Shown: positions 1 through 34,680 of the stretch, piece after piece
Layout: each line of letters starts with the position of its first letter
How positions within the stretch are numbered: position 1 is the stretch's first letter
Assembly: GCA_947073645.1 (NCBI GenBank)
Contig: CAMTMK010000019.1
Span: 1-34,680 of the forward strand
Reading direction: 5' to 3'
Source of the DNA: an uncultured bacterium
GTDB taxonomy: Bacteria > Cyanobacteriota > Vampirovibrionia > Gastranaerophilales > Gastranaerophilaceae
Length of the DNA stretch: 34,680 bases
The notes under the pieces: generated by a model
Database searches by the model: none
What the model saw: the letters and a program-made list of their open reading frames with translations, nothing else
What the model was told of the DNA's origin: nothing
Program-made: the position numbers and the translations under genes

Positions 1-1
1 A

Positions 2-1738
2 GGTCAGAATACAAAAGATGATGCAGACAGTGCAAAATTAATTATCAATAACAGCACTAATTTAGATGATATGATATTGTTCAAAAACGGTGATGATACC
101 TTGGGCAGCCTTCGCGTTGCATCCCAACAAGTTGCAGGTATTAATGCCACAAGCATTTCTCTTGGTTCTTTTCCAACTGGTTCAGGTATAGGTTATTCTT
201 CGGTCGCTATAGGTTCATCTGTAGATACACGAAATTCCTCAGGAACTTTAACATCACATAATGTTAATATAGGTAATAATACCAGAACACAGGGTAATTC
301 TGTTGCAGTTGGTTCGTCAGCAAGTGCCGCAAGCATGTCTACAGCAATTGGCTCTTGGGTAAGGGCAAGCGGTGAGTATTCTGCTTCATTAGGCTCAGGT
401 TATTCAAACGGCCCTTATCATACAGAATCTTATGGTAAATATTCCTTTGCTGCAGGTCCTGCAGCAATGGCAGGTTCAAGTACTCAAAGTCCTGAAGGCG
501 CCATTGCAATAGGAGCTTCAAGTGCTACTGGAGATTATTCAATCGCAATCGGAACTTCTACAAACTTAGGCAGTATTTCCGATTTAATGATTAATGGATT
601 GTTGACAAAAGCATCTGGCGAAAACTCAATAGCTATGGGAACTTTGTCACAGGCTGGCGGTGCAGGTTCAATAGCCATAGGATCAGGTAGTAACGCAAAA
701 ATATATGATATTGCTATTGGTTATCAGGCATTGAATGCTAACAATAGCACGTCTGGCAGCAATACAGCCATAGGCTATGAAGCGATGCAGAAAAATACAA
801 CTGGGTACTCAAATACCGCTGTAGGTTATGTCTCTTTAATAAATAATACAACGGGTGGTTCAAATGTCGGCATCGGTTATAATTCCTTACAGCAAAATAC
901 TACAGGGTTTGGAAATGTTGCAGTAGGAGCTTCGGCTTTATCATCTAATACATCCTCAAATTATAATACTGCTATAGGTCATTTTGCAGGTTCTTACGCA
1001 ACCGGTGCTAATAATATAATGTTGGGTTCATTCGCCGGTCGACGTTTTAGTGGCAGTAAAAATGTTGCAATCGGGAGTTACGCTTGTCAATATGTAACAG
1101 GCAGTAATAAAACTTGTATAGGAGCAAGTTCAGGACCTTCGTCAGGACATAAATTTGCAACAAATAGCGATAATATAGTTTATATTGGGACCAGTAATTC
1201 GACTGTTTATATTCCTGGAGAGTTAATTGTTGGTAAACATGCATTTATTGGTTCAACATATACAAATAATGAAAATAGTTTATTTTACAACAGCGAAAGG
1301 GGCTGGCATTATGTTGGCGGCTATAGTAGTAGTGGTGACAGAGATAGCTGGGGAATTAGCCCCGATGAGCTCTATCCTTTAAATCAAGGTTACCGTTCCG
1401 ATCGCCGTTTGAAATATGTCGGTACAGAAAATCATGACGGTTTAGCAAAATTACGCCAAATAAAAGTATTTAACTATACATTCAAAAAAGATGATAAGAA
1501 AACTCCGCGTGTTGGTGTAATGGCGCAGGATTTGCAAAAAATCTTCCCTAATGCCGTAAAAAAAGGTGCAGACGGCTTTTTAACAATCAGAATGGAAGAT
1601 ATGTTCTATGCCGTAATCAATGCGATAAAAGAACTTGATGCAAGAGTTACTGCATTAGAAAAAGAAAATAAACTTCTGAAAGAGCAAAACAAAGCATTGG
1701 ATGCCAGATTAAAGGCTCTTGAAGCTAAGATAAAATAA
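2..1738 (+). CDS. Phage tail fibre/spike with C-terminal S74 intramolecular chaperone domain (5' partial)
   Basis: The reading frame is open to the left edge, so the true start lies outside the window; the first ATG at 71 is probably internal. The middle of the protein is a series of glycine-rich repeats of the NTAIGY...NTTGY type, period about 22-24 residues (bases ~754-1130), resembling YadA-head/Hep_Hag left-handed beta-roll repeats. The end is a peptidase S74 domain: the SDRRLK motif at 1397-1414 carries the Ser and Lys of the autocleavage dyad, GVMAQDLQ follows, and the last ~45 residues are a coiled coil. In this family the domain trimerises the fibre and then cuts itself off just before the Ser. 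The protein should be the receptor-binding fibre of the prophage. Host surface adhesins can carry the same domain, but the phage genes downstream favour a fibre. Confidence 0.85.
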   Translation, partial: GQNTKDDADSAKLIINNSTNLDDMILFKNGDDTLGSLRVASQQVAGINATSISLGSFPTGSGIGYSSVAIGSSVDTRNSSGTLTSHNVNIGNNTRTQGNSVAVGSSASAASMSTAIGSWVRASGEYSASLGSGYSNGPYHTESYGKYSFAAGPAAMAGSSTQSPEGAIAIGASSATGDYSIAIGTSTNLGSISDLMINGLLTKASGENSIAMGTLSQAGGAGSIAIGSGSNAKIYDIAIGYQALNANNSTSGSNTAIGYEAMQKNTTGYSNTAVGYVSLINNTTGGSNVGIGYNSLQQNTTGFGNVAVGASALSSNTSSNYNTAIGHFAGSYATGANNIMLGSFAGRRFSGSKNVAIGSYACQYVTGSNKTCIGASSGPSSGHKFATNSDNIVYIGTSNSTVYIPGELIVGKHAFIGSTYTNNENSLFYNSERGWHYVGGYSSSGDRDSWGISPDELYPLNQGYRSDRRLKYVGTENHDGLAKLRQIKVFNYTFKKDDKKTPRVGVMAQDLQKIFPNAVKKGADGFLTIRMEDMFYAVINAIKELDARVTALEKENKLLKEQNKALDARLKALEAKIK

Positions 1739-1742
1739 CTTT

Positions 1743-1766
1743 AAGCTCCCTGATGGGAGCTTTTTT
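1743..1766 (+). terminator. Intrinsic terminator after tail fibre gene
   Basis: Perfect 8-bp stem AAGCTCCC/GGGAGCTT with a TGAT loop runs into a T tract, 5 bases after the fibre stop codon. Confidence 0.9.
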
Positions 1767-1832
1767 ATTAACCCATGAAAACATGGATATGAGTTTGTTC
1801 ATGCTAAATCGTGGACTTTTCAAACTTTTAAA

Positions 1833-2291
1833 ATGAGTTATACTAAAAATGTGGTTAAGGTTCACGCCCAAAGATGGCAAAACCGTTTACCAAGCTCAGG
1901 GGATGATGTAATGGGGTATATTCATTGCTGCGGAGCTTTACACAAAACAAGGTCGTTTTGTCTTGCTCCTCAGGAAAATTTTTTGATGTGCGAACTGGAT
2001 TATCTGGCTAAATGTCCCGTCTGCGGGCATACAGTTGTTCAGCTGACAAGAATTGACAGGGAAGATAATATTTCTGTTGTCAGAAAAGTTAATAAAAAGG
2101 CGAGAGAATTTTTTATAAAATTAAAAAATTTAATCTTATTTGAAGAAAAAACAATTAATTATAACAAAATTAATTCCGGAAGTTTTTATTTGAATTATAA
2201 CGAATTCGGAGTAAAAAAAAGATGTTACTCAAATTTGAAAGCTTTGAAAATAGGGCTTGTTGAGAATAAAGATTTAAAACTCAATCCTTAA
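1833..2291 (+). CDS. Hypothetical Cys-rich phage protein, possible zinc ribbon
   Basis: 152 residues, function not recognised. The N-terminal half holds a CC pair (HCCGA), two further Cys, and a CPVCGH knuckle at about residues 61-66, which together could bind one or two zinc ions. The C-terminal half is Lys/Asn-rich with a short hydrophobic stretch and little predicted structure. No Shine-Dalgarno precedes the ATG, so the start is uncertain; an internal Met just before the first Cys pair is possible. It is a stand-alone unit flanked by two strong terminators, so it probably has its own promoter and is transcribed separately from the late genes, as cargo (moron) genes often are. That last point is inference. 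Confidence 0.6.
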   Translation: MSYTKNVVKVHAQRWQNRLPSSGDDVMGYIHCCGALHKTRSFCLAPQENFLMCELDYLAKCPVCGHTVVQLTRIDREDNISVVRKVNKKAREFFIKLKNLILFEEKTINYNKINSGSFYLNYNEFGVKKRCYSNLKALKIGLVENKDLKLNP

Positions 2292-2309
2292 AATTATCTT
2301 ACTCTTTAG

Positions 2310-2334
2310 GGGCGGTGTTACCGCCCGTTTTTTT
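2310..2334 (+). terminator. Intrinsic terminator
   Basis: Seven-bp stem GGGCGGT/ACCGCCC with a GTT loop, one further base and seven T. It isolates the preceding Cys-rich gene from the LuxR/endolysin genes. Confidence 0.9.
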
Positions 2335-2347
2335 AAAAGGAAATATT

Positions 2348-2395
2348 ATGAATGATTTTTGTATATTTTTTAGTATGCTTATCATAGAAAAATGA
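2348..2395 (+). CDS. Possible 15-codon leader peptide
   Basis: AAAAGG followed 7 bases later by ATG opens a 15-codon hydrophobic reading frame (MNDFCIFFSMLIIEK) ending 19 bases before the LuxR-type gene. It begins just behind the terminator, which also overlaps its promoter space. It could be a leader peptide or a chance frame; only the well-placed Shine-Dalgarno supports it. Confidence 0.25.
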   Translation: MNDFCIFFSMLIIEK

Positions 2396-2414
2396 AATAA
2401 AAAGGAATTACAGA

Positions 2415-2669
2415 ATGGCATTGTCACCAAAGGAAGCAGAAGTACTTACTTTGACTGCTTTGGGTTACTCTGATAAGGAAATAGGAGTAAAATTAAACAT
2501 TGCATATGGTACGGTAAGAAACCATATTGATAGAATCGTTTTGAAATTACACGCTCAGAATAGAACTCATGCAGTCATTATATATAAGTTATTAAATAAA
2601 CATTGGTTAGAGGAATATTATGAAACGTATCGTGATTCATTGGACAGCAGGCGGGTACTGTCCTACTGA
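2415..2669 (+). CDS. Stand-alone LuxR/GerE-type HTH regulator in prophage
   Basis: 84 residues that are almost entirely a LuxR C-terminal HTH domain: LSPKEAEVL, a turn region GYSDKEIGVKL, and a recognition helix YGTVRNHIDRI, in the order seen in NarL/LuxR-type regulators. There is no receiver or autoinducer domain. A good Shine-Dalgarno (AAGGAA) lies 8 bases before the ATG. The last 50 bases overlap the start of the amidase gene in another frame, so the two should be translationally coupled. It should bind DNA as a dimer; a role as late-gene or lysis regulator is inferred from position. Confidence 0.8.
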   Translation: MALSPKEAEVLTLTALGYSDKEIGVKLNIAYGTVRNHIDRIVLKLHAQNRTHAVIIYKLLNKHWLEEYYETYRDSLDSRRVLSY

Positions 2670-3111
2670 TTATGAAAAAGAGCATTATCATTTTCTTGTA
2701 GATAGAGATGGAGTTGTCCACAATGGAAAGTTCAAGCCCGAGGATAATGAAGTTTGTAAGGTCGGGAAATATGCAGCACACACAGGCGGTGGAAATACGG
2801 GAAGTATTGGTGTTGCAATTTGTGCAATGGCAGGGTTTAAAAATAGAAATTGTATAGGTAATTATCCTATTTTAAAGAAACAGTTTGAGAGTACGATGGA
2901 GTTTTGTGCTCAACTTGCAGAAAAATATAAACTTGAAATTTCACCGCAGACAATTATGACTCATTATGAGTTTGGGATGAAAAATCCGAAAACTACAAGT
3001 GCGGGCAAAATAGATATTATATTTATTCCGCCTTATTCTTGGGTATCGCAAAGTGAGGTCGGAAGTTTTATTCGTTCAAAAATTAAGTGGTATAAGTTAA
3101 GGGGAAAATAA
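2620..3111 (+). CDS. N-acetylmuramoyl-L-alanine amidase endolysin (Amidase_2/PGRP fold)
   Basis: 163 residues, a single catalytic domain as in T7 lysozyme (151 aa). HWTAG at residues 7-11 gives the first zinc His, AAHTGGGNTGSIGVAI (52-67) is the family core, THYEFG gives the second zinc His (115), and K130/D132 sit where the catalytic Lys and third ligand belong. It cleaves the bond between N-acetylmuramic acid and L-Ala in peptidoglycan. No signal peptide, so release would need a holin. AGAGGA precedes the ATG by about 5 bases. It overlaps the LuxR-type gene by 50 bases and is 1 base from the next gene, so it belongs to the late operon. Confidence 0.88.
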   Translation: MKRIVIHWTAGGYCPTDYEKEHYHFLVDRDGVVHNGKFKPEDNEVCKVGKYAAHTGGGNTGSIGVAICAMAGFKNRNCIGNYPILKKQFESTMEFCAQLAEKYKLEISPQTIMTHYEFGMKNPKTTSAGKIDIIFIPPYSWVSQSEVGSFIRSKIKWYKLRGK

Positions 3112-3112
3112 T

Positions 3113-4621
3113 ATGGAAACAGCTTATTATAATCTGGCAGGCGGTATCAATCAGGCATTAACCAAAACGGAGCTCGGGATTGATACGAAAAAAATTTATT
3201 GGGCAGATTCGGAAAATGTTGAAATATTTCAAAATAGAGGGATTGTCAAACAACTTGGCAATTCTTTATTTTTAGATGTGGAAGAAGAAATTACAGGACT
3301 TGCCGAAATGTCGGCTTATGACAAGAGTAAACTTGTTATTACAACTTTATCAGGAAAAATTTATGTTTATGATGATTCTAAAGGAATAATGACTCTTGTT
3401 GAAAAAGAACTTACAGGAAAGTTTCCGAGATTTTTAAATTTCCTGAATGGTATTCTTGTAATGACTGAAAGTGACGGTTTATTCTATATAAAGAATAATG
3501 ATAATTATGACATTGTAGATTGCGGATTAAAGGAATTGAACGGGGAAGTTCTTGTTGACGGGGAATTTGCTGTTTACAAGGGGAGGGTTTGGGTTGCAAA
3601 GGATGCAACAATTTATTATTCATCTCTCGGAACTTATGATAATTTTACTGAAGAAGGTGATGCAGGATATATTAATGAGTTTCATACCGATACTGGTTCA
3701 ATTACTGCTTTAAAACCTTACAAGGATTATCTCGCTGTTTATAAAAAACACAGCGTATATCTTTTGACGGGAACAACTCCTGATGATTTTGCTATTGTAC
3801 CATTTGCTGATAAGGGGGCTCAAGGCTCGGGTGCGATTGTTAATATTGAAAATAAACAATATTTTTTGAGTAACGGAATTTTTGCTCTTGAACAGGTTGG
3901 AGAGCTTAATCAAATTCAGTTAGGAAGTGAAATTTCTTTAAAGATTAAGGCAGAATTTTCGTCCTTTGTTAATTTGGATAAGGCAATAGCACTTCATTAT
4001 GAAAAGAAAAATCAGATTTGGTATTTCTTCCCGTATAACGGAAACGATTATTTTAATACTGTTTGGATTAATGATTATGTAAACAAAGCTTGGTATAAAC
4101 GTGTTATTCCTCAGGATATTGTTACTTCCTGTGTGTATGACGGTTATGTTTATACGGCAGATAAAAGCGGGAAAATTTATAAAGAAGATTTTGGAACAAC
4201 ATTTAACGGCAGTCCGATTAAGTTTATGTGGAAATCTCCGTTTCTTGCGATTACAACACCGCATCACAGGAAAATGATTGACGAATTTTATTTTCTGCTT
4301 GATACGGAATATGATAATGACTTTGATTTTTCTGTTTATAAGGATTATGACAGCGAATATTCTGATGATATTGAAAGAATTTATTCAATACATCAGGACC
4401 ATTTAATTTGGGCTGATGATGAAACTCCTGAGGATAAACCATGTCATTGGACTCCTGATGATGCATCAGTTCCCGTATGGCCAATCAATAAGGATACTAT
4501 GGAAAAAGCGGAAATTTCAGAATCAAATTACTCAATACAGCTTTGTGTTCAGGGTGAAGAAATTACACAAGCCTGCGCAATTATCGGGTTGCAGTTTAGA
4601 GAAATTTATAACGACGATTAA
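3113..4621 (+). CDS. Phage tail protein, probable P22 gp10-like tail hub/nozzle
   Basis: 502 residues, rich in short beta-strands with recurring aromatic/Gly motifs. The opening (YNLAGGINQALTKTE, then IYWADSENVEIF) and repeated blocks such as GRVWVAKDATIYYSS and PYKDYLAVYKKHSVYLLTG are typical of podovirus tail hub proteins with a beta-propeller core (P22 gp10, packaged-DNA stabilisation protein). These cap the portal-adaptor channel after packaging. GGGGAAAA precedes the ATG; the amidase stop is 1 base upstream. A gp4-like adaptor encoded downstream supports a podovirus-type short tail. The assignment is from fold-style resemblance, not from a diagnostic motif. Confidence 0.6.
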   Translation: METAYYNLAGGINQALTKTELGIDTKKIYWADSENVEIFQNRGIVKQLGNSLFLDVEEEITGLAEMSAYDKSKLVITTLSGKIYVYDDSKGIMTLVEKELTGKFPRFLNFLNGILVMTESDGLFYIKNNDNYDIVDCGLKELNGEVLVDGEFAVYKGRVWVAKDATIYYSSLGTYDNFTEEGDAGYINEFHTDTGSITALKPYKDYLAVYKKHSVYLLTGTTPDDFAIVPFADKGAQGSGAIVNIENKQYFLSNGIFALEQVGELNQIQLGSEISLKIKAEFSSFVNLDKAIALHYEKKNQIWYFFPYNGNDYFNTVWINDYVNKAWYKRVIPQDIVTSCVYDGYVYTADKSGKIYKEDFGTTFNGSPIKFMWKSPFLAITTPHHRKMIDEFYFLLDTEYDNDFDFSVYKDYDSEYSDDIERIYSIHQDHLIWADDETPEDKPCHWTPDDASVPVWPINKDTMEKAEISESNYSIQLCVQGEEITQACAIIGLQFREIYNDD

Positions 4622-4667
4622 CACCACTCATAAATATATTTAGTTATTAGAAGAAAGGAAACAAAAA

Positions 4668-5528
4668 ATGGCAGAAGAAACAACAACAAATGCTTATTCA
4701 GCATTTATTCCAGAAATTTGGAGTCAAAAATTAAACAACATGCTTGAAAAAGAATGTGTAATGCTTCAATGTGTTAACAGAAACTGGGAAGGTGAAATCA
4801 GAAATCAGGGGGATAAAGTAAAAATTATTACTCCTGCGGAAGTGTCAATTTCTACTTTAGGAAGCGATGCAATTTCTTACAGCGAATTAGAGCCGGCTTC
4901 AATGGATTTGGTTATTGACCAGAAAAAATTCTTTGCATTTAAGATTAATGATGTTGCTCAGGTTCAGGCAAATTCTGATATTATGGAAGCTCATCTTAAA
5001 AATGCTAAAAAAGCGATTGAAGAAGTTCAAGATGCTTATCTTTTATCACAACATGCTAATGCAGATGCCGGAAATATTGTAGGTTCTGACGACTCTCCGA
5101 TTACGCTTGATAAATCTACTATCTACTCACAATTTGTAAAACTTGCTTTGTGTTTGAAAAATTCAGATGCAGTATCGGCAGGTGTAAGACCTTGGGTAAT
5201 TATTAACCCTACAGTTGAAAGCTATTTATTACAAAGTACTGAATTTATCGGTGCTCACAATGTTGCTGATGAAACTTTAAGAGAAGGTGCAATCGGCAGA
5301 ATTGCAGGCATGGATGTTCTTGTAAGTACTAATTTGACTGATGTTGACGGTAAATACTATGTACTTGCAGGTACTAATGAAGCAATTACTTTTGCTTCTC
5401 AATTATCTAAAATTGAGTCATTACGTGATAAAGACAGTTTCTCTGATTTGGTTAGAGGTTTGTATTTATATGGCGCAAAAACAGTTCAGCCTAAAGCTTT
5501 GGCTAAAATGGTAGTTAAATCTGTATAG
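4668..5528 (+). CDS. Major capsid protein, probable HK97 fold
   Basis: 286 residues. The N-terminus (AYSAFIPEIWSQKLNNMLE) and the segments NQGDKVKIITPAEV, KFFAFKINDVAQVQA and RPWVIINPTVESYLL are characteristic of small P22/N4-like coat proteins that form the icosahedral shell. No protease or cleavable N-terminal delta domain is apparent. A very strong Shine-Dalgarno (AAGAAAGGAAA) stands before the ATG, and the codon usage is noticeably cleaner than in the neighbouring phage genes, both expected of the most abundant virion protein. The tail hub gene lies upstream and the likely scaffold downstream. Confidence 0.8.
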   Translation: MAEETTTNAYSAFIPEIWSQKLNNMLEKECVMLQCVNRNWEGEIRNQGDKVKIITPAEVSISTLGSDAISYSELEPASMDLVIDQKKFFAFKINDVAQVQANSDIMEAHLKNAKKAIEEVQDAYLLSQHANADAGNIVGSDDSPITLDKSTIYSQFVKLALCLKNSDAVSAGVRPWVIINPTVESYLLQSTEFIGAHNVADETLREGAIGRIAGMDVLVSTNLTDVDGKYYVLAGTNEAITFASQLSKIESLRDKDSFSDLVRGLYLYGAKTVQPKALAKMVVKSV

Positions 5529-5537
5529 GGGTAGAGC

Positions 5538-5777
5538 ATGTTTGATAGTTTAAAGACAAAAATAAAGGAGCTTGCAAAATCATCTGTGATTATTGCGGAA
5601 AAAACTCTCGGAAGCTGTAAAGGTCAAGAGAAAAAGAAAATGGCAGTAGAATATATTATAAAATATATTCCGGTGCCTGCTCCTTTTAAACTGCTTATTT
5701 CATTGTTATTGTCATCTTTTATAGATGATGCGGTGGAGTTTGCGGTTCAATATATGGAGGCAGAAAAATATGAATAA
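5538..5777 (+). CDS. Small phage protein, weakly holin-like
   Basis: 79 residues: a basic N-terminal half, one moderately hydrophobic segment (APFKLLISLLLSSFIDDA, about residues 48-65), and an acidic C-terminus. The pattern KKMAVEYIIKYIP...IDDAVEFAVQYM is reminiscent of the C-terminal part of Holin_LLH-type proteins, but the usual N-terminal transmembrane helix is missing. AGGGGTAGAG precedes the ATG. It overlaps the next gene by 8 bases. A structural accessory role next to the capsid gene is equally possible. Confidence 0.5.
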   Translation: MFDSLKTKIKELAKSSVIIAEKTLGSCKGQEKKKMAVEYIIKYIPVPAPFKLLISLLLSSFIDDAVEFAVQYMEAEKYE

Positions 5778-6372
5778 TATCGAAAATATTTCATCTCAAG
5801 CCGATAATCAAACTCAGGCACTTGTTGATGATGCTCAAAGCATAAAGCAGCGAGTTATTCAAGATGTTAAACTAATTGAAAACCTTGTGCAAACAGGGGT
5901 TATGACACAAGAGCAAGGACACAATTTAGTGAATTATGTTACTCAAAAGGCGTTTGAAAAGTACAATACAGCTCAAAATGTCCAAATTCCTCAAGCTCAA
6001 GCGGTACAGCCGGCAGTTATGCCGATTCCTGATTTCTTTAATCAGGACGGTAGAATTGATGTTTTTGATTATTTAAAACAGGCAAATGTCGATTTTGATG
6101 ATGATGAAATCTCAAAAATATCAGCGCTCGTGGAAAAAATTGAAAATTCCGCAGTAGACAAATACTTGAGAGCACAAAATCACGAAAAAACATTAAACAT
6201 CGAGAATGAATCCGCAAAACAAAGATTGCGTGCAAATGCACAAAATTCAGTTTCTGACGGTGCAAAAAATTTGGTTTTTACTCGTGAACAAATCGGTAAA
6301 ATGAGTGGTGCAGAATTTGCTAAGCATGAACGTGCGATTATGGACCAGTTAAGAAAAGGTCTTATAAAATAG
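5770..6372 (+). CDS. Probable capsid scaffolding protein
   Basis: 200 residues, almost wholly helical and highly charged, Gln/Asn/Ala-rich, with no hydrophobic core visible: the composition expected of scaffolding proteins. The end (FTREQIGKMSGAEFAKHER, then AIMDQLRKGLI) resembles the C-terminal helix-turn-helix by which such proteins bind the coat. The start at 5770 is chosen because GGAGG sits 9 bases upstream and it overlaps the preceding stop by 8 bases; a longer frame starting at 5725 lacks a ribosome site. The position directly after the coat gene fits. Alternative: another minor head protein. Confidence 0.5.
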   Translation: MNNIENISSQADNQTQALVDDAQSIKQRVIQDVKLIENLVQTGVMTQEQGHNLVNYVTQKAFEKYNTAQNVQIPQAQAVQPAVMPIPDFFNQDGRIDVFDYLKQANVDFDDDEISKISALVEKIENSAVDKYLRAQNHEKTLNIENESAKQRLRANAQNSVSDGAKNLVFTREQIGKMSGAEFAKHERAIMDQLRKGLIK

Positions 6373-6394
6373 TGAATTCTAAAAATCTTTTGGG

Positions 6395-6424
6395 AAAGAG
6401 CAGTCTTTTTAGGCTGTTCTTTCT
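6395..6424 (+). terminator. Terminator-like hairpin between scaffold and adaptor genes
   Basis: Twelve-bp stem (AAAGAGCAGTCT with AGGCTGTTCTTT, two G-U pairs) and a TTTT loop. The following T run is broken by C, so it may only attenuate, lowering expression of adaptor and packaging genes relative to coat protein. Confidence 0.5.
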
Positions 6425-6457
6425 TGAAAGTGGAAAGTAAAAAGGATAAGTAAAACA

Positions 6458-7096
6458 ATGAACTATTTAGAACTTATAAATAAATGTCTGGTAGAGCTTA
6501 ATTATAAACAGGTTAATGCGTTTTCTGAGCTTACCAAAAATGACCATAAAAAGTTAAAAAATATTATTAATGTATTGAATGCTGAAATTTGTAATTCTGA
6601 CAGGTGGAATTTCTTACAGAGAAAAGCTGAATTTAAGCTGCCGAAAAACACCTGCGAACTTGAAAATACGGTAGAAGGAAGAATTGAAGCATTAATTATA
6701 GATGGAGTTAAATTTGATTATTATGATGATTTTGAGAAATTTTTTGTTAACTCTCAGCCTCAAAATACTTATAGTTTCTATAATGATAAGATTTTACTTC
6801 CTATGTTTAGTAAAGAGAAAAAAATAGAAGTTCTTTATTATACAAAAAATTGTGCAAAATCATCTGGCGGACAAGAAAAGTTTTCATTGGAAGAAGCTGA
6901 AGATATATCTCTTATTCCTGAACCGTTTGTTGAACCCTTACTTGTTTTCGGGGCATGTATGCGTTTGAAAGGCAACCCCCAGCATGTTCGTTTCAGTTAT
7001 TGGTTGAACATGTATAAAGATGCATTAGCAAATATGCGTTCAAAAATTTCTCCCAGTATTGATGAAACACCGTCGGTTAAAATGTATCGAAGGTAA
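6458..7096 (+). CDS. Head-to-tail adaptor, P22 gp4-like
   Basis: 212 residues. The start (MNYLELINKCLVELNY), the mid-region SDRWNFLQRK and the C-terminal helix region (SLIPEPFVEPLLVFGACMR followed by W-L-N-M-Y-K) match the pattern of podovirus tail adaptor proteins (P22 gp4, T7 gp11 family), which form a dodecameric ring under the portal. The ISLIPEPFVEPLL block is the most telling. AAAAAGGA lies about 10 bases before the ATG. It is separated from the scaffold gene by a terminator-like hairpin, and from the small terminase gene by 161 bases. Confidence 0.65.
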   Translation: MNYLELINKCLVELNYKQVNAFSELTKNDHKKLKNIINVLNAEICNSDRWNFLQRKAEFKLPKNTCELENTVEGRIEALIIDGVKFDYYDDFEKFFVNSQPQNTYSFYNDKILLPMFSKEKKIEVLYYTKNCAKSSGGQEKFSLEEAEDISLIPEPFVEPLLVFGACMRLKGNPQHVRFSYWLNMYKDALANMRSKISPSIDETPSVKMYRR

Positions 7097-7257
7097 TTGC
7101 TTTATGCGAATTTTCGCATAAAGAAAACAGGAAGTTTAAAATTCATTTTCCCCTCCTGTTAAGATTTACACTAGCCGAAATATAAATAGCATGATTATTA
7201 TACAATTTATTTTCAGAAAACACAAATAATACAAAGAATTGTTAAGAAAAGTACACA

Positions 7258-7692
7258 ATGAAACAGTTAACCCAACAACAAAAGAAATTCGTAACAGAAT
7301 ATATAAAGACCTTAAATGGTGAGCTTTCGGCGCAAAAAGCCGGCTATAAATCCAAAGATTTGAAAACAACAGCATCAGAACTTTTGTCAAATGAAGTTGT
7401 AATAAAAGAAATCAGATTGCAGTTAAAAACTCAAATTTCTTCATTACGTGTAAACAAAGGTTATGTGATACAAAAGTTATTGCAAATTGCCGAATTTTCA
7501 CTTGAAGAAGAAGATATTTTGGATAAAGAAGGTGGTTATACCGGTAAAAAGAAGCTTCGCGATACCTCTGCCGGCTTGAAAGCTCTTGAAAGCCTTTGTA
7601 AATACCTCGGATTTTATACAGACAAGCCTGAGGAGAATTACAAACAGGCGAAAATTATAACAATCTCCAACCTTGACGATAGCAAGATATAA
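7258..7692 (+). CDS. Terminase small subunit (Terminase_2 type)
   Basis: 144 residues. The N-terminus, LTQQQKKFVTEYIKTLNG then AQKAGYKSK and ASELLSNEVVIKEI, is the diagnostic DNA-binding HTH region of Terminase_2 small subunits; the central helices form the oligomerisation core. It recognises the packaging site on the concatemer and hands DNA to the large subunit. No clear Shine-Dalgarno precedes the ATG, unusual in this operon. The packaging site normally lies in or near this gene. Confidence 0.85.
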   Translation: MKQLTQQQKKFVTEYIKTLNGELSAQKAGYKSKDLKTTASELLSNEVVIKEIRLQLKTQISSLRVNKGYVIQKLLQIAEFSLEEEDILDKEGGYTGKKKLRDTSAGLKALESLCKYLGFYTDKPEENYKQAKIITISNLDDSKI

Positions 7693-7762
7693 TGGAAATG
7701 GTGGAACGGGAACGAGCAAGAGCGAGTGACTGACCAAAAAAGTTTACGGAAAGGATAAAATA

Positions 7763-8113
7763 ATGAAAAATAATGATGTAGAACAGATGCTTTTGAATAA
7801 TGCATCTTTAGAAGATTTGATTAAAATGAAAATCGAAAAAGAATTCATGGCAGATTTGGAAAAATCAAAACAAAAACCGCAAAAAAAGGTTTATACAAAT
7901 ATTAAAGAACTGCCAAAGGAAATGATTTTTTCCAAAAATTCAATTTACAGATATTTCAACAGAAATACAAAATGTGAAAGTTTTATTAACGGAATTCAGG
8001 CTGAAGCTTTAATAGGACTTCAAAACAACGTCAGACAAAATATGTTGAAAGGTGAGTTGAGTGCTTTTACAACAGATGATGCGTATGTCAAGTTTGAAAA
8101 GGCGGAATTTTAA
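7763..8113 (+). CDS. Hypothetical phage protein
   Basis: 116 residues, not recognised. Charged and helical N-terminal half (Lys/Glu-rich) followed by a conserved-looking C-terminal half: SIYRYFNRNTKCESFINGIQ, then ALIGLQNNVRQ and a DDAYVKFEKAEF tail. AAAGGA lies 9 bases before the ATG. It ends 2 bases before the GNAT gene, so the two are probably co-translated; a partnership with the acetyltransferase is inference. Confidence 0.6.
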   Translation: MKNNDVEQMLLNNASLEDLIKMKIEKEFMADLEKSKQKPQKKVYTNIKELPKEMIFSKNSIYRYFNRNTKCESFINGIQAEALIGLQNNVRQNMLKGELSAFTTDDAYVKFEKAEF

Positions 8114-8115
8114 AA

Positions 8116-8634
8116 ATGCCGAAATTTTTACATCCGTTTGAAAAACCTGCTTATTTTGAGCAGGCTTTATTTTTATATATAAAATATTCAAAATTTTTGG
8201 ATGACGATTATGCGCAAAACGGTTTGCCGATTTACGACTATTTTTTGAACCTTATAAACAACACTTTGTTTTTTGTGATTGTCGAAGATGATTTGGTGAG
8301 TGGTTTTGTTTATCTTGACAATTTTAGGGGAAGTGATGAAAAACTGCACAGCGCCGAGCTTACAACTTGTTTTGATAAACGTTTTTGGGGCGGTTATACA
8401 AAAGTATGTGCGCGGATTTTTCTTGACCACTGTTTTGAAAAATATAGGTTTGAAAAGATTAAGGCGCTTGTTTATCCTGAAAATTTTCGGGTAAAAACTT
8501 TATTGAAATCAGTGGGCTTTGAAAAAGAAGCTTTGCTGAATGGTGAAACTTTAAGAAATAACAAATTGCAGGATATTGAAGTGTATTCTTGCAGAAAGGA
8601 AAAGCGGGTGCGTGAGCGCCTGACAGATAAATAA
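8116..8634 (+). CDS. Phage-encoded GNAT N-acetyltransferase
   Basis: 172 residues with a GNAT fold. Strand beta-4 ELTTCFDKRFWGG leads into the acetyl-CoA loop (RFWGGYTK, a variant of R/Q-x-x-G-x-G/A), then the long helix ending HCFEKYRFEKIKALV, and NFRVKTLLKSVGFEKE, the typical last motif of RimJ/RimL-like (Acetyltransf_3) enzymes. Acceptor unknown. GNAT genes recur next to terminase/portal genes in some podoviruses; whether the enzyme acts on a virion or host protein cannot be read from the sequence. Confidence 0.78.
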   Translation: MPKFLHPFEKPAYFEQALFLYIKYSKFLDDDYAQNGLPIYDYFLNLINNTLFFVIVEDDLVSGFVYLDNFRGSDEKLHSAELTTCFDKRFWGGYTKVCARIFLDHCFEKYRFEKIKALVYPENFRVKTLLKSVGFEKEALLNGETLRNNKLQDIEVYSCRKEKRVRERLTDK

Positions 8635-8668
8635 TAAGTCCGGCTAATGTCGGCAGAAAGGGTAAAAA

Positions 8669-10330
8669 ATGTTAATTGAAACAGAAGATTTAACACAAAA
8701 TTTATCAGATGTTGATGAAAAATTTTTGGTGAGTAGTATTGTTGAAAAATACGACAAATTTAATGATTCCAGAAACCAGCAGATTACTGACATAAAACTT
8801 ATCAGGGATGCAATTTATAACTCGGATGTGCCCAAAATTAACGGCTGGGACAGCAGAATAGAACTTCCTGATATTTATGAGCTGGCGCAGACTTTAAAAT
8901 CTCATATCAGTCAGAATTTATATTCACATCCTGATGCAATGTTTGATGTGTCTGGAACAACTCCGCAGACACAAAGTTTTGCAAACAGACAAAAAGCAAT
9001 GCTTGTTAATACTTTTGAACAGATGAATATTCAAAATGAGATTGAAAAAGTTATTGACGGAATTGTAGAAACCGGTGAGGCAACTCTTTTTGTCGGCTGG
9101 GAAACTAAAATTAAATCGGTAAGACGTGTAAAAACTCTTGAAGAACAAGAGTTATACCCTGATAATAACAACTTTATTCTTGATGAAAAAATGATTTATG
9201 ATAACGCAAAAATTAAACATATTAAATCAGAAGATTTTGTGTTTGATAAATTCAATCGTGAAAATTGGGATAAATGTGCAAAGATTTACAGAACATATTC
9301 GACAATTGATGAATTGTTCTCTGATAAATCAAATAACTTTTTAGATGATAGAAAATTGGAAGTTTTGAAAGGAGTGGTGGCAGGTAAAAAGTACAAAAAC
9401 AGTGATGGTAATGCTGTTGACGGCAATAAATTGGAAATTTTGGAGTTTTGGGGAGACATTGAACTTGCGGATGGGAAACTTTTAAAAAACCGTTTGATAG
9501 TAGTTGCCGGCAGACGAGAAATTATTCGTTGCGAAGCAAATCCGTTTGTAATTAATCCGTTTATTCATGCAAATATTATTGAATCTCCGCAGACAGGCAG
9601 AGGAATTTCTCCGCTTCGTGTTGCGTTGATTTTGAACAGTCTTGCATCAACGATTTTGAACAAACAAATTGATGCGCTTTCTTTGATGATGAATCCTCCT
9701 TATTTAGCACCAAAAGGTTGTTTTAAAGGGCAGCAGGATGTAAGACCGGGTAAAATCATTGAATATGATTCTGCATTAATGCCTACTGCCCCAATGCCTT
9801 TGAGCTTTGATAAAGCAATGGTTGGCTGGGATTTCTTGAATTACTTTAAATCAACAATCGAAAGTGCGACAGGAATTTTCAAAAATATGGCAGGAAATCT
9901 TCAATCTGCCGAACGTACCGCGACGGAATTAAATTACTCCGTAAGTGGTCAGGAAGCTCGTTTGAACATGATTTTGGATGCGATAAACAGAAAAATTATT
10001 GTTCCTATGGTTGAAAAAACCGCAGAAATTATTTCATACTTTAAACTTGGCAGAGAGTTAATCGGGGTTAATGACCATGGAAAAACTTGTTTCTTAGAAG
10101 TTGATGATGAGGTTAGAAATGCGAATTACGTTTATCGTTACGGTGACAGAAAAGCAACATTTGAGCGTAAACTTCGCTTAAAAGAATTGTTTGAAGTTGT
10201 ACGTTCATTCGCACAAGTTCCCGAAGTTGAGGAGCGTATTGATTGGCTTGAATGTTTCAAATTTGCACTTGAACAATACGGAATAGAAAATGCAAATAAT
10301 TTTTTGTTAGATGATAAAAAGGTGTCGTAA
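8669..10330 (+). CDS. Portal protein, P22-like
   Basis: 553 residues, shorter than P22 gp1 (725). The N-terminal region GWDSRIELPDIYELAQTLKS, the core block SPQTGRGISPLRVALILNSL, and the later TATELNYSVSGQEARLNMI are typical of podovirus portals. The dodecamer at the unique vertex is the DNA channel and docks the terminase and adaptor. AAAGGG precedes the ATG. The reading frame ends inside a terminator hairpin whose loop is the TAA stop codon. Confidence 0.8.
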   Translation: MLIETEDLTQNLSDVDEKFLVSSIVEKYDKFNDSRNQQITDIKLIRDAIYNSDVPKINGWDSRIELPDIYELAQTLKSHISQNLYSHPDAMFDVSGTTPQTQSFANRQKAMLVNTFEQMNIQNEIEKVIDGIVETGEATLFVGWETKIKSVRRVKTLEEQELYPDNNNFILDEKMIYDNAKIKHIKSEDFVFDKFNRENWDKCAKIYRTYSTIDELFSDKSNNFLDDRKLEVLKGVVAGKKYKNSDGNAVDGNKLEILEFWGDIELADGKLLKNRLIVVAGRREIIRCEANPFVINPFIHANIIESPQTGRGISPLRVALILNSLASTILNKQIDALSLMMNPPYLAPKGCFKGQQDVRPGKIIEYDSALMPTAPMPLSFDKAMVGWDFLNYFKSTIESATGIFKNMAGNLQSAERTATELNYSVSGQEARLNMILDAINRKIIVPMVEKTAEIISYFKLGRELIGVNDHGKTCFLEVDDEVRNANYVYRYGDRKATFERKLRLKELFEVVRSFAQVPEVEERIDWLECFKFALEQYGIENANNFLLDDKKVS

Positions 10331-10341
10331 CGACACCTTTT
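10317..10341 (+). terminator. Terminator hairpin with the portal stop codon as its loop
   Basis: Eleven-bp perfect stem AAAAGGTGTCG/CGACACCTTTT; the 3-base loop is the TAA stop codon of the portal gene. Only four T follow the stem, and a terminating ribosome would cover the hairpin, so read-through into the terminase gene is likely. Confidence 0.75.
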
Positions 10342-10391
10342 AGATTGCTAATGAAATAATAAAAATAAAAGAAATAAATTCATTTAATTTC

Positions 10392-10598
10392 ATGTGTAAA
10401 TTTATAGCAAAAAGGAAAATTTATGACAATGCGATAAGAGAACAATGGGGTAAAGTAGGTATTCCGAGTGAGCGGGATTTGCCTAAGGAAAGTAAAAAAT
10501 CGGTTTCAACAAAATCAAATGGTTCATCTAAAGATGGCGATTCATCAGTTGGTAAATGGGTAACGATTAATGGAAATCACGTTTTGATTAAAGACTGA
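10392..10598 (+). CDS. Small phage protein with C-terminal WVTINGNHV motif
   Basis: 68 residues: a basic N-terminus, a Ser/Lys/Gly linker, and the ending GKWVTINGNHVLIKD. That ending belongs to a short motif that recurs at the C-termini of phage minor head and other virion-associated proteins; its role is not established. The ATG at 10392 has no Shine-Dalgarno. A good one (AAAGGA) serves an ATG at 10423 in another frame that stops after four codons, so the 5' end may be frameshifted or mis-called. It stops 25 bases before the large terminase start. Confidence 0.55.
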   Translation: MCKFIAKRKIYDNAIREQWGKVGIPSERDLPKESKKSVSTKSNGSSKDGDSSVGKWVTINGNHVLIKD

Positions 10599-10623
10599 TT
10601 TAATGAAAAGTAGACGGGGGATT

Positions 10624-11913
10624 ATGTTATATAAATTATTAAAAGCTCAGCGGGAGTTTTTGGAAATTCCGCATAATTACAGCTTGGATGTAGCGGTTTA
10701 TCAAGGGGGATATGGTTCGGGAAAAACTTTTTCAGGTTCTCTTTTGGGTATTTTGCTTGCGGTAAAATTTCCAGGTGTGCGCGGGCTAGTCGGTGCACAG
10801 ACTTATACGCTTGTTAGAGACACTACCCTGCAAACCTATTTTGAACACCTTGAAAATTTCGGTTTTGTGGAAGGTGTTGATTATGATTGGTCATCATCTT
10901 TGCAAAAATTAACTTTTAAAAACGGTTCGGAAATCCTTTTCAGGCATTTTGACGAACCTAACAAATTAAAATCTTTAAACTTAGGGTTTGTGGAGATTGA
11001 AGAAATGTCCGATGTACCTTATGATACCTTTAAAGTTCTTTTAAGCCGTATGCGTCAGCGTATTAAAAAAGATTGGAAAGGTTTCAGGCACAGAATATTC
11101 GGTCACACAAATCCTGAAATGCAAAGAGGTTGGGTTTATAAAACTTTTGTTGAAAATTCTGCGCCGAATTATAGACTTATTTCAGCTCCGACTACTCAAA
11201 ATATTTATCTGCCTGAAGGTTTTTGCAATGAACTTAAAAAGATTTATGATGAGCAATATTACAACATTTTTGTACTTGCCAAGAACGGTGAATATAATAA
11301 CGGTCTTGTGATAAAAGATTTTACTGATGAAAACGTAAAAGATATTGCTTATCAGCCGGAAATGGATTTGCATATTTCATGCGATTTTAACGTTGATCCG
11401 ATGTGCTGGGTTTTTGCTCATAAAACAGATGATAAGGTGTTTTATTTTGATGAAATTGCAATGGAAAATACTACGACTGCAAAAGCATGTGATGAATTTT
11501 TGCGCCGTTATCCCGCTCATAAGGGAAGAGTAATCGTAAATGGCGATGCATCAGGTGATAACAGAAGTTGTACTAGCGAGTATACAAATTACGTAATTAT
11601 TAAGAAAAAACTTCTCCAATACGGTTATGATGCAGAAATTCAGATTAAAGCTTTCAATCCGCCTATCAAAAACAGGATTATGGCGTTCAATTCAAAGGTT
11701 CGTTCTGCTGATGGCGAAATATGTCTTTTTATCGATAAAAAATGTGAAAAGCTTCTTTATAATATTTATAATCTTAAATATAAAGAGGGTTCATCAAAGA
11801 TTGATATTCCGACCTATAGTCAAATTAAGCAGTCTAAGGAATTGAAATTTCTCTCACATCCTATGGATGCAGCATCTTATCTTGTAGATTTTTATTGGCC
11901 TATTACATTGTAG
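10624..11913 (+). CDS. Terminase large subunit
   Basis: 429 residues from this start. ATPase domain: Walker A GGYGSGKT (28-35), Walker B GFVEIEE (121-127) with catalytic Glu. RNase H-like nuclease domain: CDFNVDP (D254), NGDASGD (D308) and HPMDAASYL (D415) supply the metal-binding Asp residues. It pumps DNA into the prohead through the portal and cuts the concatemer. An ATG 21 bases earlier (10603) has no ribosome site, whereas GGGGGA lies right before 10624, so I prefer the shorter form. Unusually it follows the portal gene rather than preceding it. Confidence 0.93.
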   Translation: MLYKLLKAQREFLEIPHNYSLDVAVYQGGYGSGKTFSGSLLGILLAVKFPGVRGLVGAQTYTLVRDTTLQTYFEHLENFGFVEGVDYDWSSSLQKLTFKNGSEILFRHFDEPNKLKSLNLGFVEIEEMSDVPYDTFKVLLSRMRQRIKKDWKGFRHRIFGHTNPEMQRGWVYKTFVENSAPNYRLISAPTTQNIYLPEGFCNELKKIYDEQYYNIFVLAKNGEYNNGLVIKDFTDENVKDIAYQPEMDLHISCDFNVDPMCWVFAHKTDDKVFYFDEIAMENTTTAKACDEFLRRYPAHKGRVIVNGDASGDNRSCTSEYTNYVIIKKKLLQYGYDAEIQIKAFNPPIKNRIMAFNSKVRSADGEICLFIDKKCEKLLYNIYNLKYKEGSSKIDIPTYSQIKQSKELKFLSHPMDAASYLVDFYWPITL

Positions 11914-11923
11914 AGGATTTGTT

Positions 11924-12154
11924 ATGGAACATTTTATTGAATATTCTCCAATTATTGTTGTGGTATTAATGTTTTTTATTCAGCAAAGAATATTTGTAAC
12001 ACCAGAACAATTGGAGAAAAAACATAGAGAAATTATTGATGAAATTGAAGAAAAATTTGTATCAATGAATAGTTTTATAGATTTGAAAGAACAGTTTAGT
12101 GAAGTTAAGGACAAAATTGATAAAATTTATGATCTTCTGATTGATTTGAAATAA
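11924..12154 (+). CDS. Small membrane protein with coiled coil, holin/DUF2730-like topology
   Basis: 76 residues: one N-terminal transmembrane helix (PIIVVVLMFFIQQ, about residues 9-21) followed by a charged heptad-rich helix to the end. This order is seen in DUF2730-like phage proteins and in some holin or spanin-like lysis accessories. GAGGA precedes the ATG; 10 bases separate it from the terminase stop. It is the last prophage-like gene before the chromosomal section. A lysis role is inference; the endolysin is at the other end of the cluster. Confidence 0.6.
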   Translation: MEHFIEYSPIIVVVLMFFIQQRIFVTPEQLEKKHREIIDEIEEKFVSMNSFIDLKEQFSEVKDKIDKIYDLLIDLK

Positions 12155-12188
12155 TGTTAATAATTGTTACAAAAATCTCATATTTTTT

Positions 12189-12216
12189 TAAAGTTTCATG
12201 CAAAAAGTGCCGATAA
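12189..12216 (+). promoter_or_regulatory. Sigma-28 (FliA)-type promoter
   Basis: TAAAGTTT (12189-12196), 12-base spacer, GCCGATAA (12209-12216). Both blocks match the enterobacterial FliA consensus (TAAAGTTT-N11-GCCGATAA) at all 16 positions; only the spacer is one base longer. It lies 41 bases before the ATG of the 566-residue protein. Confidence 0.7.
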
Positions 12217-12257
12217 AACGAGTAATAGGTTACTAAGTTAAATCAGAAAGGAAAATC

Positions 12258-13958
12258 ATGGGACTGGCGGCTTCACAAGCAAGATTTCTAGCCATAACAT
12301 CAAGAAAGATGAACTGTGAATTCCAATCTATGCAGATTGCACAGCAAAAACTTTCTGTTACCCGTGATTTGCAAAAAGCAGCACAGGATTATCAGACTAA
12401 TCTTACCGCTACTAAACTTGTATGGGAAGATATGGATGGTAATACTTATGATGTAACATATGATATGATGATGACTCCTACTGCAATTAACCAGTATGAT
12501 CCATATTTAATTACTGATACTCAAGGCAAAATAGTATTAACTGACAGTATGTATAATGCAGCAGTTGCAGCAGGTATAATTGAAGCAAGTACTGGTAATC
12601 CTACCGGAGTATCCGGACTTATGAGTAAAGGCATGGGTACTACTTCAACAACAGACGGTACAAGAGATGCATTCTTATATCAATTAGGTATTGTTAATCA
12701 AGTTGACGGTTCAACAGTAGCAGCTATTCAGGAGCTTGGACAATATGGTTATAGTAAAGCCGGTATTGGTGGTGATATTCAAGATAAATCTATAGCAAAT
12801 GCTTTGTCTAGTACTGCGTTTATTAACTATTTAGGTAAAACATATAAAGAAGCAGGTGTAGAACCTCCAATGAAAGAAGATGGTTCAGGTAAGGTTGATA
12901 AAAATACTTCAATTTATGGTATAAATTTAGTTGATGCTTTGGGAAGCGGTTACAACTGGGTATCTGATTCTAATTTGAACGAGAAAGATGGTGGAAGTGT
13001 AAAACCAAATCAGATTGTTGTTACTAAAAATGGTCAGGCATTATCTGCAGCTAGTGTTGCCGGTTTAACTCTTGGTGATATTCTTACGGGTAATTATGAA
13101 TTATCATACAGGGGTAATGACTTTGCACAAACTGTAGTTCAACAAGTGTTGAGCAAAATGGCCGAAACTCTTGGTATGGGGTATACAGGTTCTGATCCTA
13201 AAGGCTTGAATGTTGATAATGAATCTTATGATGCATTGACACAAGCTTTTGATTTTACTTTTGCTCAGTATAGTGCAACTTCATCTGCAACAACTAATAA
13301 TACAAATGTGGTAGATAAATTGAGTACTCAAGCTAGGGGGCAAAATAATATTATTACAGGTAATGATAATAAAAGTTCGGTCAGTTTGACAAATATGTTA
13401 AAATCATATTTAACAAATTTTGCTATAGCTATAGATGGTTTTGATACTGCATTTCATATTAACAATACATCTTCAAAAGAGAGTGTTTATGCAACTGATG
13501 ACTTAAATTATTATTTCTTATTAGCTAATGACGGTGCTCAAACAGAACAATCAATGTTGAAAGCAGATTTTTATAATATGTTATATAACCAAATTTGTAT
13601 GAACGGTGCTTGTTCTGATGCAACTAAGCGAGATTTAGTGACTGATAAAGAATATTTAGCACACGCTTTGAAAAATGGTCAGTTATTTATTTCATCATTA
13701 AATAATGATGGTTATTTCTATCAAGGACCATATACTCTTAACGGACATGTCGGAGAAGTCCCAGATGAAGCTGCTATTACGCAGGCTGAACTTGAGTATA
13801 ATGTTACAAAAAGCAAATTAAATTATAAAGAACAAACGCTTGAACTGGATATGAAAAATCTTGATATGGAAATTTCAGCACTTACTACAGAGTATGATAC
13901 GGTTAAAAACCTTATAAGTAAAGGTGTTGAAAAAGTGTTTACGATGTTTAGTAATTAA
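12258..13958 (+). CDS. Filament/secreted-protein-like protein with helical ends, MGLAASQAR family
   Basis: 566 residues, no signal peptide, no recognised domain. The N-terminal ~55 residues form a polar helix opening MGLAASQARFLAITSRK; the last ~60 residues are another long helix with heptads (AELEYNVTKSKLNYKEQ onward, ending KGVEKVFTMFSN). Between them lies a Gly/Asn/Thr-rich, variable-looking middle with DG repeats. Conserved helical ends and a variable centre are the layout of flagellin, hook-associated and type III secreted filament proteins, and the upstream promoter is of the flagellar sigma-28 type. I recall similar ASQAR starts in uncharacterised proteins of gut bacteria, without a known function. 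AGAAAGGAAAA gives a strong ribosome site. A secreted or filament-forming role is inference; it does not look like a phage gene. Confidence 0.75.
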   Translation: MGLAASQARFLAITSRKMNCEFQSMQIAQQKLSVTRDLQKAAQDYQTNLTATKLVWEDMDGNTYDVTYDMMMTPTAINQYDPYLITDTQGKIVLTDSMYNAAVAAGIIEASTGNPTGVSGLMSKGMGTTSTTDGTRDAFLYQLGIVNQVDGSTVAAIQELGQYGYSKAGIGGDIQDKSIANALSSTAFINYLGKTYKEAGVEPPMKEDGSGKVDKNTSIYGINLVDALGSGYNWVSDSNLNEKDGGSVKPNQIVVTKNGQALSAASVAGLTLGDILTGNYELSYRGNDFAQTVVQQVLSKMAETLGMGYTGSDPKGLNVDNESYDALTQAFDFTFAQYSATSSATTNNTNVVDKLSTQARGQNNIITGNDNKSSVSLTNMLKSYLTNFAIAIDGFDTAFHINNTSSKESVYATDDLNYYFLLANDGAQTEQSMLKADFYNMLYNQICMNGACSDATKRDLVTDKEYLAHALKNGQLFISSLNNDGYFYQGPYTLNGHVGEVPDEAAITQAELEYNVTKSKLNYKEQTLELDMKNLDMEISALTTEYDTVKNLISKGVEKVFTMFSN

Positions 13959-13977
13959 GATATTTAATTTTCTTAAC

Positions 13978-14001
13978 TAATCACTTGATTAACCTTTGTT
14001 T
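13978..14001 (+). terminator. Weak terminator-like hairpin
   Basis: Six-bp stem TAATCA/TGATTA with a 2-base loop, then a T-rich run interrupted by G. Marginal stability. Confidence 0.3.
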
Positions 14002-14009
14002 TTGTGTTT

Positions 14010-14123
14010 TTATAAGTTTGGAATGGGGCAATTCCTCTTAGCCTTGTTCAAGGGCTTGCCAAATACGGCGCGGCTGCAGTGTATGACAGGCTCGATGGTT
14101 ACATAAAAATAAGGGAAAACAAA
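14010..14123 (+). promoter_or_regulatory. Structured GC-richer leader upstream of rpsP
   Basis: This block has clearly more G+C than its surroundings. It can fold into consecutive hairpins: GGAAT/ATTCC (14020-14035 region), AGCCTTG with CAAGGGCT (one bulge, 14040-14057), and GCC/GGC further on. One frame (ATG 14023 to TAA 14106) encodes a 27-residue peptide ending 17 bases before rpsP; another is open into rpsP itself. It may be an autoregulatory leader or a gene remnant. Confidence 0.3.
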
Positions 14124-14486
14124 ATGTTAAAAATCAGATTAAAAAGATTAGGTGCTAAAAAAGCTCCTACATACAGAATTATCGTTATTAATTCAACAAC
14201 AAAACGTGAAGGCAGACCGGTTCAAGAATTGGGTCACTATAATCCAAAAACTAAAGTTATGAAATTAGACTTGGCAGCAGCTCAAGATTGGATTAAAAAA
14301 GGTGCTCAGCCTACTGAAACTGTTGCATACTTGATTAAAAACTGCAACGAAGACGGTACTTTGAACTATGTTAAAAAAGAAACAGTAAAACTTTCTAAAA
14401 AAGCACAAGCTAAAAAAGAAGCTGAAGAAAAAGCTGCTGCTGAAGCAGCTGCGGCAGCGGCAGAAGAAGCACCGGCTGAAGCGTAA
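14124..14486 (+). CDS. rpsP: 30S ribosomal protein S16
   Basis: 120 residues. [19 protein letters not shown], then [14 protein letters not shown] and [20 protein letters not shown], are the S16 signature order. S16 binds 16S rRNA in the body of the small subunit and is needed for assembly. The body is of usual length; beyond it, from about residue 95, there is a Lys then Ala/Glu-rich tail (poly-Ala with acidic residues), which is a low-complexity extension. The start at 14124 has AAGGGA upstream; the frame could be extended to a GTG at 14079 but without a ribosome site. It is followed by a strong terminator. The usual neighbours (rimM, trmD, ffh) are absent here. Confidence 0.96.
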
Positions 14487-14501
14487 GAAATTATTTCACA
14501 T

Positions 14502-14537
14502 AAAAAAGAAGTCGTTTTAAAAACGACTTCTTTTTTT
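14502..14537. terminator. Bidirectional terminator between rpsP and the convergent hypothetical gene
   Basis: Stem GAAGTCGTT/AACGACTTC with a small A/T loop, flanked by six A on one side and seven T on the other, so it works on both strands. Confidence 0.93.
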
Positions 14538-14538
14538 A

Positions 14539-15018
14539 TTAATCATTATATTTACTTATTTCAACAAAATAATTTTCTAATGCCAAGTAGCCTTTGTAAA
14601 GTTCGTTTGATATGCTTGCATAGCTTGTAGCTACAATAAATTTTAATTCTTTGGTTCTGATTTCTAATATTGCGTCAGAATCAGCTTTTAATTTTTCGTC
14701 TGCGGAAACTGCCCATTTCTGTAATAATTCTAATTCTTCATACATTTGTTTTACTGTTGTAAATTCAAGTGTATTGAAATCATATTTTGCCAGAAGTGCC
14801 TGTTCAGCTTTTGTAATTCTTGCCATAACAGCTTGAAATTTAAAAACTCGTTTTATAATAACATAGTTATCAGCCATTTTTCTGTGTGAATATGGAATTA
14901 TATTTTTAGCTAAGAGTGCTGCGTATGAACGTGATGTGAATACTTCATCTTCACGTGAAAAAGCACTTCTTGAAGTCAAGTCAAAATTTGATTTCTTTTC
15001 TATTAAATCTTCCGGCAT
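14539..15018 (-). CDS. Hypothetical helical protein
   Basis: 159 residues, all-helical prediction, no membrane segment and no recognised motif. Distinct blocks: a polar N-terminus with TSRSAFSREDEVFTSRSY, a basic RKMADNYVIIKRVFKF segment, then long amphipathic helices, with a conserved-looking tail LYKGYLALENYFVEI. GGGGG lies 6 bases before the ATG. It stands alone between two terminators, convergent with rpsP. Confidence 0.7.
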   Translation of the reverse strand: MPEDLIEKKSNFDLTSRSAFSREDEVFTSRSYAALLAKNIIPYSHRKMADNYVIIKRVFKFQAVMARITKAEQALLAKYDFNTLEFTTVKQMYEELELLQKWAVSADEKLKADSDAILEIRTKELKFIVATSYASISNELYKGYLALENYFVEISKYND

Positions 15019-15100
15019 TTCTACCCCCTATTAATATAATCATATGAAAAGCAAAGTTGATTGTCATGGTATGAAGTCAAGATTTTTACATGATTTAACA

Positions 15101-15132
15101 AAAAAGAAACCGATTAAAAATCGATTTCTTTT
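15101..15132 (-). terminator. Terminator after speD
   Basis: On the minus strand AAAGAAATCGATT pairs with AATCGGTTTCTTT (one G-U), followed by six T. It lies about 40 bases after the speD stop. Confidence 0.8.
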
Positions 15133-15170
15133 AAATATATTCACAACCTAATGTAGCTACGTGCGTAGTA

Positions 15171-15626
15171 CTAATCAGCTAATTGCTGCATAATTTCAAA
15201 AGGTTTTTCTGCAACTTTCATTGTTTCTTCGTCGATTATACCTCTTTTTAATTCAGTGAAAGTAGCTTTTTTAGAGTTAAATTTTCTTTTCAAAAATTCG
15301 TAAGATACTTTCGGGTCGCATTTGTCACCGCAAGTAAATAAGTCAACTGCTGCATAACCCAACTCAGGCCAAGTGTGAATAGCTAAATGGCTTTCTGAAA
15401 TAATTACAACGCCTGAAACGCCGTATGGGTTAAACATGTGGAAACATTTTTGGACAATAGTCGCACCACATTCAAGGGCGGCATCCACCATGTACTTTTC
15501 TACTTTATCTAAACTGTTCAATGTGTTCGGATCACATTCAAAAAATTCTGCTAAAACGTGTTGTCCTAAGTGGATTTCTTTTTTGCCGTTTTCTTGAAAC
15601 GCTGTGAAAGGTGATGTTATTGCCAA
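15171..15626 (-). CDS. speD: S-adenosylmethionine decarboxylase proenzyme (class 1B)
   Basis: 151 residues. SESHLAIHTWPE carries the autocleavage site: the chain is cut before S78, which becomes the pyruvoyl group; H83 (processing) and C99 of LFTCGD (proton donor) are in place. It produces decarboxylated AdoMet for spermidine synthesis. The length is a little above the usual 120-135 because of a C-terminal extension. The start is a TTG at 15626: AGGAGG (15635-15640) lies 8 bases upstream, the ideal distance, whereas the ATG between them is only 3 bases away and opens a four-codon dead end. No speE is in view. Confidence 0.95.
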   Translation of the reverse strand: MAITSPFTAFQENGKKEIHLGQHVLAEFFECDPNTLNSLDKVEKYMVDAALECGATIVQKCFHMFNPYGVSGVVIISESHLAIHTWPELGYAAVDLFTCGDKCDPKVSYEFLKRKFNSKKATFTELKRGIIDEETMKVAEKPFEIMQQLAD

Positions 15627-15827
15627 TTCATGTGCCTCCTATAAATGTATATTTTTTACTACTACTGCTTTCGCAATTAACATATTACAATAAAAATCAG
15701 AAAATTTGTATTTTTTACACTTTAAATTTATTTTTTTACAAATCTTATCAAATTAATATGCCCGAAAGTAAGAAATATTGTATTATTCAAACGGGTAATT
15801 TTATTTAATATTTTTTAACATAAAGTG

Positions 15828-15856
15828 TTGTATTTTAAATTTTTTATATATAAAAT
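15828..15856 (+). promoter_or_regulatory. Predicted sigma-70 promoter of the response regulator, leaderless
   Basis: TTGTAT (15828-15833), 17-base spacer, TAAAAT (15851-15856). Transcription would start about 7 bases on, at the A of the ATG (15863), and no Shine-Dalgarno is present. Confidence 0.5.
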
Positions 15857-15862
15857 TTGATT

Positions 15863-16558
15863 ATGAATAAAATATTAGTTGTAGATGATGATTTAGCAAT
15901 AAATGAGCTTATTAAGGTTAACCTCGAACTGAACGGTTATAATGTTTGTCAGGCATTTGACGGAGTTAAGGGGTTTGCTATGTGTAAGCAGGAAATGCCC
16001 TCTCTTGTAGTGCTTGATGTAATGATGCCTGATGTTGACGGGTTTACTGTAGCTCAGCGAATTAGAAAAAATGATGCAACTAAAGATATTCCGATTTTGA
16101 TGCTGACGGCATTGTCGCAGATTAATGATAAGGTTAACGGGTTCAATATCGGAGTTGATGATTATCTTGTAAAACCATTTGAAATGGAAGAACTTGAGGT
16201 AAGAGTGCGTGCTCTATTGAAGCGTACAAGACAAATTCCTGAAAGCGCATCTACTCGTGAGCTTTTGACACTTGGAGAAATTACCTTGCTTCCTGAAACT
16301 TATAATGTAAAAATCGGAGAAAAATCTGTAAAATTAACTCCGATTGAATTTGAGATATTTAATTTGTTGTTTCAAAACCATGGTAATATGGTTTCATCAG
16401 CCCAATTATTGAAAGATATTTGGGGTTATTCACCTGATGATGATATAGAAACAATAAGAGTTCATATTCGTCATCTGCGCAGTAAAATTGGTAAGATTTC
16501 TGGCAGTAAAAAGTATATTGAAACTATTTACGGCGGCGGATATAAGCTGAATATTTAG
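15863..16558 (+). CDS. OmpR/PhoB-family response regulator, RpaA-like
   Basis: 231 residues. Receiver domain: acidic pocket DDD (8-10), phospho-acceptor D52 (VVLDVMMPD), T82 and K104, all intact. Winged-helix domain: LTPIEFEIFNLLFQN, then LLKDIWGYSPDDDIETIRVH and a KYIETIYGGGYKL wing. The DDDIETIRVHIRHLR block is strikingly like cyanobacterial RpaA, the circadian output regulator, so this may be its non-photosynthetic cousin; its targets are unknown. No histidine kinase is adjacent. The start is the ATG at 15863; it lacks a ribosome site and is probably leaderless. It is convergent with a 69-residue gene 1 base away. Confidence 0.93.
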   Translation: MNKILVVDDDLAINELIKVNLELNGYNVCQAFDGVKGFAMCKQEMPSLVVLDVMMPDVDGFTVAQRIRKNDATKDIPILMLTALSQINDKVNGFNIGVDDYLVKPFEMEELEVRVRALLKRTRQIPESASTRELLTLGEITLLPETYNVKIGEKSVKLTPIEFEIFNLLFQNHGNMVSSAQLLKDIWGYSPDDDIETIRVHIRHLRSKIGKISGSKKYIETIYGGGYKLNI

Positions 16559-16559
16559 C

Positions 16560-16769
16560 TTATTGTCCTAAAACTTGTGAAAAGAATTTTTTTGCGTTTT
16601 CGATAAGTTTTTCAGGAGCGATTGGAGTTTCTGTTTTTGTTTTTTTAGTTAACATCATATAATCTTTGTCTGATTGTCCCAAAGCTTCTGCCAAAGCTTT
16701 GTTGTATGCTATTTTGTTAACTCTAATTTTTGGTGTTTTGCTTGTAAATGATATTGCGTTTACTTTCAT
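16560..16769 (-). CDS. Small hypothetical protein
   Basis: 69 residues, not recognised. It begins MKVNAISFTSKTPKIRVNK, a basic polar segment, then a short amphipathic helix (YNKALAEALGQ), Thr/Lys-rich linker and a helical end KLIENAKKFFSQVLGQ. No signal peptide or membrane helix. AAGGAAG is well placed before the ATG. It lies 47 bases behind era on the same strand and probably shares its transcript. The N-terminal SFTSK resembles NFTCK in the 39-residue-repeat protein at 28106. Confidence 0.65.
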   Translation of the reverse strand: MKVNAISFTSKTPKIRVNKIAYNKALAEALGQSDKDYMMLTKKTKTETPIAPEKLIENAKKFFSQVLGQ

Positions 16770-16816
16770 TTTTAACTTCCTTTCGTATGTATTAAAACGT
16801 GAAAAAATTTTTTTTG

Positions 16817-17710
16817 CTACTTTTTATTCGCGTCATAACCGAAATTTTTTAAAGATGATTGTTTTTTACGCCAGTCTTTTTCGACTTTTACTTCAAGTCC
16901 TAAAAATACTTTTTTTTCAACAATTTTTTCAAGTTCAATACGTGCTTCTGTTCCGATTTTTTTCAAAAGCGAACCGTTTTTGCCTATTAAAATCCCTTTT
17001 TGGCTTTTTGTTTCGCAGTAAATTGCTGCATAAATTCTGTCAATATCGTCGCTTTCGGTGTAGCTTTCGATTTTAACGGCAACAGAATGCGGTATTTCAT
17101 CGGATGTATTTAATAGGATTTTTTCTCGGATAACTTCTTCAGTTACATCACGCATTGTTTCTTCAGTTACTACATCTTCCGGGTATAAAAGTTCGCCGTC
17201 GGGGAGGTTCTTAAAAATATTTTTTATCAAAGTATCAATATTTCTGCCTGTTTTAGCAGAAATTTTTACGACAGGATAGTTTTTTTCGAATAAGGTTTTG
17301 TATGTTAAAAGATTTTCATCAACCTTGCCTGCTTTTTTCACTCTATCAACTTTATTCATTACTATTACTACAGGGATGTCTGTTTGCAAAATATTTTGAG
17401 CAATCCATTTATCTCCTTTTCCGGCAGGTTCTGAACCGTCTACGACAAAGAGGATTAAATCAGCATCAGGAACAGCAACTTTTGCTTCATCAAGAAGAAA
17501 TTCTCCGAGTTTGTTGAATGGTTTGTGAATTCCGGGAGTATCAACAAATACAACCTGACCTTCTTCTGTTGTATAAATACCTTTTATTCTTTTTCTGGTT
17601 GTTTGGGCTTTGTCAGTTGTGATTACTATCTTTTGACCCAGAACTTGATTTAATAAAGTTGACTTGCCCGCATTGGGACGTCCGATTATTGCGCAAAATC
17701 CGCTTTTCAT
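16817..17710 (-). CDS. era: Ribosome-assembly GTPase Era
   Basis: 297 residues, the usual Era length. G1 GRPNAGKS (10-17), G2 region QTTRKRIKGI, G3 DTPG (57-60), G4 NKVD (119-122), G5 SAKTG, then a C-terminal KH domain with GILIGKNGSLLKKIG. Era binds the 3' end of 16S rRNA and assists small-subunit maturation. The ribosome site is weak (AGGGA far upstream). The gene is divergent from the AMIN-like membrane protein; the usual neighbours (ybeY, rnc, recO) are absent. Confidence 0.96.
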   Translation of the reverse strand: MKSGFCAIIGRPNAGKSTLLNQVLGQKIVITTDKAQTTRKRIKGIYTTEEGQVVFVDTPGIHKPFNKLGEFLLDEAKVAVPDADLILFVVDGSEPAGKGDKWIAQNILQTDIPVVIVMNKVDRVKKAGKVDENLLTYKTLFEKNYPVVKISAKTGRNIDTLIKNIFKNLPDGELLYPEDVVTEETMRDVTEEVIREKILLNTSDEIPHSVAVKIESYTESDDIDRIYAAIYCETKSQKGILIGKNGSLLKKIGTEARIELEKIVEKKVFLGLEVKVEKDWRKKQSSLKNFGYDANKK

Positions 17711-17820
17711 ACTATTTGAAATTTCCCTGTTTTAATTTATAATATTGCTAAATTGTAACATAAAAAACATAAACTGGCAATTTTTTCCTTGTGCAAGTAT
17801 TATATAATCAGGTAGACGGT

Positions 17821-19605
17821 ATGGTAGTGAAAAAATCAAATTTAATTAATATAGCTGTTATTCTCGGTCTTTCTTTTGCTCCGATAGCTTTTGCAGATAG
17901 TGCAAACAGTCTTGTTCAGCTTGATTTAAAAAAAACTTCAAATGATGCCGTTAATGTTACTTTGTTTACTACCGAAAGCTATAATGACAATGTTATGGTC
18001 AGAAAAAAGTCTGACAACAAGTACGTAATTCTTATTCCAAAAGTTCAGAGTTCAGGTTTTAGCGCATCAAACTTGAACGGTGTAAGAGATTTGGTTTCTA
18101 ACGTTGACGTAAAAACAGTCAATGATACTTCCGGCGGATATACAAAGGTTACGTTGATTACTACCAAACCGCTTGAGATTAAAACTTCTGCACGAAAAAG
18201 TGCACCTGTTACAGATGACCAAAAAGAATATCAAACACTTATTGCTCAGGCAAATGCGGTTAAAAATAATATTTCAAAACAGGATGCTCCGCCAAAATTA
18301 AGAGAGCAGAAAACCGAAATTACCGTAGCTAAAGCTCCTGCAGAAAAACCTGTTAAGAAAGCAGAACCTAAAAAACAAGAGGTTAAAAAGCCCGAAATAA
18401 AACTTGTTGAAATTGACCCTGAAAAACTTCAAAGACAGGCAAGGAAACAGCATTTGGAGGAAATGAAGCAAGAGGTTCGCATTGAAAAGAATATTCCGGA
18501 AAAACTGCCTGAACTTCCCGAAGTTGTTGCAAGTGACGAGCAAGCTCCTGTTGTTGTTCAAGATATTCAGGAAATGCCTCAAACGCCTTCTATGCTTTCA
18601 CGAATTAAGAATAAAGCTAAAAGTTTGCCTAAAAAAGCAGGACTTGCAATATTGGCATTGTTCGGACTTTCAATGTTAATTAAATTGATGAAATCGTCAG
18701 TAAAATCATATGTTCCGCAAGAAACATTTATTGACAGTATTTCAGTATCTGAACCGGAAGTTGATAAAGTCAGTGAAATTGTTGAAAACGATGAACTTTC
18801 TTGGAAAGAAAAATATCAAATGTATCTTGATAAATCGGCAGTGCCTGTATCAAGAGGTGAAAATAAAGGAAATTACACGTTTATTAAAACTCCTGCTATT
18901 GAGAAAAAACGTGAAAGATTGGAAAGACTTGTTGCAGAGCCTGTAATTGAGGCTGTTGAACCTGAAATTGTTGAAAGTGAAGATGAAGTAATTTCAAAAA
19001 CAATTAAATTGAAAGCTTTCAGTAATCGTTCAAAATCACTGAAAATGACAAGTCGTGACAAGAGCAGATTTAGAAAATATGAAGTGGAAATTCCGCTTCA
19101 TGAGCAAAAGAATATTGAACTGGGAGAGTCTATGCTTCATTCAAATCCAAGAAGTTTTGCGGATGCAAACCTTAAAATTACAGATGTTAACAAAAAACGT
19201 ATTAAATATGAACCAAAAGAATATATTATGTCATCTGTAGATGAGTTTTTCTCAATTTTGGATAAGGAACAACCGAAAGTTACTGCTCCAAAAATTAGTG
19301 CATCAAATCCGATTGCAAGACACAGAAGTGAAAACAAATCATCTTACCTTAAAGGTTTGATTGTAAAATCAGGATTTAATATCGATGACAACAAGGGTTT
19401 CTACCTTGTAAATCAAGACGGTCAAAATGCTTTAATCGGTAAAGTTAATGATGAAGTTTTTGTATTGAAAAAATTTGACAAAAATGTAACTTCTCCGATT
19501 CAGGTAAGACAAGATAAAGACAACGTTTACATGGTAAAAGCAGGTGATTTCAAATCTCTTGTTGAAGTAAACGAAGATAAAATGGGCGTATTAATTGAGT
19601 TATAG
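17821..19605 (+). CDS. Membrane protein with AMIN-like periplasmic region and large cytoplasmic part
   Basis: 594 residues. Signal peptide 1-25 (hydrophobic IAVILGLSFA, cleavage after AFA). Residues ~28-125 form a beta-rich domain (VQLDLKKTSNDAVNVTLF, DNKYVILIPKV, GGYTKVTLITTKPL) resembling AMIN domains of cell-wall amidases and secretins. Then a Lys/Pro/Glu-rich linker, a second transmembrane helix at about 274-290 (GLAILALFGLSMLIKLM), and ~300 mostly charged residues ending in a small beta-rich domain (KGFYLVNQDGQNALIGKV onward). This topology places the linker in the periplasm and the C-terminus in the cytoplasm, as in FimV/HubP-type hub proteins. ATG 17821 is chosen over an upstream TTG because it heads the signal peptide. 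A TATAAT 12 bases upstream suggests a very short leader. Function unknown. Confidence 0.7.
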   Translation: MVVKKSNLINIAVILGLSFAPIAFADSANSLVQLDLKKTSNDAVNVTLFTTESYNDNVMVRKKSDNKYVILIPKVQSSGFSASNLNGVRDLVSNVDVKTVNDTSGGYTKVTLITTKPLEIKTSARKSAPVTDDQKEYQTLIAQANAVKNNISKQDAPPKLREQKTEITVAKAPAEKPVKKAEPKKQEVKKPEIKLVEIDPEKLQRQARKQHLEEMKQEVRIEKNIPEKLPELPEVVASDEQAPVVVQDIQEMPQTPSMLSRIKNKAKSLPKKAGLAILALFGLSMLIKLMKSSVKSYVPQETFIDSISVSEPEVDKVSEIVENDELSWKEKYQMYLDKSAVPVSRGENKGNYTFIKTPAIEKKRERLERLVAEPVIEAVEPEIVESEDEVISKTIKLKAFSNRSKSLKMTSRDKSRFRKYEVEIPLHEQKNIELGESMLHSNPRSFADANLKITDVNKKRIKYEPKEYIMSSVDEFFSILDKEQPKVTAPKISASNPIARHRSENKSSYLKGLIVKSGFNIDDNKGFYLVNQDGQNALIGKVNDEVFVLKKFDKNVTSPIQVRQDKDNVYMVKAGDFKSLVEVNEDKMGVLIEL

Positions 19606-20680
19606 TAAGAAGATACTGGCAGTATTGCTATTAGGTGTTTTTTTGACGTGCGGATGTTCAAAAAAAGATGAACGTACGGCAGTTCAGTTTGCCAGCTGGG
19701 GTTCAAAATCCGAAGTTGATATTATAAAACCTATGCTAGCGGATTTTGAGAAGCAAAATCCTGATATCAGGGTGGATTTTATGCATATTCCGCAGAATTA
19801 TTTTCAGAAAATCCATCTTTTGTTTGCTTCAAATACTGCCCCTGATGTTATTTTTATAAACAATTTGTATCTGCCCGTTTATGCGGATTTTTTGGAAGAA
19901 TTTCCGACACGTCCCGAATATTATCCGCAGGCGTTAGAGGCTTTGAGTTATAACGGAAAATTATATGCAATACCGCGCGATGTTTCAAATCTCGTAATCT
20001 TTTATAATAAAGATTTGTTTGACAAAAAAAGTGTTCCGTATCCTAAATCTGATTGGACATTTGAGGACTTTTTAAAAACTGCGCAAATGTTGACAGATAA
20101 ACAAACGTTTGGTGTGAGTTTTGAGGAAGAACCGTTGTTTTACCTGCCTTATTTGATGAGTAACGGCGGAGGTTTTTATGAGATGGAAAAATCTGAGAGT
20201 AAAGATGCGATACAGTTTTATGCAAATCTTAGAAAAAAATATCACGTTGCACCCCTAAAATCAGAAAGCGCAAGCGCTACAATGGGGCAGATGTTTTTGC
20301 AGGGGCGTCTTGGAATGTATCTTTCAGGACATTGGATGATGCCTAAAATGCAAGAAGAAGCGGAGTTTAGCTGGGATACTGCACAGTTTCCAAAAGGTAC
20401 TAAAGGCAGTATAGTTCCACTTGACGCTTCCGGATGGGCGGTTTCAAAGAATTCCAAACATAAAAAAGAAGCTGTAAAATTGGTTGATTATCTTTCATCA
20501 AAAGAAAGCAGTGAAAAATTCAAAACCAGCGGTTTGATTGTTTCTGCAAGAAAAGATGTCCCAGAGAGTTCGAAAGTGTTTGCAAATGCGGTTAAAACAT
20601 CAGTTCCAACGCCTGTAAAACCCGATTACAGAGAGTTGCTCGATAAAATTAAAAAAGATTTAGAGCCTGTGTATAATTAA
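19595..20680 (+). CDS. Extracellular solute-binding lipoprotein (sugar ABC family 1)
   Basis: 361 residues. Signal sequence with LLLGVFLTCGC; lipidation is expected on the second Cys although the -3 position is Thr instead of the usual Leu. VQFASWGSKSEVDII, DFEKQNPDIRVDFMHIP, NTAPDVIFINN and the later GRLGMYLSGHW are classic for family 1 sugar-type binding proteins. It would feed an ABC importer, but no permease or ATPase gene is near, and the ligand cannot be told. The start is a TTG overlapping the preceding gene by 11 bases, the only start that retains the signal sequence. Co-transcription with the AMIN-like gene is likely. Confidence 0.88.
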   Translation: MSYSKKILAVLLLGVFLTCGCSKKDERTAVQFASWGSKSEVDIIKPMLADFEKQNPDIRVDFMHIPQNYFQKIHLLFASNTAPDVIFINNLYLPVYADFLEEFPTRPEYYPQALEALSYNGKLYAIPRDVSNLVIFYNKDLFDKKSVPYPKSDWTFEDFLKTAQMLTDKQTFGVSFEEEPLFYLPYLMSNGGGFYEMEKSESKDAIQFYANLRKKYHVAPLKSESASATMGQMFLQGRLGMYLSGHWMMPKMQEEAEFSWDTAQFPKGTKGSIVPLDASGWAVSKNSKHKKEAVKLVDYLSSKESSEKFKTSGLIVSARKDVPESSKVFANAVKTSVPTPVKPDYRELLDKIKKDLEPVYN

Positions 20681-20694
20681 TTTTTCCTTAAGAT

Positions 20695-20724
20695 TTCACA
20701 AATTTTTCTTGTCTATGGTACTAT
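20695..20724 (+). promoter_or_regulatory. Predicted secA promoter
   Basis: TTCACA (20695-20700), 18-base spacer, TACTAT (20719-20724) preceded by TGG, an extended -10. The -10 is the left half of the 14-base motif shared with ftsZ. Confidence 0.45.
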
Positions 20725-20732
20725 TGTAGTAA
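20719..20732 (+). promoter_or_regulatory. Palindromic motif TACTATTGTAGTAA (secA copy)
   Basis: TACTA-TTG-TAGTA is an exact inverted repeat. The identical 14 bases occur upstream of ftsZ (31499-31512). It could be a regulator site overlapping the promoter, or a preferred -10/initiation sequence. Confidence 0.45.
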
Positions 20733-20757
20733 AAGACACGGAGAGGAAAATTTTATA

Positions 20758-23400
20758 ATGATAAGTTTTTTATTGAAAATGTTGGGCGATCCTAACGAGA
20801 AAAAAGTTAAAAGTATTATGGGAATTATTGACCATATCAACGCTTTAGAACCGCAGTTCGAAGCTATGTCTGATGATGAATTAAAAGCAAAAACTGCTGA
20901 ATTTAAAGAGATTTTGGCTAAACGCCCGACGTCAAAAGATTTTAAAACAGATAGAAAACTTGAAAAAGAGGCTTTGGATAAAATTCTTCCAGAAGCTTTT
21001 GCAACAGTAAGAGAAGCAGGCAAACGTGTTTTGAATATGCGCCACTTTGATGTTCAGCTTGTGGGCGGATATTTCCTTCATAACGGTCATATTGCAGAGA
21101 TGAGAACAGGTGAAGGTAAAACGCTTGTTGCGACTTTACCTGCATATTTGAATGCTTTGACAGGTAAAGGTGTTCACGTAATTACCGTAAACGATTATCT
21201 TGCAAAACGTGACAGCGAATGGATGGGTAAAATTTATAAATTCCTAGGTCTTTCAGTAGGTGTAATCCTTTCAGGCGGAAGAACTGCAGAGGATTTTGAA
21301 GCAAAAAGGTCTGCCTATGAATGCGATATTACTTATGGTACAAATAACGAATTCGGTTTTGACTACTTGAGAGACAATATGGCGGGAAGTCTTGAAATGC
21401 TTGTTCAAAGACCTTATAACTACGCGATTATCGACGAAGTTGACAGTATTTTGATTGACGAGGCAAGAACTCCTCTTATTATCAGCGGACGTCTTGAAAA
21501 ATCGGCAGAAACTTATCAGTTAATGGCAAAAGTTGCTCCGCAATTAGAAAAAGTTAAAGACTACGAAGTTGACGAAAAAAATAAAAATATTATCTTGACA
21601 GAAGACGGTATTGATAAAGCTCAGGAAATCATTGGTGTTCAAGATTTGTTTGATATTAATACACAATATGCGCACCACCTCTTGCAGGCTTTAAAAGCAA
21701 AAGAATTATTTGTTAAAGATACGGACTACGTAATCAAAAACGGCGAAATTATGATTGTTGACGAGTTTACAGGCCGCTTAATGGAAGGCAGACGCTGGTC
21801 AGACGGGCTTCATCAGGCTATCGAAGCAAAAGAAGGCGTTCAAATTCAAGATGAAACTCAAACACTTGCAAGTATTACGTTCCAAAACCTGTTCAGACTT
21901 TATCCTAAATTATCTGGTATGACAGGTACTGCAATGACTGAGGAAGCTGAATTTGGCAAAATTTATAACCTTGAAGTTACAACAATTCCGACAAACAAAC
22001 CTGATGTAAGAATTAATTATCCTGATGTTATTTATAAAACAGAACGCGCAAAATATAATGCTGTTGTTGAAGATATTATCAGAATGCACGAGGCGGGACG
22101 TCCTGTTTTGGTTGGTACAATCAGTATTGAAAAATCCGAGTATGTTTCTTATTTATTGAAACAGCGCGGAATTCCTCACCATGTATTGAATGCAAAACAC
22201 CATGAGCGTGAAGCTTATATTATCGCGCAAGCAGGTCGTGTCGGTGCTGTTACTATTGCGACAAATATGGCAGGCCGTGGAACTGATATTCTTCTTGGCG
22301 GTAATGCGGAATTTCTTGCAAAAGAAATGCTTGATAATAAAGGCATTACTCCTGAAACTGAAAATTATGAACAGGAAAAAGAGCAGGCGCTCGCCGAGGC
22401 TCGCGCCATTACAGAGGCAGAACATGCAAAAGTTGTTGAGGCCGGCGGACTTCACGTAATCGGTACCGAACGTCACGAATCTCGTCGTATTGATAACCAG
22501 TTGAGAGGTCGTGCAGCTCGTCAGGGTGACCCTGGTTCTACAAGATTTTTCTTGTCTTTGGAAGACAATTTGATGAGAATTTTCGGCGGTGACAAAATTA
22601 CTGCATTAATGGATATGCTTAATGTTGAAGAAGATATTGCAATTGAAAATGTTCTTATCACAAAACAAATTCAATCAGCGCAGAAAAAAGTTGAAACTTA
22701 TCATTTTGATATAAGAAAATCAGTACTTGAGTATGACGATGTAATGAATATTCAGCGTGAAAAATTCTATGCACAAAGAAGAAAAGTTCTTGCGGGCAAA
22801 AATCTGTCAGAAGATATTTACTTTATGATTGAAAAAGAAATCGACAGACTTTTGAGAAGCTATATTGCGCCTGATTTACATCCTGAAGAATATGTTTATG
22901 AAGACTTGCAGACAATGATTAAAGAACTTCATTCGATTGTTCCGCAATTATCGGGTGTTCAGGTTTCTGATATTCAGAATTTAAGATTTGAACCTATTTT
23001 TGATAAACTTAAAACATTAGTGCTTGATGCTTATAAACAACATGAAGAAGAAGTTGTGAACTTCTATAATTCTGTAATTTCTCAATATGATGCGGAAGCT
23101 CCGTTGCAGGAAGCGTTTAGTGAAAATAATGTTATTAGAAATCTTGAAAAAGATATTTTGTTGCGTGTTGTAGACAATAAGTGGATTGATCACCTTCATA
23201 ATATCGATATGTTGAGAGAAGGTATCGGCTTGCGTGCTTATGGTCAAAAAGATCCGTTGATTGAATACAAACGCGAAGCTTATGATTTGTTTAACAAAAT
23301 GATGTATGAAATTCAAGGTGACACCGTAAAACACCTGTTTAGAACGAAGTTCGGCATACAGGTAATCGGGCCGTCAACTGATGAAGAAGAAATGGCTTAA
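20758..23400 (+). CDS. secA: Preprotein translocase ATPase SecA
   Basis: 880 residues. MRTGEGKT (Walker A, K121), DEVDS (226-230), [15 protein letters not shown], the SGMTGTA motif, [10 protein letters not shown], and [15 protein letters not shown] are all intact, giving two RecA-like motor domains, the preprotein cross-linking domain and the helical wing/scaffold. SecA drives unfolded exported proteins through SecYEG. The protein ends shortly after the helical domain ([10 protein letters not shown]) and lacks the C-terminal Cys-rich zinc/SecB-binding motif. GAGAGGA is 9 bases before the ATG. Confidence 0.98.
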
Positions 23401-23406
23401 TAAATA

Positions 23407-23436
23407 AAAATTCAGGGTTTATACCCTGAATTTTTT
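23407..23436. terminator. Bidirectional terminator between secA and mutL
   Basis: Stem AAAATTCAGGGT/ACCCTGAATTTT with a 4-base loop, with T runs on both strands. Confidence 0.92.
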
Positions 23437-25180
23437 ATGCATTCCGTTGGAAAAATGAAGCGATTTCTTTGTGCGGAAGAGTTTTTGATATTGTTCTTCC
23501 GTGCGGACAGGTGTAAGGCATTTTGGTCTTACGCCATCTTTTTATAATCTCTTGCATTTGCCAGGTTGAAAGCTTTTGACCTGCTTTGACAGAGGCTTTG
23601 CAAGATGTTGTTATAAGAATTTTTTCCTCTAAACGGTCAAGATTTCCGTCAATGTTTTCCAAAATGTCGGCAAGAATTTCTTTGGGGTTAACCTTTGCTA
23701 TTATTTGCGGAACTTTACGGAAAATAAGTTCGTTTTCTTTCATAAATTCTATGCCGTAGCCGAATTTTTCAAACTTATCAATATTTTCTTTGATAAGTTC
23801 TGCTTCTGAACTTGAAACATTTATTACATCAGATACAAACAACATTTGAGAAACAATATCTTTTTCAGACATTAATTTTTCGTAAATATATCTTTCTTCT
23901 GCAATATGCTGGTCAACTATCTCTAACCCGTCCTCTTTTTCAATCAGAATATAAGTATTTTTGTATTGACCGATAATATTTTCTTCAGGTTCAATTTCTT
24001 TTTCAACAGGTACAAACATTTTTGGTTGTACTACAGTTTCTTCACGTTGTTCAAGCTTTTGCATTTCCATATCGGAAATGTACACAGTATCGTCTTCTTT
24101 ATCAAAAATTACGTTTCCTGTGCTTTCTAATTTTGGCTGAACAAAATCTACAACATTGCTGACAGGCTCAGGCACCGGCTGAGTTCTTTCCACATAATTT
24201 GTTAAGTCGGCTTGAATTGATGTAAATATAAAATTGAAAATTTGGTTAGTATTTTTATATCGAACCTCTTTCTTTGTCGGGTGAACGTTTACGTCCACAT
24301 CAGACGGAGGAATTTCTAAATTCAAAACTACAAAAGGATATTTCCCGTTAGCAATCAAGTTTTTATACGCTGTATCGATTGATTTTTGGAATATCGGACA
24401 TTTTACGGTTCTTGAATTAATATAAATATGATAACTTTTTTTGCTTGAGCGGGTGTAGTCAGGTGTGCTCACGAATCCGCTAATTTTTAACCCTGATAGC
24501 GGGTCTGTTTTTAAAACTTCTTTAAGGTTTTGCGTTACATCAGCCGAATAAACTTCTTTTATTGTCTGCAAAAGATTGTTTTGTCCTGATGTTTTTAAAA
24601 CTGTTTTTCCGTTCTTTTTTAATTCTAATGCACAGTGCGGATGTGCAAGTGCAATTGATTGAACAAGTTCCTGTATATAAGAAAATTCGGTACTTGAACT
24701 TTTTAAAAATTTCAAACGAGCGGGAAGATTGTAGAACAAATCTTTTATTTCCATAATCGTTCCGACAGCACACCCTGTTTGAGCAGATTTAACTTCCGAA
24801 TTCTCACATTTTACCTTAGTTCCCGCATCAAATTCTGCGGTTCTGGTTGTACAGGTAAGTTTTGAGATTGAAATAATACTTGCCAGTGCTTCTCCGCGAA
24901 AACCCATTGTGTGAATATCAAATAAATCTTCATCAGATGAAATTTTACTTGTTGCATGTTTTGAAAATGCAAGCATTATGTCATCGGGGTGTATACCGCT
25001 TCCATTATCTGCGACACGGATGTCGCGGCAATCGTTATTAATTTCTATACTTACTTTTGTCGCTCCCGCATCGATTGAGTTCTCAACCAATTCTTTTACT
25101 ACTGATGCAGGACGTTCAATTACCTCACCAGCTGCAATTTGATTTATTAAATGCTTTGAAAGCTGTTTTATTCTAGACAT
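23435..25180 (-). CDS. mutL: DNA mismatch repair protein MutL (endonuclease-type)
   Basis: 581 residues. N-terminal GHKL ATPase: catalytic E30 in KELVENSIDAGA, DNGSGI (58-63), TMGFRGEALAS. The S5-like domain carries VNVHPTKKEVR. C-terminal endonuclease motif DQHIAEERYIYE (423-434) matches DQHA(X)2E(X)4E with Ile for Ala, and CPHGRT follows near the end, so it should nick DNA itself as in organisms without MutH. The start is the ATG at 25180, with AGGTGG just upstream; a GTG 9 bases earlier is in frame. It sits 1 base behind the stop of the Pit-like gene, so translation is probably coupled. No mutS in view. Confidence 0.96.
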   Translation of the reverse strand: MSRIKQLSKHLINQIAAGEVIERPASVVKELVENSIDAGATKVSIEINNDCRDIRVADNGSGIHPDDIMLAFSKHATSKISSDEDLFDIHTMGFRGEALASIISISKLTCTTRTAEFDAGTKVKCENSEVKSAQTGCAVGTIMEIKDLFYNLPARLKFLKSSSTEFSYIQELVQSIALAHPHCALELKKNGKTVLKTSGQNNLLQTIKEVYSADVTQNLKEVLKTDPLSGLKISGFVSTPDYTRSSKKSYHIYINSRTVKCPIFQKSIDTAYKNLIANGKYPFVVLNLEIPPSDVDVNVHPTKKEVRYKNTNQIFNFIFTSIQADLTNYVERTQPVPEPVSNVVDFVQPKLESTGNVIFDKEDDTVYISDMEMQKLEQREETVVQPKMFVPVEKEIEPEENIIGQYKNTYILIEKEDGLEIVDQHIAEERYIYEKLMSEKDIVSQMLFVSDVINVSSSEAELIKENIDKFEKFGYGIEFMKENELIFRKVPQIIAKVNPKEILADILENIDGNLDRLEEKILITTSCKASVKAGQKLSTWQMQEIIKRWRKTKMPYTCPHGRTISKTLPHKEIASFFQRNA

Positions 25181-25181
25181 A

Positions 25182-26207
25182 TTAACCACCTATAAAATGT
25201 GAAAAGAAAAATTCTTTTACTGCTCCAAACTGAGTAAGCAGTACAACAACCACGATTGAAACAATTAATCCTAATGTAACTTTGTATAAATCTTTTATAA
25301 TGTGTTTGTACATTTTTTTAGGTGATTCAAAACGCAATCTTTGATATAATGCAACCTCACGACCTGCCAGCAAACCTATAAATACCCAGGTTGTTGACAT
25401 AGGAACGTTGTTCAAATTAATAAAATACAATAACAAGAACGCATAAATAACATCAATAATTGTTGCAGAACGCGGGTCTTGAACATTTGTTTTCATTTTA
25501 ACAATTTTTTGAATATCTCCACCGCGCTGGTACGTTAAAATTCCCAAGTAACCAACAAAACATACCAGAACAAACATCAATTCGCTAAATGATGCTTTTC
25601 TCGGAAGATATACAAACAATTTTGCAGAATCCTGCATTAACCATTGTGACCAGATGAAAGCAGTTGAAAGCCATTTCGCGACCATCCACCATTTAGAAAT
25701 TTTTTCATTGCCGGAACGTTTTTGAGTGTAATAAAAATATCTTTCTACAGGACGACCGATTATATTATAAATTACGATTGCTGCAATAAATGCGATTATA
25801 TAACCCAAAACTGATTTCGTAAGCATCATCCAAATTACAGATACATCGCTTACGGAAAATACACTTAATACCAAAAATGTTGTAGCAACGGGTATTCCCC
25901 AGCGTGTCAAAAGAATCAGTATAATCGGCGGTAACAAATATAGGAATGTAAAATGTTCTGTAACAGGAATTCTTGTTAAAAGTCCGAATGACATATCACC
26001 ATTGTTTACATACCAGCCTATACCTATTGTTAAAACCAATATAATTGAAGAATAAGCCCAAAGCCAATAGAAAGGGGTGTTTTTGTTGGCGCTTAAAAAT
26101 GTTCCCAATGTTTGGATAATATCGTTTGAAACACAGGCATACATTGAAAGCAAGAAGCCTGCTATCATATAAAAATTACTTAGTGTGAATGTTCCCTCGA
26201 ACATCAT
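25182..26207 (-). CDS. Multi-pass membrane protein, divergent Pit/PHO4-like
   Basis: 341 residues with about nine transmembrane helices. Two related blocks recall the Pit phosphate permease pattern: near the N-terminus YACVSNDIIQTLG with GIPVATTFLVLS, and near the C-terminus NVPMSTTWVFIGLLAGRE (the PVSTTH-type motif of each inverted repeat). It may therefore be an ion- or phosphate-type symporter, but the second Asn-Asp element is degenerate, so the substrate is open. GGAGG is 1 base before this ATG and 4 before the next one (26204), which may be the real start. It is in an operon with mutL. Confidence 0.6.
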   Translation of the reverse strand: MMFEGTFTLSNFYMIAGFLLSMYACVSNDIIQTLGTFLSANKNTPFYWLWAYSSIILVLTIGIGWYVNNGDMSFGLLTRIPVTEHFTFLYLLPPIILILLTRWGIPVATTFLVLSVFSVSDVSVIWMMLTKSVLGYIIAFIAAIVIYNIIGRPVERYFYYTQKRSGNEKISKWWMVAKWLSTAFIWSQWLMQDSAKLFVYLPRKASFSELMFVLVCFVGYLGILTYQRGGDIQKIVKMKTNVQDPRSATIIDVIYAFLLLYFINLNNVPMSTTWVFIGLLAGREVALYQRLRFESPKKMYKHIIKDLYKVTLGLIVSIVVVVLLTQFGAVKEFFFSHFIGG

Positions 26208-26256
26208 ACCTCCATCTATTTCTCAATCTACAACAAAAACAAATTCATCTAAATGT

Positions 26257-26286
26257 TTGATTACAAATTTGAAACATTTCTATAAG
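26257..26286 (+). promoter_or_regulatory. Predicted promoter of the DNA methyltransferase gene
   Basis: TTGATT (26257-26262), 18-base spacer, TATAAG (26281-26286), in the divergent gap between the Pit-like gene and the methyltransferase. Confidence 0.4.
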
Positions 26287-26318
26287 ATAAAGAAAAAATT
26301 TAATGGGGAGATAAGGAC

Positions 26319-27185
26319 TTGGCAAGAACTAATACAAAATTAAAACCATCGAAACAAGCTGATTTGCAGGTTGTAAAGCCTGTCAAAACTACAAAATACA
26401 GCGATATTGATTTAAATAACTGGAAAGCATACGACCACGTTAAAACTGATACTCTGTGGGAATTTCCGAACAGATTGAAAGAAGGCGGACATTCAAACGA
26501 ATATCACGGAAATTATATTCCGCAAATCGCACAGCAGCTTTATGAACGCTTTACAAAAAAAGGCGATGTTGTATTAGACTTGTTCTTTGGTTCCGGAACT
26601 TCGGGCATTGAAGCCGTAAATATGGGCAGACGTTGTATAGGTGTTGAATTAAAAGACGAGCTTGCTGAAAAAGTTTCTGAAAAATTCACTCCGAAACAGC
26701 TTGTAACAGATGTTAGAATTATCTGTGCAGACTCAGCTTCTGAACAGGTTAAAGACAAAGTTCAATGTGCACTTGATATTATGGGTGAAGAAAAAGCTCA
26801 GTTTTTAGTGCTTCATCCGCCTTATGATGATATTATCAAGTTTTCTGATAAAAAAGAAGATTTATCAAACTGTGAATCTACAGAAGAATTCTATGAACTT
26901 TTTGGTAAAGTTGCTAAAAACGGTTACGATATGCTTGAAAAAGGCAGATTTGCAGCGTTAATCATCGGCGACAGCTATAAAAATTCAGAAGTTCAACCGC
27001 TTGGTTTTGAATGTATGGCAAAAATGATGAATTTAGGTTTTAAACTAAAAGGCATTATTGTAAAAGATATTCAGGGTAACGAGCGTGCAAAAGGCAAAAC
27101 CGCAAATCTGTGGCGTTACAGAGCTCTCGCAGGCGGTTTCTTTATCTTTAAACATGAATATGTGATGCTGTTCCAAAAAAATTAG
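26319..27185 (+). CDS. Orphan DNA (N4-cytosine/N6-adenine) methyltransferase with HPPY motif
   Basis: 288 residues. The order is an N-terminal substrate/motif X-like region (GNYIPQIAQQLYERF), AdoMet motif I DLFFGSGTSG (87-96), an acidic loop CIGVEL, then motif IV as HPPY (166-169) instead of DPPY/NPPY/SPPY. The fold is that of N6_N4 methylases (PF01555). Motif I precedes motif IV and no large target-recognition insert is obvious. A basic Lys-rich N-terminus precedes the fold. No restriction endonuclease adjoins it, so it looks solitary. The start is TTG 26319, with GGGGAG 8 bases upstream; no later Met would keep motif I. An RNA or other substrate cannot be excluded because His replaces the usual Asp/Asn. 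Confidence 0.75.
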   Translation: MARTNTKLKPSKQADLQVVKPVKTTKYSDIDLNNWKAYDHVKTDTLWEFPNRLKEGGHSNEYHGNYIPQIAQQLYERFTKKGDVVLDLFFGSGTSGIEAVNMGRRCIGVELKDELAEKVSEKFTPKQLVTDVRIICADSASEQVKDKVQCALDIMGEEKAQFLVLHPPYDDIIKFSDKKEDLSNCESTEEFYELFGKVAKNGYDMLEKGRFAALIIGDSYKNSEVQPLGFECMAKMMNLGFKLKGIIVKDIQGNERAKGKTANLWRYRALAGGFFIFKHEYVMLFQKN

Positions 27186-27186
27186 T

Positions 27187-27214
27187 AAAAGGGCTCAAAT
27201 GAGCCCTTTTTACA
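27187..27214. terminator. Bidirectional terminator
   Basis: Stem AAAAGGGCTC/GAGCCCTTTT with an AAAT loop serves the methyltransferase and the convergent small gene, whose stop codon is just inside it. Confidence 0.9.
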
Positions 27215-27617
27215 TGCCCGGGATGAACATATCATGAATATCTAAACCTTCTGAACGCCCCCAAGTCATATTTTTATCGTTTAAGGCTTGTGTTAATTCA
27301 TCCATTGAATTGAAGGTTAATGTTTCATTATCATTTTGTCCTTCTGCTTTTCTTGTAATATTATAATTACCATTACTGCAATTTACAATAACTTTTTCTC
27401 CATTTACTGTAATTTCAGCTGCATCAGTGTTTGTTCCTGAACGATACAGGTTAAAAGCTTCAAGACCTTTGAAATGATCATTGATTAATTGGTTAGTTTG
27501 GTAATTTGATTTTGGTTGTGAAAAAATACTCGTTGTTTTTGAATTTGCTGGAGTTTGGGGTATGTTTGTTTTGAACATTCCATCAAAACGAGTGTAATCG
27601 ATACCAGTTAGTTTCAT
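27210..27617 (-). CDS. Hypothetical small protein
   Basis: 135 residues, not recognised. A Thr/Asn/Pro/Ser-rich, probably disordered first third (MKLTGIDYTRFDGMFKTN and on), then a small beta-rich part (DAAEITVNGEKVIVNC, NYNITRKAEG) and a helix near LTQALNDKNMTWG. No signal peptide. The start at 27617 is fixed by AAGGAG 7 bases upstream; in-frame starts further 5' have no ribosome site. It is divergent from the XRE regulator, whose candidate operator lies between them. Confidence 0.65.
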   Translation of the reverse strand: MKLTGIDYTRFDGMFKTNIPQTPANSKTTSIFSQPKSNYQTNQLINDHFKGLEAFNLYRSGTNTDAAEITVNGEKVIVNCSNGNYNITRKAEGQNDNETLTFNSMDELTQALNDKNMTWGRSEGLDIHDMFIPGM

Positions 27618-27654
27618 AATATTCTCCTTTTTTATACTCTCAAGCATACTTTGC

Positions 27655-27726
27655 TTACAATATAATTAAGTATTTTGTAAAAGTGTAATTGCTTGAATTA
27701 ACTATGTTTGTAACAATTGTTTACAA
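27655..27726. promoter_or_regulatory. Cluster of TTGTAA/TTACAA half-sites, candidate operator
   Basis: Four hexamers: TTACAA 27655-27660, TTGTAA 27675-27680, TTGTAA 27708-27713, TTACAA 27721-27726. The last two form an almost perfect 19-base inverted repeat. They lie between the divergent small gene and the XRE regulator, a natural place for autoregulation. The high A+T content weakens the case. Confidence 0.35.
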
Positions 27727-27755
27727 TTAATTAGCCATATAATTATCTAATCAGT

Positions 27756-27785
27756 TTGTTAAATTATTTGGCGAAATATTATAAT
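27756..27785 (+). promoter_or_regulatory. Predicted promoter of XRE regulator, near-leaderless
   Basis: TTGTTA (27756-27761), 18-base spacer, TATAAT (27780-27785). Transcription should begin about 27792, only ~3 bases before the ATG, and there is no Shine-Dalgarno. Confidence 0.55.
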
Positions 27786-27794
27786 TTAATACAC

Positions 27795-28109
27795 ATGGGT
27801 TATCAAAAATTAATAAATTCAAATATCAGAGAGCTTCGTTTAAGGTATCATTTAACTCAGGAAGAATTTGCCGAAAAAATCGGCATTAGTCTGCAGGGTG
27901 TGTCAAATATTGAAAGAAACAGGTACCAACCCACTGCTGAGACTGTTGATAGAATTTGTTCTGCTTTTGAGATTACGCCGGCTCAGTTGCTAGTTGTACC
28001 TGTGCAAAATAATGAAGACATGATACATAATATTGTTACATTACTTTCGGATTGCAAACCTAAAAAGTTGAAGCAAATATATGATATTATTTCTGTATTG
28101 CTTCGTTAA
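27795..28109 (+). CDS. XRE-family HTH transcriptional regulator
   Basis: 104 residues. The Cro/C1-type HTH spans about 8-65: IRELRLRYHLTQEEFAEKIG, ISLQGVSNIERNR (recognition helix) and TVDRICSAFEITPAQLL. A short helical tail follows (KKLKQIYDIISVLLR), suited to dimerisation. The ATG at 27795 is preferred because the predicted -10 lies only ten bases before it; a frame starting at 27756 would begin inside the promoter. The stop overlaps that of the convergent repeat protein by 3 bases. Confidence 0.88.
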   Translation: MGYQKLINSNIRELRLRYHLTQEEFAEKIGISLQGVSNIERNRYQPTAETVDRICSAFEITPAQLLVVPVQNNEDMIHNIVTLLSDCKPKKLKQIYDIISVLLR

Positions 28110-29041
28110 ACAATTTTAAACTTGAATATATTTTTATCAACAAGTGACCTGGAAAGATTTTCTGCAAATTTAATGAAAGGTTTTGCAAGTTTGTCTTGCG
28201 GCAGTCTAAGCTCAATTATTTCAGAACTGTTTTTGCGTATAAATAGGCTGACTGCATCTTTAAGATGGTCAAAAGGAAGTTTTTGTCCGGTTGCTAATCC
28301 TGCTGAAATTTTGTTTCTTAAAAGAATAAAGTTATTTAATTCCATTGAATTTGTTAAGCTTTTCTTTAATACAATTTGCTTTAATTCAGTTTCATTAGGT
28401 ATTGTTCTGCCATTATCAAGGAATTTGTTTTTTTCAATATATGTTAGAAATTTGAATTTTTTTATTAGTTCTTTGGCGTCTAAAGAGCAAGTTGTCGGAT
28501 GCGCTCTGAAAATTTCCAATACATCAGCTCTTGAACAGCCTATTCCTTCAGCTATTTCGTTAACTTTATTGTTTAAGTTTTGAGGATTAACTGTGTATAC
28601 ATTTGGTTGAGATTTAGCCATTTTGATTAAATCTTCCAATGTAAATCCTTCAGGTGCAAATAGCTCAGCTTTTTTTCTCATGCTGTTTTCAATTGTTGAA
28701 GGGGACATTGAAAATAGTGGAGGGTGTTGTAATGCATTTTTTAAATGACTTTTTACAGTAACTCCGAATTCTCTGAATCTATTCGCGATTTCCCGTATGT
28801 TAAATTCTAGGGTTTCAGGTTTATGTACGAGCATAAACGGGTTTTGTTTTGCAGCTTTAAGATATTGCTGTTGTGTCAAACCTTCAGTGGCAAAACTGTC
28901 GGTGACGCTTTCAATATTTCTTCTTTGAGTTTCAGTAAGGTCATTGTTTTTGATGCGTTGTGCGCATTTGGCTCTAAATTCTCCTGATTTACAGGTGAAA
29001 TTTGGGTTTGCAGAGTTTGATGTACTAGAATATATTTTCAT
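28106..29041 (-). CDS. Protein of 39-residue tandem helical repeats (mTERF/TALE-like layout)
   Basis: 311 residues. From residue 50 three repeats of exactly 39 residues follow one another (50-88, 89-127, 128-166) and a degenerate fourth begins at 167. The shared pattern is F-x-x-x-G-[LVF]-T at the front, a helix ending [HQN]-P, a short [LFVY]-rich strand or turn, then P-x-[TN]-[LI]-x-x-[NK], and a second helix. Each unit is thus a helix-loop-helix with a conserved Pro, the layout of superhelical repeat proteins such as mTERF or TAL-type proteins; binding of nucleic acid or protein is inference. The N-terminal 20 residues (with NPNFTCK) are Ser/Asn-rich and precede the repeats. There is no Shine-Dalgarno at the ATG. 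The C-terminal third (~205-311) is helical and unrelated to the repeats. Confidence 0.75.
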   Translation of the reverse strand: MKIYSSTSNSANPNFTCKSGEFRAKCAQRIKNNDLTETQRRNIESVTDSFATEGLTQQQYLKAAKQNPFMLVHKPETLEFNIREIANRFREFGVTVKSHLKNALQHPPLFSMSPSTIENSMRKKAELFAPEGFTLEDLIKMAKSQPNVYTVNPQNLNNKVNEIAEGIGCSRADVLEIFRAHPTTCSLDAKELIKKFKFLTYIEKNKFLDNGRTIPNETELKQIVLKKSLTNSMELNNFILLRNKISAGLATGQKLPFDHLKDAVSLFIRKNSSEIIELRLPQDKLAKPFIKFAENLSRSLVDKNIFKFKIV

Positions 29042-29328
29042 ATTTTGTATAAAATATGAACAAAAATTTTTTTGCTAATCTCATGCATTTATAGGATAAA
29101 TTTTACAAAATAATAGTTTATTCTAAAAATATACATCGCGGGCATGCCCAATAACTGACAATATTACAAAATATTAACCAAACTTGAAGAAATGTTAATT
29201 AGGCTGAAATCATGTAATCATCATGGTTTTGGGGAGAAAAAATAAGTCAAAAAAGGTTAGGAAAGAAAAAAGTTGTCCACTCATGATGTATAGAGTACAA
29301 TTAATATATACTTCTTGTAGGGGTGATT
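29042..29328. other. Intergenic region, 287 bases, divergent promoters
   Basis: It separates the repeat protein gene (leftward) from yggS (rightward). It contains a GC-rich perfect palindrome GGGCATGCCC at 29140-29149, AT-rich sequence, and the yggS promoter at the right end. I see no RNA gene, credible reading frame or repeat. Confidence 0.6.
29273..29301 (+). promoter_or_regulatory. Predicted promoter of yggS-sepF
   Basis: TTGTCC (29273-29278), 17-base spacer, TACAAT (29296-29301); start expected near 29308, 21 bases before the ATG. Confidence 0.55.
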
Positions 29329-29991
29329 ATGATTGAGACAATTAAGAAAAATCTTTTACAAATACAGGAAGACATCGCACCTTATAAACCAAATATCATT
29401 GCAGTTACAAAGTATTTCGACGAAAATGCTATAATTGATGCATATAATGCAGGGTTAAGAGATTTCGCCGAATCCAGAGTGATTGAAGCTATAGAAAAGA
29501 TTAACAGGCTTCCTGCAGAAATCAGAGATAATTCAAGATTTCATTTTATAGGTCATCTTCAAACTAACAAAGTGAAGAAAGTTGTAAGATATTTTGATTA
29601 TATCCATTCTGTAGACAGTTTAAAACTTGCAAAAGTTATTTCAGAAGAAGGTCAAAATCTTGGTAAAGTTCAAAAAATTCTGCTTCAGGTTAATAATGCA
29701 GAAGAGGAACAGAAGTTCGGACTTTCCAAAGTTGAGGTTTTTGAAATCTTTAATTTTATAAAAGAGCTTCCTTCGATAGAAATTGCAGGGGTGATGAATA
29801 TGGCGCCTCTTGGAGCATCTGAAATTGAACTGAACAGTTTATTTTCAGAAGTTGTTCAGATTAAATCAAAACTGGAAAAAGACTTTAACTGTGAATTGAA
29901 AGAGATATCAATGGGGATGAGTCAGGATTATAAAATCGCAGTAAGACACGGTGCGACAATGGTTAGAATTGGCAGAAAATTATTTAAGTAA
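29329..29991 (+). CDS. yggS: YggS/YlmE-family PLP homeostasis protein
   Basis: 220 residues. PNIIAVTKYF carries the PLP Lys (K28); FHFIGHLQTNKVKKV, HSVDSLKLAK, the LLQVNNAEEEQKFGL block and the ending SMGMSQDYKIAVRHGATMVRIG are the family signature. It is a single-domain TIM barrel that binds pyridoxal phosphate and keeps B6 vitamers and amino/keto acids in balance; no enzymatic reaction is established. The ATG 29329 is chosen over a GTG 6 bases upstream because the GGGG ribosome site overlaps the latter. It is followed after 21 bases by sepF, the ylmE-ylmF order seen in Gram-positives and cyanobacteria. Confidence 0.94.
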   Translation: MIETIKKNLLQIQEDIAPYKPNIIAVTKYFDENAIIDAYNAGLRDFAESRVIEAIEKINRLPAEIRDNSRFHFIGHLQTNKVKKVVRYFDYIHSVDSLKLAKVISEEGQNLGKVQKILLQVNNAEEEQKFGLSKVEVFEIFNFIKELPSIEIAGVMNMAPLGASEIELNSLFSEVVQIKSKLEKDFNCELKEISMGMSQDYKIAVRHGATMVRIGRKLFK

Positions 29992-30012
29992 GATTATATA
30001 AGGAGAAAAACG

Positions 30013-30522
30013 GTGGCAGTAGTAACAGACAAAATCAGATCAGTAGTAGATTTTTTAGTAAAAGGTTTCGAACCAAGAGAGACAATTTTTGATCAGATGG
30101 AAGAAGATATTAACGAAGATTACCCAATCCAAGATAATTTGGCATTAGATCCAGCATATTCATATCAACCTTCTATGGATAATAAATCAAATGAAATGAA
30201 AATTGTTAATCACCCGAGTATTGGCAAAGGTTATGAAGTAAAAGTTATTGAACCACGTTCATTTGAAGATGCTGCAACAATCGTTCAACATTTAAGAAAC
30301 AGAAAAACTATCGTTTTGAACCTTCACTTGTTAGATAAAGAACAATCACAAAGAACTATCGACTTTGTATGTGGTGCTGCTCACGCTCTTGATGGCAAAC
30401 CTCAAAAAGTTGGTGATTTAGTATTCGTATTTACTCCAAGCAACGTTACATTGTCTGTTGACGTTACTGCTAACCAAAATAAATTTAATGATTCATTGTG
30501 GAGAGCTCCTTCACTTCAATAG
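30013..30522 (+). CDS. sepF: Cell division protein SepF
   Basis: 169 residues. An N-terminal amphipathic helix (DKIRSVVDFLVKGF) for membrane contact, an acidic linker (residues ~24-60), and a C-terminal SepF domain: VKVIEPRSFEDAATIVQHLR, KTIVLNLHLLDKEQSQRTID, FVCGAAHALDG and GDLVFVFTPSNVTL. SepF polymerises into rings and anchors FtsZ to the membrane. The start is GTG with AAGGAG 8 bases upstream. Terminator follows. FtsZ is encoded about 1 kb downstream. Confidence 0.96.
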   Translation: MAVVTDKIRSVVDFLVKGFEPRETIFDQMEEDINEDYPIQDNLALDPAYSYQPSMDNKSNEMKIVNHPSIGKGYEVKVIEPRSFEDAATIVQHLRNRKTIVLNLHLLDKEQSQRTIDFVCGAAHALDGKPQKVGDLVFVFTPSNVTLSVDVTANQNKFNDSLWRAPSLQ

Positions 30523-30571
30523 TCTTAAACAATGAATCAAATTGATATGAGAAAGAGAGATAGTTGAATTC

Positions 30572-30599
30572 AGGGATGCACTTTATGTATCCCTTTTTT
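30572..30599 (+). terminator. Terminator after sepF
   Basis: Nine-bp stem AGGGATGCA/TGTATCCCT (one G-U), five-base loop, then six T. Confidence 0.9.
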
Positions 30600-30600
30600 A

Positions 30601-30609
30601 TGTTATATT
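30601..30609 (+). promoter_or_regulatory. Extended -10 of nadK, leaderless
   Basis: TGT followed by TATATT (30604-30609), directly behind the sepF terminator. The predicted start of transcription is the A of the nadK ATG at 30616; no ribosome site is present. No good -35 is visible. Confidence 0.4.
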
Positions 30610-30615
30610 TAGTTT

Positions 30616-31404
30616 ATGAAAAACTTTGCAATCTGCTGTAATCATGAAATCCCAAATTCCGTTCAGGTTAAAGATAAACTTGTTCAAATTTTGAAAGATG
30701 CAGAAATTCTTGATATTGATGAACTTAAAAGCGGTTATGATTTTGTATTCGTAATCGGCGGTGACGGTACGATTTTGAAAACTGCAAGATTTTATGCGAA
30801 ATCTCAAACTCCGATTTTTGGAATTAATCTTGGCAGATTGGGCTTTCTTTCGCAGTCATCTGAGCAGGAAATTGAAAACTCTGTTGATAAAATTCTCAAA
30901 GGACGATATCTTTTAGAAGATAGGATAATGCTTAAAAGCGGTGAATATACTGCATTAAATGATTTTGTCATCAAAAGTTGTGATACAGGCAGAACAGCAA
31001 AATTTTCTCTAAAAATAAATGACAAATTTGTTTGTGATTATCTTGCGGACGGTATTATAATAAGTACTCCTACCGGTTCTACCGCTTATGGGCTTTCAGC
31101 CGGAGGACCTGTTTTAAATCCGTCTTTAAATGCATTTGTAATCGTTCCGATTTGCCCGCACACTCTTACTGCACGTCCGATTGTTGTTCCTGATAGCGAG
31201 AAAATTACCGTTTGCACTGACGGAGAAAATCTTTTATCTGCCGATGGGCAGGAATTTTATGAATTTGACAGTGAAGTGTGTATTGAAAAAAGTGATTATA
31301 CTGCAAAATTGGCTTTAATAGCCGAATCTGATTTCTATTCTGTTCTTAAGAATAAACTCCACTGGGCAACCCCTCCTGCCTACATGGAGCATGCCGATTA
31401 TTAG
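30616..31404 (+). CDS. nadK: NAD kinase
   Basis: 262 residues. GGDGT (48-52), NLGRLGFLS, ND (115-116) and TPTGSTAYGLSAGGP (151-165) are the diagnostic NAD kinase motifs; the catalytic Asp lies in GGDGT. It phosphorylates NAD to NADP. The ATG has no Shine-Dalgarno and lies right behind a -10 box, so the mRNA is probably leaderless. The gene stands between sepF and ftsZ. Confidence 0.96.
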   Translation: MKNFAICCNHEIPNSVQVKDKLVQILKDAEILDIDELKSGYDFVFVIGGDGTILKTARFYAKSQTPIFGINLGRLGFLSQSSEQEIENSVDKILKGRYLLEDRIMLKSGEYTALNDFVIKSCDTGRTAKFSLKINDKFVCDYLADGIIISTPTGSTAYGLSAGGPVLNPSLNAFVIVPICPHTLTARPIVVPDSEKITVCTDGENLLSADGQEFYEFDSEVCIEKSDYTAKLALIAESDFYSVLKNKLHWATPPAYMEHADY

Positions 31405-31462
31405 AATATACTTGCGTTTTGACGATTTATATTAACTTTTGTTCATAATTTGACTGAAATTA

Positions 31463-31491
31463 TTGTACTTTTTTTCTATTTAAAATAGTAT
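31463..31491 (+). promoter_or_regulatory. Predicted ftsZ promoter
   Basis: TTGTAC (31463-31468), 17-base spacer, TAGTAT (31486-31491). An alternative extended -10, TGT plus TATTAT (31491-31499), lies just downstream and touches the shared palindrome. Confidence 0.4.
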
Positions 31492-31498
31492 GTTATTA

Positions 31499-31512
31499 TA
31501 CTATTGTAGTAA
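31499..31512 (+). promoter_or_regulatory. Palindromic motif TACTATTGTAGTAA (ftsZ copy)
   Basis: Identical to the secA copy at 20719-20732 over 14 bases and placed 34 bases before the start codon (25 before the start in secA). Confidence 0.45.
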
Positions 31513-31545
31513 GTCAATCATACAATTACATAAAGAGGTAACAAA

Positions 31546-32721
31546 GTGGAAAATTTCGTATCAGATATCTTTGCGAAAAAAGATGAAACAACAAGCAACG
31601 ATCACAGGTCTCCGGTAAACCCGACTAATATTAAAGTTATTGGTGTTGGCGGTGGCGGCGGAAATGCTGTTAACCGAATGATTAAAGCAGGACTTTCAGG
31701 TGTAGAGTTCTGGTTAATGAATACAGATTTACAAGTTTTAGAATACGGACAAACTAAAAATAGAATTCAATTGGGTACAAAATCTACATCAGGTCTTGGC
31801 GCAGGCGGAGATCCTTCAGTAGGTGAAAGAGCAGCAGAAGAAGCTCAACAAGAAATTACTCAAGCTTTAGACGGCGCTGATATGGTATTTATCACAGCAG
31901 GTATGGGTGGTGGAACCGGTACCGGTGCAGCTCCTGTTGTTGCTAAAATTGCTAAAGAATTAGGAATTTTAACAATCGCAGTTGTTACTAAACCTTTCAC
32001 TTGGGAAGGCCGTAAAAGACAAAATCAAGCTAATCAAGGTCTAGATAAGCTTAGAGAAGCTGTTGATGCTGTAATTGTTGTTCCTAACGATAAATTATTA
32101 CAAGTAGTTGACAGACAAGTTTCATTGACTGAATCATTTATCATTGTTGATGAAGTTCTTTTAAGAGGTGTTCAAGGTATCTCTGATATCATTACAGTTC
32201 CTGGACTTATCAACGTTGACTTTGCCGATGTTAAATGTGTTATGCAGGCATCCGGTTCAGCTCTTATGGGTATTGGCCGCGGTCAAGGTGAAGGCAGAGC
32301 TGTTAAAGCTGCTGAAATCGCTATCAACTCACAATTACTTGAATCTTCAATCAATGGTGCAACTGGTGTAATTGTTAACATTACAGGCGGACCTGATATG
32401 ACATTACATGAAATCTCAGATGCTGCAAATATTATTCACGATGCAGTAAATGATGATGCTACAGTAATTATCGGTACTGCAGTTAACGAAAATATTCAAG
32501 GTGAAATTCAAATTACAGTAATTGCTACAGGGTTTGAAATGAAAAACCAGCTTCCTGAACAAAAAACTGAAGCAAAACAATTGAGTGCATCTGATTTCTT
32601 TGCAGGTACATTTAATTCATCAGTAGGTGTTCAGCCACAGCAAACAATCAGAAGAACTTCAATGCCAGAGGTTTCATCAAGCTTCACAAATATTGAAATT
32701 CCTGATTTCTTAAAGAAATAA
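31546..32721 (+). CDS. ftsZ: Cell division GTPase FtsZ
   Basis: 391 residues. [18 protein letters not shown] is the first nucleotide loop, [12 protein letters not shown] (tubulin signature, GGGTGTG at 121-127) the phosphate loop, and NVDFADVK the T7 loop with catalytic Asp. The C-terminal tail ends IEIPDFLKK, the conserved peptide that docks SepF/FtsA. It polymerises into the division ring. The start is GTG with AAAGAGG 9 bases upstream. SepF encoded nearby is its likely membrane anchor; no ftsA is in view. Confidence 0.98.
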
Positions 32722-32794
32722 CTTTAAGATAGTGCCAGTTAGAAGTAAGACGTAAGTCAGAAGCAATCACAAAACTGGAAGATGAAAAAGATTA

Positions 32795-32825
32795 AGAGGA
32801 CGGTTTATCCGCCCTCTTTTTTTTG
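32795..32825 (+). terminator. Terminator after ftsZ
   Basis: Nine-bp stem AGAGGACGG/CCGCCCTCT with one A-C mismatch and a 5-base loop, followed by nine T. Confidence 0.88.
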
Positions 32826-32934
32826 TTTATTGAGAAATGTTAAGTGTTATAGTTTTATTTTAGCAATTTTTAAAAACAAAAAACGTTTATAAAAGCATAG
32901 GGGATATTTAATCACTTAGGGATAAAGGATTTAA

Positions 32935-33075
32935 CAAAAAGCTAATCAAGTATTTGATGGTTTAAGTGAATTTGTAAAATGAGGTTTAACAAAGCAAAAT
33001 CGGTATGAACTGATGGGTTTAGTTACTCTGCAAAAAGATTTAAAAGTCGACGGAATGACTATTTTCGCCGAATAG
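32935..33075 (+). pseudogene. Possible decayed small gene (in-frame TGA)
   Basis: The frame reads NQVFDGLSEFVK, TGA (32980-32982), GLTKQNRYELMGLV, then LKVDGMTIFAE and TAG at 33073. Both sides of the TGA look like ordinary amphipathic protein, so a sense codon may have mutated. No start or ribosome site is clear. Chance is possible for so short a frame. Confidence 0.25.
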
Positions 33076-33131
33076 ATAAATCTGTGAAAAATGTATTACT
33101 ATTATTTATAAACGAGGAAAAGGGGAAAATT

Positions 33132-34550
33132 ATGGGAAATGAATTTGATGTTAGATTTGCAGCTTATGAACGAGCAATGCACGCACACAACAATTTTGGC
33201 TTATCAGGTGATGCTTTAGCTCAGCAATATGGACGTTATACAACTGGCTTACAATATGATGCCGATAAAGCTGCTAAAAAAGTTTTTGGCAGAGAATATG
33301 GTAGAGCACTTGCTCAAGAAAGAGCTGCTATGAGAAATACAGAAACGTTACATTCTGCATTGAATGGTAAAGGTGTTACACCTGCAAACTTTACAACAAC
33401 TTATGGTAATCTTGAAGCTCTTCGAGCACAAGCTCCATTAGGTAATATTGCTCCAGACGCTTCTAAAAAAGTAACATACACAAAAATTAAAGAAGGAGCA
33501 AACAAAGGTAAATGGGGCGTATATGTTGATGGCAAGTTAGAATCTGTTCACGATACTAAAACTAAAGCAAATGAAGCTTTTAATGCAAAAAGAGCAGAGT
33601 TAGGTCAAACAGTACCAAAACCAGAAGCTCCAAAACCAGAAGCACCGAAAGCAGAAGCACCGAAAGCAGAAGCTCCAAAACCAGAAGCACCAAAACCAGA
33701 AACACCGAAAGCAGAAACTCCAAAGGTTAAAGCACCAAAAGCTGAAGCACCGAAGGCAAGAACAGGTTTTGATGAATATGTTTTACCTGAAGAAAAAGCT
33801 GCAACTCAAGCTCAAAAGGGTACAGGAAAAGCTGTTGAACAAGCAGTAGCGCAGGAAGCAAAAGGTACAGGAAAAGCTGCTGAACAAGCAGTAGCGCAAG
33901 AAGCAAAAGGCGCAAGCAAACTTGGCAAATTCTTTAAAGGTAAAGGCGGTAAAGTTGCACTTGCATTAGGTGCGGCAGCATTAATCGGAGGAGCAATATT
34001 TGGATTGTCAAAATGCTCAGATAATAAAAAAGCAGAAGAAGTAAAACCGGAAGAACCAACATCACCAGTAGCAGTACCAGCAACAGATGAAACTCAGACA
34101 GAAGAAACTCCAGCTCCAGTAGCAGAACAACCAGTTGAAGAACAACCGAAAGTTGAAGAACCTGTAAATACAAAAGTTGAAGCTGTGAAAGGTGATGATT
34201 ATTGGAAATACGCCCAAATGGAATTAATTGCAGAACATCAAGGAGAAGTTGGTTACAGGCCAAGTAATGAAGAAATTAATACAAGAATGTTTGAAATAAT
34301 GGGTCGTGAAAGCGAGCAAGATAAAGTTGGCAAAAAAACTATAGCAGAAGATGGAATTCATTCAGATCCAATGTTAATGATAAAAGATGCAGTACTGTTG
34401 AACGAACAAACAGCAAAATTGAGAAATGAGGCTATTAAACAACTTAAAGAAGAACATAAAGATCAAAAAGATTATCAACCAACATATCGCGAAGTAAAGA
34501 AAAGATTTGAAGAACTTGTTGCAGCTCAAGCTGAAAAACCAGCAGCTTAA
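33132..34550 (+). CDS. Single-pass membrane protein with Pro/Lys repeats and LysM-like C-terminus
   Basis: 472 residues. N-terminal helical region (1-~110), a small beta-hairpin block (KVTYTKIKEGANKGKWGVYV), a PKPEAPKAEA-type repeat region (~163-212), a 15-residue tandem duplication (GTGKAVEQAVAQEAK, 230-259), a basic stretch and one transmembrane helix (~275-294), an acidic Pro/Glu linker, and a C-terminal region that starts KGDDYWKYAQ and ends SDPMLMIKDAVLL, the shape of a degenerate LysM domain. A helix pattern recurs in it: YRPSNEEINTRMFEI (from 375) and YQPTYREVKKRFEEL (from 448). Lys before the helix predicts the C-terminus outside, facing the wall. ATG 33132 is chosen for AAGGGGAAAA upstream. 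Its role is unknown. Confidence 0.65.
   Translation: MGNEFDVRFAAYERAMHAHNNFGLSGDALAQQYGRYTTGLQYDADKAAKKVFGREYGRALAQERAAMRNTETLHSALNGKGVTPANFTTTYGNLEALRAQAPLGNIAPDASKKVTYTKIKEGANKGKWGVYVDGKLESVHDTKTKANEAFNAKRAELGQTVPKPEAPKPEAPKAEAPKAEAPKPEAPKPETPKAETPKVKAPKAEAPKARTGFDEYVLPEEKAATQAQKGTGKAVEQAVAQEAKGTGKAAEQAVAQEAKGASKLGKFFKGKGGKVALALGAAALIGGAIFGLSKCSDNKKAEEVKPEEPTSPVAVPATDETQTEETPAPVAEQPVEEQPKVEEPVNTKVEAVKGDDYWKYAQMELIAEHQGEVGYRPSNEEINTRMFEIMGRESEQDKVGKKTIAEDGIHSDPMLMIKDAVLLNEQTAKLRNEAIKQLKEEHKDQKDYQPTYREVKKRFEELVAAQAEKPAA
33819..33908 (+). repeat. 45-base tandem duplication inside the Pro/Lys-rich gene
   Basis: Two adjacent 45-base units (33819-33863, 33864-33908) differ at only two positions, and both encode GTGKA-(V/A)-EQAVAQEAK. 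The near identity suggests a recent in-frame duplication. Confidence 0.85.
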
Positions 34551-34568
34551 TCAAATAATCCAAAAACA

Positions 34569-34600
34569 AAAAGACCGCTCCGATTGGAACGGTCTTTTTA
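34569..34600. terminator. Bidirectional terminator
   Basis: Ten-bp perfect stem AAAAAGACCG/CGGTCTTTTT; the 12-base loop contains a further TCC/GGA pairing. It serves both converging genes. Confidence 0.92.
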
Positions 34601-34680
34601 CTTTAAATAAAAATTAATCCCGTGCGTGTCCTGCTGTACCTAATACGTCGCGCATTTTGTGGATTACCATTTCTTTTACA
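34599..34680 (-). CDS. C-terminal fragment of an unidentified gene (5' partial)
   Basis: The minus strand is open from the right edge to a TAA at 34601-34599, inside the terminator T run: 26 codons reading VKEMVIHKMRDVLG and TAGHARINFYLK. Base composition is richer in G+C than the flanking gaps, as in coding sequence. Not enough sequence is present to name it, and a single-base error would change the last seven residues. Confidence 0.4.

What the first reader, a model, noticed from the sequence alone, without database searches (positions are those of the whole stretch)
12258..13958. ASQAR-type protein with flagellin-like architecture: candidate secreted filament
Helical, conserved-looking ends (MGLAASQARFLAITSRK at the front; VEKVFTMFSN at the end) bracket a Gly/Asn-rich centre, with no signal peptide and a sigma-28 promoter. 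This is how flagellins, hook-associated proteins and type III filament proteins are built, yet the termini do not match flagellin. It could be an undescribed filament, cap or effector exported by the flagellar apparatus.
Basis: partly seen in the sequence, partly recalled or inferred. Interest (0 to 1): 0.74.

Follow-up and report, generated by a model that had tools for sequence, protein, structure and literature searches.

The report
Filament-like proteins of a flagellum-derived exporter
A gut relative of the cyanobacteria that makes no flagellin carries a complete flagellum-like protein exporter and a family of proteins, built like flagellin but unrelated to it, that this machine probably exports; the machine had been read as the remains of a lost flagellum.

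Summary
ORF 12258-13958 (566 aa) has long, highly conserved terminal helices (2-49, 504-565) around a variable centre, no Sec signal, and a 16/16 match to the sigma-28 consensus (12189-12216, spacer 12). It has no Pfam, PDB or flagellin relative. It belongs to a family ("ASQAR") with nine copies in this 1.71-Mb Gastranaerophilales genome. Members run from 109-aa helical hairpins to ~1050 aa.

The genome has no flagellin, FliD, FlgK/L, FlgD, L/P rings or MotA, but does have an export machine: FlhA, FlhB, FliPQR, FliH/I, FliE/F, rod, a FliK-like and a short hook-like protein. This is not a flagellum relic. Its FlhA ("T2") forms a clade separate from the true flagellar FlhA, and flagellated relatives carry both systems. 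Across 240 class genomes all 196 ASQAR genomes have an FlhA-family gene, 120 of them without flagellin; none of 27 FlhA-less genomes has ASQAR. ASQAR genes keep the sigma-28 promoter (56/75 versus 12/489 other genes), and one paralogue sits beside a conserved hydrophobic protein near the T2 operon.

Most likely ASQAR proteins are late substrates that polymerise outside the cell like needle or flagellin subunits. Export and polymerisation are inferred, not shown.

The parts
12189..12216 (+). sigma-28 promoter TAAAGTTT (12189-12196) - 12 nt - GCCGATAA (12209-12216)
   Evidence: 16/16 match to the E. coli consensus; conserved upstream of 56 of 75 related ASQAR genes within 3 mismatches, against 12 of 489 other genes
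12247..12252 (+). ribosome-binding site AAAGGA
   Evidence: read directly from the sequence
12258..13958 (+). ASQAR-family gene, 566 aa
   Evidence: ORF; eight further family members in the own genome; 196 of 240 class genomes
12261..12404 (+). N-terminal helix, residues 2-49, beginning MGLAASQAR; most conserved part of the family
   Evidence: AlphaFold2 model; invariant M1 G2 A5 Q7 A8 R9 L11 T14 R16 over 58 sequences; 3.3 bits per column
12405..13766 (+). variable central domain, residues 50-503, predicted folded; absent from the 109-aa homologues
13767..13952 (+). C-terminal helix, residues 504-565, predicted to pack against the N-terminal helix
   Evidence: AlphaFold2 model; structural alignments spanning residues 1-558 on coiled coils; 3.2 bits per column

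Best explanation
The window protein is a late, sigma-28-controlled substrate of a non-motile, flagellum-derived type III export machine ('T2') of Vampirovibrionia. It most likely leaves the cell unfolded through T2 and assembles outside through its paired N- and C-terminal helices, as flagellin and needle subunits do, displaying its variable central domain on the cell surface. The 109-aa family members, with only the two helices, would be the bare needle-like form, and the long paralogues decorated or alternative subunits. Shown: gene, promoter, family, co-occurrence and linkage with T2, distinctness of T2 from the flagellum. Predicted: terminal helices and their pairing. Inferred: export, polymerisation, surface display.
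For: (1) Promoter: exact sigma-28 site, conserved across the family, 56/75 against 12/489 control genes, in genomes with no flagellin to drive; a FliA/WhiG-type sigma gene lies next to flhB. (2) Machine: FlhA, FliE, FliF, FliH, FlhB, FliI, FliP, FliQ, FliR, a FliM/N-type protein and FlgB/C/F/G-type rod proteins are present, with a FliK-like and a short hook-like protein. (3) Co-occurrence: 196 ASQAR genomes all have a FHIPEP-family gene, 0 of 27 without it have ASQAR; about 120 ASQAR genomes lack flagellin. (4) T2 FlhA is a 100/100 clade in all 18 ASQAR genomes tested, separate from the flagellar FlhA of the same genomes. (5) Linkage: an ASQAR gene adjoins a conserved 272-302-aa Gly/Ala-rich protein across the class; that gene is in 190 genomes, all ASQAR-positive, and lies 7-15 kb from T2 flhA in 26 of them. 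(6) Architecture: conserved terminal helices, centre from none to about 900 aa; Z 8.5 over 98 residues spanning 1-555.
Against: No secretion, filament or localisation data exist. No sequence or fold match to any filament, needle or secreted protein; antiparallel helices are common. Two ASQAR genomes (G074, G156) show only the soluble FlhA-C paralogue and no full-length FlhA, perhaps assembly gaps. The sister clade of T2 FlhA (families f7-f9) has neither ASQAR nor the 272-aa family, so a T2-like machine can exist without them. In G211 an ASQAR gene lies between flagellins and hook genes, so flagellar export is not excluded in flagellated relatives. The window copy lies behind a phage-like cluster, not by the T2 operon. 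The mini-hairpin next to the 272-aa gene often lacks a clear sigma-28 site.
Confidence: 0.55

Rival explanations
1. The long ASQAR proteins are cargo of the T2 system: secreted or injected effector proteins whose shared ends serve as export signal and chaperone-binding helices, while only the short hairpins, or none, form a structure.
For: Several paralogues per genome with divergent folded centres; separate sigma-28 promoters at scattered loci; other unknown proteins, including one of 1658 aa, share the promoter; the gene next to one paralogue encodes a Gly/Ala-rich protein with moderately hydrophobic stretches that might be a translocon part.
Against: Both termini, not only the N-terminus, are strongly conserved and predicted to pair, and a whole sub-group consists of nothing but the two termini, which suits an assembly core better than a signal.
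Confidence: 0.22
2. ASQAR proteins are late parts of an ordinary flagellum (filament-associated or cap-like), left over in genomes that lost flagellin.
For: Sigma-28 promoter; in flagellated G211 an ASQAR gene lies between flagellins and hook genes.
Against: About 120 genomes keep ASQAR without flagellin, while flagellated family f7 has none; the T2 FlhA clade, present in every ASQAR genome tested, is distinct from the flagellar FlhA.
Confidence: 0.08
3. ASQAR proteins are cytoplasmic coiled-coil partners of the export machine (ruler, chaperone or regulator), not secreted.
For: Long helical ends; only coiled-coil structural matches; no secretion data.
Against: Large variable folded centres, many paralogues and late-class promoters are unlike known cytoplasmic T3SS factors (inference from established knowledge of those systems).
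Confidence: 0.08
4. The window copy belongs to the adjacent phage-like structural cluster as a virion or release component.
For: It follows terminase and a 76-aa ORF in the same order in other species, and some short viral contigs carry both.
Against: It has its own sigma-28 promoter directly after the cluster; eight other family members in the genome lie elsewhere; homologues L140, L144, L146, L169 and L207 lack the phage genes.
Confidence: 0.07

Closest known systems
Flagellin FliC and the axial proteins FlgK/FlgL (PF00669 and relatives)
   Same: Conserved helical N- and C-termini, variable centre, no Sec signal, sigma-28 promoter, several paralogues
   Different: No detectable sequence homology by Pfam or profile-profile comparison; occurs without flagellin, cap, junction or stator genes
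Injectisome needle protein SctF (PrgI/MxiH/YscF family)
   Same: The 109-aa members resemble it in plan: helix - turn with a D-P motif - helix, about 100 aa, near a conserved hydrophobic protein gene
   Different: No Pfam needle match; conserved MGxAASQAR start; most members carry a large inserted domain
Non-flagellar T3SS descended from flagella (Abby & Rocha 2012, PMC3459982), in particular their Myxococcales intermediate lacking motility genes
   Same: Flagellum-derived exporter without motility genes, once annotated as a relic
   Different: T2 keeps FliE, FlgB/C/F/G-type rods and FliK- and hook-like proteins; its FlhA falls under the NCBIfam cut-offs of both FlhA and SctV
Buchnera flagellar basal bodies without flagellin (PMC8109811)
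   Same: Retained basal body and exporter, no flagellin or motor
   Different: There no secreted proteins have been identified; here a candidate substrate family is co-inherited, and flagellated relatives carry a separate flagellum as well
Reduced flagellar gene sets of Melainabacteria MEL.A1 and other Gastranaerophilales (PMC3787301, PMC4040986)
   Same: Probably the same gene set: filament, cap, junction and L/P ring genes missing
   Different: Those papers interpret it as loss or genome reduction; the FlhA tree and two-system genomes here point to a separate, maintained machine

Membership tests
Flagellin / hook-associated proteins | Flagellin_N (PF00669) domain | tested here: not met
   no match in the window protein or anywhere in the own genome
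Flagellin / hook-associated proteins | profile similarity to flagellin, FlgK, FlgL, FliD, rod or hook proteins | tested here: not met
   hhalign probability at most 0.5% for each
Flagellin / hook-associated proteins | paired N- and C-terminal helices flanking a variable centre | tested here: met
   helices 2-49 and 504-565; 98 residues spanning 1-555 align to a coiled coil, Z 8.5, rmsd 3.0; indirect, coordinates were not inspected
Flagellin / hook-associated proteins | assembly into an extracellular filament | not testable with these tools
   needs purification and electron microscopy
Injectisome needle (SctF) | match to a Pfam needle family | tested here: not met
   nine short family members scanned against Pfam, only chance coiled-coil hits
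Injectisome needle (SctF) | short helix-turn-helix subunit | tested here: inconclusive
   the 109-aa members fit by sequence but were not modelled; the window protein is 566 aa
Functional flagellum (own genome) | filament, cap, junction, L/P rings and stator genes | tested here: not met
   no hits with E. coli queries; flagellins, FlgD and long FlgE of a flagellated relative find no true counterpart; flagellin profile negative
Type III export core (own genome) | FlhA, FlhB, FliP, FliQ, FliR, FliI, FliH, FliF | tested here: met
Non-flagellar T3SS (injectisome) | SctV-type FlhA above the NCBIfam cut-off | tested here: not met
   SctV 591 bits under 692; FlhA 702 bits under 772
Non-flagellar T3SS (injectisome) | secretin SctC | not tested
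   no search was run for a secretin of this system

The most novel reading that the evidence does not exclude
Most Vampirovibrionia tested, including gut Gastranaerophilales, carry an unrecognised non-motile type III secretion system, derived from the flagellum independently of known injectisomes, with its own sigma-28 regulon and its own family of filament- or needle-forming subunits (ASQAR) and a companion membrane-interacting protein. Flagellated members run it beside a true flagellum. What was described as degenerate flagella in these organisms is this system.
Probability: 0.5. Interest if true: 0.9.

Novelty: new variant of a known kind. Interest (0 to 1): 0.76.

Why it matters
If right, a widespread lineage of gut bacteria, sister to the photosynthetic cyanobacteria, has a contact or surface machine nobody has looked for. 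It would be a further case of a flagellum turned into a secretion device, with an intermediate anatomy (rod and hook-like parts kept, motor and filament gone) and a filament subunit family unrelated to flagellin or known needles. It gives testable candidates for what flagellin-less basal bodies export, and explains why supposedly relic flagellar genes are kept in most of these genomes.

Tried and rejected
Flagellin, hook, cap or FliE homology of the termini: rejected, all hhalign probabilities at most 0.5%. Pfam, NCBIfam and PHROGs searches of the window protein: nothing. Foldseek against PDB and viral structures: no significant match. VIA-align 2 gave only a few coiled-coil or helical proteins (LidA Z 8.5, SilC 4.8, SmhA 4.6); read as common helix pairing, not relatedness. 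Profile searches of PDB sequences: nothing for the long form; chance coiled coils for the short form. The model of a short paralogue (L190, 5-row alignment) was poor in the centre (mean pLDDT 49.5) but again gave confident terminal helices 3-47 and 282-356. The 109-aa hairpin was not modelled because its loci came by a route the structure tool does not list. Degenerate flagellum as explanation of the flagellar genes: disfavoured by two FlhA clades in the same genomes. ASQAR in families f7-f9, which have T2-like FlhA: not found even with the hairpin profile. Literature searches found no description of a type III system in these bacteria; only openly licensed papers are held, so this is weak negative evidence.

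Full report
WHAT IS THERE. The ORF at 12258-13958 is real: 566 aa with ATG and ribosome-binding site. It has no match in Pfam or PHROGs and no significant one in NCBIfam. Forty-two bases before the ATG stands TAAAGTTT-N12-GCCGATAA. The E. coli sigma-28 consensus is TAAAGTTT-n11-GCCGATAA (PMC2859248), so all 16 specified bases agree and the spacer is one base longer. Only one other exact match exists in the 1.71-Mb genome, and the reversed-sequence control has none.

FAMILY. The own genome holds nine members. Seven are complete long proteins of 323-617 aa. One is split over contig ends (C5 end, C30 start). One is a 108-aa mini form (C8:24642-24968). The long ones share M1 G2 A5 Q7 A8 R9 L11 T14 R16 at the front and conserved L, D, E, T, E, K and F positions in the last 35 residues. 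The best 79 loci are mostly labelled Gastranaerophilales, uncultured bacteria or Melainabacteria, with a few other names such as Fusobacterium and Clostridiaceae that look like misnamed bins but were not checked. In families f6 and f12 of the same class the proteins shrink to 109 aa, keeping just the two termini. In G211 one open frame reaches 1053 aa, and G211 and G140 have 37 and 31 matched stretches. In a phylum sample of 291 genomes no listed match lies outside the own order.

STRUCTURE. AlphaFold2 with 58 homologues gives mean pLDDT 84.9 and pTM 0.63: helix 2-49, mostly folded centre, helix 504-565. VIA-align 2 places 98 residues spanning 1-555 on the LidA coiled coil (Z 8.5, rmsd 3.0) and 91 residues spanning 1-558 on a contiguous 92-residue stretch of SilC. 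This is what an antiparallel N/C helix pair would give. It does not show relatedness, because helix pairs commonly score so. Foldseek finds no PDB or viral match. A second model, of a short paralogue, is poor in the centre but again has confident terminal helices.

THE MACHINE. The genome encodes FlhA, FliH, FliF and FliE in one operon, with an unrecognised protein in the fliG position that shows no FliG domain in Pfam. FlhB, FliI, FliPQR, a FliM/N-type protein, FlgB, FlgC and two FlgF/G-like proteins are elsewhere. A FliK-like fragment and a 292-aa hook-like protein lie at C11:2-1421, and a soluble FlhA C-terminal paralogue at C27:8587-10065; the FliK assignment is by eye from the sequence. 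Flagellin_N is absent. E. coli FliC, FliD, FlgK, FlgL, FlgD, FlgH, FlgI and MotA find nothing convincing. Flagellins, FlgD and long FlgE from the flagellated relative G211 find no counterpart beyond rod-like proteins. Di Rienzi et al. 2013 (PMC3787301) and Soo et al. 2014 (PMC4040986) saw such gene sets and read them as reduction or loss.

IT IS A SEPARATE SYSTEM. A tree of 36 FlhA proteins puts the FlhA of all 18 ASQAR genomes tested into one clade (100/100, 'T2'). This is separate from the flagellar FlhA that many of the same genomes also carry. The loci differ too: FlgG-FlgG-FlgB-FlgC-FliE-FliF-x-FliH-FlhA, followed by FliI in some, for T2; FlhA-FlhB-FliR-FliQ-FliP for the flagellum in the loci where the operon was intact. 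T2 FlhA lies under the NCBIfam cut-offs for both FlhA (702 < 772 bits) and SctV (591 < 692 bits).

CO-OCCURRENCE. The same 240 class genomes (at least 90% complete) were scanned three times. ASQAR is in 196, FlhA family in 213, flagellin in 81. Every ASQAR genome has an FlhA-family match, and none of the 27 without one has ASQAR. From the row lists, about 120 ASQAR genomes lack flagellin, and five flagellated f7 genomes lack ASQAR. Two exceptions need care: G074 and G156 show only the soluble FlhA-C paralogue. They also lack the 272-aa family, which may mean that one region is missing from those assemblies. Families f7-f9 have the sister FlhA clade but neither ASQAR nor the 272-aa family.

LINKAGE. 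One ASQAR gene stands next to a conserved 272-302-aa Gly/Ala-rich protein in families f1, f2, f3, f6 and f12. That family is in 190 genomes, all of them ASQAR-positive. In 26 genomes for which both rows were printed it lies 7-15 kb from T2 flhA. In the own genome the order at C8:24.6-27.3 kb is 108-aa mini ASQAR, 90-aa protein, 272-aa protein, 323-aa ASQAR, a few kb from the T2 operon.

REGULON. Among 75 ASQAR genes from other species 56 have a sigma-28-like site with at most 3 of 16 mismatches within 200 nt, against 12 of 489 other genes in the same loci (Fisher p about 1e-48; the genes are related, so this overstates independence) and 0.9% of shuffled upstreams. A matrix from those sites, run on the own genome, gives 14 sites above 18 bits against 1 in the control; six precede ASQAR genes. 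Others precede unknown proteins, among them one of 1658 aa. A weaker site precedes an HD-GYP protein, and a homologue in L138 has a site with one mismatch. A FliA/WhiG-type sigma gene, below the family cut-off, adjoins flhB.

HOW IT PROBABLY WORKS. T2 builds a basal body, rod and short hook. A FliK-like switch would then change specificity, and sigma-28 turns on ASQAR genes. The proteins leave through T2 and stack by their terminal helices, as flagellin and needle proteins do. The exporter, promoter, family, linkage and co-inheritance are shown; helix pairing is predicted; export, switch and stacking are inferred. The chief rival is that the long proteins are cargo rather than subunits.

CAUTIONS. 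Absences in the own genome rest partly on E. coli queries, which can miss diverged proteins. Genomes are draft assemblies. Outer-membrane passage was not examined.

Noticed in passing
window 71-12154: Phage-like structural cluster (tail fibre, endolysin, internal virion protein, major head, TerS, GNAT, T7-like connector, TerL, small ORF) directly upstream of the ASQAR gene. Terminase and small ORF precede an ASQAR gene in about a dozen other Gastranaerophilales loci with different downstream host genes. TerL is 78-92% identical, about as conserved as a host gene nearby, which suggests a vertically kept, perhaps domesticated or GTA-like element.
   Followed up: partly
L346 (GenBank MW495066.1, 129602-135703): The record 'Microcystis phage MaAM05' (273,876 bp) contains a 109-aa ASQAR hairpin, the 272-aa-family protein and a 90-aa-family homologue beside acpS and scpB; probably a bacterial chromosome fragment filed as a phage.
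   Followed up: partly
own genome C27:8587-10065 (L019): A soluble 492-aa protein carrying only the FlhA cytoplasmic domain; similar 490-500-aa paralogues occur in other families of the order. Function unknown.
   Followed up: no
own genome C2:59434-64410, C2:74266-74571, C6:12201-12722, C9:74584-75081, C21:12292-13566, C28:17968-18369: Unknown proteins behind strong sigma-28-like sites in a genome without flagellin: candidate further substrates or chaperones of the export system.
   Followed up: partly
L238, L239, L240, L251, L253, L254 (families f7, f8, f9): A sister clade of the T2 FlhA in genomes that have neither ASQAR nor the 272-aa family; f8 and f9 genomes also lack flagellin, so they may use other substrates.
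   Followed up: partly
L257 (G211:C1:161000-180000), 8561-15110: A 221-aa ASQAR gene directly after two flagellin genes and near FlgE and FlgD in a flagellated relative.
   Followed up: no
own genome C5:94162-95976 and C30:2-286: One ASQAR gene split over two contig ends, which suggests that C5 and C30 adjoin.
   Followed up: no
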